Assembly: GCF_038404985.1 (NCBI RefSeq)
Contig: NZ_JBBKBA010000002.1
Location: 930,001-994,000, forward strand
Length of the DNA stretch: 64,000 nt
From: Ferrovibrio sp. MS7
Lineage (GTDB): Bacteria > Pseudomonadota > Alphaproteobacteria > Ferrovibrionales > Ferrovibrionaceae
Direction: 5' to 3'
The notes beneath the pieces are model-generated. The model had not been told where the DNA came from, ran no database searches, and worked only from the letters and a program-made list of their open reading frames with translations. The position numbers and the translations under genes were made by a program. Positions 1 to 64,000 of the stretch are shown piece after piece. Within the stretch, counting starts at the first letter, position 1, and every line of letters begins with the position of its first letter.

Positions 1-673
1 TTTGAATACGTCCCGCATCAAACTCGACGAGCCTTGAGCCAAAGAAACGAAAGACGTTTGCCTCGACTTCATAACCAAAGATCTGCTTCTGCAGCGAGCT
101 GACGAAACGGACATCGAAGCTCTGCGAATTGACGACCCGGACATCCAGGCCAACATTGATGACAACCGTGCGCGCACCGCCGCCAATGCCGCCGACCGAA
201 AGCCGGGCACCTTCACTGACGATGTTGTAATTCAGCTCGGTGAGCGCCCCCATGACCACGAAGTTACTGGCGCGGATGGGTGCCGACGTTTGCGCTGGAG
301 CCTGGGCCAGCTTCTGTTCGACCATACGAGCCTCAGCAAGCGGAATGCGGAGGTCGAAACGCTCGACCAGATGAACGCGGCGGGTCTTGTAAAAAGCACT
401 CATCATCATTTCCGTGATGCCTTGCGACAAGACGGCACCGTTATTCGACCGATCAACCTGTCCCGTTTTGTCTGCCACTTCACCGACGGTGAAAACCGGC
501 AGGCCGTTCGCCGGCAGCTTGGACAGTGCCGACAAGCATTGTGAGTAAGGCGTGTCGTTGTTGGTGACGGGCAAGCCGTAGGTCGGACGGGCTCCCTGGC
601 TGGAATAGACGTCTTGTGCGGAGCATGCGCTCAAGGACAAAGCCGCCATGGCTACTAAGGGAAAACTGCGCAC
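1..673 (-). CDS. CsgG/HfaB-family secretion lipoprotein (3' end off the window)
   Basis: Translating the minus strand from a GTG at 673 gives an open frame that runs off the left edge. The start follows a good ribosome site (GGGAGAG, 5 nt spacing). Residues 1-17 form a short lipoprotein signal ending in the lipobox LSAC, with lipidated Cys17. The mature part contains a CsgG-like stretch (VGEVADKTGQ, then YKTRRVHLVERFD, ASNFVVMGALTELNYN and SVGGIGGG). Proteins of this family form the outer-membrane secretion channel for curli (CsgG) or anchor the holdfast (HfaB). It is transcribed away from a LuxR-type gene, an arrangement recalling csgD/csgG. Family membership is fairly sure; whether the substrate is an amyloid, an adhesin or a holdfast component cannot be told. 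Confidence 0.8.
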   Translation of the reverse strand, partial: MRSFPLVAMAALSLSACSAQDVYSSQGARPTYGLPVTNNDTPYSQCLSALSKLPANGLPVFTVGEVADKTGQVDRSNNGAVLSQGITEMMMSAFYKTRRVHLVERFDLRIPLAEARMVEQKLAQAPAQTSAPIRASNFVVMGALTELNYNIVSEGARLSVGGIGGGARTVVINVGLDVRVVNSQSFDVRFVSSLQKQIFGYEVEANVFRFFGSRLVEFDAGRIQ

Positions 674-997
674 CGGTCTCTCCCGTCTGTTATGGAGAAT
701 GGCATGTGACCAAATTCGTATCCGCAGGCCATGCGCCATCTCCCTGATCTCCTGTGCGCCACAATAGGGATTGCTGGCGGATACAGAAGGAAACAGGAGG
801 TTGGATTTCCGCGCAAAGGAGATACGCATTTCCACGGCGCAGTCTCGATAGGGGGAGAGCTTCTACTACCGATGCTCTCCATGTAACGCTGCGGTTGATG
901 CGCAAAACGACTACAATGCGGCGAGGCCTCCCGCATCGAGTTTTCTGGCGGATATGGTGATGCTTGTGCATAATTTGACGACAGCAATAGGAAGAAA
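674..997. other. Divergent intergenic region between CsgG-like and LuxR genes
   Basis: These 324 bases separate the CsgG-like gene (leftward) from the LuxR-type gene (rightward). Reading frames exist on both strands, but none has a recognisable protein or ribosome site. The region should carry both promoters; GCATAAT near 966-972 is a possible -10 for the rightward gene. I see no convincing operator. Confidence 0.4.
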
Positions 998-1657
998 ATG
1001 TTCACCGGTCGGCGTGTGCTGATTGCTTCGAGAAAAACCGACCTGGCCTGGGCCCTGCATCACGAAGTGATGCGCCTGGCACAATGGAAACTAATCGGCA
1101 TCATCGATCCACGCGTGGGAGATTCGTTCGATCATACCTGTACCATGACGGATCTTGTGCTGATCGAAGCCGATGACCTGATCTGGCTTTGGGATAACAG
1201 GTTGGATGCGACACAGAAGACGCTGGCCAGCGTACGCGCCGTGGTGATCCTCTCGGATCAGCAGATGCTGGATGTGATGAGCAGGGCCCAGCGCAACTGC
1301 GGCCTGCTGCTTCGGGAACAGTACGGCGATGTGCCGATCGACCTGCTGGAATTGGCCATCAAAGGGTATATGTCGATATCGGGCGAGTTACTCCACCGCC
1401 TTATGGCCAATCGCCTGCGCCTGGATATCGTCGGCAGCCTGTCACCCGAGGAGTTGCGTGTGCTGGCCTATATCGGTGCCGCGCTGTCCAACCGCCATAT
1501 CGCCCAGCGCAGCGGGCTGGCGGAAAGCCGGGTGAAGACCCTGGTTCACCTGGTGACGCATAAGCTGCGGATGCATAACCGCACGGCCGTAGCGGTGTTT
1601 GCCGCGGAAAATGGGCTATCACCAGTAACGCCTGGGGTAATCATACCTCTGGCGTGA
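998..1657 (+). CDS. LuxR/CsgD-like transcriptional regulator with degenerate receiver
   Basis: The product is 219 residues. The C-terminal 65 residues (SLSPEELRVLAYIGAALSNR... to ...VFAAENGL) match a LuxR/NarL helix-turn-helix. The N-terminal 130 residues have the length and beta/alpha rhythm of a receiver domain (VLIASR, VLIEADD, VVILSD), but the usual acidic pocket and phospho-accepting Asp are not visible, so it probably works without phosphorylation. CsgD, the curli regulator, has the same architecture. It is transcribed divergently from the CsgG-like lipoprotein gene and precedes a secreted protein. Control of those neighbours is inferred from position only. The ATG at 998 follows AGGAAGAAA. 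Confidence 0.75.
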   Translation: MFTGRRVLIASRKTDLAWALHHEVMRLAQWKLIGIIDPRVGDSFDHTCTMTDLVLIEADDLIWLWDNRLDATQKTLASVRAVVILSDQQMLDVMSRAQRNCGLLLREQYGDVPIDLLELAIKGYMSISGELLHRLMANRLRLDIVGSLSPEELRVLAYIGAALSNRHIAQRSGLAESRVKTLVHLVTHKLRMHNRTAVAVFAAENGLSPVTPGVIIPLA

Positions 1658-1776
1658 AGCCTTTGCCGCTGCAACTCCGTGATAGCGTGAGCGCAAAGGG
1701 GGAAGAGGCCGTGTCTTGGCTTCCTACCTGGCGGGGATGCACTACTGTCGGGCATCATTGATGGGAGATTTATGTC

Positions 1777-2307
1777 ATGAAGCTAATTCTCACCACGTGT
1801 CTGCCGCTGGGCACCGTCATTCTGGTCGCCGGGCTCACTCTCTTCTCTGGCGGCGCCGCCCTAGCCCAGGCAGGTAATCTGCCCTATCAGGCAGGTGGTG
1901 GCACCGGTGTCAGTTCCGGTGCGCGGCTGGCAATCCTGAATGCGCGCCTGCTGGGTAGCCGGCCGGGCAATCTGGTGCGAGACGGCGCCGGCGGCCTGCT
2001 TGATGTTTCGCGCCGCGGCAGCCAGGCTTTCCTCTATTCGCCCGGCTCAGGTGCTTTCCTGCCCGGGGCGCGGCCAGGGCGTGGTTGGGCCACCGGCCTG
2101 GGCACAGGATTAGGCTGGGGGTTGTTTGCCGCCAGTGGCGGATTGGCCAGCCATTACGGCCGCAGCAATCATCCCGCTGACAGCATGATGCAGTGGATAT
2201 CCATGCTTGGCCCAGGCCTGGGCCGCGGCTCGGCTGAGGGTCTGCTGCCGCCGAGTAATGCTGGCACTCCACTCGATGCCTGGATCAGCCAGGATGATCT
2301 GGACTAG
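1777..2307 (+). CDS. Small secreted protein of unknown function
   Basis: The product has 176 residues with a clear Sec signal peptide (residues 1-31, MKLILTTCLPLG... ending ALAQA). The mature part is rich in Gly, Ser and Leu, with a repeated LLGSRPGNLVRDGAGGLLDV-type pattern and several GxG turns. It has no cysteines and no transmembrane segment after the signal. I do not recognise the family. Lying between two LuxR-type regulators and near a CsgG-like secretion lipoprotein, it could be an exported surface component of the same system, but this is inference. Its stop codon overlaps the end of the convergent response-regulator gene by 4 bases. Confidence 0.6.
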   Translation: MKLILTTCLPLGTVILVAGLTLFSGGAALAQAGNLPYQAGGGTGVSSGARLAILNARLLGSRPGNLVRDGAGGLLDVSRRGSQAFLYSPGSGAFLPGARPGRGWATGLGTGLGWGLFAASGGLASHYGRSNHPADSMMQWISMLGPGLGRGSAEGLLPPSNAGTPLDAWISQDDLD

Positions 2308-2993
2308 GCCTGCTTCAGTATCCGCAGCGGCTGCGGTTCGGCGATCACATCGGCGATGATGCCATTCTGTAAGGCCCAGATAGCGGCCTGCGTCCGGTTG
2401 CTGGCATGGATCTTTTTTAAAACCCCTTTCAGGTGCACCTTCACGGTGCCTTCGGTGATCTGCAGCCGATTGGCAATGGCCTTATTGGAATGGCCATTGA
2501 CCAGGCAGGCGAGGATTTCCGTTTCCCTATCCGACAAGGCACCGTTGCGTTCAGTCGGCGCGCTATTCTGGGCGACAAAGCGGTTGTTGATCAGCAGATG
2601 CGCCAGATCGGTGGGGAACACCTTCTCACCCATCAGCACCAGGCGCAGCGACTGCTTGAGTGCATCCGCCGACATATCCTTCAGCAGATAACCATCCACG
2701 CCCGCGCTGAGTGCCGTGGCGAGGCGGGGAATACCCACCGTATCCGTAAGCACCACCACACGCGGCGGCACCGGCACGGAACGCGCGGAGAGCATCAGCT
2801 CCGGCAAGACATCGCCATAACCATTGGTATCGATGATGATAATTCCGGGTTTCTGGGCAACCACCTGATTCGACCCTTCCGAGAAAGATGAAGCCTCATA
2901 GGAAACATAGAATGGTGAATCATCGAGGATGCGCCGCAGACCCTCCCGAAATAGCTGGTTGCGATCAATGTGCAACACCGAAGTTCCGTCCAT
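2304..2993 (-). CDS. NarL/FixJ-type response regulator
   Basis: The product has 229 residues. Residues 5-125 are a receiver: Asp10 in VLHIDRN, the phospho-acceptor Asp55 in IIIIDTNGY, a Thr in VVLTDT and the conserved Lys in GYLLKDMSAD. Residues about 150-212 are a LuxR-type helix-turn-helix (LSDRETEILACLVNGHSNK through NRTQAAIWALQNG). The second acidic residue near the N-terminus is replaced (HIDRN instead of DDH), so metal binding may be weakened. The ATG at 2993 has a GGGGAAG ribosome site. No adjacent histidine kinase is present; the large hybrid kinase at 4557 is the nearest candidate partner. Confidence 0.8.
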   Translation of the reverse strand: MDGTSVLHIDRNQLFREGLRRILDDSPFYVSYEASSFSEGSNQVVAQKPGIIIIDTNGYGDVLPELMLSARSVPVPPRVVVLTDTVGIPRLATALSAGVDGYLLKDMSADALKQSLRLVLMGEKVFPTDLAHLLINNRFVAQNSAPTERNGALSDRETEILACLVNGHSNKAIANRLQITEGTVKVHLKGVLKKIHASNRTQAAIWALQNGIIADVIAEPQPLRILKQA

Positions 2994-3287
2994 GTGACTT
3001 CCCCTTTCGGGATTGGGATTAAAGCGTCAATATGCAATTTCGTGTTCGTGTATGTGCAAATGAACTTAAAGGAATCCCGCTTGCTGCCCTAAGGAGCGTT
3101 CGGGCAGGGTATTGGGCATTCGCGCCGTCATTCAGGGGGAGGGGCGCTATGGTGAGTACCCCCTTTTGTCCGGCATCTCTCCTTCCGCGCCAGGTCTCCC
3201 CTCTTTTATGCATGACTAGAGAACCGGATTCCCTTTGCACAAAGCGCGAAGGGACTTCTGGACGTCAAATCCATTCCTATAGGGGTA
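2994..3287. other. Non-coding region upstream of the response regulator
   Basis: No supported gene here. It lies between the start of the response regulator (2993, leftward) and the end of the OmpA-like gene (3288, leftward), so it should hold the response-regulator promoter and the OmpA-like terminator. Two short C/G-rich runs (TACCCCC near 3157 and AGGGGTA near 3281) are complementary, but too far apart for a simple hairpin. Confidence 0.3.
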
Positions 3288-3905
3288 TTACCGGACGGTG
3301 ATCAGAAGGACTTCGACCTGATTCTCGCGACGGGACTCCGGATCTCCGAATGCACCGATCTGGATTTTAAAGGCTGGCGTTCCGGCCTGGACCAACGCAT
3401 CACGCACGGCACCGATCCGGCGCTCGGTAAGGGCTTGGTCGCGCCATTCGGCGGTTGGCGCACTGGAGGAGCCATCAATGCCAAGGCGAGCGGTGGGGTT
3501 TTCCAGCATATAGGCGGTGATATCGGAGGCTTGCCGCATATCGGAGAAGCGTACATCGGCACTGTCCTTGTCGAAAGCAAAGCGCTGATACGGCGTCCAG
3601 TTGTTGAAAGAACCGGTCGGACCATAGGTGCCGGCTAGGCCGACATGGCCTTGTGGTGCCGCCAGACCGGAAATACCCGACATGTCGCTGGAGTCCGACG
3701 CCGTGCGGCGCCCGCCAACGATATCATTTCCAACGCTCTGGGCGATCATGCCGGCACTGGAATTAAGCGCGACATCTGGCTGGTCGGCACGCACATGAAC
3801 ATTGGTTATGGCGCGCGCATCATTCGCGCCGATATAGCGGGCATGCAATGTGTTGACTCCAACGATTGACGCGCCTATGGCAGCGAGCAAAAAGGGGAAC
3901 TTCAT
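3288..3905 (-). CDS. Exported OmpA-like domain protein
   Basis: I chose the ATG at 3905 because a GGAG sits 9 nt upstream and the product (205 residues) then begins with a signal-like hydrophobic segment (MKFPFLLAAIGASIVGVNTL). The C-terminal 100 residues resemble a shortened OmpA/MotB peptidoglycan-binding fold: a FAFDKDSADV strand, a helical DMRQASDITAYMLENP, a LGIDGSSSA strand, an NxxLTERRIGAVRDAL-like helix and a closing ENQVEVLLI strand. The usual DxxG pair is only partly kept, so peptidoglycan binding is uncertain. A palindromic site shared with two other promoters lies about 117 bp upstream. A role in anchoring envelope structures is inference. Confidence 0.65.
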   Translation of the reverse strand: MKFPFLLAAIGASIVGVNTLHARYIGANDARAITNVHVRADQPDVALNSSAGMIAQSVGNDIVGGRRTASDSSDMSGISGLAAPQGHVGLAGTYGPTGSFNNWTPYQRFAFDKDSADVRFSDMRQASDITAYMLENPTARLGIDGSSSAPTAEWRDQALTERRIGAVRDALVQAGTPAFKIQIGAFGDPESRRENQVEVLLITVR

Positions 3906-4016
3906 GGCGGGATTCTCCGCTGGATACTGGTGAAGTTTCAATCGCCTTCTGGCTGGCAATGTGCTTGCACTGGCCTTCTGCGCGATGATTGATCCTAGCG
4001 TTGTGCAAGATGACGA

Positions 4017-4032
4017 CGATAGAATCGGAAAA
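4017..4032 (+). promoter_or_regulatory. Palindromic operator-like site, copy 1
   Basis: CGATAGAATCGGAAAA contains the palindrome CGAT-AGA-ATCG. It lies about 117 bp upstream of the OmpA-like gene start (3905, leftward). The same 14-16 bases recur upstream of the hybrid kinase gene and of the DUF3309 gene. Confidence 0.5.
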
Positions 4033-4258
4033 CACACAGCCCACCGAGCGCAGTGTTGCGGCAAGTACCAATACAATTCGGTTCTTTGCAAGCCGCCTGA
4101 TGCCGTATCAGATTGATAACCGTTTGATAACCGTAGCAAAAATAAAAACCCGATGATCGTTTTCTGCTTTCACCATTCAGCAATGACGTACCCCGAATGG
4201 GCGCCGCACCACCCTTATGGTGATTCTGATTTCCGTGAGCATTGCGCACAGAAATGAA

Positions 4259-4292
4259 AAGCCCCCTCCACAATGAAACGTGAAGGGGGCTT
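4259..4292 (-). terminator. Candidate rho-independent terminator, leftward
   Basis: A perfect 9-bp stem (AAGCCCCCT / AGGGGGCTT) with a 16-nt loop. Read leftward it is followed by TTCATTTC, giving a moderate T-tract. No protein gene ends here, so it may close a small RNA starting near the 4455 palindrome, or be a simple insulating hairpin. Confidence 0.4.
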
Positions 4293-4454
4293 GCTTGACT
4301 GGGACCCGGTGAAATCCCGGCCAAACGCTATGCTTATTGCGCGAGGATGAATAGTAGTGCCCCCGCTTCACTGACTGCCATGCGCTTGGAAAAGCCAAGC
4401 TGGAATAGTTATTCAGGGTCCTATGCTCCCCTGATATCTGGCGGTGCTCGATAG

Positions 4455-4470
4455 CGATAGAATCGGAAAA
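4455..4470 (+). promoter_or_regulatory. Palindromic operator-like site, copy 2
   Basis: An identical 16-base copy (CGATAGAATCGGAAAA) located 97 bp upstream of the hybrid kinase start at 4557, or 130 bp upstream of the alternative ATG at 4590. Confidence 0.5.
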
Positions 4471-4556
4471 TACTCATACGGCACACACCAAATGGATAAA
4501 CACACCATTCGCGGCGGAGAGATTAGTGTGCTAGGATAGCGTCATCCTGCAATTAC

Positions 4557-8996
<4,440 letters not shown>

Positions 8997-8997
8997 A

Positions 8998-9011
8998 TTC
9001 CGATTCTATCG
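8998..9011 (-). promoter_or_regulatory. Palindromic operator-like site, copy 3
   Basis: TTCCGATTCTATCG is the exact reverse complement of the 14-base core of the copies at 4017 and 4455. It begins one base after the hybrid kinase stop codon and lies about 136 bp upstream of the DUF3309 gene. Confidence 0.5.
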
Positions 9012-9141
9012 CACTAGCGATATTCGGCGCCTGATCATTCCCTGACCTTGTACTGGATGCTGTCCCTCCGACAACCAAGCCATAAAGACTGCATGATCAC
9101 GCTGGGATTGCATTTGCCCCGTTCCAATAGGAGTTCAAGTG

Positions 9142-9300
9142 ATGAGTCTCAGCACCATTCTGCTTGTCATCCTGGTGGTTTTTCTGATCGGCGCCTTGCC
9201 GACTTGGCCACACAGCAACGGCTGGGGCTACTTCCCGAGTGGCGGCCTCGGCCTCGTGCTGATCGTTGTCGTCGTTCTAATACTGATGGGGCGCATCTAG
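9142..9300 (+). CDS. DUF3309-family small membrane protein
   Basis: The gene encodes 52 residues from an ATG at 9142 with a strong AGGAG site 8 nt upstream. The protein is MSLSTILLVILVVFLIGALP, then a short polar loop (TWPHSNGWGYFPSGG), then a second hydrophobic helix (LGLVLIVVVVLILMGRI). This two-helix pattern with the W-G-Y-x-P-S-G-G loop is typical of DUF3309. The function is unknown. It is the first gene of a run of small envelope/stress proteins that continues with CsbD. Confidence 0.85.
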   Translation: MSLSTILLVILVVFLIGALPTWPHSNGWGYFPSGGLGLVLIVVVVLILMGRI

Positions 9301-9326
9301 CCCCTGCCAACGCAAAGGCTCTTACC

Positions 9327-9497
9327 ATGGATAAAAACCGCATTGTTGGATCGGCCAAGCAAGCCAGAGGCATCCTCAAGCTTGCGACAGGAAAAGCCCT
9401 GGGCGACGCCAAGCTGCAGGTGGAGGGCAAAGCCGACAAGGCCGAGGGCCAGATCCAGAATACCGTTGGCACCATCAAAGATTCGTTCAAACGCTAA
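9327..9497 (+). CDS. CsbD-family stress protein
   Basis: I start this at the ATG at 9327, giving 56 residues: MDKNRIVGSAKQARGILKL, then GKALGDAKLQVEGKADKAEG and a C-terminal NTVGTIKDSF. This is the CsbD-like signature, a small, charged, helical protein induced by general stress in many bacteria, with no known biochemical activity. A longer upstream reading is unlikely because it runs through the DUF3309 gene in another frame. The gene lies 26 bp after DUF3309 and they are probably cotranscribed. I see no clear Shine-Dalgarno motif before the ATG. Confidence 0.85.
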   Translation: MDKNRIVGSAKQARGILKLATGKALGDAKLQVEGKADKAEGQIQNTVGTIKDSFKR

Positions 9498-9593
9498 TAC
9501 GACACAATCTGCTTCCACTCTGCTGATCAGGGCCACCGAATACTGGTGGCTGGAGTTCCCTAGAACTGAACAAGTTTTTTTGGAGTATTCATC

Positions 9594-9845
9594 ATGACTT
9601 TCAAAGATATTGCCTTCACCGTTGCCCTCTGCGCCCTGCTCGGCCTCAGTGCCTGTGGTGAATCGAAGGGTGATCGCGCTATCTCCGGCGGCGGCATCGG
9701 TGCCGCGGCAGGCCTGGTGGGCGGTGCCCTCATAGGCGCGCCACTTGAAGGTGCCTTGATTGGCGGCGCTGTCGGCGCCGGCACCGGTGCCCTCACCGAC
9801 GAAAACCAGATCGATCTCGGCGATCCGCTCTGGAAAAAGAAATAA
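9594..9845 (+). CDS. Glycine-zipper lipoprotein
   Basis: The product has 83 residues. The N-terminus is a lipoprotein signal ending in LSAC with Cys21. It is followed by a glycine-zipper segment with small residues every third or fourth position (GGGIGAAAGLVGGALIGAPL, then EGALIGGAVGAGTGALT). Such proteins sit in the outer membrane or periplasm and often accompany envelope stress functions. A GGAG upstream of the ATG supports the start. The gene stands between csbD-like and BON lipoprotein genes on the same strand. Confidence 0.8.
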   Translation: MTFKDIAFTVALCALLGLSACGESKGDRAISGGGIGAAAGLVGGALIGAPLEGALIGGAVGAGTGALTDENQIDLGDPLWKKK

Positions 9846-9888
9846 GCCTGATCCGCCACGCCCTCCTGTCCAATTCGGAGAATCTTCC

Positions 9889-10212
9889 ATGACCACGTCT
9901 CATACCTTGCGCATGCTCGCCGCGGCAGCTGCACTGCTGGCCGTCACCGGTGGCCTTGCGGCCTGCTCCTCTACACCACGCCAGGAATCGACTGGCGAAT
10001 ATGTTGATTCGGCTGCCATCACCACCAAGGTGAAAACCGCGATCCTGAACGAGCCCAGCCTGAAGTCGATGCAGATCAGCGTCGAGACCTTCAAGGACTC
10101 AGTGCAATTGAGCGGTTTCGTCGATAGCTCCGCAAACCGCTCCAAGGCCGGTGAACTCGCTCGCAATGTCGAGGGCGTGAAGTCGGTGAAGAACGACCTG
10201 GTGGTCAAGTAG
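9889..10212 (+). CDS. BON-domain lipoprotein (OsmY/DolP-like)
   Basis: The ATG at 9889 is preceded by CGGAGAATC, a good ribosome site. The 107-residue product has a lipoprotein signal (lipobox LAAC, Cys26) and one BON domain: DSAAITTKVKTAILNEPSL, then MQISVETFKDSVQLSGFVDS, then KAGELARNVEGVKSVKNDLVV. BON domains bind phospholipid surfaces, and OsmY/DolP relatives protect the envelope under stress. It follows the glycine-zipper gene by 43 bp and ends the cluster. Confidence 0.85.
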   Translation: MTTSHTLRMLAAAAALLAVTGGLAACSSTPRQESTGEYVDSAAITTKVKTAILNEPSLKSMQISVETFKDSVQLSGFVDSSANRSKAGELARNVEGVKSVKNDLVVK

Positions 10213-10330
10213 CGCTCTAGCCCGGCATAAAACGGTCAGGTCCTTGGTGCAGTCGCAGCCTATGGGCCTGACTTTTCGGACACTTAACAGTCGTGCATTT
10301 TATGTAAGATTGGCGACGATTATCTCATGC

Positions 10331-10340
10331 TATGCGAGAC
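10331..10340 (+). repeat. TATGCGAGAC repeat, isolated copy
   Basis: A single copy of the TATGCGAGAC motif that recurs four times between 10,833 and 10,951. It is preceded by TCTCATGC, a rough inverted half. Confidence 0.5.
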
Positions 10341-10448
10341 AAATCGCCGAAGCTTCCCTCTGAGAATAGCGGCAAAATCAAAACCTTAAATGACACGGAG
10401 TTTCACTTTATGGGAAACTCTGGCACCAAGCCCCGTCAGGGTAGCTGG

Positions 10449-10756
10449 CATCCGCTGTTGACTACCGATCCGGTAAGCGGGCAGCCGTCACTGCCCTTGG
10501 CCGCCGCTCGAGTACCAAGGTGGAAGGCCTGGACGAGGCTCTGGGCGCTGAACTACTCGATCAACTGTGGTGGCACGCAACCGAGCCGCGCTTCACCGCG
10601 CGCCATAGCTGGCACCAGGGCGATCTGCTGCTGTGGAACAATGTAGGCGTGATGCATCGTCGCGATGCCTTCGATCCGGCAAGCCGCCGTCTGCTGCACC
10701 GGACCCAGGTGCGCCGCCTTTATGGCGGCTGGGAACGCTACGCTTCCTGTGCCTGA
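10449..10756 (+). pseudogene. Frameshifted C-terminal fragment of a TauD/TfdA-type dioxygenase
   Basis: Two frames together rebuild the C-terminus of a TauD/TfdA Fe(II)/2-oxoglutarate dioxygenase. The first frame reads HPLLTTDPVSGQPSL. The frame then shifts near 10,490-10,500 to LGRRSSTKVEGLDEALGAEL and later HSWHQGDLLLWNN, MHRRDAFDPASRRLLHRTQ and a stop at 10,756. The His of MHRRDAF is the distal iron ligand in this family. The N-terminal two thirds, with the HxD motif, are missing, so this is a dead remnant. It marks the edge of a rearranged zone. Confidence 0.75.
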
Positions 10757-10832
10757 GGCTACGGGGCTCTTTGCGCAATCCTGGCGACAGCCTCTGCCAG
10801 GACCAGTTTTCGCAGTTTTCCTCGGATCATTA

Positions 10833-10951
10833 TATGCGAGATTTCAGTAGGGATTGTTCAGGTTATGCGAGACGAACTGGGAACCTCATTTTCTAGAATA
10901 TAAGCCATACTCAAGGGCTTATATGAGACGAGTTTTCATTTTATGCGAGAC
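10833..10951 (+). repeat. Cluster of four direct TTATGCGAGAC-type repeats
   Basis: Copies start at 10,833 (TATGCGAGAT), 10,863 (TTATGCGAGAC), 10,917 (TTATATGAGACG, degenerate) and 10,941 (TTATGCGAGAC). Spacing is irregular (30, 54, 24 bp). There is no coding sequence between them. They look like binding sites, for example of a recombinase at an element end, rather than CRISPR repeats. Confidence 0.6.
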
Positions 10952-10952
10952 C

Positions 10953-11318
10953 CTACAGAAAACAAGTAGATGCTCGGCTTGATACATAGAACCCAAGATC
11001 CTTCTTGAGGTCTTCGAATCCCAATAGCTTGTATACATATTCAGCGAGGCGATACTCCGCAGATTCACAGAGGTGCCGAAATCTACTTCGGTCAATATCG
11101 CGGATGCTTGAAATACTACAACACATGGGAAGCTCTTGGCTGGCCACCTCATTGATGAGCTGATGGATGCAGAGCCCGGCTCGCCGGCACTTGATGAGCT
11201 CGAAGTGCTGGGCCTCCTCGTGCATCAGTATGAGAGCGCAGCATTTCCGATCAAGCCTCCCATTGCTGCTGATATTATCCAATTCAGAACGGAACAGGCT
11301 GGTTCCCGGTAAAGCCAT
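10953..11318 (-). CDS. Hypothetical protein, doubtful
   Basis: An open frame of 121 residues beginning MALPGTSLFRSELDNISSNG. It includes LILMHEEAQHFELIKCRRAG and a helical C-terminal half (FRHLCESAEYRLAEYVYKLL). The composition is protein-like and less GC-rich than its surroundings, but I recognise no family and see no ribosome site before the ATG at 11,318. It lies in a scarred region between repeat copies and a lone antitoxin-like gene and may be a truncated gene. Confidence 0.3.
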   Translation of the reverse strand: MALPGTSLFRSELDNISSNGRLDRKCCALILMHEEAQHFELIKCRRAGLCIHQLINEVASQELPMCCSISSIRDIDRSRFRHLCESAEYRLAEYVYKLLGFEDLKKDLGFYVSSRASTCFL

Positions 11319-11525
11319 GTAGCGTGAGGCCCGCTTAACCTACCGATCCCATCCCTTCCAACAACTTCCGCATCCCTCCGCATACCGATCTGCAAACTGG
11401 CCGCCAAGGCGGACCTTTTAGACGACTCCACATCCGGATTTCGTGGCATGATGTGATCCAAACAGGGCTGGCGGTTTGCCCACGGCAACCGTCTGGCGCC
11501 TAGAGGTAACACCCGCAGGTACGCA

Positions 11526-11843
11526 ATGCCGCGAACCAAAACCGACCAGCAAACCATTATCGCCAGAGCCAGGCGCAGCGCTGCCGCCAGGAGAAGGCTG
11601 CTTGAGAAGGCAGTAAAGCAGCTGAACGATCAGCCCCGGATGGCCCTGCAAACCATGGGCTACTACGTGGAAGCCACTTGTGGCTTTAAAGGCTTGGCCC
11701 AGCAAACCGGAATTCGGAGAGAGCGCCTGGTTCGGATGCTGAGTTCGGCCGGTAGGCCCAGGTTAAGAAACTTCATGCGGGTCTTTATGCCTCTGCTGCG
11801 CCAAGAGGGATACGGACTGGCTGTTGATCATGTCAGAAAGTAA
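11526..11843 (+). CDS. Orphan HigA-like antitoxin/DNA-binding protein
   Basis: The product has 105 residues. Residues about 45-100 follow the pattern of addiction-module antidote proteins: ALQTMGYYVEATCGFKGLAQ, then QTGIRRERLVRMLSSAGRPR, then a closing FMPLLRQEGYGLAV strand-like end. The N-terminus is Arg/Ala-rich and helical. In such systems a RelE/HigB-like toxin gene normally precedes the antitoxin, but none is visible on either side. The gene is therefore an orphan, either a relic or a regulator. The family call rests on pattern similarity only. Confidence 0.55.
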   Translation: MPRTKTDQQTIIARARRSAAARRRLLEKAVKQLNDQPRMALQTMGYYVEATCGFKGLAQQTGIRRERLVRMLSSAGRPRLRNFMRVFMPLLRQEGYGLAVDHVRK

Positions 11844-11986
11844 CCATCAGCAGGCTGAGAGTAGCTTTAGTAATGGTGCCCCGGGCCGCCACCAGGGGTT
11901 CCCTGAAGGAAGGCCTCAGCCACCCCTTGCCAGTCGCTTCGATGTAATCCACAGCCGCCTCGCAGTGAGATCGGTGATCTGGTGAC

Positions 11987-12838
11987 ATGCGTATCGCCCT
12001 GATGTCAGATCTACATTGTGAGTTCGAGAAGCCTGGCCCGCGGCGAGACCGCCACCCAGATCGAGGACCTTCTTTATCCGAATTGAAGAAGCAGCGGCCC
12101 GATGTCCTGGTGCTGGCCGGGGATATAGAAGTCGGCCCACGTATGGCACTGGACTACGTGTCGCAGGTGTCTGAGTTTCTCGAGATCCCGATCATCTATG
12201 TCGCCGGCAATCACGAATTCTATAAGGGCAGCTTGCTCGAGGATATTGAGGAGCTGCGATTAGGTGCCGCACGACATCGAGATTCCGGTCGAGAGGTGCA
12301 TTTCCTCGAGCAGGAAGTCGCCATTATTAGTGGGACCCGCTTCGTCGGCGCCACCCTTTGGACAGACTATGAAATCCTCGGCGCAGACCGGGCCACTGCA
12401 GCAATGTCGAATGCCGGAGAATGTCTAAACGATCACAGGCTCATCGCACTGCAGGGCCGAACGTTCAGACCAATTGATGCGCTCCAGATCCACGAAACAA
12501 CCCGCACCTGGCTGGAAGAGACGCTGTCCCATGAATTTGCAGGTCCAACCGTTGTCGTGACGCATCATGCACCGGCGCTCGGTTCAATTGCGACCGCCTA
12601 TAAGGATGACATGATTTCGGCAGCTTACGTGTCCGACCTGTCGGACATAATCGAACATTATCAACCCGCCGCCTGGCTGCACGGCCATACGCATTTCAGT
12701 TTCAACTATAAAATTGGCCGAACAGTTCTTGCCTGCAATCCGCGGGGATATCCGTCGCGTGGATCAAGTCGGACCCAAGAGAACGGGGCATTCTCATCAG
12801 GTTTCACGATTAATATCGCCACGCTCGAGGCTCAGTAA
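11987..12838 (+). CDS. Calcineurin-like metallophosphoesterase
   Basis: The 283-residue product contains all five signature blocks of the calcineurin-like superfamily in order: DLH in MSDLHCEF (residues 7-13), GDIE near 46, GNHEFY near 75, THHAP near 190 and GHTH near 232. These bind two metal ions and hydrolyse phosphate mono- or diesters; the substrate is unknown. No signal peptide is seen, so it is probably cytoplasmic. It stands just outside the left end of the Tn7-like transposon and has no functional neighbours. The ATG at 11,987 has only a weak upstream GGTG. Confidence 0.85.
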   Translation: MRIALMSDLHCEFEKPGPRRDRHPDRGPSLSELKKQRPDVLVLAGDIEVGPRMALDYVSQVSEFLEIPIIYVAGNHEFYKGSLLEDIEELRLGAARHRDSGREVHFLEQEVAIISGTRFVGATLWTDYEILGADRATAAMSNAGECLNDHRLIALQGRTFRPIDALQIHETTRTWLEETLSHEFAGPTVVVTHHAPALGSIATAYKDDMISAAYVSDLSDIIEHYQPAAWLHGHTHFSFNYKIGRTVLACNPRGYPSRGSSRTQENGAFSSGFTINIATLEAQ

Positions 12839-12862
12839 ATCATCGCAAAAAAGGCCATAAAA

Positions 12863-13273
12863 ATGAATAGGCGAAACCTATATAGCCTTGTTTTGATAGC
12901 ACTTGGAGTGTTGTGCTTCTATTGCGCCCATCACTTCTTGAATTCAGAGTTGCGGACTGTTTCCATTGATCGATGGGGAAATCTTTCTCCCTCATACATC
13001 TTCATGACTCTGATTTTTCTTGCTTGTTTGCTGGGCTGCCATTCCGCCGCATTGGGCCTAGGGCCTGCACTCACAGAGCGTAAACTCAAAGCTAGTGATT
13101 ATGTTTGGCTGTTCGCGGTGATCTTTGGATTGCCGATGAAGTTCCACACATTGGTGGAGCCGAACGTGCATTATGAAAGGTTTGAGCTAGTAGGATTGGT
13201 GCTGATATGCTTTGGTTTATCAGTCAGATTAACCAGAGTGACTGTAGAAGTTTTTAGGTGGAACCGCTGCTAG
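12863..13273 (+). CDS. Hypothetical four-helix membrane protein
   Basis: The product has 136 residues with about four hydrophobic segments: LYSLVLIALGVLCFYCAHHF, then YIFMTLIFLACLLGCHSAAL, then a segment around YVWLFAVIFGLPMKF, and ERFELVGLVLICFGLSV. No known domain is recognised. The region is lower in GC than the window average, which suggests foreign origin. It follows the metallophosphoesterase by 24 bp and may be cotranscribed with it. Confidence 0.5.
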   Translation: MNRRNLYSLVLIALGVLCFYCAHHFLNSELRTVSIDRWGNLSPSYIFMTLIFLACLLGCHSAALGLGPALTERKLKASDYVWLFAVIFGLPMKFHTLVEPNVHYERFELVGLVLICFGLSVRLTRVTVEVFRWNRC

Positions 13274-13363
13274 ACACCGAGAGTGAGCGGTTAGATATTT
13301 AATGAACTACACTTCTCTGAAGGACTGACGAGTTATTTTTTATCCGCATCGCTTAAATACTGC

Positions 13364-13387
13364 TGTCGGAAGCCACGTTAGGTGACA
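13364..13387 (+). repeat. Left terminal inverted repeat of Tn7-like element
   Basis: Begins TGTCGGAAG, continues CCACGTTAGG and ends TGACA. It differs from the reverse complement of the right end at two positions (G/A at base 9 and G/T at base 19). The first three bases TGT are the standard Tn7-family terminus. Only one clear TnsB-like site is visible at this end. Confidence 0.8.
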
Positions 13388-13531
13388 ATTTTTGTGCCGC
13401 TTCCAACGGCTGCGCAACTCTCACCAAATCCGTCAGCCAGGCTGCCATTGCCCAATGCGTCAACTTCCATCGTAAAATAGAACACAACCCAATAGTCTTC
13501 AATTTTATGGCGCTTTCCCATCTGGAATAAT

Positions 13532-13580
13532 TGCCTTCTTCATGCTACACAACTCAAAGGTCCGCAGCATGAAGAAGGCA
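13532..13580. repeat. Perfect 15-bp inverted repeat upstream of qatA
   Basis: TGCCTTCTTCATGCT at 13,532-13,546 is exactly complementary to AGCATGAAGAAGGCA at 13,566-13,580, with a 19-base spacer. It lies 69 bp before the qatA start. No T-tract follows on the right, so a terminator for upstream transcription is unlikely. An operator or an RNA hairpin in the qat leader fits better. Confidence 0.7.
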
Positions 13581-13649
13581 GGCTAGCTGCTGTTGCGCGG
13601 TCGCCGCCAGGACGAGCTCCTACGGCTGCTAAAACCGGGGAGGTGATCG

Positions 13650-15629
13650 GTGATCCTGACGGACAATGAAACCAGGGTTGACCTCCTCAACAACGAGGCG
13701 ATCGCGGCAACCATCATCAAACTCCTCCGCGACCGACCTGATCAGCCGGTCACCGTGGGTGTCCATGGTGATTGGGGCGCAGGCAAATCCAGTGTACTGG
13801 AAATGATCGATGCCGGCTTCAATGGCGAGGCCAAGGTCCTCTGCTTGAAGTTCAACGGTTGGCGCTTCCAGGGATTTGAAGACGCCAAAATCGCCCTCAT
13901 CGAGGGTATCGTCACTGGCCTCATCGAAAAGCGCCCCGCTTTGACCAAGACCGGCGAGGCGGTCAAGGATATCTTTCGACGAATCGACTGGCTCAAGGTC
14001 GCGAAGAAGGCCGGCGGGCTCGCCTTCACCGCTTTCACAGGAATTCCAACACCGGATCAAATTCAGACCATCGTAGGAACGCTGGAAGGTTTCCTCGCCG
14101 ACCCGACGAAACTCGCCAGCAAGGGCAATCTCGAAGCCACCGTCGAAGGCGTGAAGGGCCTGCTGAAGCCGAAGGGTGAAGGCGACTCGACCAATGTCCC
14201 CGAGGAAATCAACGCGTTCCGGAAGGCCTTCGACGACCTCCTCGACAAAGCTGGCGTCGAGCAGCTTGTTGTCCTGATCGATGACCTGGATCGCTGCCTC
14301 CCGGATACCGCGATCGAGACGTTGGAGGCTGTGCGCCTCTTCGTCTTCACGTCGCGCACCGCCTTCGTCGTCGCCGCCGACGAGGCGATGATCGAGTATG
14401 CGGTGCGCAAGCACTTCCCCGATCTGCCAGACACCACCGGCCCACAGACATACGCTCGGAACTATCTTGAAAAGCTCATCCAGGTGCCCTTCCGCATCCC
14501 GGCACTCGGCGACACGGAAACGCGGATTTATGTAACACTCCTCCTCGTCGGCTCAGAACTCGGCGAGGACGATGTCGCCTTCAACGCCTTGATCAAGGTC
14601 GCTCGCGAACGACTGAAGCGCCCCTGGACTTCGGGAGCGCTTGATGCGGCCACGGTAAGAGCCACACTCGGCGACAAGGCTTCGCGCGCCAACAACGCGT
14701 TGGCACTCAGCGATCAGATCGGACCGATTCTAGCGAGCGGCACTAAGGGCAACCCGCGTCAGATCAAGCGGTTTCTCAACACACTAATGCTGCGGCAACG
14801 CACTGCCGAAGCACGGGGGTTCGGCGACGACGTCAAGCTGCCGGTGCTTGCGAAGTTAATGCTTGCCGAGCGGTTTCTCCCACGTCTCTTCGACCAGATT
14901 GCCGCAGCCGCCGCAGCGGCAGCGGACGGAAAATGCCCGGACCTGTCCACGCTCGAAACTGTGGCAACTGCCAAAGCAGACCCGAAACCCGCCGTCAAAC
15001 TGGAGAAGGCCACTGCCAAGGGCACCGATGCCGCGAAGCTGGCGCCCAAACTGGAAGCGGTGAAATTAGCTGACAGCGCGTTGCTGGGCGAATGGTTGTC
15101 GTCCCCCGCGATCAAGGCCTGGGCGGCGGTGCCGACTGCGATCGGCGGCGTGGATCTCCGCCCCTACCTCTTCGTCGCCAAGGACCGGAAGGACTATTTC
15201 GGCGCCGCTTCTGTGCTTGGCCATCTGGCCGGCGTGGTCGAGCAGCTCTTTGGCGGCAAGTTTGCAGTGCAGGGGCTGGAAACAGATCTCAAACGCCTGG
15301 CTTCGCCGGAAGCGGCGCAAATCTTTGAAGCCGTGCGCGGGCGCATCGTCGGGGGTGACAGCTTCGACACCGAACCGCCAGGTGCGGCAGGTCTGGCAGT
15401 TCTCGTGAGGGCTCATCCAACCCTGCAAAGCAGTCTACTCGACTTCCTTGACACTCTCCCACGAGATCGTCTCGGGCCATGGGTATGCAGCGGCTGGGAG
15501 AGTGTTCTGAAGGACGGCGATGCGACCCAGCGCTTCGACCGCCTTCTTCAGACCTGGGGTAAGGAAGGCGGAACGATGCTCAAGGCGACAGCGACCAACG
15601 TTCTTCGAGCTCGCCAGGGAGCGCGCTGA
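13650..15629 (+). CDS. qatA: Qat anti-phage system ATPase QatA (KAP NTPase)
   Basis: The product has 659 residues. It is a KAP-family P-loop NTPase with Walker A GVHGDWGAGKSSVL (Lys46) and Walker B VVLIDDLDRCLPD (about residues 206-218), followed by the KAP-typical region EAVRLFVFTSRTAFVVAADE. KAP proteins are usually membrane-linked, but no strong membrane helix is visible here. In Qat systems this ATPase acts with QatB, QatC and QatD to protect against phages; the molecular mechanism is not established. The GTG start at 13,650 follows GGGGAGG by 6 nt. The stop codon overlaps the qatB start (TGATG), indicating translational coupling. Confidence 0.9.
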   Translation: MILTDNETRVDLLNNEAIAATIIKLLRDRPDQPVTVGVHGDWGAGKSSVLEMIDAGFNGEAKVLCLKFNGWRFQGFEDAKIALIEGIVTGLIEKRPALTKTGEAVKDIFRRIDWLKVAKKAGGLAFTAFTGIPTPDQIQTIVGTLEGFLADPTKLASKGNLEATVEGVKGLLKPKGEGDSTNVPEEINAFRKAFDDLLDKAGVEQLVVLIDDLDRCLPDTAIETLEAVRLFVFTSRTAFVVAADEAMIEYAVRKHFPDLPDTTGPQTYARNYLEKLIQVPFRIPALGDTETRIYVTLLLVGSELGEDDVAFNALIKVARERLKRPWTSGALDAATVRATLGDKASRANNALALSDQIGPILASGTKGNPRQIKRFLNTLMLRQRTAEARGFGDDVKLPVLAKLMLAERFLPRLFDQIAAAAAAAADGKCPDLSTLETVATAKADPKPAVKLEKATAKGTDAAKLAPKLEAVKLADSALLGEWLSSPAIKAWAAVPTAIGGVDLRPYLFVAKDRKDYFGAASVLGHLAGVVEQLFGGKFAVQGLETDLKRLASPEAAQIFEAVRGRIVGGDSFDTEPPGAAGLAVLVRAHPTLQSSLLDFLDTLPRDRLGPWVCSGWESVLKDGDATQRFDRLLQTWGKEGGTMLKATATNVLRARQGAR

Positions 15630-16507
15630 TGGGCACCTCGAGTGCATTTGGCGGCCAGGGCGGCGGGACACCTCTCGTCCCAAGCTGGCTTGGCGATGAC
15701 GGTGCGCCGCCTGCTGCGTCGGGCGGAGCTCTGGACGGTGCGCCAGCGGACGGTGCTGCACCAGCCGCCCCTATGGCACCACCGGTGCGCCCGCCCATAC
15801 CGCCTGCGGCCGATCCCACGCGCTTCTCGGCAGCTCGCAACAATTTCTCGCGTTTCGCCAGCTCCGGCGGCAACGACCGTAGAAGCCTCGGCCGAGCAGT
15901 ATCGCACTATGTGGGCTCATCCTCAGGCGGGGCGCGCACGGCCGCCGCAAGAATGGGATCAGCCCGTGGCGCAGGCAGCCGCTTGCTTGGCTTCCTGTCG
16001 GACGCCGTTACCCGCGGGGCGACCGAAGCCCTTCGGGCGCTGAATCTTGGTGCTCTCGCGGGTCGGCCGATCGAAGAAGTCTTTCTTGGTTTGGCGGACT
16101 ATGTGTGTCCAGACGGTGGTTCGATCGACGAAGGCATCGCACGTGAAGCATTTATCGAGACGATCACCGATCTGGCCGGTGCGGGCATAACCGATCTCGA
16201 CAGCCTCACGACCGATCAGATGCAAGCGGTGTTTGAACTTTACGCTACCAATGCGATCGAAGCGCGGCTCTGCAATGACATCGGAGCGAAGACGATCACT
16301 CTGCCATCGGACAGCCGTGAGGCTGCGCGCGTCCAGGCGCAATTGAGCGACTTCATACAGCGGGGCGTGGCCGATGCGCTCACAAACGCCCGTGCCACTG
16401 CTGCTGCTCTCACACCCAATCGCGTGCTTCAATTTGTTGGTCGCATTTACGAGCAGGCATTTGGGATCTTGCAGAGCATGGGCGACGCGGAGGCAGAAGG
16501 CGCATGA
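15629..16507 (+). CDS. qatB: Qat anti-phage system protein QatB
   Basis: The product has 292 residues. Residues 1-60 are low-complexity Gly/Ala/Pro (SSAFGGQGGG, APAAPMAPPVRPP) and probably disordered. The rest is helical with a Ser/Gly/Ala-rich patch (HYVGSSSGGARTAAARMG). It has no enzymatic motif that I recognise. It is identified by its position between a KAP ATPase and a QueC-like protein, which is the qatB slot, and by its length and N-terminal style. Its role in the defence complex is unknown. It overlaps qatA by one base and qatC by four (ATGA). Confidence 0.8.
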   Translation: MGTSSAFGGQGGGTPLVPSWLGDDGAPPAASGGALDGAPADGAAPAAPMAPPVRPPIPPAADPTRFSAARNNFSRFASSGGNDRRSLGRAVSHYVGSSSGGARTAAARMGSARGAGSRLLGFLSDAVTRGATEALRALNLGALAGRPIEEVFLGLADYVCPDGGSIDEGIAREAFIETITDLAGAGITDLDSLTTDQMQAVFELYATNAIEARLCNDIGAKTITLPSDSREAARVQAQLSDFIQRGVADALTNARATAAALTPNRVLQFVGRIYEQAFGILQSMGDAEAEGA

Positions 16508-17874
16508 GGAGGCACGTCATCATAGGCCGGTACGGCCCCGGCGACCGCAGCCGCGTTCCACTTGGCGATGGAGAAACCCAAACCCGTCTCGACCTGGTTC
16601 TCGGCGACCGGACACTCGATCACGGAATCGGCCGCGCGATAAACGATCTCTCTCGCCTCGGCGTTCACCCCTCCGAAGTTGGAGTGGACATTCTGGTTCT
16701 GGCTGCGCACGTCCATGCTGCCGACACCCGCATTTCGCGAGCGAGCGAATCGCAGGATGGCTGGACACGCGAAATCCGACTGATCGTTCCCGTCGCTGCC
16801 CCCGATAGGTGGACCGCTGTTGCGCCGATATTCGTTCGGATGCTGAACTTCCTCACCGGTGACCACTGGTCGCTTGCGTTCCGCCCGCGGCCACGCAGCT
16901 TCACAAGGGTCGCATCGGCATCACCCGCCAGGCTTATCGGCCCTCCCTTTGATGACTTGGCCCTCTTCTCGGGTGGTCTCGACAGCCTGATCGGCGCGAT
17001 CGATGCACTTGAAAATGGTCGAACGCCGCTTCTGATCAGCCATGCCGGCGAGGGTGCGACCAGCGATGCACAGTCTACTATCTTTGACGCCTTGAAGGCC
17101 CACTATCGCGGCCGCGCCTTCGATCGCTTGCGCCTCTGGATGGCATACCCGAATGACTTCGTTCGTGGTTCAGGCGGAGAGAACACAACCCGTGGAAGGT
17201 CGTTCCTCTTTTTCGCGCTCGGCATCTTTGCCGGTAGCGGCCTCGAGGCCCCCTTCACTCTCAAAGTCCCAGAGAACGGCCTCATAGCCGTCAACGTGCC
17301 ACTCGATCCATTGCGCCTGGGAGCGCTGAGCACACGCACGACCCATCCCTTCTACATCGCCCGCTGGAATGACGCCCTCCATGGGCTCGGCGTGAACGGG
17401 CGAATCGAAAATCCTTACTGGGATAAAACCAAAGGGGAGATGGTGGCGGCCTGTGCCAACGGCGCACTTTTGCGCCGCCTCGTCCCCTCATCGCTATCCT
17501 GCGCAGCTCCGACCAAGGGACGCTGGCAGGGCCTTAGTACACAACATTGCGGTTATTGCCTCCCCTGTCTCATTCGACGGGCAGCACTCGTTGCCGGCCT
17601 CCGCCCCGATCCCGATCCGACCGTCTATACGGTCGACGACCTCACCGCCCGAGCACTCGACACACGCCAATCGGAAGGCGTCCAGATCCGCTCTTTCCAG
17701 CTCGCTATCGAGCGGCTTCGCGCCCGACCGGCACTGGCGCCAATCCTCATCCACAAGCCGGGACCGCTTTTCGATGAATCTCCAGCCCGGCAAGCAGCCC
17801 TTGCCGGCGTCTACCGACGCGGGCTTGAGGAGGTTGGCGCGCTGCTTACGGGCGTGAGGACGCGCCCAGGATGA
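16504..17874 (+). CDS. qatC: Qat anti-phage system QueC-like protein QatC
   Basis: The product has 456 residues. The ATP-pyrophosphatase loop is LFSGGLDSLIGAIDAL (SGGLDS near residues 156-161), as in QueC, the 7-cyano-7-deazaguanine synthase. A C-terminal zinc motif CGYCLPCLIRR (Cys349, 352, 355) is also QueC-like. The long N-terminal 140 residues are specific to QatC. Related deazaguanine-type enzymes act in DNA or protein modification, so a modification step is plausible in Qat; this is inference from the family. Start and stop both overlap the neighbouring qat genes by four bases. Confidence 0.9.
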   Translation: MRRHVIIGRYGPGDRSRVPLGDGETQTRLDLVLGDRTLDHGIGRAINDLSRLGVHPSEVGVDILVLAAHVHAADTRISRASESQDGWTREIRLIVPVAAPDRWTAVAPIFVRMLNFLTGDHWSLAFRPRPRSFTRVASASPARLIGPPFDDLALFSGGLDSLIGAIDALENGRTPLLISHAGEGATSDAQSTIFDALKAHYRGRAFDRLRLWMAYPNDFVRGSGGENTTRGRSFLFFALGIFAGSGLEAPFTLKVPENGLIAVNVPLDPLRLGALSTRTTHPFYIARWNDALHGLGVNGRIENPYWDKTKGEMVAACANGALLRRLVPSSLSCAAPTKGRWQGLSTQHCGYCLPCLIRRAALVAGLRPDPDPTVYTVDDLTARALDTRQSEGVQIRSFQLAIERLRARPALAPILIHKPGPLFDESPARQAALAGVYRRGLEEVGALLTGVRTRPG

Positions 17875-18626
17875 CCAATACCGCTCAAGCTGTCGGCGTG
17901 GATTTCCACTGTCATCTTGACCTTTATCCCGACCATGAAGCCGCCATCGCAAGGGCAGAAGCTGCCCGAATTTACACGCTGACCGTCACGACAACACCCA
18001 AAGCCTGGGTACGCAATCACGAGCTCACGCGCCATACGCGCTTCGTGCGTGCCGCGCTCGGCCTGCACCCGCAGCTTGTCGCAGAGCGCGCCCACGAGCT
18101 ACCGCTCTGGGAGGGGCACTTGTCCGAGACGCGATACGTGGGTGAAGTCGGGCTCGATGCGGGACCACGCTTCTACAAGTCTTTGGATGTCCAAAAGCAT
18201 GTGTTCCGCCGTGTCCTTCGGTGCTGCGCTGAAGCGGGCGGTAAAATTCTCACAGTCCACAGCGTGAGAAGTACTTCACAGGTTCTAGATATGATTGAAG
18301 AACATTTACCACGCGATCGCGGAAGCGTCGTACTACACTGGTTTACAGGCAGCCGCAGCGAGGCCAAACGCGCCGTCTCCCTTGGCTGCTACTTCTCGAT
18401 CAATGCGGAAATGGTTCGAGCAGACCGCGGCCGTGCTCTAGTCGCGGAATTGCCGATCGACCGCATCCTGACCGAAACCGATGGTCCGTTCACGCAGGTC
18501 GACGATCGCCCCAGTGAGCCCGCCGACGTGAAAGCGACGGTCGCCGCGATCGCCGGCCTTTTGAGCCTTTCATCGGACTCGATTACAAATACTGTACGAT
18601 CAAACCTTCGATCCCTGGTTGGCTGA
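17871..18626 (+). CDS. qatD: Qat anti-phage system TatD-like hydrolase QatD
   Basis: The product has 251 residues of the TatD metal-dependent nuclease family. Metal-binding motifs are all present: DFHCHLD (His13, His15), GEVGLDAG, TVHSVRS, LHWFTGS and TETDGPFT. TatD proteins are 3'-5' exonucleases or related phosphoesterases. As the last gene of qatABCD it probably acts on nucleic acid, but the in vivo target is unknown. The start overlaps the qatC stop (ATGA). Nothing on the same strand follows for over 1 kb, so the operon ends here. Confidence 0.9.
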   Translation: MTNTAQAVGVDFHCHLDLYPDHEAAIARAEAARIYTLTVTTTPKAWVRNHELTRHTRFVRAALGLHPQLVAERAHELPLWEGHLSETRYVGEVGLDAGPRFYKSLDVQKHVFRRVLRCCAEAGGKILTVHSVRSTSQVLDMIEEHLPRDRGSVVLHWFTGSRSEAKRAVSLGCYFSINAEMVRADRGRALVAELPIDRILTETDGPFTQVDDRPSEPADVKATVAAIAGLLSLSSDSITNTVRSNLRSLVG

Positions 18627-18891
18627 CGTATGCCTAAAGCTGGCAATGTTGTAGTCATCGTCGCCAAGGCGGACCCTCACACTGCCGGGGCTGCCCCATC
18701 AACTACACGGCTGATAGTCTGGAGAATCCGGCTATTCGCATGGCCGTTAGCGACATCTTAGAAGGTGGAGATGAAGCCTTTCGCGAGCGCACGCCGATTG
18801 CAGGTTCGGCTGGATCGCTGAGGGGAAAACCTTCCCCGGCGGCCGGGCCAATCCTCTCGGCCGCCTCTTATGCGAGGAGAACCGGAACCTT
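18627..18891. other. Qat-KfrA intergenic stretch
   Basis: No start-containing gene is supported. One stopless frame from about 18,700 to 18,893 reads NYTADSLENPAIRMAVSDIL and onward to SYARRTGTF before a stop, which could be a gene fragment but matches nothing I know. The right part holds an imperfect copy of the TTATGCGAG element also found at 10,863. Confidence 0.4.
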
Positions 18892-18899
18892 CTAGAAAA
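18868..18899 (+). repeat. TTATGCGAG element, second location
   Basis: TTATGCGAG, then GAACCGGAACCT and TCTAGAAAA, aligns with TTATGCGAG, GAACTGGGAACCT and TTCTAGAA at 10,863-10,898, with one insertion. The right part overlaps the stop codon of the KfrA-like gene. Confidence 0.55.
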
Positions 18900-19398
18900 C
18901 TAGGCGACCTTTGGAGGCCAATTTTATTAGGATGTCTTGGCGTACTGGCTTGCGCCGCATGATGTCATTTAACCTCATCTTCAGCGCTCGAAGCTGGTCT
19001 GCCTGCGCCGTACCGCGAATCCTTTCTTCAACACTCTTCTCCAATTCTCGCTCATATTTAACCCGATAATCGGCCGCTATGCCCTTCCAGCGGTCAACAT
19101 CCCGTTCCAACACGGCAATCTCCCTGGCCTGGAGATCAGCACTCACATGATTTTCAGCTAGCAGAGCCTCGAGTTCAGCGACCCGCGCTGACCCAGTGGA
19201 GCGACCGGCGGATTCGGGGCGACGGACGGGGGGCAGAAGCCCCTGCTCCCTGCCTGCCCTTAGGTATCGATTAATTGTCTCGTAACTCCCACGACCAATG
19301 ACATCGCGCACATTACGAACACTTGGCGCGCGGCCACAGCTGATCAGGGCCTTAGCTGCCTTGACGACATCCTGTTCGGATATAGATGCGTTGCGCAT
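18892..19398 (-). CDS. KfrA-like DNA-binding protein
   Basis: The product has 168 residues. The N-terminal 60 residues (ISEQDVVKAAKALISCGRAP, SVRNVRDVIGRGSYETINRY) match the KfrA N-terminal DNA-binding domain, with a helix-turn-helix around residues 25-47. The remainder is a charged coiled coil (about 78-150) as in KfrA, a plasmid-encoded autorepressor that dimerises through its coil. The usual long KfrA tail (over 300 residues) is shortened. It is divergent from jetA. Palindromes of GTTAC/GTAAC lie just upstream of its start and towards jetA, so it may repress itself and Wadjet. The ATG at 19,398 lacks a clear ribosome site. Confidence 0.75.
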   Translation of the reverse strand: MRNASISEQDVVKAAKALISCGRAPSVRNVRDVIGRGSYETINRYLRAGREQGLLPPVRRPESAGRSTGSARVAELEALLAENHVSADLQAREIAVLERDVDRWKGIAADYRVKYERELEKSVEERIRGTAQADQLRALKMRLNDIMRRKPVRQDILIKLASKGRLVF

Positions 19399-19660
19399 GC
19401 CGGTTACTGTAACATTTTTTGTACGTTATGCAATTCGTTACATAATTCTGTCTGATAATATTGTTCTTTTATGCCCTCATCTTTTCATAACGAAATGGTA
19501 ACGTTACATATGGTGCTACAGAATTGATCGGGGGCAGCCCGCTCGAATTCTTGAAGAAGAACACCAAAAAATTTTATGCCATTAGAATCAGGCAGCTTCT
19601 TGTACTATAGAAATAAAAAGTGGATTTAATTAGTCACTTATATTCTTTAAAGTAGCGGAC
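19399..19660. promoter_or_regulatory. AT-rich divergent kfrA-like/jetA promoter region with GTTAC palindromes
   Basis: This AT-rich region separates two divergent transcription units. It contains GTTAC-T-GTAAC at 19,403-19,413, five bases from the KfrA-like start, a single GTTAC at 19,437-19,441, and a perfect GTAACGTTAC at 19,498-19,507. KfrA proteins are known to bind operators in their own promoter, so these are the best candidates for its sites. No gene is present. Confidence 0.55.
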
Positions 19661-21058
19661 ATGGCCTTTGATGAACGAATTACGAAGCTTTTTGGCACTA
19701 TCGCCTCGGCAAATGGCGCTTTGCATTATGCCGTAGTCGATCATCTTGACCGTGCCGTGTTCCAGTTCGAAGCCGATATGCCAACGGTCGAAATAGTCCG
19801 AGAGGCTATCCACAACTGCCTCGCCATTATGAACCACAACCTCGTGGAGGAGGCAGATGACCAGCCGAACCTTCAAACCCACTACCAAGTTTACAGACGC
19901 CTGAGGGACGCCGGCTGGATAGAAGAAATTCGTGACCGCTTCCGTGTACATGTCAATTTTACCGTCGCCGGGTTGCATACCCTCTCATTTGTAAGAGGTT
20001 TTTCGGAGCAAACACGTCAGAGCTATGGCGGGTCGGTCAAGCTGATCCACGATTCTCTGCACGATGCTCTGGCTGATGCCAACCCTGAAGCTGCCCGGGC
20101 TAATGCCGACAAAGTCATGGAGGCCGCTAACCTCGCTGACCGCATGGCCCGGCATTTCCGCGTGGTTATGTCGACCTTGCGCAAGATCGAAGGAGAGATC
20201 GCTAGGAGTCAGTCGACGGCTGGCGCTGTTGAAGTTTTCTTTAGAGACTTCGTATCCGAGACCCTAATCACAGACTGGGCAACGCTTAAATCGACCAACT
20301 CTCCTTTTCGAGTTCGGGCCGAAATCATCAACTATTGTGAAGCCGCGATCGACTATAGCGGTGTGCGGACCGCACTCGCCCAAGGTCTACTCGACAAAGG
20401 GTTTGTGAAGAGCGAGATCACGGACGCGGTCGAAATCATTACAAGCACTCTCGACAGGATTCGCATGACCTTCGAGGCCGTCGCCGACCTGCAAGAGCGG
20501 ATCGACCGAATGATGGTCAGAGTTCAGACGCGGGTCAACTCCCGCCTTCGCTACCTAGATAGCATTGATGGCACCGAAATGAATGATATCGAAACCTTGC
20601 GTAGAACACTGTCGGACTCAGTCTGGGATCGTGTCAATTTCTCTTCTGGTATAGCACGGCGGAGCAAGACCTACGACCAGGAGGTATTTCGTTTTCCGAA
20701 CATTTCATCCAGGTTCGTTGCAGGCGCAGCGCCGGCCCAGCGTCCAGCCACTGAAGAAGACCTGGCGCTGCAACGCTTGAAGGAGAGATTTGAGAATCTA
20801 GGGCTATTCGACCCACAAGCTATCGGTAAATTTATTCTATCCGAACTGCAGGATAGAAAATCGGCCACATTGTCGGAGCTCCCCGTGAACGGGGCCACTG
20901 ATCTTCTTAACTTAATTGGATTCTATGGCCTCGACCGGGAATCTCTCGCGGCTCTCGAGACTGAGTTCGGAATTTCGGTGCAAAGGCGAGAGGGCAACGA
21001 AGACAACGAGTGGTTCACAGGGTCAGGACGACGCATCGAGATCAAGGACAAGTCATGA
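19661..21058 (+). CDS. jetA: Wadjet anti-plasmid protein JetA
   Basis: The product has 465 residues and is mostly helical. It fits the JetA (kleisin-like, MukF-type) subunit of the Wadjet SMC complex, identified by size, by first position in a jetABCD operon and by sequence style (AFDERITKLFGTIASANGAL near the N-terminus; LDSIDGTEMNDIETLRRTL in the C-terminal half). JetA bridges the SMC ATPase heads and holds the KITE subunit JetB. Wadjet extrudes DNA loops and cleaves small circular DNA such as plasmids. The gene starts at an ATG at 19,661 after an AT-rich leader. Its end overlaps jetB by four bases. Confidence 0.9.
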   Translation: MAFDERITKLFGTIASANGALHYAVVDHLDRAVFQFEADMPTVEIVREAIHNCLAIMNHNLVEEADDQPNLQTHYQVYRRLRDAGWIEEIRDRFRVHVNFTVAGLHTLSFVRGFSEQTRQSYGGSVKLIHDSLHDALADANPEAARANADKVMEAANLADRMARHFRVVMSTLRKIEGEIARSQSTAGAVEVFFRDFVSETLITDWATLKSTNSPFRVRAEIINYCEAAIDYSGVRTALAQGLLDKGFVKSEITDAVEIITSTLDRIRMTFEAVADLQERIDRMMVRVQTRVNSRLRYLDSIDGTEMNDIETLRRTLSDSVWDRVNFSSGIARRSKTYDQEVFRFPNISSRFVAGAAPAQRPATEEDLALQRLKERFENLGLFDPQAIGKFILSELQDRKSATLSELPVNGATDLLNLIGFYGLDRESLAALETEFGISVQRREGNEDNEWFTGSGRRIEIKDKS

Positions 21059-21723
21059 ATGAGGATATTCAGACCTTAGCCGATAAGATCGATCGGACTG
21101 GAGCCGGAGCGGATATGGCATTCATCATGCAATCACTCCTCGATCGACAGTTTTTTATCCAAGGCGATCGCTTCACCGACAAACTCTACGCCATGGCTAG
21201 GGAGAAGTGGCGGGATGTTGAGGCCATTCTCGGTATGATGGGATATCAGGGCATTATGCGAACGGACATCGGCGTAATCGGCTTCCGAATGCGCCCCCTT
21301 GTGCATCCAAGAACGGGCGAGGTAGTCCAGCAGCCGCGCGAACGACGTCTCGATGTGCGCACCACCCTGCTCTTACTAACCTTACGACACCTCTATCATG
21401 CCCGCCGATCGATGGGTGACACAACCGGCGACGATGACGCCACAGGAATCGACGATGTTATAGTTACCAGCGACGAAATTGAAACCGCAATTACCGATAC
21501 CTCGCCACAGCGATCCTATCCCAATACAAAGCAGCTTCGCGATGTGCTCAAGGACTTGGAGTATCATGGCCTCGTCCATGTCGATGCAGAAGCAGAGGAG
21601 CCATTTCTCGTAAAAATCAGACCAACGATTACCATTGTACTGAGCCAAGAAAAGATCGGACTTCTGAAACGCTTCACGGATGAGATGGCGCAACAACGGA
21701 AGATCGAGACAAATAATCAATGA
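21055..21723 (+). CDS. jetB: Wadjet KITE subunit JetB (DUF4194)
   Basis: The ATG at 21,055 overlaps the jetA stop (ATGA) and gives 222 residues. The protein is a DUF4194/MukE-like tandem winged-helix subunit. Typical stretches are MQSLLDRQFFIQGDRFTDKL, LDVRTTLLLLTLRHLYHARR and a C-terminal LKDLEYHGLVHVDAEAEEPF followed by a beta wing. KITE subunits clamp DNA together with the kleisin JetA in the SMC motor. A longer upstream start would lie inside jetA and is unlikely. Stop and jetC start overlap (ATGA). Confidence 0.9.
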   Translation: MNEDIQTLADKIDRTGAGADMAFIMQSLLDRQFFIQGDRFTDKLYAMAREKWRDVEAILGMMGYQGIMRTDIGVIGFRMRPLVHPRTGEVVQQPRERRLDVRTTLLLLTLRHLYHARRSMGDTTGDDDATGIDDVIVTSDEIETAITDTSPQRSYPNTKQLRDVLKDLEYHGLVHVDAEAEEPFLVKIRPTITIVLSQEKIGLLKRFTDEMAQQRKIETNNQ

Positions 21724-24700
21724 ACAGCAATACGCTCGAGCGACTGACAGCAATTAATTGGTATCTTTACCAAGCTGAGGATATCAGATTCGGTCCAATG
21801 ACCGTAATTTTTGGTGGGAATGGCGCCGGAAAAACTGCGCTTCTTGACGCCATCCAGTGCTGCCTCCTGGGTATTGACCATCGTGCCCAAAGACTCAACT
21901 CCAGATCTGAGGATGGCAGTACGGCAAAGCAGCAATCGAGATCTGTACATTCTTATATCCTCGGCAAGGTAAAGGACCGCTACACACGGGAAAGTGCCTA
22001 CAGTTATCTGGCCGCCGGCTATCACTGTCTGGTTACGGGAAAGTACATCACCATCGGTGTCGGAATGAAAGCTTCTATCGAAGACAAGACTGAGGCTGTC
22101 GATGTCAGATTTGTAATCGAGGGCGACCGTCTCCTGGCGAAGGAAGATTTCTCTTATATAAATGGCGATGAGTTCTACGTGCGAGACTGGAAATCGGTGA
22201 AGTCCGCTCTGGATGACGACGATTTCCTGATCCAGACATACACGAAAGCTAAGGATTTTCGGCTGGCGTGGCACCGCATCCTAAACGCAGGACCAGGTGG
22301 CGCCCGTGCTGCCAGTGGCATGTCCGATCAGCGATTTACCCGAGCCTTCCGTCAGGCGCTCAAGTTCGAGACTGGTGCGGTTCGCGATATTTCCGATTTC
22401 ATGCGCACAAACATCTTACCAGACGACGTATTGCCGGTCGGAACTTGGCAAGAACAATATGCGCAATGGAAAGCCATGCTGGACCGACTACGCCGGACCG
22501 AAGCAGAATTTGAGGCAGTCAAGGCAATCGGTCGGGCGGCTCGATCCGCGATAGAAAATGAGATGAATCTAGCGGCCATCGAGTGGCTCAAGATTAGGAT
22601 TCCTCGCCAAACAAAGCAACGTCGAGTTCGCAAGGAGATGATCGCTCGCCGCAAGGCAAAGTGGGAAATCGGACAAATTACCCATGGTATGGCTCGCCTC
22701 GAGAACGAGCGGGATCGAGTGAACCAAGATTTGGGCTCGACAGAGCGACAACTTACCGCGAGCCCAGAAGCTGAACGCGTCCAGAGACTCAAGGAACGCG
22801 GAGAGTATCTTCAGCAGAATCTCGACCGCCTAGATGGGGCAGTTGAAGAGATTCGCGTCGCCATTCTATCCGTTCCCAGGCATGTGAACCGTGCAGTAGA
22901 TATTGGTCTTGATGTCAGTAGCTATGTGAGCGATGCCACTGCGATCATCGACCTTATGGACGGTAGCAAAGCATGGCAGGCCAGATTCGACGACGTGTTC
23001 AATGCCTACGAGTCGCTGCGAACATCTGGATTGATCGAGGCAATCCGAGGCCTAGTAGCGAGGGCGGCTGCCGAAGCCGAAGGACTGAAAAGGGAGGTTG
23101 CGGAACTACAGAGAATGATCGAGTTGGCGAAGGATTCACGAGACCCCGTCCCGAGCCAAGTTAGTAGCGTTATCGATCGGCTAATCGCACGCGGCATCAA
23201 GGCACGCCCCCTATCTGCACTGGTCGATATCAAACCCGAATTCAAGGAATGGCGTAGAACCGTCGAAGGAATTCTCGGCGATATGTGTCATGGAATAGTG
23301 GTCCAACCTGACGATATTGAGGCGGCGGCGGTCGTTGCAAACACAGTAGAGGGAGATCCTATCGTCATCCGGACTAACAAGCTTCCAGTTGGGCACGCCA
23401 AGTTCTCCCAGGGCAGTCTAGCAGAAGTTTGTGTTGTCACCGATTCGTTGGCCAGAGCGGTCATTGAGTATCAAATTGGTCGCATCTTTCGAGTTACGAC
23501 AGAGGCAGAGCTTAAGGAGGTCGATCGAGGGGCGACGATCGATGGTCGACTGGCTTCAGGTATCACGATCCGCCGCGCTCGCCGCTATGGTTACCCTCAG
23601 CTCTTTGGTTCAGGGACCGGACTGATAAAGGAAGTTCTTCAGAAGAAACTTGCAGACATCAATGTCGATCTGCGTCCAGCCAATGCTAAAGTGAAGCTAA
23701 CTCAAGATCTTTTGTCGGGCATTCTCGCTGCATTCGATAAAGTGCCAGCAGATCGGACGGCGGCAAGCCAAGTACTCTGGAATGCTAAAGCGGGACGAGA
23801 GGACCTAGAACGAAATAGTCGAGAACTAGACGCCGCAATGGATGCGATCGATCCTGAACTTGGGAATAAAATTAGTGGCTACAAGAAAGAGCTCGATGGG
23901 ATCAATGGGCAATTGGCGGAGGATAAGAGTAAAAGGAAGGACCTAGAGAAGACTGCATTGGAAGCAGAAACGACCGTCAAAAACTACCTGCCAGAAGTAC
24001 GCAGCATGCTATCGAGAGAACGTCGTATAGCCGCGGACGCCAAACGGGCTGACCTCCTCGATGATCTTGAGTCGGCCATCAAACTTATCACAGACAAGTT
24101 ATCCGACACTGCCAGATTCAACGAAAACTGTGAGGGTTTGATCAAGGAGTATAAACGCGGGCTGGATAGGGCTCGGACTACATTTGCGAATGCCAGGACG
24201 CGGTATCTCGATGCACACGATCCACATGGGATTCCAACCCATGATGATGAACAGCTATCGATTATGCGTCGTCATGCCGCATGGACAGACCGCCGCTGCG
24301 ATGAAATAGAAAATGATATCCTGCGACCGTACAGCGAAGACGTTAGGCGCGCGGCTGATCTGTTCTTGGAGACTACCAGGACAGCATTCTTCGACATGAT
24401 CCTCTTAAAAATTGCCGAGCAGAGACGGGTCCAGAATGACCTCAACGTTAATCTTCGCGGCGCTCAATTCAACGAGATGATCTTCCAGATCACATCGTCT
24501 CCAAATGCACGGCTTAGTGAGTATTTGAACTTAGCTGAACGTGTACGCAGCAACCACAAAATCCTGTCCATGGATTTCATTGAGCAAAACCCTCACCACA
24601 ATGACGTGAAAATTATAAAGCAGATGATGGATATGCTCACTGGCGGGACTACCGATGATGACCCGATCAAGGAGCTGATTGATCCACGGAATTACTACGA

Positions 24701-25157
24701 GTACGACCTCGACATATACAATGCTGCGACTTTTGTGGGAGCGGGTAAGACAAAACCTCTGGGGAAGTTGTCGAATATGATTGGCGATCTCTCAGGTGGC
24801 GAGCGCGAGGCGCCATTTTACATTTGTCTCGGAGTTGCAGTGGCTATGGCATATTTTGGCAGCATGAGCCCAACCGCGCGAATAAATCGGTCAGGCACCA
24901 TCTTGCTAGATGAGGCATTCAACAAGTTTGAACCAATGAACGTTGCCAAGACCATCGAATTCTTTCGGAGAACTGGGCTACAACTCATTTGCGTAGCGCC
25001 CTCAACAAATAAGGCCGTCTACTATGCCAAGATGGACACGGCGATTGTGCTGACTAAGGTATCCAGTAGTAATATCGTCCATATTGAATACGTTAACCTG
25101 AAAGAGAAGGGGCGCAAACTGCTCGAAGGGGAGATGCATAGCGAGGTGACTGCTTGA
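21720..25157 (+). CDS. jetC: Wadjet SMC-like ATPase JetC
   Basis: The product has 1145 residues. Walker A FGGNGAGKTALLDAI (Lys38) stands at the N-terminus. The ABC signature LSGGEREAPF (about 1023-1032) and Walker B GTILLDEAFNKFEP (about 1060-1073) stand at the C-terminus. Between them are two long coiled-coil arms (about 260-430 and 680-830) around a hinge-like globular region (about 500-660), the standard SMC/MukB layout. It is the DNA loop-extruding motor of Wadjet. GC content is lower than the chromosome average, in line with transfer. It overlaps jetB and jetD by four bases each. Confidence 0.95.
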   Translation: MNSNTLERLTAINWYLYQAEDIRFGPMTVIFGGNGAGKTALLDAIQCCLLGIDHRAQRLNSRSEDGSTAKQQSRSVHSYILGKVKDRYTRESAYSYLAAGYHCLVTGKYITIGVGMKASIEDKTEAVDVRFVIEGDRLLAKEDFSYINGDEFYVRDWKSVKSALDDDDFLIQTYTKAKDFRLAWHRILNAGPGGARAASGMSDQRFTRAFRQALKFETGAVRDISDFMRTNILPDDVLPVGTWQEQYAQWKAMLDRLRRTEAEFEAVKAIGRAARSAIENEMNLAAIEWLKIRIPRQTKQRRVRKEMIARRKAKWEIGQITHGMARLENERDRVNQDLGSTERQLTASPEAERVQRLKERGEYLQQNLDRLDGAVEEIRVAILSVPRHVNRAVDIGLDVSSYVSDATAIIDLMDGSKAWQARFDDVFNAYESLRTSGLIEAIRGLVARAAAEAEGLKREVAELQRMIELAKDSRDPVPSQVSSVIDRLIARGIKARPLSALVDIKPEFKEWRRTVEGILGDMCHGIVVQPDDIEAAAVVANTVEGDPIVIRTNKLPVGHAKFSQGSLAEVCVVTDSLARAVIEYQIGRIFRVTTEAELKEVDRGATIDGRLASGITIRRARRYGYPQLFGSGTGLIKEVLQKKLADINVDLRPANAKVKLTQDLLSGILAAFDKVPADRTAASQVLWNAKAGREDLERNSRELDAAMDAIDPELGNKISGYKKELDGINGQLAEDKSKRKDLEKTALEAETTVKNYLPEVRSMLSRERRIAADAKRADLLDDLESAIKLITDKLSDTARFNENCEGLIKEYKRGLDRARTTFANARTRYLDAHDPHGIPTHDDEQLSIMRRHAAWTDRRCDEIENDILRPYSEDVRRAADLFLETTRTAFFDMILLKIAEQRRVQNDLNVNLRGAQFNEMIFQITSSPNARLSEYLNLAERVRSNHKILSMDFIEQNPHHNDVKIIKQMMDMLTGGTTDDDPIKELIDPRNYYEYDLDIYNAATFVGAGKTKPLGKLSNMIGDLSGGEREAPFYICLGVAVAMAYFGSMSPTARINRSGTILLDEAFNKFEPMNVAKTIEFFRRTGLQLICVAPSTNKAVYYAKMDTAIVLTKVSSSNIVHIEYVNLKEKGRKLLEGEMHSEVTA

Positions 25158-26302
25158 ACCCTGAGCTCAAAGCCTTCCTATCTGACCTAATCGATGTCGC
25201 GGACGCCGGTCGGCGCCCGAGCCGACGCCTAGCTCGCGTTTCCATCCCTGTCGAAGCTGAAGACGAAGCCCGCTCCACCTTGGCGAGACTAGAAGCCAAC
25301 GGCATTCTTAAACTGCGGCGAAGCACCGAAGAGCGCCGAATGAATGATTTCGGTATGATCGAGGTCCTTGATGCTGCGGCACTGGCTTCGGTTATTGGAC
25401 ACAGACGGCTGGAAGGAATCTGTCGCGCACTCGAAGCCAGGGTTATGCGGGAATGCCAGATCCTAGACGAACTGCAGAGACAGGCCCTGATCATCCTGAT
25501 AGAGGCCTGGATCTTGGGAAAAGGCGCCTTTGGTATCAGGCTCGGTGACGAGGATCGGGCCGTTCTCGTCATCCGATTCATAGGCGCCATCATCCAGAAT
25601 GAGCATCGCGGCAAAGACATACGGCAGTTTAGCGTCTCGCTCGGCCTCGGCAGCAAGGACTTCGAATCTGTGCGGTCATCGCTACTCCGCATTCTTGGCC
25701 ACCTACTAAGCCTGCCCGAAGGAACCGATATACTCGATGTTCTCGGATTTGTACGCTATGGGAATCCTGTGTTTGTCGGCGGACCAGTTACTATCGACGA
25801 CCGTAAGCTGCCCGCGAACCCCTATCTTGCAATCGCTCCCGAACGAGTAGCGGATTTGCGGTCAGATGTAAGCGCGCGATACCTGCTCTTTATCGAGAAT
25901 CTTCAGTCCTTTCATCGCCAGGTGCGCGAGGTTCGTGATCACGGAATCGTCGTGTTTACCGGAGGCTTTCCTTCCCCGGCTGTGCTCTCCTGCATCCGCA
26001 GTCTGGTCGCAGGCGGTCTGCCAGCCTGGCATTGGGGTGACATTGATGCCGGCGGAGTGACCATATTTCGACGTATCGAAGCTGAGATCGGTGTCCAGCT
26101 CCGACCGCATCTGATGTCAACAAGGTTAGCTAGCCGCGGGGCACCTATGAAGCCGGATCGGCGCCTGTCCGCCATCGCGCAGTCTGACTCCGCCATCGCT
26201 GGCCTTGCGGCCTGGCTGATGGGTCCTGACGCACGAAAGATCGAGCAGGAAAGCCTCCCGCCAGAGTCGCCAATGCCAGCGGTGCCAGAAACGGCCATAT
26301 GA
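25154..26302 (+). CDS. jetD: Wadjet nuclease subunit JetD
   Basis: The product has 382 residues starting at a TTG that overlaps the jetC stop (TTGA). The C-terminal part is a Toprim-like nuclease domain: VFTGGFPSPAVLSCI supplies the first strand and acidic region, and HWGDIDAGGVTIFRRI supplies the DxD motif (about residues 296-311). JetD cuts DNA that the JetABC motor has recognised as small and circular. The N-terminal half (about 1-200) is the DUF3322-like arm that contacts the motor. The gene ends 32 bp from the convergent transposase operon. The rare TTG start may keep nuclease levels low. Confidence 0.9.
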   Translation: MNPELKAFLSDLIDVADAGRRPSRRLARVSIPVEAEDEARSTLARLEANGILKLRRSTEERRMNDFGMIEVLDAAALASVIGHRRLEGICRALEARVMRECQILDELQRQALIILIEAWILGKGAFGIRLGDEDRAVLVIRFIGAIIQNEHRGKDIRQFSVSLGLGSKDFESVRSSLLRILGHLLSLPEGTDILDVLGFVRYGNPVFVGGPVTIDDRKLPANPYLAIAPERVADLRSDVSARYLLFIENLQSFHRQVREVRDHGIVVFTGGFPSPAVLSCIRSLVAGGLPAWHWGDIDAGGVTIFRRIEAEIGVQLRPHLMSTRLASRGAPMKPDRRLSAIAQSDSAIAGLAAWLMGPDARKIEQESLPPESPMPAVPETAI

Positions 26303-26334
26303 AGTGGCTGGGAAAGTACCCTGCGGCCACAGAG

Positions 26335-27231
26335 TTACTTGTCATTTCTCCGCTCCTGTGGACGCACCCACGCAATTGCATCCAACACGCCTTCATCGAG
26401 CACCTCTATATTCTGCTCGCACATAAATTCAGCCACTTGGACCGAGAGAGACCAAATCTCCCCCGTAAGGCCGTCAGTCATATTAATGACCTTATCGCAA
26501 AACTTCTTCGACTTGACTGCTGGCAGTGGACTCAAACCCAGATGCTTCAGGATGCCACCCAGGAAGCGGGCAAACTCGTTGTCCGCCATCCATGGCATCA
26601 ACTTAAATGGTTCCAGACGATTCCCGAGCTGCTGGTCAGACTGAATGGTGCTTAGCGCCAAATCTGTACCAATGACAACAACTGGGATCTCAAGTTCGTT
26701 GGACAGATAGCGAATGGTATTTAGGAATTGCACCCGTTTGTCATGAGGCCTGATTAGCGAATTATGAATCTCATCAATCATCAGCATCTTGATGCCGCTT
26801 TTCGGAAATAGCTTCAGTGTTTGGGCAAGCTTGCGTTCGAACCGCCAAGTTTCCTGGAAAGGAGCATTGATTGAACGCAAAAGGCTACTGAGCAGGGCTT
26901 CGGCTGAGGCATATGGCGGGGACTGAACAATGATGACGGGCCGGTCCTCAGGTACGTCGTCGCCTTCCGTGCTTCTCTGCCTCTCCTTGTTGATCGTATT
27001 CTGGAAGTGTCGGGCAATCGTCGTCTTGCCGCTGTTAGTCTCGCCATACAGCAGCATGCCACGAGGGCGGTGGCTTCTGGGCGCCTGGAGCAGGTCACGA
27101 AGCTTGCGCACCCCCAGGCTGGCCCGCGGATAAGGTATCCAGCAGGGCCGCCGCAGAACATCAAAGTCCCCAGCAAAAAGCGTGGCGCCCGTGCCGGAGA
27201 ATATATCGGTACCCGCATTTGGTTCGGTCAT
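26335..27231 (-). CDS. tnsC: TnsC/TniB-type AAA+ transposition regulator
   Basis: The product has 298 residues of the TniB/TnsC AAA+ family. Walker A is LLYGETNSGKTT (Lys69), Walker B is MLMIDEIHN (Asp153, Glu154), and the sensor-1 area follows in IPVVVIGTDLALS. In Tn7-like elements this ATPase forms filaments on target DNA, links the TniQ target selector to the TnsAB transposase and provides target immunity. It is the last gene of a four-gene leftward operon, and its start overlaps the tnsB stop (27,228-27,231). The size is closer to TniB of Tn5053 than to canonical TnsC (about 550 residues). Confidence 0.9.
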   Translation of the reverse strand: MTEPNAGTDIFSGTGATLFAGDFDVLRRPCWIPYPRASLGVRKLRDLLQAPRSHRPRGMLLYGETNSGKTTIARHFQNTINKERQRSTEGDDVPEDRPVIIVQSPPYASAEALLSSLLRSINAPFQETWRFERKLAQTLKLFPKSGIKMLMIDEIHNSLIRPHDKRVQFLNTIRYLSNELEIPVVVIGTDLALSTIQSDQQLGNRLEPFKLMPWMADNEFARFLGGILKHLGLSPLPAVKSKKFCDKVINMTDGLTGEIWSLSVQVAEFMCEQNIEVLDEGVLDAIAWVRPQERRNDK

Positions 27232-29159
27232 ATTTCCTCCGCCACAGGAAAGTCGTCATCCACCAGGTCGAGTGCCAGGTCACGTGCAAAGGGCTGTGCC
27301 TTGCTGTCGTTATCAACAACCAGTTGCAAGCCAGCAGCCCGCTTATGTGTCTCGGATGGCCTCTTCTGATGGGGCTCCGTAGCTAACGTTGCCCTGCTTC
27401 GCCGCCGGCGCTCGGCATTGCGACGCTCTGATTTGGCCGTTTTGGTTTTCGTTTCGGCTTGTTCGACAAGGCGATCTACTTCCTTATGAGCATCAATATT
27501 ATCTGCCGTGGTGCCATTTCTCCGCCCGAGCTTGGCAGCCAGCTCCCTCGCCCTTTTGTGCTCCCATATGGTTATTGGCTGCATCTGGCGTGTTTCTTCG
27601 TATACCCGGTGATACTCACCTGACCTCGGATCAAGAAACCATATGCAGGAGACATCCCTGGGATCTCGACGCACTTTGAACTTGGCAGAAGACCGCCCTT
27701 CTGTGGCCCGGATATAGGGCGTTAAAGCTTCCGATATGTAGGTGATCGAATCCCAGGAGATGCCGTCCCGCTGAATGGTCCGCTCCGTGAAGGGCAGCAT
27801 CTCAATCGCCAGCCGCGCCGGATCCTCGATCCGATCCTGCAGGCCGACACCTGGCGACCCATCAGAGCCGACAATGCCTGCCTCCCACTTCTCCAGCGGG
27901 GTACAGCCGAGCTCAGTATGAGGACGTTTGTGATAAACATTCACCATCCAATGGCAGAAAAGCTGCTCCAGCTCATCGATATCGAGGACAGCATTCTCTT
28001 CCGAATCATATTCGCCACGCATTCTCGGGTTGGAGAATGTCGTCCCCGGAATATCATGCATGAACGTGTTTATCGTGCCGATGAGGCGTTCAATATGTCC
28101 GCCATAATGCGGATCCCGCACCACCCGCCAGTTCAGATTGCAGCCATACTGCATGACGTTTATCTTATAAACTTCGCTTCTGAAATCAGCGCCATTATCG
28201 GCATGCAGATTTCGCATGAAGCCCCAGACCGGCCAATCGCCATTTACCTTGAGGTCGAGAAGCAGTGATTCTTTCGGCAGGAAGGCCCGCCGGATGCACA
28301 TGCATACCGAGAATGCACTCGGCGCCTCGAATGAAAGGTAGAACCCAACGATCATTCGGCTGAATATGTCGATCGCGACTGTCAGCCAGACCCTCCCAAT
28401 CGGCTCGCGGGATTTCGAGCTGACGACAGTCATATCCAAGAGCGTGTGATCTATCTGGACATAAGCCAGGGGATAATCGGCTCCGGGATAGTGGCCTTTG
28501 ATCTGGTCATACTTATCGGCCGCGGCCTTGGCGCCATGGCGGGCTGCCAGGGCGCGCCTGGGCGGCAATTCCCGCAGACGCCGGCGAAAAGTGTTCAGAT
28601 GCGGTGGAGGAATAGCCAGGTCCGCACATTGTATTGTAAGCCACTTATAAACCTTCTTAACCGAAGGCCGTTTTGGCGACAGGTATATTTCCACGGCCTC
28701 GGCCACCAGCTCTTCCTGCTTGGCACCGAGAAACCGTTTGTGTTTTCGCCGACGGCGTGGCGCAAGATCGGCGAGGAGACGGCGGCTGCAGAACACATCG
28801 ACCCAGCGATACAGTGTTTTGATCCCCAAGCCGCTCTGCTTGTTCACGGCGGCATAGACATCACCGATCTTGCCGGCCTTCTCAGGTGAATCCATGAATT
28901 CAATGATAGGACGAATGATCTCAAAACGGCGGGTGGCTTCAGAGATATCGCCCGGATGGCACATATCCAATGTGCGCGCAGGCTCCGGCGCACTCTCGGG
29001 CAGCTCCGACCAAAGGTTGTCGATGCTCGTCTGAACGGTTTCACCGCTGTCCAGAAACATCACCCTCACAGCCGTCGTGCCGGCCGTACCGACGATCCGG
29101 CAGGGCCGGCCATAGAGATAGGCCTCCGTACCCTTCTTGAAGGTAGCGAGCTGCTTCAT
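27228..29159 (-). CDS. tnsB: TnsB/TniA-type DDE transposase
   Basis: I start at ATG 29,159 (MKQLATFKKGTEAYLYGR) because a GGAA lies about 8 nt upstream; a GTG at 29,255 would add 32 residues and overlap tnsA by 16 bases. The 643-residue protein has an N-terminal helix-turn-helix region, an integrase core with the catalytic triad (Asp in VQIDHTLLD, Asp in LHADNGADF, Glu in HYGGHIERLIGT) and a Mu-type beta-barrel C-terminus. The last 90 residues are Arg/Lys/Glu-rich, probably the TnsC-interacting tail. TnsB binds the terminal repeats and joins transposon 3' ends to target DNA. Confidence 0.92.
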   Translation of the reverse strand: MKQLATFKKGTEAYLYGRPCRIVGTAGTTAVRVMFLDSGETVQTSIDNLWSELPESAPEPARTLDMCHPGDISEATRRFEIIRPIIEFMDSPEKAGKIGDVYAAVNKQSGLGIKTLYRWVDVFCSRRLLADLAPRRRRKHKRFLGAKQEELVAEAVEIYLSPKRPSVKKVYKWLTIQCADLAIPPPHLNTFRRRLRELPPRRALAARHGAKAAADKYDQIKGHYPGADYPLAYVQIDHTLLDMTVVSSKSREPIGRVWLTVAIDIFSRMIVGFYLSFEAPSAFSVCMCIRRAFLPKESLLLDLKVNGDWPVWGFMRNLHADNGADFRSEVYKINVMQYGCNLNWRVVRDPHYGGHIERLIGTINTFMHDIPGTTFSNPRMRGEYDSEENAVLDIDELEQLFCHWMVNVYHKRPHTELGCTPLEKWEAGIVGSDGSPGVGLQDRIEDPARLAIEMLPFTERTIQRDGISWDSITYISEALTPYIRATEGRSSAKFKVRRDPRDVSCIWFLDPRSGEYHRVYEETRQMQPITIWEHKRARELAAKLGRRNGTTADNIDAHKEVDRLVEQAETKTKTAKSERRNAERRRRSRATLATEPHQKRPSETHKRAAGLQLVVDNDSKAQPFARDLALDLVDDDFPVAEEI

Positions 29160-29239
29160 TAATGACGTTCCGCTTGGGTGAGGGAGATCATGGATGACTG
29201 GGAAACCAGGACATCCAGATCGACGGACAGTCTTCCGGT

Positions 29240-29806
29240 CTAGACCAGGTGCCACACTTGAGGAATCGCATAGAGGCGCTCTTCTCTGTTGCCAGCCACC
29301 GCGGCTATCAGTTCAGATACCGGCAAGCGTCCTCGCTTCACGGTGAGCAGCAACCGTGCGCACAGGTCTGGCTTCACCTTCTGGGAACGATACGGGGTAA
29401 GAAAATGCGCATTCCGCGGCATCGGGATGCGAATATGGATTTCTGAGTAGATCTGGAATTCCCAGCCTCGCTCACGGGCAAATTCGCGGGCGGCGTCGAA
29501 GCGAGCAGCGAAGAAGTCCTTCTGCTCCGTCAGTATTTGTCTGGGCTTCACCTCGACTAGCTCTGTATAGCCCGAGGCATGCCGGACTAGGAAGTCGGGG
29601 ACATACTTGGTCTTCCGGCCCCTCTCATTGATAAACCAGACCTTCTCGGGCTGATCCTGTATCTCGGCATCCGGCTCCCGGAACTTGGTGAGCACCACAT
29701 AATCGCGCTCAAGGGTAGACTCGAACTCTATGGGATCGTCACCGTTGGCAACCATCCCGGTAATGCTCTGCCTGCCTGGGCCGATCTTTCTGGCTTTCGC
29801 TCTCAT
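29240..29806 (-). CDS. tnsA: TnsA-type heteromeric transposase endonuclease
   Basis: The product has 188 residues. It carries the restriction-like nuclease core: Glu33 in FESTLERDYV, Asp71 in KYVPDFLV and Glu85-x-Lys87 in LVEVKPR. TnsA cuts the 5' ends of the transposon, so together with TnsB the element should move by cut-and-paste rather than by cointegrate formation. The C-terminal 80 residues form the small helical domain that contacts TnsC. The start overlaps the tniQ stop (29,803-29,806). Confidence 0.92.
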   Translation of the reverse strand: MRAKARKIGPGRQSITGMVANGDDPIEFESTLERDYVVLTKFREPDAEIQDQPEKVWFINERGRKTKYVPDFLVRHASGYTELVEVKPRQILTEQKDFFAARFDAAREFARERGWEFQIYSEIHIRIPMPRNAHFLTPYRSQKVKPDLCARLLLTVKRGRLPVSELIAAVAGNREERLYAIPQVWHLV

Positions 29807-31098
29807 CCATCCGCCTTCTTGGTCTTGGCCAGCGCTTCGCGCAGCACCTGATCCACCCAGGCACCGACATTCTCGCCCGCGTGATGGGCTGCGGCCTTTA
29901 CTGCCGCCCTGGTCGACGGCGAGACGCCATCGAGCTTCCAGTAGCGATGTGTGCCATAAGGTTTGTGCGGCTTCGCCGGCGCGGCCAGATGACGAGCGGC
30001 ATGGAATTTCACCCCGAGGACGCCCCGGAGCGCCTTGTAGGTTGGCTGCTCTCCCTCTGCTTCCAGCTTGCCGGCGGCTACACGAATCTCGTCCGGCTGA
30101 ACATGATGGGTCGAGCCGTTCAGATACCGCATCACTGCCACGGCATAGATGAAAGGTACGTCAACCGGCTGCTTGAACATCATCCAGCGGTGGAACCCTG
30201 CTGCACCGCAGGCCTCGGCAAAGCGATGCGGCCAATCCTGCGCCAGCTGCCAAGCCAGGCCGACCAGGATCAGGCGAGTCCTTGGCGGATAGCGCTCGAT
30301 CTCCTGAAGCCTCGGGATCGCTTCTGCGCGAATGTCAGAGCCCGGGCCCATCAGATAGCGGCGCAATGGCAGAGCATGGCGGCCGGACGCCACCAGGCGG
30401 TAGAGCAGGGCAAATATCCTGAAGAAGAGCACCGGATGCACTGGCCCGGCCTCGCCCATGTGCTGCCAGTCGCCCCGGGCGATCCGCAGCAGACGTCGCT
30501 GAGGCGCCAGGTCATGCTCATCCACCTTGATCGGAGCGATATTCCGGAGGTCGAAGCCGCAATAGCCGCACTTGGCCAAGGAAGCGTTGTTCGGGGCAGC
30601 CTGAGCGCCGATCGAGCTGGAGCAACCGGGGCACCGGTCGACCAGCAGTTGGCGGTGATGGGGGCAGGCAGCCACGAACCCCAGGCGCCACTCGGCCCGG
30701 AAATAGGGCTCCTTGTCGGCCGCCAGGCACGAGGGGCATACCTGCTGGCCAAAGGAGTGATTGGAGTAGATACGGCCGCCTGGTGGCAGCCAGGCTAGAT
30801 TCCCGCCGCCGTCGTCCCTGCCGAAGACAGCGCCTCGCCAGGAGCGCCAGGTGGCCTTCTCCAGGTCGCTACGAGGTACGCCGGTGTGGATCGTCAGGTT
30901 GGCGATCAGATCATCGCATGCATGGCGATCGAGGTCGGCGCCGGCGATGCGCCCACCGGGCAACGCAACGCGATAGAGTTCAGACGGCGATAGTCCATGA
31001 GCCCATGCAAGGCGTGCGAACCAAGAGCCGAAGCTCTCGCTTGGCTGCAACTTCACGCCAACCGGCCATCTGCTCGGCAGCTGCATGGAAGCATCCAT
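29803..31098 (-). CDS. tniQ: TniQ/TnsD-type target selector
   Basis: The product has 431 residues of the TniQ family. The N-terminal domain (LQPSESFGSWFARLAWAHGL) is followed by zinc-ribbon ligands Cys121/124 (CPSC), Cys145 and His148 (CPHH), Cys156/159 (CPGC) and Cys177/180 (CGYC). The last 46 residues (YWKLDGVSPSTRAAVKAAAH to the end) look like a ribbon-helix-helix DNA-binding segment. TniQ/TnsD proteins choose the insertion site; as the element end abuts tRNA-Ser, recognition of the tRNA gene is the likely mode. It is the first gene of the leftward operon, starting about 170 bp from the right end. An alternative ATG lies at 31,086. Confidence 0.9.
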   Translation of the reverse strand: MDASMQLPSRWPVGVKLQPSESFGSWFARLAWAHGLSPSELYRVALPGGRIAGADLDRHACDDLIANLTIHTGVPRSDLEKATWRSWRGAVFGRDDGGGNLAWLPPGGRIYSNHSFGQQVCPSCLAADKEPYFRAEWRLGFVAACPHHRQLLVDRCPGCSSSIGAQAAPNNASLAKCGYCGFDLRNIAPIKVDEHDLAPQRRLLRIARGDWQHMGEAGPVHPVLFFRIFALLYRLVASGRHALPLRRYLMGPGSDIRAEAIPRLQEIERYPPRTRLILVGLAWQLAQDWPHRFAEACGAAGFHRWMMFKQPVDVPFIYAVAVMRYLNGSTHHVQPDEIRVAAGKLEAEGEQPTYKALRGVLGVKFHAARHLAAPAKPHKPYGTHRYWKLDGVSPSTRAAVKAAAHHAGENVGAWVDQVLREALAKTKKADG

Positions 31099-31198
31099 CT
31101 GGATCCATCGCGGGTGAGAAAAATGCGAGCGCGATTCGGTACAATTTTACCACGATGGATAAGATGAAATAGCGATTTAGTGGGGCAGTAATGCTGCC

Positions 31199-31260
31199 GA
31201 ATTGTCAATTAAGGTTGTCGGAATTGTCAATTAACGTGGTGTTTTGTCAACTAACGTGGT
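31199..31260 (-). repeat. Three TnsB-type binding repeats at the right end
   Basis: Direct repeats begin at 31,199, 31,221 and 31,241 on the plus strand, each with the core TTGTCAAYTAA followed by CGTGGT (or GGTTG in the innermost copy). Their spacing of 20-22 bp, about two helical turns, matches arrays of TnsB sites in Tn7 right ends. The outermost copy forms part of the terminal inverted repeat. Confidence 0.8.
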
Positions 31261-31268
31261 TTCCGACA
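31245..31268 (-). repeat. Right terminal inverted repeat of Tn7-like element
   Basis: On the minus strand it begins TGTCGGAAA, continues CCACGTTAGT and ends TGACA, pairing with the left end at 22 of 24 positions. The last base before chromosomal DNA is 31,268. Confidence 0.85.
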
Positions 31269-31296
31269 GTCGCTGTCGTGGTTGGCGACGGGAAGA

Positions 31297-31387
31297 TGGC
31301 GGATGGGGTGGGATTCGAACCCACGATACCCTTTTGGGGTATACGCACTTTCCAGGCGCGCGCCTTCGACCACTCGGCCACCCATCC
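31297..31387 (-). tRNA. tRNA-Ser(GGA)
   Basis: The minus strand reads GGATGGGTGGCCGAGTGG at the 5' end. The anticodon loop CTGGAAA carries GGA, a long variable arm (GTATACCCCAAAAGGGTAT) marks a serine tRNA, and GGTTCGAATCC is the T arm. The acceptor closes with CCCATCC, discriminator G and an encoded CCA. The acceptor stem pairs perfectly over seven base pairs. The 3' end lies 28 bp from the right end of the Tn7-like transposon, so the element sits immediately downstream of the tRNA. Confidence 0.96.
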
Positions 31388-31484
31388 AGCGCGGGCGGCA
31401 CTATACTTTGGCCGGGCGAATTTGCAATTGTCCCGCCACAGGCTTTAAGCTATTGGCAGGTAGGGCTTTCTGCGGGGTGTGGGG

Positions 31485-31808
31485 ATGTTTCTGGGGCGCT
31501 GGATCGGCTGGGTGCTGGTGGCGTTGAGCCTGATGGCGCTGGGCGGCGACGCCCTGAACTGGCTGGAGAGCGGCCAGGCCCGTTTCGGCGAGCTCGGCGC
31601 CTTCTGGTATCAGCTCGATGCCGGCAGCCTGACCCTGTTGCAGGCACTGATGCAGCGTTACCTGCCGGCCTATATCTGGGATCCGGGCATGACCGGCCTG
31701 CTGCACCAGCCAGGTGCCATTGTGTTGGCCGCCATCGGCGTGGCGGCAATCTGGCTGTTCCGCAAGCCGGCAGAGAAACAGCGTGCCCGCTTCGGCGCGC
31801 TCAGCTAA
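31485..31808 (+). CDS. Small two-helix membrane protein
   Basis: From ATG 31,485 (after GGGGTGTGGGG) the product has 107 residues with two hydrophobic helices: IGWVLVALSLMALGGDAL near the N-terminus and PGAIVLAAIGVAAIWLF near the C-terminus, ending in a basic tail RKPAEKQRARFGALS. Between them is an amphipathic stretch (WYQLDAGSLTLLQALMQRYL). I do not recognise the family, but similar short conserved proteins lie next to core genes in alphaproteobacteria. It converges on lepA, with the lepA 3' tandem repeat between them. Confidence 0.65.
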   Translation: MFLGRWIGWVLVALSLMALGGDALNWLESGQARFGELGAFWYQLDAGSLTLLQALMQRYLPAYIWDPGMTGLLHQPGAIVLAAIGVAAIWLFRKPAEKQRARFGALS

Positions 31809-31820
31809 CCTTCTGCCTGG

Positions 31821-31888
31821 GCCTTACGGCTCGGGTTGCTCTTCCCGCCTTACGGCTCGGGTAGCTCTTCCCCGCCTTACGGCTCGGG
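31821..31888 (-). repeat. Tandem duplication around the lepA stop codon
   Basis: The 15-base core GCCTTACGGCTCGGG appears three times, starting at 31,821, 31,847 and 31,874 (period 26-27 bp). The copy at 31,874 contains the true lepA stop (TTA on the plus strand at 31,877-31,879), so the last codons and stop of lepA have been duplicated twice downstream. Confidence 0.85.
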
Positions 31889-33682
31889 CATCTTGAGCGC
31901 CGCAATGAAGGCTTCCTGCGGGATTTCCACATTGCCGACATTGCGCATACGCTTCTTGCCCTCTTTTTGCTTCTCCAGCAGCTTGCGCTTGCGGCTGATG
32001 TCGCCGCCATAGCATTTCGCCAGCACGTCCTTGCGCAGCGCCGAGATGTCTTCGCGCGCAATGATACGGCCGCCGATTGCCGCCTGGATGGCGATCTTGA
32101 ACATCTGGCGCGGAATCAGTTCCTTCAGCCGCTCGCAGAGCTGGCGGCCCCGGGCCTCGGCGCGGGCGGCATGCACGATGGTGGCCAACGCGTCCACCGG
32201 CTCGGCATTCACCAAGATCGACATCTTCACCAGATTGCCGGTCTCGTAGCCATCCATCTGGTAATCGAAGCTGGCATAGCCGCGACTCACTGACTTCAGG
32301 CGATCATAGAAATCGAACACCACTTCGTTCAGCGGCAGGCGATAAACCACCATGGCGCGATTGCCGGCATAGGTGAGTTGCACCTGGCGGCCGCGCTTGT
32401 CTTCGCAGAGCTTGAGGATGGAGCCGAGATGCTCGTCCGGCACCATGATCGTGGCCTTGATCCACGGCTCGTCGATATGGTCGATCTGGGTCGGATCCGG
32501 CATATCGGCTGGGTTATGCACGTCCTCGACGCTGCCATCGATCTTGTGCACCTTGTAGATCACGCTCGGTGCCGTGGTGATGAGATCGAGGTTGAACTCG
32601 CGCTCCAGCCGTTCCTGGATGATTTCCAGATGCAGCAGGCCAAGGAAGCCGCAGCGGAAGCCGAAGCCGAGCGCGGCCGAGCTTTCCATCTCGAAATGGA
32701 AGCTGGCGTCGTTCAGCCGCAGCTTGGCCAGGCTGTCGCGCAATTCGGTGAAGGAGGAGGCATCCACAGGATAAAGGCCGCAGAACACCACCGGCACCGA
32801 GGGCTTGAAGCCGGCCAGCGGCGTTGCCGTGGCGCGCTTTTCCTCGGTGATCGTGTCGCCGACATTGGTATCGGCCACTTCCTTGATCGCGGCGGTGAAG
32901 AAGCCCATCTCACCGGGGCCGAGTTCATCAACGATGACACGCTTAGGGTTGAATACGCCGACGCGCTCCACCGGATGCACCGCACCCGAGGACATGAACT
33001 TGATCTTCATGCCCTTCTTGATCGTGCCATCGACAACACGGAACAGCACCACGACGCCGAGATAGGCATCGTACCAGCTATCCACCAGCAGGGCCTTCAG
33101 CGGCGCCTCACGGTCGCCTTTCGGTGCAGGCAGGCGTGTCACCAGGGCTTCCAGCACCTTGTCGATGCCAAGCCCGGTCTTGGCCGAGATTTCCACCGCA
33201 TCGGTGGCATCCAGGCCGATCACATCCTCGATCTGCGCCTTCACGCGGTCGGGCTCGGCCGCCGGCAGGTCGATCTTGTTCAGCACCGGCACGATTTCGT
33301 GATTGGCATCCAGTGCCTGATACACGTTTGCCAGCGTCTGCGCTTCCACACCCTGGCTGGCATCCACCACCAGCAGCGAGCCTTCGCAGGCCGCCAGGCT
33401 GCGGCTGACTTCATAGGCGAAGTCGACATGGCCGGGCGTGTCCATCAGGTTCAGCACATAGGTCTTGCCGTCCTTGGCCGTGTAGTTCAGGCGCACGGTC
33501 TGCGCCTTGATGGTGATGCCGCGCTCCTTCTCGATATCCATGTTGTCGAGAATCTGCTCGGTCATCTCGCGCTTTTCCAGGCCGCCGCAGGCCTCGATCA
33601 GACGGTCGGCAAGAGTCGACTTGCCATGATCGATATGGGCGATGATCGAGAAGTTGCGGATCAGGGAAAGATCGGTGGCCAA
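31877..33682 (-). CDS. lepA: Elongation factor 4 (LepA) GTPase
   Basis: I start at a TTG at 33,682, five bases after the upstream thioesterase stop, because the protein then begins [20 protein letters not shown] and has 601 residues, the usual LepA length. G motifs are [14 protein letters not shown] (G1), the RGITIK switch, DTPGHVDF (G3) and NKIDLPAA (G4). The C-terminal LepA domain ends [20 protein letters not shown]. LepA is a ribosomal GTPase that assists initiation or back-translocation. No ATG or GTG start fits; longer upstream readings run through the thioesterase gene in another frame. It is probably cotranscribed with the thioesterase. Confidence 0.95.
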
Positions 33683-33687
33683 GGTGC

Positions 33688-34161
33688 TTATCCAAACAGG
33701 CGGCGGATATCGCCATGCGGCGTATCCTGCGACGGAATCTTCATGATGCCATTGGCGCGCAGGCAGGGCACGCCATCGGCGGTGATCAGGCTGTCGACAA
33801 AGCCCATGTTGCGGGTCAGGCGCACCAGGCGGCCCTTGCCCTCGACCCAGGCGCCGAGCGGTGCCGGCGCGGCGAAGTCGCCATTCAACTGGATTGTCGG
33901 CACGAATTTGCGGCCACCGGCGGCGATGCCGGCCGTGAAGCCCAGCAGCATGTCGGCGAAGGTCATCATCATGCCGCCATGGCAGATGCGGCCCGGATTC
34001 ATGTGCCGCTCCTCCACCCGGAAGCCCATGATCGGCAAGCCGTCTTCCGGATCGAGCCGGCCCCATAGCGGGCCGTTCGCCGCCATGAAACCGACATCGA
34101 GGGCCAACTTTTTCATGCCGGCCGGAACAGTCGCCAGGGCAATAGGTTGAGGCTGTGTCAT
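33688..34161 (-). CDS. PaaI-family hotdog-fold thioesterase
   Basis: I use the ATG at 34,161 ([12 protein letters not shown]), giving 157 residues. The protein is a PaaI-like acyl-CoA thioesterase. The motif [20 protein letters not shown] is the hotdog active-site helix region (HxGxxxTxxD-like), followed by strands [11 protein letters not shown] and [15 protein letters not shown]. Substrates are probably short or aromatic acyl-CoAs. It precedes lepA by five bases on the same strand and looks cotranscribed. Upstream in-frame sequence to 34,284 is more likely untranslated. Confidence 0.85.
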
Positions 34162-34340
34162 GGCGCGGGTTTTAGCACCCAAGCGGGGCCTGAGCAATGA
34201 AAGCCGGTTGCGCCCGCGAAATGCGGTTAAGCGCTTGACGTAGCGGCAGTTTTGGCGATTCCGCTTGCTTTTTCCACCCGCCATGCTTCCCTGGGTGCCA
34301 AGAAAGGCCCCTTCCAGTGGGCCGCAGGGAGGATTTCAGG

Positions 34341-35507
34341 ATGCGACACCCGGCGCATCTGGCGCAATTCCGGCGCCTGTTGAACGGCCTCGCCGCCGAG
34401 CGGGCGGAGAAAATCGCGCGCCCCTTCCATATTGCCCCCGAGGTCTACTACGACGCCGACCGCGCCCGGCTGGAGCAGGAGACGCTGTTCCGCCGCCTGC
34501 CGCTGGTGCTAGGGCATGAAAGCACCCTGCCCAAGGCCGGCGACACCCTGACGCTGGATATCATCGACCGCCCGCTGCTGCTGCTGCGTGCCCGCGACGG
34601 GCAAATCCGCGGCTTCCTCAATGCCTGCCGCCATCGCGGCGCCCGGCTGGCGGATTGCCCGGAACCGGCGCGCAAGTCGTCGCTGGTCTGCCCGTATCAT
34701 AACTGGACCTACGATCTGGATGGCCGGGTGAAGCATATCCCCTGCCTCGACACCTTCCCCGGCCTCGATCCGGCGCGGCATGGCCTCACCCCGTTTCCGC
34801 TCGAAATCCGCCACGGCATCATCTGGGGCATTCCGCAAGCCGGCGACAGCAGCAGCCTCGACCTGACCAGCTTCCTCTCAGGGCTGGGCGAAGACCTGGA
34901 TGTCTTCGGCTTCGCCAACATGCACGGCTTCGCCCGCGCGATCACGCGGCGCAAGACCAACTGGAAGCTGGTGATGGATGCTTTCCTGGAAAGCTACCAT
35001 GTGGTGCGACTGCATCACAAAACCGTCGGGCCGTTCTTCCAGGATGGTGCCGCGATTCTCGACCGCGTCGGGCCGCACATCCGCTCCATCGTGGCGCGAC
35101 AGGAATTCGGCGAAATCGCACACCTGCCGGAGAGCGACTGGGATGCCCGCCGCCATGCCAGTTTCGCCTATGTGATCTATCCCAACACCGTTCTGGTGCT
35201 GCATCCCGATTACACCAGCATCCTGACGATGTATCCGGTCGGTGCCGACGAAACCGACTTCATGCATACCATGCTCACCCCACATCCGCCGCGCAACGAC
35301 AAGGAGCGCGACCATTGGCAGCGCTCCTTCGCGCTGATCGAAGGCGGCGTATTCCAGGCCGAAGATCTGTGGATTTCGGAACGTATCCACGCCTCGCTGC
35401 GTTCGGGCGCGAATACGCGCTTCACCTTCGGCCAGCTCGAATACGGCATCAAGGTGTTCCATGACCAGCTCGACGCCGATCTCGGCACGCGGTCGGTGGA
35501 GGAGTAA
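34341..35507 (+). CDS. Rieske aromatic ring-hydroxylating oxygenase, alpha-type subunit
   Basis: The ATG at 34,341 follows AGGGAGG, a strong ribosome site, and gives 388 residues. The Rieske cluster ligands are Cys96/His98 in NACRHRGARL and Cys117/His120 in LVCPYHNWTYDL. The catalytic domain carries the mononuclear iron ligands in NWKLVMDAFLESYHVVRLHH (about 205-224). Such enzymes hydroxylate aromatic rings or demethylate amines with electrons from a separate reductase; no reductase gene is adjacent. The substrate is unknown. The gene stands alone between divergent core genes. Confidence 0.88.
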   Translation: MRHPAHLAQFRRLLNGLAAERAEKIARPFHIAPEVYYDADRARLEQETLFRRLPLVLGHESTLPKAGDTLTLDIIDRPLLLLRARDGQIRGFLNACRHRGARLADCPEPARKSSLVCPYHNWTYDLDGRVKHIPCLDTFPGLDPARHGLTPFPLEIRHGIIWGIPQAGDSSSLDLTSFLSGLGEDLDVFGFANMHGFARAITRRKTNWKLVMDAFLESYHVVRLHHKTVGPFFQDGAAILDRVGPHIRSIVARQEFGEIAHLPESDWDARRHASFAYVIYPNTVLVLHPDYTSILTMYPVGADETDFMHTMLTPHPPRNDKERDHWQRSFALIEGGVFQAEDLWISERIHASLRSGANTRFTFGQLEYGIKVFHDQLDADLGTRSVEE

Positions 35508-35514
35508 CTAGGTT

Positions 35515-35697
35515 TCGTCATGGTCCGCGCAGGCGGACCATCCACGAGTTTCTTTTTATCGCAGAATAAAAACACTCGTGGATGCCCTGCCTCCGCAGGG
35601 CATGACGAATAAAAAAGAATCGTCATGCGCGGACTTGATCCGCGCATCTCATGCCACTTTCCAAGAGACCGCCGGGTCAAGCCCGGCGGTGACGAGA
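35515..35697. repeat. Cluster of REP-like hairpins
   Basis: Four short hairpins occur in tandem: ATGGTCCGC/GCGGACCAT (35,520-35,541), ATGCCCTGC/GCAGGGCAT (35,582-35,603), ATGCGCGGA/TCCGCGCAT (35,625-35,647) and ACCGCCGGG/CCCGGCGGT (35,669-35,690). An outer stem ATCCACGAGT/ACTCGTGGAT encloses a T-rich loop. The CGTCATG flanks are typical of alphaproteobacterial intergenic palindromes. They lie between two convergent genes and may act as terminators. Confidence 0.75.
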
Positions 35698-36270
35698 CTA
35701 AGCTCTCTTCCGCAGGAAAGTGAGCCGCGCCGGGCCCTGCTGGCGTTCCTCGAGCAGATCAAAACCCTCGGGCACGGCATAGGCGCCTTTGGCGTCGGTT
35801 TCGATGATCGCCAGCGCCTGGGGTTTGAGCCAGCCATCGCGGTCCAGACCCTGCAGCACCGGCGTGCCAAGGCCGGAACGGTAGGGCGGATCGAGGAACA
35901 CAATGTCCACCGGCACAGAAGCGCGGCCGGGCTGGCGCGCATCGGCGGCGCGCAGCGTGATGCGCTCCGATAGACCAAGCTCGGAAGCATTGCGCAGGAT
36001 GCAGCGCCGCGCCGCCGGATCGATCTCGAACAGATAGGCATGCAGTGCGCCGCGCGACAACGCCTCGAAACTCAAGGCGCCGCTGCCGGCGAAGGCATCC
36101 AGCACGATGCCGCCATCCAGCCGTGTCTTGCCCTCATCGGTGAGCAGGGAGGGCGAATGCAGCAGCATGTTGAACAGGGATTCGCGCACCCGGTCGGTGG
36201 TCGGGCGCGTAGCCTGTTCCGGCGGCGCATGCAGCGCACGGCCGCGATGGCTGCCGCCTACGATGCGCAT
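35698..36270 (-). CDS. rsmD: 16S rRNA (guanine(966)-N(2))-methyltransferase RsmD
   Basis: The product has 190 residues. It starts MRIVGGSHRGRALHAPP and contains RPTTDRVRESLFNML, the SAM-binding block VLDAFAGSGALSFEALSRGA, and the catalytic tetrad DPPY in VFLDPPYRSGL. All are diagnostic of RsmD, which methylates G966 of 16S rRNA in the small subunit. It overlaps the stop of the upstream rluB-like gene by one base (TAATG), so the two rRNA-modification genes are translationally coupled. Confidence 0.95.
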   Translation of the reverse strand: MRIVGGSHRGRALHAPPEQATRPTTDRVRESLFNMLLHSPSLLTDEGKTRLDGGIVLDAFAGSGALSFEALSRGALHAYLFEIDPAARRCILRNASELGLSERITLRAADARQPGRASVPVDIVFLDPPYRSGLGTPVLQGLDRDGWLKPQALAIIETDAKGAYAVPEGFDLLEERQQGPARLTFLRKRA

Positions 36271-37118
36271 TACTTTTTCTTTTCAGGCCGGGCCTGAATA
36301 CCGCGGTTCTGGGCGCTGCGGTCCTGGGCGCTGCGATCTTGGCCTGTGCGCGGACGCTTCGCCGGCTTTTCGCCAAGCTGCTCGGCCAGCACTTTGCCCG
36401 CCACCTCGCGGACTTCGCCTTCCACCAGGTTGCCGAGCTGGAACGGGCCATAGGCGACACGGATCAGGCGGCTGACCGGATAGCCGAGATGCTCCATGAC
36501 ACGGCGGATTTCGCGGTTCTTGCCCTCGCGCAGACCGATGATCAGCCAGGCATTGTCGCCCTTCTGGCGCTCGACACTGGCCTGGATGGCGCCATATTCG
36601 ACGCCATCGATAGTGATGCCATTGGCCAGCCGTGCCAGCAAAGCTTCCACCACCTGGCCATGCACGCGCACGCGGTAGCGACGCAGCCAGCCCTGGCTCG
36701 GCAATTCCAGCTTGCGTGCCAGCGCGCCATCATTGGTCAGCAGCAGCAGGCCTTCGGAATTGAAGTCGAGCCGGCCAACCGAGATGACGCGCGGCATATC
36801 CTCGGGCAGTTGCTCGAACACCGTCGGGCGGCCTTGCGGGTCGCGATGCGTGGTCATCAGGCCGCGCTTTTTGTGCAACAGCCACAGCCGGGTGCGCTCC
36901 GGCTCGCCCACCGGCTTGCCATCCACCACGATGCGGTCGGCGGCGGTCACCACCACCGCCGGGGTGGTCAGCACCTTGCCGTTCACCATCACGCGGCCTT
37001 CGGCGATCCAGCGTTCGGCATCGCGGCGCGAGCAAAGCCCGGCGCGCGCCAGCCGCTTGGCGATGCGCTCGCCATCCTTGGTGCCATCCTTGGCGGCATC
37101 CTTGTGCTTGTCGGTCAT
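36270..37118 (-). CDS. rluB: RsuA/RluB-family rRNA pseudouridine synthase
   Basis: From ATG 37,118 the product has 282 residues. An S4 RNA-binding domain comes first (RIAKRLARAGLCSRRDAERW), then the catalytic core with the active Asp in VGRLDFNSEGLLLLTNDG and KNREIRRVMEHLGYPVSRL. The C-terminal 45 residues are Arg/Gln/Lys-rich and disordered (RSAQDRSAQNRG), common in RluB and RluE types of this class. RluB modifies U2605 of 23S rRNA in E. coli; the exact target here is not certain. Its start overlaps the amidotransferase stop by four bases (ATGA). Confidence 0.88.
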   Translation of the reverse strand: MTDKHKDAAKDGTKDGERIAKRLARAGLCSRRDAERWIAEGRVMVNGKVLTTPAVVVTAADRIVVDGKPVGEPERTRLWLLHKKRGLMTTHRDPQGRPTVFEQLPEDMPRVISVGRLDFNSEGLLLLTNDGALARKLELPSQGWLRRYRVRVHGQVVEALLARLANGITIDGVEYGAIQASVERQKGDNAWLIIGLREGKNREIRRVMEHLGYPVSRLIRVAYGPFQLGNLVEGEVREVAGKVLAEQLGEKPAKRPRTGQDRSAQDRSAQNRGIQARPEKKK

Positions 37119-37843
37119 GGCTTGGCCGCCGCGGCGATGAAGGCGGCGTAAAGCGCGCGGTCGCCTTCGGAGATGAAGAATTCCGGGTGCCATTGCACGC
37201 CGATGCAGAAGCGGTAGCCGCCATGCTCGATGCCTTCGATCACGCCATCGGAGGCCACGGCATTGACGGTGGCGCCGGGCGCCACCTTGTCCACTGCCTG
37301 ATGATGCGCCGAGTTCACCGGCAGCGCGTCCTTGCCAACGATCGCCTGCAGCCTGGTGCCGGGCGTGATCGCCACATCATGGCCGGCCTCGTTGCGCGGA
37401 TTGGGCTGTTCATGCGCCAGGGCATCGGGCACCGCATCGGGGATATGCTGGATCAGCGTGCCGCCCAGCACCACGTTGAGCAATTGCTGCCCGCCGCAGA
37501 TGCCGAGCACCGGCTTGTCCGCCGCCAGCATGCCCTTGATCATCGCCCACTCAAACTGCGTGCGCGCATCCTTGGTGGTGACGCTGGCATGCTTGGTGCC
37601 GGCGCCGAACAGCACCGGATCGACATCGAAGGCACCACCGGTGACGATCAGGCCATCCAGCAGTTCGACATAGCGCGCTGCCACCGCCGGCTCATGCGGC
37701 AGCACCAGCGGCACACCGCCGGACTCGGTAACCGCCGAGCAGTAATTCTGTCGGATCGCATACCACGGAAACTTGGAATAGCCGCCGGGCTGCTCGGAAT
37801 CGAGCGTCAGGCCGATCAGGGGGACTTTGGTCTTGCTGGTCAT
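37115..37843 (-). CDS. Gamma-glutamyl-gamma-aminobutyrate hydrolase-like (peptidase C26)
   Basis: From ATG 37,843 (MTSKTKVPLIGLTLDSEQPG) the product has 242 residues. It is a class I glutamine amidotransferase-like hydrolase: nucleophile Cys in PVLGICGGQQLLNV, His and Glu in IGVQWHPEFF. PuuD in this family releases GABA from gamma-glutamyl-GABA during putrescine breakdown; other members act on related peptides. No putrescine pathway genes are adjacent, so the substrate is open. The gene overlaps the rluB-like gene and is divergent from tadA. Confidence 0.88.
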   Translation of the reverse strand: MTSKTKVPLIGLTLDSEQPGGYSKFPWYAIRQNYCSAVTESGGVPLVLPHEPAVAARYVELLDGLIVTGGAFDVDPVLFGAGTKHASVTTKDARTQFEWAMIKGMLAADKPVLGICGGQQLLNVVLGGTLIQHIPDAVPDALAHEQPNPRNEAGHDVAITPGTRLQAIVGKDALPVNSAHHQAVDKVAPGATVNAVASDGVIEGIEHGGYRFCIGVQWHPEFFISEGDRALYAAFIAAAAKP

Positions 37844-37931
37844 GGCGCGGTTATAGGCCCGGCAGCCCATCACAGCAACAGCGGCGGCAACCGGGCTTGA
37901 CGCCCCACCCGCGCTGCCGCAGGTTGGCGCC

Positions 37932-38387
37932 ATGAAACAGGCTTCCGGCTACATGGATCTGGCTCTGGCCGAGGCTCGCGTCGCAGCAGAGCGCGGCGAG
38001 GTGCCGGTCGGCGCCGTGCTGGTGGATGGCGCCACCGGCCAGGTGGTGGCCCAGGCCGGCAACGAGACCCGGGCGCTGAACGACCCCACCGCCCATGCGG
38101 AGGTGCTGGCGATCCGCCGCGCCGCCGCCGCCTTGGGCCAGGAACGGCTGACCGGCTGTGACCTTTACGTGACGCTGGAGCCCTGCCCTATGTGCGCTGC
38201 AGCAATTTCCTTCGCGCGGCTGCGACGGCTGTATTACGGCGCCGACGATCCCAAGGGCGGCGCCGTGGAAAACGGCGTGCGTTTCTACGCCCAGGCAACT
38301 TGCCATCACCGCCCGGAAGTCTATGCCGGGCTGGCCGCCGCGGATTCGGCAGCCCTGCTGCGCGACTTCTTTTCCAGCCGCCGCTGA
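37932..38387 (+). CDS. tadA: tRNA adenosine(34) deaminase TadA
   Basis: The product has 151 residues. Zinc and catalytic motifs of the deaminase fold are present: HAEVLAIRRA (His and catalytic Glu) and EPCPMCAAAI (two Cys). Residues GEVPVGAVLV and NETRALNDPTAHAE are TadA-typical. The enzyme converts A34 to inosine in tRNA-Arg(ACG). The last segment FYAQATCHHRPEVYAGLAAA is longer at the Cys/His-containing stretch than E. coli TadA but within normal variation. It is transcribed from a short divergent promoter region opposite the amidotransferase gene. Confidence 0.95.
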   Translation: MKQASGYMDLALAEARVAAERGEVPVGAVLVDGATGQVVAQAGNETRALNDPTAHAEVLAIRRAAAALGQERLTGCDLYVTLEPCPMCAAAISFARLRRLYYGADDPKGGAVENGVRFYAQATCHHRPEVYAGLAAADSAALLRDFFSSRR

Positions 38388-38497
38388 TCCCTCCTGTTTG
38401 TTCGGCCACCCGGCTGGCCCTATCCGGCTTCCTTGCACGGGTTTAAACTCGGTCCGTCAACCGTTATCGGCTAACTATCGAACAAGGACTAACCACA

Positions 38498-39703
<1,206 letters not shown>

Positions 39704-39765
39704 GCAGGAAGTGATTGGCCGGAAACGGTCAGGTTTAAGACACAACAAAAAAAGAGTGCCTCCCC

Positions 39766-40863
39766 ATGACCGTTTCCGATTACTTCTCTGCCACCTATGC
39801 CGAGGCGCGGGAGAAATTCCGCGCCGCGGCCCGGGACGCCGGCGCCACGCTGACGGCCTATGAGAATCCCAAGGCGCGCACGCCTGACGGGGCGCCGTTG
39901 ACCACCGATGTCGCCTGCCTTGGCCCGGCCAATGCCAAGCGCGTCTACCTCACCATCTCCGGCACCCATGGCGCCGAAGGCTTCTGCGGCTCGGGCTGCC
40001 AGGTCGGCTTTTTCCACGAGCGCATCTATGAAGCAGCGCCGGCCGACACCAAGATCGTGATGATCCACGCCATCAATCCCTACGGCTTCGCCTGGATCCG
40101 CCGGGTGACCGAGGACAACGTGGACCTCAACCGCAATTTCCAGGATTTCGCCAAGCCGCTGCCGAACAATGCCGCCTACAAGGATGTGCATGACTGGCTG
40201 ATCCCGGCCGATTGGGACGGCCCGGCCAAGGCCGCCGCCGACAAGGCAATCCTCGACTACCAGCAGAAGCATGGCCTGCGCGCCTATCAGGCCGCCGTCA
40301 CCGGCGGGCAATACAGCCATGGCGATGGGCTGTTCTTCGGCGGCGGCCAGGCCACCTGGTCCAACACCACTTTGCGCCGCATCCTGGCCGAGCATGTGCC
40401 GGCGGGTGCGCTGAAACTCGCCAGCATCGACTACCATACCGGCCTCGGCCCCATGGGCTATGGCGAGCCGATCTATGTCGGCCCCGAGATGCTCGGCACG
40501 ATGCGCGGCGTTGACAAGGCAAAGGCCTGGTATGGCCCCTCCGTGACCGATCCGAATGACGGCAGTTCGACCTCGGCCAAGGTGACCGGCACAGTGCCGG
40601 AAGCCTTCCTCGACCTGCCTGCTGGCATCGAGGTGGTATCGGTGGCCCTTGAATACGGCACCAAGCCGGTGCCGGAAGTGCTGAATGCGCTGCGCGCCGA
40701 CCATTGGCTGCATGCGCGCGGCGATCTCAATTCAGCCCTCGGCCAGCAGCTCAAGCGCCAGATGCGCGATGCCTTCTATGTCGATACCGCGCCCTGGAAG
40801 GCCGCGATCTTCGGCCGCGCCGCCGATTTCGCGCTGCGCAGCTTCCACGGCCTGGCGGAGTAG
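39766..40863 (+). CDS. DUF2817 / M14-like zinc metallopeptidase family protein
   Basis: The product has 365 residues. Zinc ligands expected for an M14-type fold are visible: His and Glu in SGTHGAEGFCGSG, VDLNRNFQDF (the NRNF signature of carboxypeptidases) and His in SIDYHTGLGPMGYG. The C-terminal half lacks other domains. DUF2817 proteins are predicted cytoplasmic carboxypeptidases or amidohydrolases with unknown substrates. It follows the acyl-CoA dehydrogenase by 62 bp, possibly in one transcription unit, and ends at a strong hairpin. Confidence 0.85.
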   Translation: MTVSDYFSATYAEAREKFRAAARDAGATLTAYENPKARTPDGAPLTTDVACLGPANAKRVYLTISGTHGAEGFCGSGCQVGFFHERIYEAAPADTKIVMIHAINPYGFAWIRRVTEDNVDLNRNFQDFAKPLPNNAAYKDVHDWLIPADWDGPAKAAADKAILDYQQKHGLRAYQAAVTGGQYSHGDGLFFGGGQATWSNTTLRRILAEHVPAGALKLASIDYHTGLGPMGYGEPIYVGPEMLGTMRGVDKAKAWYGPSVTDPNDGSSTSAKVTGTVPEAFLDLPAGIEVVSVALEYGTKPVPEVLNALRADHWLHARGDLNSALGQQLKRQMRDAFYVDTAPWKAAIFGRAADFALRSFHGLAE

Positions 40864-40884
40864 GCAGTCGCCTCACCTCATTCC

Positions 40885-40910
40885 GTCACCCTCGCGAAAG
40901 CGAGGGTGAC
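40885..40910. terminator. GAAA-loop hairpin between convergent genes
   Basis: An 11-bp perfect stem GTCACCCTCGC/GCGAGGGTGAC with a GAAA tetraloop lies between two convergent stop codons. It lacks a T-tract but is well placed to terminate both transcripts. The same GAAA-loop architecture recurs at 56,154. Confidence 0.7.
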
Positions 40911-40918
40911 ACAGGAAA

Positions 40919-41974
40919 TTAGTCGTCGCCGCCGTCGACCAGGTTCCAGGCCTGGTTGGCGACGGAGCGTACCACCGCGCCATAGGCTTTCACCGCCGGC
41001 GTGGCCGGGCCGCGTTCGCTGCCGCGCTTGTAGATGCCCTGCGCCATCACGGCGACGCGGAACAGCGCGAAGGCGAGAAAGAAGTTCCAGTGCGCGATGC
41101 CTTCCAGCCCGCGCGCGGCGCAGTAGCTGGACACATAATCATGCTCGCCGGGAATGCCGGTATCGATGAAATCGATGCCCTGCAGGCTGCCCATGCCGGG
41201 AATGGTGACGCGGTAGGGCATGCAGTTGATCGCCAGATCGGCCAGTGGATGGCCCACCGCCGCCACATCCCAATCCAGCAGCGCGACGACGCGCGGCTCG
41301 CTGGGATGGAACACCAGGTTGTCGAGGCGGAAATTGCCATGCATCAGGCTGGTCATGCCATCCTGCGGCACATTCGCCGGCAGCCAGTCCAGCAGCCGCG
41401 TCATGGCACCGATATCCTCGGTGCGGTTGGCATTGTATTGCTGCACTAACGCCGCCACCTGGCGTGCCAGATAGTCGCTGCCGCTGCCATTGGCGGGAAG
41501 CCCGAGCTTGAGTGGATCGAGCTGGTGCACCTGCGCCATCGCCTGCGCCATCGCGGCATAGATGGACTGGCGCTGCTTCGCATCCATGCCCGGCAGGTTG
41601 GGATCGCGGAAATGCCGGCCCGGCACGTATTCCAGCAGATAGAAGGGCGTGCCGATCACGGCTTCATCCAGGCAGACCAGCTTGGGCTGTCCCATCGGCA
41701 GGCCGGCGGCATGCAAAGCCGAGATCAGCGCATAGTCGCGCTCGATGCTCTCGGCCAGTGTTGCGCCCTTCTTCGCCACGCTGCGCTTGCGCAGCACATG
41801 ATTCTGCCCCGGGCTGTGCAGCAGGAAAGTGGGCGATGCCTGGCCGCCCTTGAACTGGTTCACCGTCAGCGGCGGGCGGAAATCAGCGAGTGCGCCCTGC
41901 AGATACGCCGATAGTTTGCCTTCGTCGAACCGGTGTTGCGGTTGCACGGGCATCAATTCGGCGGGAAAGACCAT
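40919..41974 (-). CDS. APH-like kinase paralogue with HGN in place of HGD
   Basis: The product has 351 residues of the aminoglycoside phosphotransferase-like family, in the ACAD10/11 kinase subgroup. ATP-binding KGGQASPTFLLHSPGQNHVL leads the N-lobe. The catalytic loop reads SLMHGNFRLDNLVFHPSEPR; the usual catalytic Asp of HGD is Asn214 here. The metal-binding Asp in ALLDWDVAAVGHPLADLA is retained. Activity may therefore be lost or altered. The neighbouring paralogue 3 bp upstream keeps HGD. Family members phosphorylate hydroxyacyl substrates or sugars; the true substrate is unknown. Confidence 0.88.
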   Translation of the reverse strand: MVFPAELMPVQPQHRFDEGKLSAYLQGALADFRPPLTVNQFKGGQASPTFLLHSPGQNHVLRKRSVAKKGATLAESIERDYALISALHAAGLPMGQPKLVCLDEAVIGTPFYLLEYVPGRHFRDPNLPGMDAKQRQSIYAAMAQAMAQVHQLDPLKLGLPANGSGSDYLARQVAALVQQYNANRTEDIGAMTRLLDWLPANVPQDGMTSLMHGNFRLDNLVFHPSEPRVVALLDWDVAAVGHPLADLAINCMPYRVTIPGMGSLQGIDFIDTGIPGEHDYVSSYCAARGLEGIAHWNFFLAFALFRVAVMAQGIYKRGSERGPATPAVKAYGAVVRSVANQAWNLVDGGDD

Positions 41975-41977
41975 GGC

Positions 41978-43045
41978 TCACTTACCCCCGGTGAGCCTTT
42001 CCACCACTGCCCAGGCGATCTCGGCAATCGGCTTGGCGCGCTTGCCGGATTCGATCGCATGCTGGCTGGCGGCGGTGCCGTCCTTCACCCGTCCCATGAT
42101 CCCCTGCAGAATGCCGGCAATGCGGAACATGTTGTAGGCCATGTAGAATTCGAGATGCGGAATGCCATCCCGACCGGTGCGCTGGCAGTAGCGGCGGCAG
42201 TATTCGGCTTCATCCGGAATACCCAGCGCGGCGAAATCGACACCCTGGATGCCACGGAACACATCCGGCGCCAGGCGCCAGCTCATCAGGTGATAGGTGA
42301 AGTCACCGAGCGGATGGCCCAGCGTGGAAAGTTCCCAATCCAGCACCGCCACGACGCGCGGTTCGGTGGGATGGAAGATCATGTTGTCCATGCGGTAGTC
42401 GCCATGGACCACGGAAACTTCGTCGCCCGGCGGGATATTCGCCGGCAGCCACTCGATCAGCTTCTCCATCGCCGGGATATGCTCGGTCTCGGAGGCTTTG
42501 TACTGCTTGCTCCAGCGCGCGATCTGGCGCGCGAAATAATCGCCGGCCTTGCCGAAATCACTTAAGCCCACGGCATTGTAGTCGACGCTGTGCAACGCCG
42601 CGATGGTGCGGTTCATGGCATCGAAGATCTGGCCGCGCTCATCGCGGTTCAGTTCCGGCAGGCGCTGGTCCCAAAAGATGCGGCCCTCGACGCAATCCAT
42701 GACATAGAAGGCGGTGCCGATGACGCTGTCGTCCTCGCACAAGGCATAGGCCTTGGCCACCGGCACATCGGTCTGGCCCAGCGCCTTGATCACGCGGTAT
42801 TCGCGGTCCACCGCATGGGCGGATGGCAGCAGCTTGCCCGGCGGCTTGCGGCGCAGCACGTATTTGCGCTCCGGCGTCACCAGCTTGAAGGTCGGGTTCG
42901 ACTGCCCGCCCTTGAACTGCTGCACTTCCAGGGGGCCCTTGTAGCCTTCGACATTCGCCTTCAGCCATACCTCAAGCTGGCCGACATCGAAACGATGCCG
43001 ATCCTGCACAGGCATGGTGCCAACGAAACGATCCTGCTCACTCAT
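41978..43045 (-). CDS. APH-like kinase (ACAD10/11 kinase-type)
   Basis: The product has 355 residues. The N-lobe has QQFKGGQSNPTFKLVTPERK and YVLRRKPPGKLLPSAHAVDR. The catalytic loop VVHGDYRMDNMIFHPTEPRV and the metal loop VLDWELSTLGHPLGDF are intact. Such kinases are found as N-terminal domains of ACAD10/11, where they phosphorylate 4-hydroxyacyl substrates; here the kinase is a separate gene near an acyl-CoA dehydrogenase. It is upstream of and adjacent to its paralogue in one leftward operon. ATG 43,045 is the start. Confidence 0.9.
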   Translation of the reverse strand: MSEQDRFVGTMPVQDRHRFDVGQLEVWLKANVEGYKGPLEVQQFKGGQSNPTFKLVTPERKYVLRRKPPGKLLPSAHAVDREYRVIKALGQTDVPVAKAYALCEDDSVIGTAFYVMDCVEGRIFWDQRLPELNRDERGQIFDAMNRTIAALHSVDYNAVGLSDFGKAGDYFARQIARWSKQYKASETEHIPAMEKLIEWLPANIPPGDEVSVVHGDYRMDNMIFHPTEPRVVAVLDWELSTLGHPLGDFTYHLMSWRLAPDVFRGIQGVDFAALGIPDEAEYCRRYCQRTGRDGIPHLEFYMAYNMFRIAGILQGIMGRVKDGTAASQHAIESGKRAKPIAEIAWAVVERLTGGK

Positions 43046-43204
43046 TCAACATTCCCCCCTCGAGGCTGCGGCTACGATAGCCAAGGCAGCGGCAGGGGCG
43101 CAACCATCTAGCCGCCGCCATGACGACGGGTACGATAGTCAGGAAAGCGGCAAGTCAGGAAAGCGGCAGAAAATTGTATGTTTGCGCTTGAAACCCGGGG
43201 AGGT

Positions 43205-44473
43205 TCAGGCTTTCTCGCGGGCAATGGCACGCCAGCCGATATCGCTGCGGCAAAAACCATCGGCCCAGCGCACATGTTTCACCGCCGCATAGGCGCGTGC
43301 CTGTGCCTCCGCCACGCTCTTGCCCAGGCCGCAGATGCCGAGCACGCGGCCGCCATCGGCGATCACTGCGCCACCCGCGCCGGGCTTGGTGCCGGCATGG
43401 AACACCTGCGCATCGGGTTCCGCCGCCGCTGCCTCCAGGCCCTCGATCACGCCGCCCTTCGCCGGCTCGCCGGGATAGCCCTTGCCAGCCATCACGACAC
43501 AGAGCGCGGCTTCATCGCGCCAGCGCAGATCGAAGTCCTTGAGCTGGCCCTCGCGCGCCGCGATCAGTGCCGGCAGCAGATCGGATTTCAGCCGCAGCAT
43601 CAGCGTCTGGCATTCCGGGTCGCCGAAACGCACATTGTATTCCAGCAGCTTGGGGCCGGCAGCGGTGAGCATCAGGCCGGCGAACAGCACGCCTTTGAAT
43701 GGCATGCCTTCCGCCTGCATCGCCGCCACGGTGGGATTGACGATGCTGTCCATCACCACGCGCTGCAAGGCCGGCGTCAGCGCCGGGGCCGGCGAATAGG
43801 CGCCCATGCCACCGGTATTCGGCCCCGTGTCGCCATCGCCGACACGCTTGTGGTCCTGCGCCGAGGCCAGCGGCAATGCCGTCTGGCCATCCACCAGGGC
43901 GAAGAAGCTGACCTCCTCGCCATCAAGGAATTCCTCGATCACCACCTCGGCGCCGGGCACAGCGAACAGGCTCTCCAGCGGCTCCAGCGCTTCTTCCAGC
44001 GTCATCGCCACGGTCACGCCCTTGCCGGCGGCCAGGCCATCGGCCTTCACCACGATCGGCGCGCCATGCTTGCGGATATAGGCTTCCGCCGGGGCGCGCT
44101 CCTTGAAGCGGCCGTAATGCGCCGTCGGGATCCCGTACTTGGCGCAGATATCCTTCATGAAGCCCTTGGAACCTTCGAGCTGGGCCGCGGCGGCATTGGG
44201 GCCGAAGCAGGCGAAGCCGGCGGCTTCCAGCTTGTCGACCAGGCCGGCGACCAGCGGCACTTCCGGGCCGACCACCACGAAGTCGATATGCTCGTCGCGG
44301 CAGAGCTGCAGCATGCCGTCGAGATCGCTCACCCCTACGGGGCGGATTTTCGCCACCTGCGCGATGCCGGCATTGCCCGGCGCGCAGACCAGCTTGTTCA
44401 CCAGCGGAGAGGCGCTGAGCGCCCAGCACAGGGCGTGCTCGCGGCCGCCCGAACCCACCACCAGCAGATTCAT
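43205..44473 (-). CDS. purD: Phosphoribosylamine-glycine ligase PurD
   Basis: The product has 422 residues, the normal length for PurD. Key blocks are [20 protein letters not shown], the ATP-grasp motifs [20 protein letters not shown] and [31 protein letters not shown] and [13 protein letters not shown]. The enzyme joins glycine to phosphoribosylamine in purine synthesis. The gene is divergent from xseA with an 81-bp spacer that must hold both promoters. Confidence 0.97.
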
Positions 44474-44554
44474 CTTGATTCACCTGTTGTTCGGCAACTA
44501 TCGGAAAGGCGGCAATCTTTGTATCATGGCCGGCATATTGGCAAGGCTTGCAGC

Positions 44555-45997
44555 ATGAGCGATTCGCCGGAAACCAGCCGTGGCCCAGACGGACGGGGCA
44601 ATGTGCCGGAATTCACCGTTACCGAACTATCCCTGAAGCTGAAACGCAGCATCGAGGAGAGTTTCGGCTGGGTGCGGGTGCGCGGCGAGATTTCCGGCTT
44701 CAAGCGTGCCGCCTCCGGCCATCTCTATTTCGCCCTCAAGGATGCCGACTCGCTGCTCGATGCCGTGTGCTGGAAAGGCCAGGCGGCGCGGCTGGGCGTG
44801 AAGCCCGAGGATGGCATGGAGGTGGTCTGCTCCGGCAAGCTGACCTCCTATCCCGGCCGCTCGAAATACCAGATGGTGGTCGAGCGCATGGAGTTGGCCG
44901 GGCTTGGTGCCCTGATGGCCCTGCTGGAGCAGCGCAAGCAGAAGCTGGCCGCCGAGGGACTGTTCGCCGCCGAACGCAAACGCCCCCTGCCCTACCTGCC
45001 GCGCGTCATCGGTGTCGTCACCTCGCCCACCGGCGCGGTGATCCGCGACATCCTGCACCGCCTGGCCGACCGCTTCCCGACCCGCGTGCTGGTCTGGCCG
45101 GTGCTGGTGCAGGGCGAAGGCGCCGCCGACCAGGTGACCCGCGCCATCCAGGGCTTCAACGCTCTGGCGCCGAACGGACCAGTGCCGCGCCCGGACCTGC
45201 TGATCGTGGCGCGCGGCGGTGGCAGCCTGGAAGACCTGATGGCCTTCAACGAGGAAAGCGTGGTGCGCGCGGCAGCCGCCAGCGCCATCCCGCTGATCTC
45301 GGCGGTGGGCCACGAGACCGACACGACGCTGATCGACTATGCCTCCGACCGCCGCGCCCCGACGCCGACGGCTGCCGCCGAGATGGCGGTGCCGGTGCGG
45401 CTCGACCTGCTGCAGACCCTGGCTGGACTGGACGAACGCCTGCGCCGCTCGGTGGCGCGCATGGCCAGCGACAAGCGGCGGCAGCTTGATCTGCTGCGCC
45501 GGGGCCTGCGCGATCCGCGCGAGCAACTGGCGCAGTTGCAGCAGCGTTTCGACGACCTGGCCGAACGACTGCGCCATGCGCTCCGCACCGGCGTGGAAGC
45601 CAAGCGCGCCCGCATGGAGGTGCAGTTCGCGAAACTGCAGCCGAAGCAGTTACTGCGCGAGACCCGCGACTACCGCCGCCAGCTAGACGAACGCACGCAG
45701 CGCCTGCGCCGTGCCACGCAGCAGCGCACCGAACTGGCCGCCCGCGCGCTGCAGCAGCAGTCGAAACTGCTTGAATCCTTGAGCTATCGCAACGTGCTGG
45801 CGCGCGGCTATGCCGTGATCCTGGATGAACAGGGCCGCGCCATACAGGGGGTAGCGGCGCTCGACCCTGGCGTCAGTGTAAGCATCGAATTGCGCGATGG
45901 CAGCCGCAAGGCGATCATCGAGGGCGAAGCAGCAAAGTCCACATCGCGCAAACCCGCACGCAGTGGCGCGCCGACCAAGCAGGAGGAGCTGTTCTGA
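44555..45997 (+). CDS. xseA: Exodeoxyribonuclease VII large subunit
   Basis: From ATG 44,555 the product has 480 residues. Blocks are the N-terminal OB fold (VRGEISGFKRAASGHLYFAL), the conserved catalytic-domain segments RVIGVVTSPTGAVIRDILHR, ARGGGSLEDLMAFNEESVVR and SAVGHETDTTLIDYASDRRA, and a long coiled coil (about 280-400). XseA with XseB degrades single-stranded DNA into oligonucleotides. A much longer in-frame extension upstream runs through purD and is not credible. The stop overlaps the start of the DUF2093 gene by one base. Confidence 0.97.
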   Translation: MSDSPETSRGPDGRGNVPEFTVTELSLKLKRSIEESFGWVRVRGEISGFKRAASGHLYFALKDADSLLDAVCWKGQAARLGVKPEDGMEVVCSGKLTSYPGRSKYQMVVERMELAGLGALMALLEQRKQKLAAEGLFAAERKRPLPYLPRVIGVVTSPTGAVIRDILHRLADRFPTRVLVWPVLVQGEGAADQVTRAIQGFNALAPNGPVPRPDLLIVARGGGSLEDLMAFNEESVVRAAAASAIPLISAVGHETDTTLIDYASDRRAPTPTAAAEMAVPVRLDLLQTLAGLDERLRRSVARMASDKRRQLDLLRRGLRDPREQLAQLQQRFDDLAERLRHALRTGVEAKRARMEVQFAKLQPKQLLRETRDYRRQLDERTQRLRRATQQRTELAARALQQQSKLLESLSYRNVLARGYAVILDEQGRAIQGVAALDPGVSVSIELRDGSRKAIIEGEAAKSTSRKPARSGAPTKQEELF

Positions 45998-46212
45998 TGG
46001 ACATGCCATTCAATCCGCGCGATGGCGAGGCCAAGCTGCGCTATGGCGATGCCGGCTTCCAGGTGCTTGTGCCGGGGCGTTATGTAATTTGTGCTGTCAC
46101 CGGTATGCGCATCGATATCGAGCGGCTGAAATACTGGAGCGCCGAGCGCCAGGAAGCCTATGTCAATGCCAATGCCGCCTTGCAGGGCATGCGCGGCCAG
46201 CGGGTCGACTGA
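45997..46212 (+). CDS. DUF2093 protein
   Basis: The gene encodes 71 residues beginning MDMPFNPRDGEAKLRYGDAG and continuing into the ICAVTGMRIDIERLKYWSAE stretch. It is a DUF2093 family member, known only from alphaproteobacteria and usually next to xseA. The function is unknown. The start overlaps the xseA stop (TGATG) and the stop lies two bases before the next gene, so the three genes form an operon. Confidence 0.9.
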   Translation: MDMPFNPRDGEAKLRYGDAGFQVLVPGRYVICAVTGMRIDIERLKYWSAERQEAYVNANAALQGMRGQRVD

Positions 46213-46214
46213 GC

Positions 46215-47051
46215 ATGTGGCGTCTGCTGACGGTGTTGCTGCTGCTCGCCACGCCGGCTTGGGCACAAGGTAGCAATCAAGCCCAAACCAATCAGGCCCC
46301 TGGCGGCATCGAGTGGCGGGGCGATTTCAGCCAGGGCGGCTTGGTGCAGGGCCGCGCGGCAGCAGGCCTCAAGCTGAAACTCGGCGACCGTGACGTGCCG
46401 CTGGGGCCGAATGGCGAATTTGTGTTCGGCTTCGGTCGCGATGAACCGGCGGAAGCGAATTTGAGTATCCGCGCCGCCGATGGCCGCGAGACCAAGCTCA
46501 CGCTAAGCATCGCCAAGCGGCAATACGACATCCAGCGCATTGATGGCCTGCCGCCGGCGCAGGTGACGCCGCCGCCGGAACTGCTCGAACGCATCAAGCG
46601 CGAGAATGCCAAGATCGCCGCCGCACGCCAGATCAATTCGCCGCGCCTGGATTTTCTCGCCGGCTGGGTATGGCCGGCGGATGGCCCGGTGAGCGGCGTC
46701 TATGGCAGCCAGCGGATTCTGAACGGCGAGCCGCGGCAGCCGCATTTCGGCCTGGATATCGCGGCGCCCACGGGTACGCCGGTGCGCGCCTCCACCGGCG
46801 GCGTGGTCACCTTCGCCGACAAGGATGTGTATTACACCGGCGGCACCGTGATCATCGACCATGGCCACGGCATCAACGGCGCCTACTCGCATCTCTCACG
46901 GATCGACGTGAAGGTCGGCCAGCAAGTGAAACAGGGCGAGCAGATCGGCGCGGTGGGTGCCACCGGCCGCGCCACGGGACCGCATCTCGACTGGCGCGTG
47001 AACTGGTTCGATGTCCGCCTTGATCCGCAACGGCTGCTGCCGCCGCGTTAG
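46215..47051 (+). CDS. M23 (LytM-type) peptidoglycan endopeptidase
   Basis: The ATG at 46,215 gives 278 residues. A Sec signal (MWRLLTVLLLLATPAWAQG) leads to a beta-rich region (residues 35-130), a short linker and a LytM domain with zinc ligands: His in PHFGLDIAAPTGTPVRAS, HGHG in VIIDHGHGINGAYSHL and the final His in ATGPHLDWRV. All four expected residues (HxxxD, HxH and adjacent) seem present, so it should be an active peptidoglycan DD-endopeptidase or similar. It ends the xseA operon. Confidence 0.93.
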   Translation: MWRLLTVLLLLATPAWAQGSNQAQTNQAPGGIEWRGDFSQGGLVQGRAAAGLKLKLGDRDVPLGPNGEFVFGFGRDEPAEANLSIRAADGRETKLTLSIAKRQYDIQRIDGLPPAQVTPPPELLERIKRENAKIAAARQINSPRLDFLAGWVWPADGPVSGVYGSQRILNGEPRQPHFGLDIAAPTGTPVRASTGGVVTFADKDVYYTGGTVIIDHGHGINGAYSHLSRIDVKVGQQVKQGEQIGAVGATGRATGPHLDWRVNWFDVRLDPQRLLPPR

Positions 47052-47053
47052 GC

Positions 47054-47800
47054 TCACCGCCCGCCGGCAACGTCGAGAATGGCGCCGGTGACGTAGGAGG
47101 ACTTGTCCTCCATCAGCCAGAGGATCGCTTCCGCCACTTCTTCCGCCGAACCGGAGCGGCCGAGCGGCACCGTGGGGCCAAGCCGCGCCGCGCGGTCAGG
47201 CTCGCCGGCCGAAGCATGAATATCGGTTTCAATGATGCCGGGACGAACGGCGTTGACGCGGATGCCTTCCGGCCCGAGTTCCTTCGCCAGCCCGAGCGTC
47301 ATGGTATCGATGGCGCCTTTCGAGGTGGCGTAATCGACGAATAGGTTCGGCGAGCCGATCCGCGCCGCAGCCGAGGAGAGATTGACGATCACGCCGCCCT
47401 TGCCGCCCCGGCTTTTCGCCATGCGGCGTGCCGCCTCACGCGCGCAGAGTACCGAGCCGAGCACATTGGTATCGAACACGCGGCGCAGACGCTCCAGGCT
47501 CATATCGACCAGATCGGCAGTGGGCGCCACCACACCGGCATTGTTCACCAGACCATCAATGCGGCCGAAAGCCTTCTCAGTGGCCTCGAACATGGCGATG
47601 ACATCAGGCTCTGACGCCACATCGCCCTTCACCGCGATGGCCTTGCCGCCGGCCGCTTTCGCCGCCGCCACGGTTTCATGCGCTGCCTTGGCGTTGCTGG
47701 CGTAATTGACGCCGATGGCCCAGCCACGCTTCGCCGCCAGCATCACCACGGCACGTCCGATGCCTCTGCTGCCGCCAGTGACGAGAATGGTCTTGCTCAT
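47054..47800 (-). CDS. SDR-family oxidoreductase (glucose/3-oxoacyl reductase-like)
   Basis: The product has 248 residues. The cofactor motif is VTGGSRGIGRAVV, NAG is in LVNNAGVVAP, and the catalytic Ser, Tyr and Lys are in NLSSAAARIG and FVDYATSKGAIDTM. The arginine-rich context after strand 2 (NYASNAKAAHE) does not decide NAD versus NADP. It is next to another SDR on the same strand 12 bp away. The substrate cannot be assigned. Confidence 0.92.
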   Translation of the reverse strand: MSKTILVTGGSRGIGRAVVMLAAKRGWAIGVNYASNAKAAHETVAAAKAAGGKAIAVKGDVASEPDVIAMFEATEKAFGRIDGLVNNAGVVAPTADLVDMSLERLRRVFDTNVLGSVLCAREAARRMAKSRGGKGGVIVNLSSAAARIGSPNLFVDYATSKGAIDTMTLGLAKELGPEGIRVNAVRPGIIETDIHASAGEPDRAARLGPTVPLGRSGSAEEVAEAILWLMEDKSSYVTGAILDVAGGR

Positions 47801-47811
47801 GGTCGTTGTTC

Positions 47812-48498
47812 CTACCAGGCCAGTTCGGCGCCATCGTAATTGAAGAACTTGCCGCTATCGGCCAGCGTGGCGCGGGCAATGACACTGGTCAGCCCGGCGA
47901 CGCTCTCCTGCACCGAGATATCTGCGCCGGAGCCGCCCATGTCGGTGCGCACCCAGCCGGGATGCGCCACGATGGCGGTGATGCCCTGCGGCTTGAGGTC
48001 CAGCGCCAGCGCATGCATCGCCGCATTCACGCCGGCTTTCGACGAGCGATAGACATAGGAGCCACCGCCGCTCAAGCCGATGGAACCCATGCGGCTGGAA
48101 ATGGTGAGGATCTTGGCGCCATCGGCGAGCTTGAGATTGGGCAGCAGGCTCAGCGCCACTTTCATCGGCGCGGCGATATTGGTCGCCAGCACGCGGCGGT
48201 AGGTATCGAAATTGCCGATGCTGAGCGACGCATCGCGGTCGCCATAGATGCCAGCATTGTTGATCAGCAGCTCGATGGCATGGCCCTTCAGCTTGGCCGC
48301 CACCGCATCCACCGCCGCGTCGTCGGTGACATCCAGGCGTTCGATGCTGACATTGCCGCCGGCGCTGAGCGAGGATAGTGCCGTGGCGGTATCCGGCGCG
48401 CGCACGCCGGCAATGACCTGCCAGCCCAGGCCGGCATAATGCTTGGCGAATTCCAGGCCGATGCCACGGCTGGCGCCGGTGATGAACACGGTGGGCAT
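47812..48498 (-). CDS. SDR-family oxidoreductase
   Basis: The product has 228 residues. It has TGASRGIGLEFAKHYAGLGW as cofactor site, LLINNAGIYGD, and the catalytic Tyr/Lys in YVYRSSKAGVNAAMH. It resembles the short carbonyl-reductase/CsgA-type SDRs (C-factor group). It is probably cotranscribed with the other SDR and with the BASS transporter gene 17 bp upstream. Confidence 0.92.
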   Translation of the reverse strand: MPTVFITGASRGIGLEFAKHYAGLGWQVIAGVRAPDTATALSSLSAGGNVSIERLDVTDDAAVDAVAAKLKGHAIELLINNAGIYGDRDASLSIGNFDTYRRVLATNIAAPMKVALSLLPNLKLADGAKILTISSRMGSIGLSGGGSYVYRSSKAGVNAAMHALALDLKPQGITAIVAHPGWVRTDMGGSGADISVQESVAGLTSVIARATLADSGKFFNYDGAELAW

Positions 48499-48515
48499 GG
48501 GGCGTTTCCGTTCCT

Positions 48516-49469
48516 TTAGCTCTCGCTGGGGCTGCCTTGGGCCAGCTTCTTATACAATGGATAGAGCAGGCCGGGCAGCATGTACATCGGCAGCTGGCCC
48601 ATGGCGAAGAACACCACCATGTCGAATTCCGCCTTGTCTGCCAGGGCCACCATCACCAGGCCCATGTTGCAATTGCCGGTAAGCAGCGCCAGCGTCGCCG
48701 AGGCAGGCGGCCTGAGGCGAAAGACCAGCCGGGCGACGCCGTAGCCCAGGGCCTGCAGCGACAGGTTAGCGATGAAGGCGGCCAGCGTGGTGAGCGCGAC
48801 ATAGCCCGGGCTCTGCAGCATCTTGTCGGTGACGCCGGCCATGATCGCCACCGCGAACAGCACCAGCACCAGCACCGATGTGCCATCCAGCAGCCGTGCG
48901 TTTTCGATACGCCAGGCTGGCGAGGTGAAGCGGCGCAGCACCAGGGCGGCGATGAAGGCACTGCCGACCAGCAACGCGAGCCGGGCCATGAATTCCGGCA
49001 GCGACATTTCCACCTGGATGCCGAGCAGGATGAAGGCGAGCGGCGGCAGGGTGAGCGGCACCAATGCGGTCGAGAGTACGATGACGATGACGGCGAGTGC
49101 CGCATCAAGGCCGAGGATGAAGGAGATTGCGGCGGCGGAGACGATTGGCGGCGCCGCCGCCATCAGCACGATGGCGGCATTCAGCGGCGCCGGCAGGCCG
49201 AAGGGCTTCAGCGCGAACAGCATCAGCACCGGGCAGAGCAGCAGCAGGAAAACCAGGATCGCCAGGATCAGCAGCGGCCGGCGGCCATAGGCCGTGAAGG
49301 CCTGCCAGTCGAGCCGCATCAGCGCCAGGGTGAGCGGAATCAGCAGCAGCGGCACGAAAAGCGGCCGCATCAGATCGGCCAGCCAGGGCAGAGCCAGGCC
49401 AACCAGCACGCCGCCGAACATGAAGCGGGTGGCGTGGCGGCCAATGAAATCCAGCGCGGAACTCAGCAT
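48516..49469 (-). CDS. Bile acid:sodium symporter-family transporter
   Basis: The product has 317 residues with about nine or ten membrane helices. A characteristic helix break occurs around APPIVSAAAISFILGLDAAL, and a GNCNMGLVMVALA motif follows late in the sequence. These fit the BASS superfamily (bile acid:Na+ symporters, ACR3-like). The transported compound is unknown. It heads a leftward three-gene group with two SDRs, which may act on what it imports. Confidence 0.82.
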   Translation of the reverse strand: MLSSALDFIGRHATRFMFGGVLVGLALPWLADLMRPLFVPLLLIPLTLALMRLDWQAFTAYGRRPLLILAILVFLLLLCPVLMLFALKPFGLPAPLNAAIVLMAAAPPIVSAAAISFILGLDAALAVIVIVLSTALVPLTLPPLAFILLGIQVEMSLPEFMARLALLVGSAFIAALVLRRFTSPAWRIENARLLDGTSVLVLVLFAVAIMAGVTDKMLQSPGYVALTTLAAFIANLSLQALGYGVARLVFRLRPPASATLALLTGNCNMGLVMVALADKAEFDMVVFFAMGQLPMYMLPGLLYPLYKKLAQGSPSES

Positions 49470-49666
49470 GGCCGCGTTTCACGTGAAACAAGAAGCGAAC
49501 ATATTCCCGGAAGAGGCATATAAGCCTTTGGTTTTTATTGTGAGGACGGCGAGACAGGCCGGCAGATCATTCGCCTACGGCCAATCCTGAGCATAACGCA
49601 GCGCCGATTCCGGGCAATCCCCGGCTTGGGAAGGACACAACAAAGGGCTTGACTTAAACACTTCCA

Positions 49667-49688
49667 CATTTCAACATCTATTTAAATG
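49667..49688. promoter_or_regulatory. ArsR-type operator overlapping a start codon
   Basis: CATTTCAA at 49,667-49,674 and TTTAAATG at 49,681-49,688 form an imperfect inverted repeat (7 of 8 pairs), typical in size of ArsR/SmtB operators. It overlaps the proposed start codon (49,686) and lies downstream of TTGACT at 49,649. This would give metal-responsive autoregulation of the arsR-like/cation-efflux pair. Confidence 0.5.
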
Positions 49689-50111
49689 AAGGATCATCTC
49701 CACATACCCCCCACCGGCACTGCCAAGGCCCACTCTACCGGTATCCATACCACCGGGGTCCAGGCTCCCGGGCTTCATGCTCCTGGCGCCGACACGCCGC
49801 CCGGCTTCGACGCCGCCATGGCGGCCGAGGTGGCGCAGCTTGCCGATATCTTCCACCTGCTCGGCGATCCCTCGCGGCTGCGGCTGCTGCTGGCCTGCCT
49901 GTCACGCGCCTGGCCGGCCACCGAGCTTGCAACCTATTGCGGCCTGTCGCCCCAGGCTGCCAGCCACCACCTGCGGCTTTTAAAAGCCGCCCGACTGGTG
50001 CGCGCCGAGCGTGACGGCCGCTCCATCCGCTACACCGCCGCCGACGACCATGTGCGCCACATGCTGCGCGACATGATCGAGCACATGGCGGAAGAAAGAG
50101 AGACGCCATGA
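49686..50111 (+). CDS. ArsR-family metal-responsive repressor
   Basis: From ATG 49,686 the product has 141 residues. An unusual His/Gly-rich N-terminus of about 44 residues (HSTGIHTTGVQAPGLHAPG) precedes the winged helix: LADIFHLLGDPSRLRLLLAC, LATYCGLSPQAASHHLRLLK and ERDGRSIRYTAADDHV. No ribosome site is seen before 49,686, so translation may be leaderless, or begin at ATG 49,818 (MAAEVAQL), the normal family start. The neighbouring His-rich efflux gene overlaps its stop by four bases, so metal-controlled efflux is the likely job. Confidence 0.85.
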   Translation: MKDHLHIPPTGTAKAHSTGIHTTGVQAPGLHAPGADTPPGFDAAMAAEVAQLADIFHLLGDPSRLRLLLACLSRAWPATELATYCGLSPQAASHHLRLLKAARLVRAERDGRSIRYTAADDHVRHMLRDMIEHMAEERETP

Positions 50112-50809
50112 GCGCACAGCACACTCATGAACATGGGCACGGGCACGGCCACGATCATGTCCATGACCATGCGGGGCATGACCATAATCACGATCACACC
50201 CACGGCGCCTTCTGCGACCACAACCACGGCGAAGGCGCACCACGCCGTGCACTGATCATCGCGCTGGCACTGAATGCCGGTATGTTCGTGGTGGAAATCG
50301 GCGCCGGCTTCGCCGCCGGCTCGACCTCGCTGCTTGCCGACTCGCTCGACTTCCTCGGCGACGCGGCGAATTACGGCCTGAGCCTTGCCGTGCTGTCGCT
50401 GACGCTGACCTGGCGCGCCCGCGCCGCTTTGGTGAAGGCAGCATCCATGGGCCTGTTCGGCCTCTGGATTCTTGGCACCGTGGTGTGGCACCTGCTGCAG
50501 GGCACCAGACCGGAGCCGGCCACCATGGGCGCGATCGGCGTGCTGGCCTTGCTCGCCAACCTCGCCACCGCCTGGGTGCTTTATGCCCACCGCAATGGTG
50601 ACAGCAACATGCAGGCGGTGTGGCTCTGCACCCGCAACGACGCGCTGGGCAACCTGGCGGTGCTGGGCGCGGCCGGCGGCGTGTGGCTGACCGGCGGCGC
50701 CAACTGGCCCGACCTGCTGGTGGCGACCTTCATGGCCGGTCTGGCTTTGCATGCCTCCTGGCGCGTGCTTTGGCTGGCCAGGGCCGAACTCAGAACTGAA
50801 AACCTGTGA
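50108..50809 (+). CDS. Cation diffusion facilitator-type transporter
   Basis: The product has 233 residues. The N-terminal 43 residues are His/Asp-rich (HTHEHGHGHGHDHVHDHAGH), a metal-binding tail. Membrane helices follow, with the CDF-type motif LLADSLDFLGDAANYGLSLA. The second helix pair has a matching CTRNDALGNLAVL. It lacks the usual C-terminal cytoplasmic domain, so it is a short CDF type. It probably exports Zn, Co or Ni. It is translationally coupled to the ArsR-like gene. Confidence 0.88.
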   Translation: MSAQHTHEHGHGHGHDHVHDHAGHDHNHDHTHGAFCDHNHGEGAPRRALIIALALNAGMFVVEIGAGFAAGSTSLLADSLDFLGDAANYGLSLAVLSLTLTWRARAALVKAASMGLFGLWILGTVVWHLLQGTRPEPATMGAIGVLALLANLATAWVLYAHRNGDSNMQAVWLCTRNDALGNLAVLGAAGGVWLTGGANWPDLLVATFMAGLALHASWRVLWLARAELRTENL

Positions 50810-50875
50810 GTACCGTCACACAGCCTTGACCACGGCGCCGTTGCCGGCGGCCCGGAGACGTGGCAGTCTGAAGTT

Positions 50876-51073
50876 ATGAGCAGCATCTCTTCCGTTGGCT
50901 CCTCCGGGAGCTACACCCCGGCTTCCGCCACCACCGGCCTCACCGCCGGCACCACGCCCAGCGCCGCCCAGGCCCAGGCTGTGGCGAATCTGGCGCAGAT
51001 TTCCGCCGCTCTCAGCCAGTCGCTTGGCGCGCTCGCCAGCGGCGTTGGCGGCTCCGTCGATATTTCGGCGTAA
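50876..51073 (+). CDS. Small Ser/Ala-rich protein
   Basis: A 65-residue frame starting MSSISSVGSSGSYTPASATT and later AQAQAVANLAQISAALSQSL. The sequence is of low complexity but has a helical middle with regular Ala/Leu spacing, resembling short motility-type or structural proteins. No ribosome site is clear before the ATG. It lies in the space between the efflux gene and the terC leader. The reading is plausible but unproven. Confidence 0.4.
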   Translation: MSSISSVGSSGSYTPASATTGLTAGTTPSAAQAQAVANLAQISAALSQSLGALASGVGGSVDISA

Positions 51074-51129
51074 ATTCAAAGAAAACCCCTTTGCAACCCG
51101 GCGGGGCGTGGCTATATAGGCGCACGTCC

Positions 51130-51195
51130 GGGCCCCTCTGGTCGCTGCGCGGGAGCAGCGGTGATGTCGGACGCTAGGAATCCGACCTAGGGCCC
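51130..51195 (+). promoter_or_regulatory. Structured leader RNA of terC (three-way junction)
   Basis: Three stems can be drawn: closing stem GGGCCC (51,130-51,135) with GGGCCC (51,190-51,195), hairpin CGCTGC/GCAGCG (51,143-51,160) and hairpin GTCGGA/TCCGAC (51,166-51,186). It ends 25 bases before the terC start. Manganese-type yybP-ykoY leaders occur before terC in other bacteria, but the conserved bases of that class are not seen. The layout better fits the separate 'terC' RNA motif reported from alphaproteobacteria. This identification is from memory. Confidence 0.55.
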
Positions 51196-51220
51196 CTATT
51201 CTCCCGCCGGGACTCTCCCC

Positions 51221-52030
51221 ATGGATCTTTCGATCTTTATGCAACCCGCGGCTCTGCTGAGCCTCGGCGGCCTCATCGCGCTTGAACTGGTGCTGGCGGT
51301 CGACAACCTGATCTTCATCACCATCGTCACCAGCCGCCTGCCCGAGGCGCAGCAGCCCAGTGCGCGGCGCTGGGGTTTGACCCTGGCGGTCGTCACTCGC
51401 CTGATGCTGCTGTTCTCGGCGGCCTGGATCATCACCCTGACCGAGCCCTGGTTCAGCGTGTTCGGCGAGGAAATCTCCGGCCGCGACCTGATCCTGATCG
51501 GCGGCGGCCTGTTCCTGATCTGGAAGGCGACGATGGAGATTCACGAGCGCGTGACGCCGTCGCATGCCGACGAACTGGACGAGCCGGGCGCCAAGCCGAC
51601 GCCGAAGCGCATGCCCGCCTATTGGCCGACCATCGGCCAGATCATGATTCTGGACGTGGTGTTCTCGCTGGATAGCGTGATCACCGCCATCGGCCTGACG
51701 CGCCACCTGGAAATCATGGTGGTGGCGGTGCTGGTATCGGTGGCGATCATGATTGCCGCCGCCGAGCCGCTGGCGCGCTTTGTGAAGCGCAACCCCAATG
51801 TGGTGATGCTGGCGCTGTCGTTTCTGGTGATGATCGGCATGGCGCTGGTGGCCGAGGGCGTAGACATCCCGGTGCCGAAGGCAATCATCTATGCCGCCAT
51901 GGGCTTCTCGGTGGCGGTCGAAGCGCTGAACATGCTTTCGCGCCGCGCCAAGCTGAGCCAGCCCTTCCGCGACATCCGAGAAGATGACGAGCAGGCTCAG
52001 GACAAGCCCCTGGAAAAGCCGCAGGCATAA
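51221..52030 (+). CDS. TerC-family membrane protein
   Basis: The product has 269 residues with seven or eight membrane helices. The two conserved acidic helix motifs of TerC are present: ELVLAVDNLIFITIVTSRLP and ILDVVFSLDSVITAIGLTRH. TerC members export manganese or support metal loading of exoenzymes. A long structured leader and a short spacer precede the ATG. A basic/acidic soluble tail of 30 residues (SQPFRDIREDDEQAQDKP) ends the protein. The gene is convergent with the APC-family permease. Confidence 0.93.
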   Translation: MDLSIFMQPAALLSLGGLIALELVLAVDNLIFITIVTSRLPEAQQPSARRWGLTLAVVTRLMLLFSAAWIITLTEPWFSVFGEEISGRDLILIGGGLFLIWKATMEIHERVTPSHADELDEPGAKPTPKRMPAYWPTIGQIMILDVVFSLDSVITAIGLTRHLEIMVVAVLVSVAIMIAAAEPLARFVKRNPNVVMLALSFLVMIGMALVAEGVDIPVPKAIIYAAMGFSVAVEALNMLSRRAKLSQPFRDIREDDEQAQDKPLEKPQA

Positions 52031-52048
52031 GCCTGCAGCGATCCCGCA

Positions 52049-54016
52049 CTAAATGCGCATGGGCAGGATGACACAGGCCTGCCCGCGCAGATGCAGACGG
52101 CGCTGCAAAGTCAGCGCCGTTTCGTTATGCAGCAGGCGGGTAAGCAGGTTCTCCTGGCGGAATAGCAGCTTCGCCGCGAAGAACACGGTGTTGGGATAAC
52201 GCGCCAGCACATCACCGGAGAGCCGGTCGAGCAGTTCCACCGGGTCGGTGCCGAAATCCTGCACCACCTCCGCAGCCAGATCGTGGCGCGCACACCAGGT
52301 GATGAAGCGCTGCATGCGCTTCTGGGTCTCGGCGCGCAAAGCCTCGATCTTGGCTTCGCCGCGAAACTGCTCGGCATCGATCTCGCCGACTGTAATGAAC
52401 ACGATATTACGGAACTGCTTCGGGAACAGGGCCAGCGCCGCCAGCAGGGTATGCATCGCCATGCCATCGGCAGAGCCGACGAAGAAGGCGGCTGTGCGTG
52501 CCTTCGGGTCGGGCGGCGGCGACGCCACCGGCACGCTGTCACGCTGGTCAACGAACAGCGTGTCGGCTTCCTTCAATTGCGCCTTGACGCCGAGATAATG
52601 CCGCCGTGTCCAAAGCCCGGCGATGATCAGCAGGCCAGTAGCCAGCACCGTGAGCCAGGCGCCATGGAGGAACTTCTCGAACACCGTGACCAGCAGGATA
52701 CCGCCGGCGACCAGCAGGCCAAGGGCTGCCTGCAGCAGCTTGAGCCCTGAACCGCGCTCATGCCAATGCAGCAACCAGTAGCGGCAAAGCCCGAACAGGC
52801 AGAGCGAGAAGGTGAGGAACACGTTCACCGAATAGAGCACCACAAGCAGATGTACCTTGCCATGGGTGACCCAGAGCGCGGCGAGCGCGGCACCGCCCAT
52901 CATCAAGACGCCGTTCTGTGTCACCAGGCGGTTGGAAAGCTGGCTGAATTGGTGCGGCACCCAGCGGTCGACCGCCATGTTCGCCAGCACTGCCGGGCCG
53001 CCAAGAAAGCCGGTATTGGCGGCGACAAACAGCAGCGCGGCGGCAAATACCAGCGTGAGCGTGAGGCCGACCGCGACAATGCCGGAGCCGGCGCCGAAGG
53101 CTTCTTCCAGAATCGCATTGAAGGCCACGGCATTGAGCGTCTGGCCCGGCTGCGGCTGCACATTCCATAGCAGGTAGAGCACGATCAGGCCGGCCGCGGT
53201 GAAGGCCAATGACAGCGCCATGTAGAGCATGGTGTAGCGGCCGGTCTCGACCCGCGGCTCGCGCAGCATGTTGACATTGTTCGACACCGCTTCGATGCCC
53301 GTGTAGGTGCCGCCGCCCATGGCGAAAGCACGCAGCAGCAGGGCGGCAACACCGATCCAGCCGATCTCGCGCGTGAGGTCGCTGGTCTCGGCGATGGTAT
53401 CGGGCAGCAGGGCCGGCAGCGCGCCGGCATGGGCGATGATGCCATAGACGATCAGCGCCACATGGGTGATCAGGAAGCCGAGGAACAGCGGCACCAGCAG
53501 CGCGATCGGCTCCTTCATGCCACGCAGGTTCAGCACCATCAGCAACAGCACGATGAGATATTCGGATGGCAGCTTATAGGCCTGCCAGTGCAGCGGCAGC
53601 AGGCTGAACAGCGCATCCATGCCACTGGCCGCCGAGATGGCGATGGTGAGGATATAGTCGACGATCAGGGCGCAGCCGGAAACCAGGCCGGCATAGGGGC
53701 CGATCAGTTCGGTGGCGACCTTGTAGCCGCCGCCACCAGCCGGGAACAGCGCGATCACCTGATTATAGGCGAAGGCGATGATGAACACCGTGACCGCCGT
53801 GGCGACCGCGAGATAGAGCGCCAGATGGGTATGCGTGCCGAGCGCCAGGAAGGCTTCCTCAGGACCGTAATTGGCCGAGGAGAGACCATCGGCGCCGAGG
53901 CCGACCCAGGCGAGGAAAGCAACCAAGGCCATATGGCTGCGCATGCCGGGTGCCATGGGATCAAGCGGCGCGCCCAGGAAGAAGCGTTTCAGCCCGGCGA
54001 GGCTAAAGTTTGGCAT
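52049..54016 (-). CDS. APC-family permease with C-terminal soluble domain (KimA-like)
   Basis: The product has 655 residues. The first 480 contain twelve membrane helices of the APC fold, with GADGLSSANYGPEEAFLALG near the first helix and GGGYKVATELIGPYAGLVSG. The last 150 form a soluble alpha/beta domain (AAFFVGSADGMAMHTLLAAL) resembling a universal-stress-like fold. This layout is that of KimA, a proton-coupled high-affinity potassium importer. The substrate here is inferred from architecture only. The gene is convergent with terC. Confidence 0.82.
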   Translation of the reverse strand: MPNFSLAGLKRFFLGAPLDPMAPGMRSHMALVAFLAWVGLGADGLSSANYGPEEAFLALGTHTHLALYLAVATAVTVFIIAFAYNQVIALFPAGGGGYKVATELIGPYAGLVSGCALIVDYILTIAISAASGMDALFSLLPLHWQAYKLPSEYLIVLLLMVLNLRGMKEPIALLVPLFLGFLITHVALIVYGIIAHAGALPALLPDTIAETSDLTREIGWIGVAALLLRAFAMGGGTYTGIEAVSNNVNMLREPRVETGRYTMLYMALSLAFTAAGLIVLYLLWNVQPQPGQTLNAVAFNAILEEAFGAGSGIVAVGLTLTLVFAAALLFVAANTGFLGGPAVLANMAVDRWVPHQFSQLSNRLVTQNGVLMMGGAALAALWVTHGKVHLLVVLYSVNVFLTFSLCLFGLCRYWLLHWHERGSGLKLLQAALGLLVAGGILLVTVFEKFLHGAWLTVLATGLLIIAGLWTRRHYLGVKAQLKEADTLFVDQRDSVPVASPPPDPKARTAAFFVGSADGMAMHTLLAALALFPKQFRNIVFITVGEIDAEQFRGEAKIEALRAETQKRMQRFITWCARHDLAAEVVQDFGTDPVELLDRLSGDVLARYPNTVFFAAKLLFRQENLLTRLLHNETALTLQRRLHLRGQACVILPMRI

Positions 54017-54143
54017 GGGGGAGGAAACTTATGTCCGGTCGTGGATGGGCGGAATCTCCACCCGTTTCCCGCGACGGTCAAGTTCGCTCCCCATAAAGAA
54101 ATGATTACGCGCTTGCGCTATTGGCCGGTCAGGGTGCCGGCAT

Positions 54144-56024
54144 TCAGGGAGCGGGGGCGGCGATATGGCGTTTCTGGGCGGCGATGCGGAACGGCGCATT
54201 GGCGGCACCATAGCCGCCATAGCCGCCGCGCTGGATGATCTCGAAGAAGAAGCCGCCGCCGACATTGGGACCATAAAGCTGGAAATACTCGCCGGCCTCG
54301 TCGCGGTCATAGAGGATGTTGCCTGCACGCAGGCGCTCGAGCAGGTCATCGTCGAGGCCGAAGCGGGCTTCGAGATCATCATAGTAATTCGGCGAGAGTT
54401 TCAGCGCCTCAAAACCATTGCGCTTAAGCGCGGCGGCAGTGGAGAAGATATCATCGGTGGCAAAGGCGACATGCTGCACGGCGGAACCGAAGCGTTCGGC
54501 GAGGAAGTGGCCGGCAAGGGTGCGGTCATTCTCGGCGCCGTTCAATGTCAGACGCAGCGTGCCGGCGACATTCTCGATCACCTGGCTGCGCACCAGGCCG
54601 GCCGGATCGACGATATCGACCGGTTGCGTCTTATGGGTGGCGAAGAGTGTTGTGTAGAACAGGATCCAGGTCAGCATTTCCTCATGCGGCATGGTTTGCG
54701 CCACATGGTCGATGCGGGTCAGCCCGGCATCCACCGGCACCGCCGTATCGGCCTCGGGGATGAATTCGATATCCCAGACGCGGGCCAGATCGCTCTTGCG
54801 GTCGAGAAAATGCAACAGCCCGCCGCCGACGCCACGGATCGCCGGGATGCTGAGTTCGCCCGGCGCCACCGGCTGTTCGAACATCGCCGCGCCGAGTTGC
54901 CGCGCGCGGCTGAGCGTGGCAGCGGCATCCTCGACATGCAGCCCGATATCGCAGACCGCCGTGCCATGCAGCAGATAGGCAGCATGGGCGAAGCCTTCCG
55001 GCTCGGTGTTGATCACCAGATTGATGCCGCCCTGGCGCCACCAGACCACATCCTTGGAACGATGCCGCCCGGCGCGGCGGAAACCGAGGCTGCGGAACAG
55101 CCGGGCCAGGGCTTCGGCTTCGGTCTCGCTTGCTGCGAACTCGATGAACTCGACGCCCTCGACGGCGATGCGGTCCGGCATCTCGGGCACGCGATAGGCG
55201 ATGCCCGGTTCGCGGCGGCGCACCTGATCCATCAGCGCCACCAGCGAGCGTCGGCCGTCCTGGGCGATCTGGCGCGGCGGTGTGCCACGGAACTGGTCGT
55301 TGAAGATTTCCAGCGACAGCACGCCGTCATAGCCGGTAGCAGCGACGGCGCGCATGAAATCCAGCACCGGCAGGTCGCCCTGGCCTGGCATATTGCGGTA
55401 ATGCCGGCTCCAGTAGAGCAGGTCCATGTCGATGCGCGGCGCATCGGCAAGCTGCACGATGAAGATCTTGTCCTTCGGGATGGCGCGGATCGAATTCGGA
55501 TCGATACGGCGCGACAGGGTGTGGAAGGAATCGAGGATCAGGCCGATATTGGGGTGATCGGCGCGGCGCACGATCTCCCAGGCATCGCGATGGTCGTTGA
55601 TATGGCGCCCCCAGGCCAGCGCTTCGTAGCCGACGCGCAGGCCGCGTTTCGCCGCGCGCTCGCCTAGCTCGCGAAAATCCGCCGCTGCGCGGTCGATGCC
55701 GCCAAGCGAGAGCGGCGAGATATTCGAGCAGACCAGCATCAGGCTGGTGCCCATTTCCTGCATCAGGTCGAATTTGCGCTCGGCGCGGTCGAAAGCCTTG
55801 CTGCGCTGCGGCTCCGGCAGACCCTCGAAATCGCGGAACGGCTGGAACAGCGTGATTTCCAGCCCGGCATCGCGCACCATGCGGCCGACCTCGCGCGCCG
55901 AACCATCCTGAGCCAGGAAATCATTCTCGAAAATCTCCACGCCCTGGAAACCGGCCGCCGCGATGGCCTGCAACTTCTCGGTCAAGGTGCCGCTGATCGA
56001 CACGGTGGCGATCGAGGTTTTCAT
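54144..56024 (-). CDS. quiC: QuiC-type bifunctional 3-dehydroshikimate dehydratase
   Basis: The product has 626 residues. Residues 1-270 are a TIM-barrel sugar-isomerase-like domain (MKTSIATVSISGTLTEKLQA, YDGVLSLEIFNDQFR). Residues 290-610 are a VOC/4-hydroxyphenylpyruvate-dioxygenase-like domain with putative metal ligands His (DHVAQTMPHEEML), His (QHVAFATDDIFST) and Glu (FFFEIIQRGGYGG). The same fusion is found in QuiC, which turns 3-dehydroshikimate into protocatechuate during quinate and shikimate use. The TetR palindrome lies about 50 bp upstream, and a shikimate dehydrogenase and TRAP importer are nearby. Confidence 0.87.
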   Translation of the reverse strand: MKTSIATVSISGTLTEKLQAIAAAGFQGVEIFENDFLAQDGSAREVGRMVRDAGLEITLFQPFRDFEGLPEPQRSKAFDRAERKFDLMQEMGTSLMLVCSNISPLSLGGIDRAAADFRELGERAAKRGLRVGYEALAWGRHINDHRDAWEIVRRADHPNIGLILDSFHTLSRRIDPNSIRAIPKDKIFIVQLADAPRIDMDLLYWSRHYRNMPGQGDLPVLDFMRAVAATGYDGVLSLEIFNDQFRGTPPRQIAQDGRRSLVALMDQVRRREPGIAYRVPEMPDRIAVEGVEFIEFAASETEAEALARLFRSLGFRRAGRHRSKDVVWWRQGGINLVINTEPEGFAHAAYLLHGTAVCDIGLHVEDAAATLSRARQLGAAMFEQPVAPGELSIPAIRGVGGGLLHFLDRKSDLARVWDIEFIPEADTAVPVDAGLTRIDHVAQTMPHEEMLTWILFYTTLFATHKTQPVDIVDPAGLVRSQVIENVAGTLRLTLNGAENDRTLAGHFLAERFGSAVQHVAFATDDIFSTAAALKRNGFEALKLSPNYYDDLEARFGLDDDLLERLRAGNILYDRDEAGEYFQLYGPNVGGGFFFEIIQRGGYGGYGAANAPFRIAAQKRHIAAPAP

Positions 56025-56072
56025 CGTCTGGCCTCCCGGACCTGAGCCGGTTATGGTTCCGGCCCACTATGA

Positions 56073-56086
56073 ACGAACTGGTTCGT
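56073..56086. promoter_or_regulatory. Putative TetR operator upstream of quiC
   Basis: ACGAACTGGTTCGT is a perfect palindrome apart from the central two bases. It ends up about 50 bp upstream of the quiC start codon (56,024, leftward) and is almost identical to the site at 56,999. Confidence 0.75.
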
Positions 56087-56153
56087 ACATAAGATGGCGG
56101 CGAAGCCGGCCAGGGTCAAGGCGGGAATTTTGCGATCGCGCATGGCTAATGGA

Positions 56154-56235
56154 ATTGTCATACCCGCGAAAGCGGGTATCCCATTATTGGCCAGGACAAG
56201 ATGAATGGGATACCCGCTTTCGCGGGTATGACAAT
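56154..56235. repeat. 32-bp perfect inverted repeat made of two GAAA hairpins
   Basis: The arms 56,154-56,185 and 56,204-56,235 are exact complements over 32 bases with an 18-base spacer. Each arm itself forms a hairpin, ATACCCGC-GAAA-GCGGGTAT, and the arms can pair with each other. This is a REP-doublet (BIME-like) intergenic element situated between the quiC promoter and the tetR stop. Its symmetric form suggests a mobile palindromic unit or a terminator. Confidence 0.85.
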
Positions 56236-56246
56236 ACAGGCTGTTT

Positions 56247-56957
56247 TCAGCTATCCCGCGCCGATTTCAGCACGTTGCGCAGCACCATCTCGACGGTGTG
56301 TTCGCGCAAGGCGGCCTGGGCCTTGCGGGAGCCGAGATCGGTGCGGAAGATTTTCGAAAATGTCGCGCGGTTCGAGACATTGAAGAAACACAGCGCGCTG
56401 ATCTGCCAATGCAGGTCGATGGCGGTGAGGCCCTTGCGGAACAGGCCCTCCTTGACGCCGCGCTTGTAGACCCGCTCGACCTCGCCGATGGCGGAAACAT
56501 TGAGTTCCTGGATCGCTTCGGACCGCGCCAAGTACTCCGCATGGTGGATATTCTCGATCATCACCAGGCGGATGAAATCCTCGTTGGCGCCATGGTGGTC
56601 GAAGGTGAATTCCACCAGCTTGCGCAACGCCTCGACCGGCGGCAGATGCTCCAGGTCCAGCGTCGCCTCGGTCTGCCGCACCTTGCGGTAGGCCTCTTCC
56701 AGCGCGGCGATATAGAGGCCTTCCTTGTCCTTGAAGTAATAATAGATCATGCGCTTGGACGAGCCGGTCTTGGCCGCGATCTCATCCACGCGCGCGCCGG
56801 CTAGGCCCATGCGGGCGAATTCCTCGGTGGCGACTTCCAGAATATTCAGCCGCGTCGCCTCTGGATTCGGGCTGCGCGGGGCGCCCTCCGTCCTGGCCGC
56901 CCCGGTCCCTGCCCTGGCCGTTGTCTTGCCTGTTTCCCCAGCCTTTTTGGCCGTCAT
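56247..56957 (-). CDS. TetR-family regulator of the quiC/TRAP cluster
   Basis: From ATG 56,957 (MTAKKAGETGK) the product has 236 residues. The N-terminus is Ala/Gly/Thr-rich, then comes a TetR helix-turn-helix (ATRLNILEVATEEFARMGLA, DEIAAKTGSSKRMIYYYFKD) and a C-terminal TetR_C ligand domain. It is probably a repressor. Near-identical 14-bp palindromes lie upstream of its own start and upstream of quiC, suggesting autoregulation and control of dehydroshikimate metabolism. The true inducer is unknown. Confidence 0.88.
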   Translation of the reverse strand: MTAKKAGETGKTTARAGTGAARTEGAPRSPNPEATRLNILEVATEEFARMGLAGARVDEIAAKTGSSKRMIYYYFKDKEGLYIAALEEAYRKVRQTEATLDLEHLPPVEALRKLVEFTFDHHGANEDFIRLVMIENIHHAEYLARSEAIQELNVSAIGEVERVYKRGVKEGLFRKGLTAIDLHWQISALCFFNVSNRATFSKIFRTDLGSRKAQAALREHTVEMVLRNVLKSARDS

Positions 56958-56998
56958 GCTCCTGCCCTTTGCAGCCCGGCAACTTACCCGTTGCACGG

Positions 56999-57012
56999 AC
57001 GAACTAGTTCGT
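56999..57012. promoter_or_regulatory. Putative TetR operator in the tetR-aroE divergent region
   Basis: ACGAACTAGTTCGT, a perfect 14-bp palindrome, lies 42 bp upstream of the tetR start and about 120 bp upstream of the shikimate dehydrogenase start. It differs from the site at 56,073 by one central base. Confidence 0.75.
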
Positions 57013-57130
57013 ACATAGTCCCGGCAAGCCGGAATACTGGTATCAGATACCGTGATTCCCGGCAGAGCAACAGGCCCGCGACGCCCTGGTTCCCAGGAAG
57101 CGCCGCCAGCTTGCAGGGAGGAATGACGGC

Positions 57131-58021
57131 GTGAATGCGCTCGACGCCAAATTGCGGCCCTCCAGGGACGGGACGCAACAAGCCGTGCTGGCCGGCCTGA
57201 TCGGCCATGGCATCGGCGCCTCGCGCACGCCCTACATGCATGAGGCCGAGGGGGCCCGCCTCGGCCTGCCTTACAGCTATCACCGCATCGACCTGGCTGA
57301 GCTGCCTGCTGGCACGCAACTGGCAGACCTGCTCGACAAGGCCGAGGCCGAAGGCTATCGCGGCCTCAACATCACCCATCCGGTAAAGCAGGCGGTGATC
57401 CCGCTGCTGCACGAACTTTCGCCGGAAGCTGCCGCCATCGGTGCGGTCAACACCGTGGTATTCGAGGCCGGCCGGCGCCATGGTTACAACACCGATTGCT
57501 GGGGCTTCGCGGAAAGCTTCCGCCGTGGCCTAGCAGAGGCGCGGCGTGAATATGTGCTGTTACTCGGTGCCGGCGGTGCCGGCCTTGCGGTGGCACGCGC
57601 CCTGCTCGATCTCGGCGCCAGTCAGGTGGCGGTGTTCGACACCGATCCGGCACGCGCGGTTGCACTGGCCGAGCGTTTCGGCACCAAACAGATCGTGCCG
57701 GTGAGTGATGCGGAAATGGCCCTGCACCGTGCCGATGGCGTGGTGAATGCCACCCCCATCGGCATGGCCAGCTATCCCGGCAGCCCGATCCCGCTGGGCT
57801 GGCTCAAGCCGCGCCACTGGGTGGCCGACATCATCTATTTCCCTGCCGAAACCGCCCTGCTGCAAGCGGCGCGCGGCCTTGGCTGCACCGTGCTGCCGGG
57901 CGCCGGCATGGCGATCTTCCAGGCGGTGAAGGCGTTCGAATTGTTCAGCGGTATCGCGCCCGATGCGGAGGCGATGACGCGGCATTTCCTCGCTGCCGGC
58001 AAGGCGCAAGGCAGCCGTTAG
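57131..58021 (+). CDS. Shikimate dehydrogenase-like protein
   Basis: The GTG at 57,131 follows AGGGAGG, a strong ribosome site, and gives 296 residues. Shikimate-binding motifs are HGIGASRTPYMHEA, the catalytic Lys/Asp in LNITHPVKQAVIP and YNTDCWGFAES. The cofactor site is LLLGAGGAGLAVARALL. In this cluster it probably works as a catabolic shikimate or quinate dehydrogenase feeding QuiC rather than the biosynthetic AroE, by context. It starts the TRAP operon. Confidence 0.87.
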   Translation: MNALDAKLRPSRDGTQQAVLAGLIGHGIGASRTPYMHEAEGARLGLPYSYHRIDLAELPAGTQLADLLDKAEAEGYRGLNITHPVKQAVIPLLHELSPEAAAIGAVNTVVFEAGRRHGYNTDCWGFAESFRRGLAEARREYVLLLGAGGAGLAVARALLDLGASQVAVFDTDPARAVALAERFGTKQIVPVSDAEMALHRADGVVNATPIGMASYPGSPIPLGWLKPRHWVADIIYFPAETALLQAARGLGCTVLPGAGMAIFQAVKAFELFSGIAPDAEAMTRHFLAAGKAQGSR

Positions 58022-58077
58022 CTTACCCGTTCAGTCGAGCTTTGCTTACCCACGAACCATAAAAACGGAGGAAACAA

Positions 58078-59094
58078 ATGAGCATGCACACCACCCGCCG
58101 GCGCTTCCTGGCCGGCACCGCCCAAGCCACCATGCTGGCGGCAGGTCTCGCCGGCTTCCCCGCCATCGTCTCGCGCGAGGCCCAGGCCCAGGCCAAGCCG
58201 AAGTTGCGCTTCTCGGCGGTGTTCTCGGAGCAGGATATTCGCGCCGAGATGATGAAGAAATTCGCCGAGGGCGTGGCCGGCGACTTCGTGTTCGAGGGCT
58301 ATTACGGCGGCAACCTGTTCAAGCAGGGTACCGAGCTGGTGGCCTTGCAGCGCGGCAACCTGGAAATGGGCAACATCGCGCCGCAGGATATTTCCAAGCA
58401 GATTCCGGCCTGGTCGATCCTCACCGCCGCCTACCTGTTCCGCGATGCCGACCATCTGGCCAAGTTCTTCGCCAGCCCGGCCGGCGCTGAAATGAAGGCG
58501 ATGACCGAGGACAAGCTCGGCGTGCGCATTCTCGGCCCGACTTATTTCGGCGCGCGGCAGGTGGGCCTGAAGCCGAACAAGAAGATCAACACACCCGCTG
58601 ATCTGGCCGGCATCAAGCTGCGCATGCCGCCGGGCGAGGCCTGGCAGTTCCTGGGCGAGTCGCTCGGCGCCAACCCCACCGCCATGGCCTATGCCGAGGT
58701 CTATACCGGCCTGCAGACCGGCGCCATCGATGCACAGGACAATCCGCTGCCGAATGTCGAGAACATGAAGTTCTACGAAGTGATGTCGCAGATCGTCATG
58801 ACATCGCATCTGGTCGGCTTCGACCTGCTCACGGTGTCGAACAAGGTGTGGACCGGCATGAACGCGGCGCAGCAGAAGAATTTCCAGGCCGCCGCCGACT
58901 CGGCAATCGACTTCTCGACCAAGAAGCACCAGAGCCGCGAGAAGGAACTGGTGGAATTCTTCAAGAGCAAGGGCGTGCAGGTCTATGAGCCGGACCAGGC
59001 CGCCTTCCGCAAGCATGCGCAGCAGAAGTACCTGGCCTCCGATCTGGCCAAGGACTGGCCGAAGGGTATGCTGGACCGCATCAACGCGCTGTAA
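58078..59094 (+). CDS. dctP: TRAP transporter substrate-binding protein DctP
   Basis: The product has 338 residues starting at ATG 58,078 after GGAGG. The N-terminus TTRRRFLAGTAQATMLAAGL is a twin-arginine-style signal, unusual but known for DctP. The periplasmic binding fold has AYAEVYTGLQTGAIDAQDNP, a signature of DctP. It delivers its ligand to DctQM. The ligand is likely quinate or shikimate or a related acid, by cluster context. A hairpin follows the gene and may keep DctP expression above that of the membrane subunits. Confidence 0.92.
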   Translation: MSMHTTRRRFLAGTAQATMLAAGLAGFPAIVSREAQAQAKPKLRFSAVFSEQDIRAEMMKKFAEGVAGDFVFEGYYGGNLFKQGTELVALQRGNLEMGNIAPQDISKQIPAWSILTAAYLFRDADHLAKFFASPAGAEMKAMTEDKLGVRILGPTYFGARQVGLKPNKKINTPADLAGIKLRMPPGEAWQFLGESLGANPTAMAYAEVYTGLQTGAIDAQDNPLPNVENMKFYEVMSQIVMTSHLVGFDLLTVSNKVWTGMNAAQQKNFQAAADSAIDFSTKKHQSREKELVEFFKSKGVQVYEPDQAAFRKHAQQKYLASDLAKDWPKGMLDRINAL

Positions 59095-59109
59095 AGTACA
59101 CTAGCGCGA

Positions 59110-59139
59110 GGCCCGGGCCTTCGGGGGGAGGTCCGGGCC
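59110..59139 (+). terminator. Intercistronic hairpin between dctP and dctQ
   Basis: The arms GGCCCGG (59,110-59,116) and CCGGGCC (59,133-59,139) form a GC-rich stem with a 16-nt loop, followed by ATCTCGGTTTT. It sits in an otherwise continuous operon, so it may be a partial terminator or 3'-end stabiliser for the dctP message. Confidence 0.5.
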
Positions 59140-59169
59140 ATCTCGGTTTTCCAGTGGGGTGGACACGAC

Positions 59170-59688
59170 ATGCACAACACCATGAAACGCTGGGGCAGCT
59201 TCCTGCACCGCCGCGCCGAGAACCTGCTGGCGGCAATGCTCGGCGTCATGTTCGTGCTGTTTCTGCTGCAGATCGTGTTCCGCTACCTGCTGAACATGAA
59301 AACCGGCTGGACCAACGAGGCCAGCACCGTGCTGTGGCTGTGGCTGGTGCTGTGGGGCGCCGCCTTCGTGCTGCGTGAGGAAGAAGAAATCCGCTTCGAC
59401 CTGTTTACCGGCGCCGCCGGCCCGAAGGCGCGGCGCGCCATGCTGCTGATTTCCGGCATCGGCCTGCTGCTGCTCTATGGCGCCTCGCTGCCAGCCAGCA
59501 CTGATTATGTGATGTTCATGAAGGTGGAAAAGACCGCCTATCTGAAGATCCGCTTCGACTGGCTGTTCTCGATCTATGTGGTGTTCATCATCGCGGTGCT
59601 GGTGCGCTACCTCTGGCTCTGCGGCCAGGCGGTGTGGGGCCGGGCACCTGAGGCCATCGACCCGACCAAGACGGTTTCCGGCGTATGA
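59170..59688 (+). CDS. dctQ: TRAP transporter small permease DctQ
   Basis: The product has 172 residues with four membrane helices (LLAAMLGVMFVLFLLQIVFR, TVLWLWLVLWGAAFVL, AMLLISGIGLLLLYG, LFSIYVVFIIAVLVRYLWLC). The motif RYLLNMKTGWTNEASTVLWL and EEEEIRFDLF fit DctQ. It supports DctM assembly in the inner membrane. Stop and dctM start overlap by four bases (ATGA). Confidence 0.9.
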   Translation: MHNTMKRWGSFLHRRAENLLAAMLGVMFVLFLLQIVFRYLLNMKTGWTNEASTVLWLWLVLWGAAFVLREEEEIRFDLFTGAAGPKARRAMLLISGIGLLLLYGASLPASTDYVMFMKVEKTAYLKIRFDWLFSIYVVFIIAVLVRYLWLCGQAVWGRAPEAIDPTKTVSGV

Positions 59689-60986
59689 ATCTGGCCAGTC
59701 CCTTCTCGCTCTGTATCGTCACCATGACGCTGCTGGCCTTCCTCGGCCTGCCGATCGGGCATGCCATGATCGCCGGTTCGATCCTCTATCTCTGGCTTGC
59801 CGGCCTGGATATGGGCACCGCCGCCGAGCAACTGCTCAACGGCATGTATTCCAACTACATCATCCTGGCGGTGCCGCTGTTCATCCTCGCCGCCGAACTG
59901 ATGAATATCGGTTCGATGACCGAGCGCCTGCTGCGCTTCTGCGATGCCATTGTCGGGCGCTTCCGTGGCGGCCTGGCGCAGGTCAATGTGCTGCAAAGCA
60001 TCATCTTCGCCGGCATGTCCGGCTCGGCCATCGCCGATGCCGCCGGCACCGGCAAGATGATGCAGCAGATGATGACGGCGAATAACAAATACCGCGCCTC
60101 CTATGCCGCTGCGCTCACCGCCGTCACCGCCGTGATCGGGCCGATCATTCCGCCCTCGATCCCGATGATCCTCTATGCCCTGGTTTCCGATGCTTCCATT
60201 GGCTTCCTGTTCCTCGGCGGTTTGATTCCCGGCCTGCTGATGGCCGGTGCGCAGATGTTCATTGTCGGCGTCCAGGCACGGCGCGGCAATTTTCCGGTGG
60301 AGCCGCCGACACCCCTGCGCGAGCTGCCGCTGATCACCTGGCGCGCTTTGCCCACCATCATGATGCCGGTGGTGCTGCTCGGCGGCATCTACAGCGGCAT
60401 CACCACGCCGACCGAGGCGGCGGCGGTGGCAGCAGCCTATGCCCTGATGATCTCGGTTGTGCTTTACCGCAGCGTTTCCTGGCGCGATTTATACGGCTCG
60501 GTGCTGACCAGCGCGCGCACTTCGGCTTCCATCGGCATGCTGATCGCCGGCGCCCTGGTGTTCAATTATGTCGTAACGGTGGAGAATATCCCGGACAGCA
60601 TCAAGGTATTGCTCAATGCCTGGGATTTGAGTCCGACCACCTACCTGATCCTGGTCAACATCCTGCTGCTGGTGCTGGGCTGCCTGCTGGAAGGCACCAC
60701 GATCCTGCTGGTGGTGGTGCCGGTGCTGATCCCCACCGCCAAGGCGCTGGGCATCGACCTGGTGCATTTCGGCGTCGTGGTGGTGGTGAATATCATGCTC
60801 GGGCTGATCACGCCGCCCTATGGCCTGCTGCTGTTCGTGATGACGCGCATCGCCGAGGTGCCGGTGCGTGACATCGTGAAGGACACAATGCCTTTCCTGT
60901 TCGCCATGATGGCCGCCCTGGCGCTGATCACCTTCGTGCCCGAAACCGTGCTGTGGCTGCCGCACCTGCTCGGCTACCAGGGCTGA
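59685..60986 (+). CDS. dctM: TRAP transporter large permease DctM
   Basis: The product has 433 residues with about twelve membrane helices, the size expected for DctM. Conserved segments are GMSGSAIADAAGTGKMMQQM, AAALTAVTAVIGPIIPPSIP and ITTPTEAAAVAAAYALMISV near 240, with a late VVVVNIMLGLITPPYGLLLF. It transports the ligand with sodium together with DctQ. It is the last gene of the TRAP operon, three bases from the end of the convergent MFS gene. Confidence 0.95.
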   Translation: MNLASPFSLCIVTMTLLAFLGLPIGHAMIAGSILYLWLAGLDMGTAAEQLLNGMYSNYIILAVPLFILAAELMNIGSMTERLLRFCDAIVGRFRGGLAQVNVLQSIIFAGMSGSAIADAAGTGKMMQQMMTANNKYRASYAAALTAVTAVIGPIIPPSIPMILYALVSDASIGFLFLGGLIPGLLMAGAQMFIVGVQARRGNFPVEPPTPLRELPLITWRALPTIMMPVVLLGGIYSGITTPTEAAAVAAAYALMISVVLYRSVSWRDLYGSVLTSARTSASIGMLIAGALVFNYVVTVENIPDSIKVLLNAWDLSPTTYLILVNILLLVLGCLLEGTTILLVVVPVLIPTAKALGIDLVHFGVVVVVNIMLGLITPPYGLLLFVMTRIAEVPVRDIVKDTMPFLFAMMAALALITFVPETVLWLPHLLGYQG

Positions 60987-60989
60987 GGT

Positions 60990-62204
60990 CTACTGCTCGC
61001 GGCGGCTGACCGCGAACCAGAAGGCACCGGCAACCAGCAGGCTGAGGCCGAAAATCACCCACAGCACCGGGCCGTAAGCGCCTGAGATTTCCCAAAGCAG
61101 AGCCGCTGCCGTCGGCCCCACGGCGGCGGCGATGCTGCCGGGCAGCGCGATGGCGCCGTTGATCGCGCCATAGCCCTGGCGCCACAGCAAATCCGGCACC
61201 GCCGTGCCGCGCACAATGGTCATGCAGCCATTGGCCAGACCATAGAGCAGGATGAAGGCGAACAGCATTATCGCGCCGCCATCGGTCGGCAGCAGCATCA
61301 GCACCGACAGCGGGAAGATCAGCACCACGATGCGCCCTATCGTCGCCACGTTCATCGGCGGCAAGGCCAGCAGGACGATGCGGCCCAGCACCTGACAGGG
61401 ACCGATCACGGCGAAAATCGCCACGGCCAAGGCCTGTGGCACGCCGCGCTCGGCGACCAGCGGGAAATAGTGGAAGGTCAGCGACGCCGCCACCGTGGTA
61501 AAGGCCGTGAAGCTGACCAGCAGGGCCCAGAAAGCTGGATGGCGCAATGCACGCTGCATCGGGCCACGGCTTTGCGGTAATTCGGGCGCTGTATGCACCG
61601 GAGCAGGCGGTGCCGTACGGTCGCGCAGCCACAGGGCATGCACCGGCAGGCAGATCAGCAGGTTGCAGGCCGCCAGCGCCAGCAAGGCATCACGCCAGCC
61701 GAGCCAGTGGATGAAGAATGCCGTCAGCGGCACAAAGGCAGTGGAAGCGAGGCCGCCCAGCAGGGTGATGATGGTGATGCGGCGGCGGAAATTGTCCGGG
61801 AACAGCCTTGTGACCACGGCGAAGACCGGGTCATAGAGCGTCATCGCCTTGGTGGCGCCCAGCCCGATCCACAGCGCATAGAAAACCCAGACCTGCTCCA
61901 CCTGCGACCAGATGACAAACATCAGCGACGCGACGAGCGAGCCGGCACTCATCAGCAGGCGGCCGCCATGGCGGTCGATCAGCCTGCCCACCGGATAGGC
62001 GCAGAAGCCGCCGACCAGCGAGCCGAGCGACATCGCGCCATTGAGAGTGGCACGGTTCCAGCCAAGCGCCTCCTCCATCGGCACCACGAACAGCGCGAAG
62101 CCATAGTAGATGGTGCCCCAGGAGACCAGCTGGGCGAAGGACAGCGCCATGACCAGCGGCCAGCCGTTATGGCGGAAATTTGTTGGTTCTGGGCCGGCGG
62201 ACAT
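60990..62204 (-). CDS. Major facilitator superfamily transporter
   Basis: From ATG 62,204 (MSAGPEPTNFRHNGWPLV) the product has 404 residues with twelve membrane helices. MFS motif A-like region is GGFCAYPVGRLIDRHGGRLL. The fold resembles the OFA/MCT-type importers (FALFVVPMEEALGWNRATLN). The ligand is unknown. It converges on dctM with three bases between. A TTG 12 bases upstream is an unlikely earlier start. Confidence 0.88.
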   Translation of the reverse strand: MSAGPEPTNFRHNGWPLVMALSFAQLVSWGTIYYGFALFVVPMEEALGWNRATLNGAMSLGSLVGGFCAYPVGRLIDRHGGRLLMSAGSLVASLMFVIWSQVEQVWVFYALWIGLGATKAMTLYDPVFAVVTRLFPDNFRRRITIITLLGGLASTAFVPLTAFFIHWLGWRDALLALAACNLLICLPVHALWLRDRTAPPAPVHTAPELPQSRGPMQRALRHPAFWALLVSFTAFTTVAASLTFHYFPLVAERGVPQALAVAIFAVIGPCQVLGRIVLLALPPMNVATIGRIVVLIFPLSVLMLLPTDGGAIMLFAFILLYGLANGCMTIVRGTAVPDLLWRQGYGAINGAIALPGSIAAAVGPTAAALLWEISGAYGPVLWVIFGLSLLVAGAFWFAVSRREQ

Positions 62205-62307
62205 GGCTCCCGGCAATAATCTTACTGTCTGGCAGCGTCAAGCAGCCCTTGGCGGAGGATGCGTAAATGCCTACATTATACGGGCAGATGCCAACCGGAG
62301 GCCGACC

Positions 62308-62790
62308 ATGCTGCGCCGCCATTTCCTTTCCAACTTCGCCCTCGCCGCTACCGCCAGTGGCTTCGTCGCCATGCCGGCGCAGGCGATGTCGCTGGAACCG
62401 GCGCCCTCTCATCTGCGCCTTGGCGTACCGTCCACCGATGGCGCAGTGGACTGGAGCCTGCTGGCCGAAGCCGGCGAAACCCGCTTCCGCGATGGCGCCA
62501 TGAGCCGTTTCCCCGCAGCGCTCCGCGCGCTGCACAATACCGAGGTGACGCTGACCGGCTACATGATGCCGTTCAGCAATTCCCCGGCCCATAGCGAATT
62601 CCTGCTCGGCGGCATGCAGTTCCACTGCTCCACCTGCATGATGGGCGATCTTACGCGCATCGTCGCGGTCCGTGCTGCCCAGCCGGTGGCGCTGAACAAT
62701 GCGCCGCTGATGGTCCGTGGCAAGCTGAGCCTGATCGAACAGGACCAGTCGCCATTGTATTTCCGCCTCGACGGCGCCCGCGCCGCCTAA
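62308..62790 (+). CDS. Tat-exported protein of unknown function
   Basis: From ATG 62,308 the product has 160 residues. The signal MLRRHFLSNFALAATASGFV has twin arginines. The mature part is beta-rich with a LTGYMMPFSNSPAHSEFLLG segment and a Cys-pair motif HCSTCMMGD, recalling DUF3299-type periplasmic proteins, which may bind metals. Only the general resemblance supports this. It lies between two transporter genes and 18 bp upstream of the EamA exporter. Confidence 0.65.
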   Translation: MLRRHFLSNFALAATASGFVAMPAQAMSLEPAPSHLRLGVPSTDGAVDWSLLAEAGETRFRDGAMSRFPAALRALHNTEVTLTGYMMPFSNSPAHSEFLLGGMQFHCSTCMMGDLTRIVAVRAAQPVALNNAPLMVRGKLSLIEQDQSPLYFRLDGARAA

Positions 62791-62808
62791 ATTCTTCCAG
62801 GTTTATTC

Positions 62809-63711
62809 ATGTCTACCGATACCGCGGCGCGCCTGCGCGCCACGCGAACCGGCGCCACGCTTATAGGTGCCTGCGCCATCCTGCTCTGGTCCTCGCTGGC
62901 GCTGCTCACCACCTTCACAGGCGCGGTGCCGCCGCTGCAGCTGACCGGCATGACCTTCAGCATCGCCGCCCTGCTGGCATTCGGCACCTGGATCGCCCGG
63001 CGCGAAAACCCGCTCGGCTATCTGCGCCTGCCGCCTGCCATCTGGGCACTGGGTATCTTCGGCCTGTTCGGCTATCACGCACTCTACTTCGTGGCACTGA
63101 AATTCGCGCCGCCGCTGGAAGCCAGCCTGATCAACTACCTCTGGCCGCTGCTGATCGTTGCCTTTTCCGCCTTGCTGCCGGGCGAGCGCCTGCGCTGGTT
63201 TCATGCCATCGGCGTGCTGCTCGGCCTCTGTGGCACCGTGGTGCTGTTTCTCGGCAAGGAGATTGCCTTCGATCCGGCGCATCTGCCGGGCTTCCTCGCC
63301 GCCTTCGCCTGCGCCTTCACCTGGTCGATCTATTCCGTGCTCTGCCGCCGCGTACCCGATGTGCCGACCGGCTCGATCGGCGGCTTCTGCGCGGTTGCCG
63401 CCCTGCTCGCCTGGGGCGGGCATGGCTTATGGGAAACCACGTTCTGGCCAGCCGATGTCACTGAATGGCTGGCGGTGCTGGCGCTCGGCCTCGGCCCTGC
63501 CGGCGGCGCCTTCTTCCTCTGGGATATCGGCATGAAGCGCGGCGATATCCGCGCGCTCGGCGCCATGGCCTATGCCACGCCGCTGCTCTCGACCTTGCTG
63601 CTGATCCTTTTCGGCAAGGGCGCCTTCACCTGGCAGGTAGCCACCGCCTGCCTGCTGATTGCCGGCGGTGCCGTGCTCGGCGCCGGGGATTTAAGGAAGA
63701 AAGCGGCCTAA
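62809..63711 (+). CDS. EamA/DMT-family exporter
   Basis: The product has 300 residues with ten membrane helices in two homologous halves (TLIGACAILLWSSLALLTTF and GFLAAFACAFTWSIYSVLCR). The paired WSS and WSIYS patterns fit the EamA/YddG-like aromatic amino acid exporter group. The export substrate is not certain. It follows the Tat-exported protein gene and its stop overlaps the end of the convergent cupin gene by four bases. Confidence 0.9.
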   Translation: MSTDTAARLRATRTGATLIGACAILLWSSLALLTTFTGAVPPLQLTGMTFSIAALLAFGTWIARRENPLGYLRLPPAIWALGIFGLFGYHALYFVALKFAPPLEASLINYLWPLLIVAFSALLPGERLRWFHAIGVLLGLCGTVVLFLGKEIAFDPAHLPGFLAAFACAFTWSIYSVLCRRVPDVPTGSIGGFCAVAALLAWGGHGLWETTFWPADVTEWLAVLALGLGPAGGAFFLWDIGMKRGDIRALGAMAYATPLLSTLLLILFGKGAFTWQVATACLLIAGGAVLGAGDLRKKAA

Positions 63712-64000
63712 GGCTCCCAGCCGGGCGGTGCCAGTTCAAAACCCTTGAAGTCGAAGCCCGGCGCCACGGTGCAGCCGACCAGGGTATAGTCGCCGCTGGA
63801 TTCCGCCGCCTGCCAATGGCCTGCAGGCACCACCGCCTGCGGCCGCTGGCCGGCCAGCACATCGCCGCCAAGCAACAGCCATTTCGCCTTCTCGCCTGGC
63901 GCGGCGATGCCGAGTTTCAGCGGCGCACCGGCATAGACATGCCAGATTTCGGCGGCATCAACGCGATGCCAATGCGAGCGCTCGCCGCGTTTCAAGAGAA
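63708..64000 (-). CDS. DUF985 cupin-domain protein (5' end off the window)
   Basis: The frame enters from the right edge and ends at 63,708, with at least 97 residues visible. The sequence LKRGERSHWHRVDAAEIWHVYAGAPLKL carries the cupin metal motif (HWH and later His), with a strand FKGFELAPPGWEP at the end, typical of DUF985. Function is unknown; many bind a metal and a small acid. The true start is beyond the window. Confidence 0.85.
   Translation of the reverse strand, partial: LLKRGERSHWHRVDAAEIWHVYAGAPLKLGIAAPGEKAKWLLLGGDVLAGQRPQAVVPAGHWQAAESSGDYTLVGCTVAPGFDFKGFELAPPGWEP

Follow-up and report, generated by a model that had tools for sequence, protein, structure and literature searches.

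How does the end of a transposon come to lie 28 bp behind an intact tRNA gene, and which product of the element finds that gene? These questions are raised by a locus of the alphaproteobacterium Ferrovibrio sp. MS7, contained in a stretch of 64,000 nucleotides (positions 930,001 to 994,000 of contig NZ_JBBKBA010000002.1), hereafter called the window. Comparison of the locus with its relatives indicates that the element is very probably a Tn7-like transposon of alphaproteobacteria, in which a single TniQ protein directs homing to tRNA genes in the manner of TnsD.

The window element and its right end

The right end of the element occupies positions 31244–31268 on the minus strand; it reads TGTCGGAAACCACGTTAGTTGACAA inwards and terminates with ...TTTCCGACA at position 31268. 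Positions 31244–31269 form a 26-nt inverted repeat with positions 13363–13388 (92% complementary), which argues that the right end is real, and perfect copies of the right-end 25-mer are also present in two related genomes, G389 and G391. The matching inner left end, TGTCGGAAGCCACGTTAGGTGACAA, lies at 13364–13388 on the plus strand. A motif search evaluated against shuffled sequences reveals three TnsB-type repeats on the plus strand at 31202–31259 (31202–31217, 31224–31239 and 31244–31259). Sites resembling TTGTCAAYTAACGTGG with at most 3 mismatches occur four times in the 64 kb, three of them at the right end, where shuffles lead one to expect 0.19, and the three-repeat score of the right end is reached by none of 300 shuffles. 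The window element thus has TGT...ACA ends together with several TnsB-type repeats.

A spacer of 28 bp, delimited from the sequence (31269–31296), separates this end from the attachment site, a tRNA-Ser(GGA) gene with an encoded CCA at 31297–31387 on the minus strand. The gene is intact according to ARAGORN and scores 57.7 bits against Rfam RF00005, so that sequence, ARAGORN and Rfam agree with the original prediction, which placed the end at 31268 with 28 bp between it and the tRNA 3′ end. In the window genome (G000) three such ends are present (at most 3 mismatches), and a comparison of the 3′ flanks of 43 distinct tRNA genes shows that tRNA-Ser(GGA) is the only one with such an end behind it. 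The chance that an end lies 28–67 bp 3′ of any tRNA gene is approximately 4e-4 (44 tRNA genes, 4.58 Mb genome), which makes chance placement unlikely.

Next to the right end the element carries, on the minus strand, the gene of the proposed target selector, tniQ (29803–31098; 431 aa; Pfam PF06527, 3.9e-26), followed by tnsA (29240–29806; 188 aa; PF08722, 6.5e-15), which is not fused to tnsB, the transposase gene tnsB (27228–29255; 675 aa; PF09299, 9.6e-11, with PF09039 also matched) and the AAA+ ATPase gene tnsC/tniB (26335–27231; 298 aa; PF05621, 7.9e-53). The presence of TnsA, TnsB, TnsC and TniQ together, as assigned by Pfam, constitutes a Tn7-like set, and the best PDB matches of TnsB are PseTnsAB (1.6e-56) and Tn6677 TnsB (6.6e-53). 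A single tns gene set is present within the 101 kb read; the PF06527 profile has one match in the whole genome and reveals no second TniQ in G000. Two cargo systems, both on the plus strand, are located between 13364 and the tns operon. The first is a QatABCD anti-phage operon at 13650–18626 (ORFs 13650–15629, 15629–16507, 16504–17874 and 17871–18626; PADLOC QatA/B/C/D, NCBIfam QatB and QatC), and the second a type I Wadjet system, JetABCD, at 19661–26302 (ORFs 19661–21058, 21010–21723, 21720–25157 and 25154–26302; PADLOC JetA1–D1, Pfam). No Cas protein was found by Pfam or PADLOC among the window proteins scanned, a set that does not contain every small ORF. Elsewhere in the window, a terC RNA (RF03067) is present at 51120–51179 on the plus strand (49.8 bits).

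Related elements and their insertion sites

Relatives of the window TniQ were collected from genome contigs (6 loci), 385 genomes of the class, 398 of the phylum, 18 of the family (the order comprises the same 18) and 43 of the order of one relative, G105; in all, 905 genomes were searched. Among plasmids, 294 records contain a TniQ match; two of these, from Azospirillum brasilense, were followed, and at least 28 others are 28–29% identical. A scan of viral contigs revealed no relative. A full-length TniQ of the window kind is found in 13 elements (the window element and 12 others), with 31–98% identity to the window protein. The TniQ alignment comprises 12 members spanning the same range of identity, to which G409 (39%) was added afterwards. 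In G398 the TniQ match is flagged for one TAA, and its ORF from ATG is open for 429 codons. A fourteenth site is provided by G389, where an end lies behind tRNA-Ser(GGA); no TniQ was found in this assembly, and the contig holds 24 bp of the end, which cannot distinguish right from left. In G265, with a TniQ of 24% identity, the 3.9 kb locus contains no tRNA gene.

All 14 sites are located 3′ of a tRNA gene, seven of tRNA-Ser(GGA) and seven of tRNA-Gln. At tRNA-Ser(GGA) the gap from the CCA to the transposon end measures 28 bp in the window, 30 bp in G400:C86 and G105, 33 bp in G392, 36 bp in G391 and G389, and 65 bp in G211; at tRNA-Gln it measures 28 bp in CP032346, 29 bp in G409, 32 bp in G400:C2, 34 bp in G127, 35 bp in CP059450 and G399, and 67 bp in G398. 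The fixed offset anticipated for related ends is therefore found as a narrow range, 28–36 bp in 12 of the 14 cases, and a strictly fixed one is ruled out by this spread together with the values of 65 and 67 bp. The sequences of the 14 gaps are all distinct, indicating separate insertions. At every locus ARAGORN detects an intact tRNA gene, which directly adjoins the transposon end in 12 cases, in accordance with the expectation that insertion takes place just past the tRNA and leaves the gene intact. In each of the 13 elements with tniQ, this gene is closer to the tRNA than tnsABC, such that the tniQ side faces the tRNA. The case named as refuting tRNA targeting, related elements at tRNA-free sites, was not encountered among the 14 sites of the full-length TniQ kind that were followed. 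The genome G400 contains two related elements, C86 at tRNA-Ser(GGA) and C2 at tRNA-Gln; in the former, tniQ is inverted relative to tnsABC.

The longer gap in G398 can be accounted for by a previous insertion. From 34 bp on, the 67-bp gap contains TGTTATTTCC together with one repeat, the first of three, and the 33 bp beside the element represent the start of an older TGT... right end, with a score that none of 1000 shuffles attains; the repeats of this older end resume past the other end of the present element. This split relic indicates that an older element ended 34 bp from tRNA-Gln and that the present one (C71), which is flanked by the duplication ACAGC, inserted into it, so that the 67 bp was rejected as a counter-example. 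The 65-bp gap in G211 includes a hairpin-like stretch, and no relic of an older end was recognised in it by eye. In two cases, G105 and CP032346, what lies beside the transposon end is a copy of the tRNA 3′ end, and the intact gene is found at a distance of approximately 8.4 and 7.2 kb, respectively. The arrangement looks like the result of a different integrative element having used that tRNA gene; a later integration is assumed to have displaced the gene. For G105, a reading with a 38-bp gap was dropped in favour of the end located 30 bp from the tRNA 3′ copy and bearing the duplication CCAAC. The TGT at 38 bp was assigned to another element as its flank, by a guess based on the reading frame that follows it. 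In the comparison of the ends of 12 elements, the G105 end was not the one finally used.

Perfect 5-bp target duplications with a matching left end are present at six of the 14 sites: AACAT in G391, TTTAC in G389, ACTTC in the Azospirillum element CP059450, ACAGC in G398, ATTGT in G400:C2 and CCAAC in G105. For G391 and G389 the paired ends come from separate contigs, the left end having been chosen among three and two candidates, respectively, and in G389 its assignment to the tRNA site rests solely on the duplication. Each of two G389 contigs, C47 and C111, leads from a left end into tnsC/tnsB, so that two copies are possible. No duplicated left end resembling the right end was found for the window, G392, G400:C86, G211, G127 and CP032346, nor for G399 before the contig end; the G409 contig is too short for this comparison. 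In the window copy the right end is flanked by GTCGC, the inner left end by ACTGC and a perfect outer left end (G000:C2:913386, approximately 16.6 kb to the left of the window) by GTTGG. No 5-bp duplication joins the right end with either of them, and the partner left end is consequently not proven by duplication; the end at 13364 was rejected as the proven partner on account of this mismatch. The DNA to the left of the outer left end (893–913 kb) gave no BLAST match to the stretches located 3′ of the empty tRNA sites that were fetched from G203, G295, G373, G390 and G393.

Uninterrupted sites are found in related genomes. Among the loci read in the 18 family genomes, tRNA-Ser(GGA) was seen in 15, and four of these have an end behind it. 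The BLAST homology of G392 to G390 and G393 starts at most 2 bp from the element boundary, and G390 and G393 are mutually collinear across the G392 insertion site.

Several elements possess extra left ends together with a single right end. These include the ends at 13364 and G000:C2:913386 for the window and those at C120:14030, C120:15941 and C115:661 for G391, where the duplication belongs to an end on another contig. G400:C2 has two left-like ends, the outer of which bears the duplication. An inner left end of the window and one of G391 share the flank ACTGC. The multiplicity of left ends suggests accretion or recombination at this side. The window segment 11465–12816 contains addiction-antidote-like and metallophosphoesterase genes, and parts of it recur just inside the left ends of G389 and G391 (approximately 87–89% DNA identity).

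TniQ and the choice between two tRNA genes

Only tniQ, tnsA, tnsB and tnsC have counterparts in every one of the ten elements compared. In this comparison the ORFs of at least 80 aa from Azospirillum CP059450, G105 and the window were each used as queries against the nine others, some elements being cut at a fixed length. ORFs matched in part of the elements are mostly antisense to tniQ–tnsABC; the exceptions are two overlapping ORFs of G105 with a match in G399 and, for CP059450, a weak match of QatA. From the four genes being the sole ones matched throughout, we infer that recognition of the tRNA gene lies with TniQ. In Tn7, TnsD/TniQ is the member of the tns set that reads the target sequence (PMC2918618). 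In the mechanism proposed here, TniQ would bind the 3′ portion of the tRNA gene and recruit the TnsC ATPase, and TnsA and TnsB would then integrate the element so that its right end, on the tniQ side, faces the tRNA, in most cases 28–36 bp past the CCA, with duplication of 5 bp of the target. The gene itself would be left intact and the Qat and Wadjet island would gain a safe, conserved address; tRNA homing accounts for this defence island sitting harmlessly behind a tRNA gene.

The window TniQ consists of a core and a C-terminal region, with an HTH-like stretch at residues 331–370 and a nearly invariant RYWKLDG... segment in the alignment of 12. The HTH-like stretch aligns with sigma factors at Z scores of 2.2–3.7. 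A profile match of the window TniQ to a solved TnsD chain, 8v32_J, covers positions 117–181 only; 8v32 is presumably the I-B CAST protein of PMC12585508. The models of the whole protein and of its C-terminal part have low confidence, with pLDDT values of 65 and 64, respectively. The former has no Foldseek match at E ≤ 0.001 and resembles TniQ/TnsD chains weakly (best Z 6.6 over 72 residues). The latter likewise has no match at E ≤ 0.001, its matches at E values above 1 including, among many unrelated chains, 8u12, 5x3t, 2rbf, 7ak7 and 2bsq, which we take to be ribbon-helix-helix proteins. In addition, the Pfam family PSK_trans_fac is matched by five of the 12 TniQ members, with a best E value of 0.028. 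Together these matches give a hint that the modelled C-terminal part may be ribbon-helix-helix-like.

Tn7 generates a 5-bp duplication (–2 to +2), and its TnsD site spans +23 to +58 (PMC2918618). Transferred to the present sites, this span would correspond to the T arm, the acceptor strand and the CCA, which by analogy are the predicted binding site of TniQ. The T-arm bases that are invariant in all targets also occur in six of 40 non-target tRNA genes of G000; they are therefore not the whole determinant, and a target consisting of the T arm only was rejected. Moreover, each of the seven Ser sites belongs to the GGA gene, and the CGA and GCT genes of G000 have very similar 3′ ends. The insufficiency of the T-arm bases and the choice of GGA over CGA and GCT imply that the reading probably extends deeper into the tRNA gene.

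The original prediction had named the tRNA-Ser gene as the target of TniQ. The location 3′ of a tRNA gene is confirmed at all 14 sites and the restriction to tRNA-Ser is not, since tRNA-Gln is used at half of them; a role of TniQ as the reader continues to be the probable interpretation. In a TniQ tree of 13 rows the two target labels, Ser and Gln, show no more clustering than shuffled ones do (values as low are reached in 209 and 216 of 500 shuffles), and the well-supported branches require the target to have changed three times or more. G105 (Ser) and G409 (Gln) are sisters (support 99/97), and the two G400 elements, C86 (Ser) and C2 (Gln), form a pair (95/94). A TniQ tree built earlier, lacking G409 and including an outgroup, forces only one change; in a TnsB+TnsC tree of 12 rows, also without G409, three changes are needed and one is forced, and the G400 elements are unpaired. 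Either TniQ repeatedly switches between two tRNA genes or one protein reads both. The interspersed labels on the TniQ tree and the occurrence in G400 of one element at each gene are the basis for the second possibility, in which a single TniQ lineage would read a determinant common to tRNA-Ser(GGA) and tRNA-Gln and home to either and to no other; this is conceivable, if the less probable reading.

It is rather improbable that the tRNA gene is found by another factor, i.e. a different protein of the element, a guide RNA or a tRNA-bound host factor, with TniQ serving as an adaptor. Short TniQs do serve Cascade, Cas12k or TnsF (PMC10293859), and CRISPR-associated elements and Tn6022 provide precedents of this kind. 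The ORF comparison, which starts at 80 aa, would be compatible with a small ORF, an RNA or a host factor in this role. Against an adaptor role, no ORF besides tniQ–tnsABC is matched in all ten elements, and the conserved C-terminal region is missing in shorter TniQ relatives, which have no tRNA gene nearby. In the elements with a shorter TniQ the match stops at profile position 302–368 of 430, before the C-terminal segment, and tniQ follows tnsC; in all seven, no tRNA gene is present within the 17–20 kb read, a span that would miss a gene lying further off. That the element has no target specificity, its association with tRNA genes reflecting the clustering of islands there or one ancient insertion, is already contradicted and almost certainly wrong: integration at tRNA genes is common (PMC11406308), and the tRNA gene concerned seems to have served something else as well in G105 and A. 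brasilense MTCC4039, but the low chance per end, the location of all 14 sites at tRNA genes, the differing gap sequences and duplications, the use of two tRNA genes and the related genomes with uninterrupted sites all stand against it.

TniQ-directed homing to tRNA genes is accordingly well supported as the preferred reading. It presents a compact four-gene system (tniQ–tnsABC) with sister proteins at different tRNA genes, G105 at Ser and G409 at Gln, which makes the choice of target testable by swaps of domains or residues.

Comparison with known systems

Tn7, which uses attTn7 at glmS, likewise combines TnsA, TnsB and TnsC with a TniQ-domain selector and inserts just past a conserved gene. 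The same end of Tn7 always faces the attachment gene. The window element differs from Tn7 in its tRNA target, in the order tniQ–tnsA–tnsB–tnsC, and in that no TnsE was found among the proteins scanned.

Repeated acquisition of different tRNA genes as attachment sites has been described for Tn7-like elements (PMC11406308), and Benler et al. (2021) reported that Tn7-like elements seem to integrate downstream of tRNAs by means of dedicated selectors, with Wadjet among their cargo as well (PMC8649781). In the text of that paper used for comparison, tRNA-Ser, tRNA-Gln and the offset from the tRNA are not named. The literature searched on Tn7-like or TniQ elements at tRNA-Ser or tRNA-Gln yielded no description of the present family. 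Type V-K CASTs also mostly have tRNA genes as attachment sites (PMC11406308), but find them by a dedicated CRISPR RNA and not by TniQ.

Close parallels are offered by the CAST types I-B2 (PmcCAST) and I-D (CyCAST), in which, as proposed for the window element, a TniQ-family protein, TnsD, homes to a tRNA gene (PMC10293859, PMC11406308). The I-D TnsD directs homing to a position approximately 30–33 nt past a leucine tRNA gene (PMC10293859), and the TnsD proteins of I-B2 and I-D use different tRNA genes (PMC11406308). In these CASTs TnsA and TnsB are fused (PMC11406308), whereas they are separate ORFs in the window. The CASTs further possess a CRISPR-Cas module and a second TniQ, whereas the window element has one TniQ, and the scanned proteins include no Cas protein. 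The targets differ as well, being tRNA-Ser(GGA) and tRNA-Gln in the window family. Homing to tRNA genes by TniQ/TnsD proteins is thus already known from CAST I-B2 and I-D, and the window family appears to be a new lineage of such systems.
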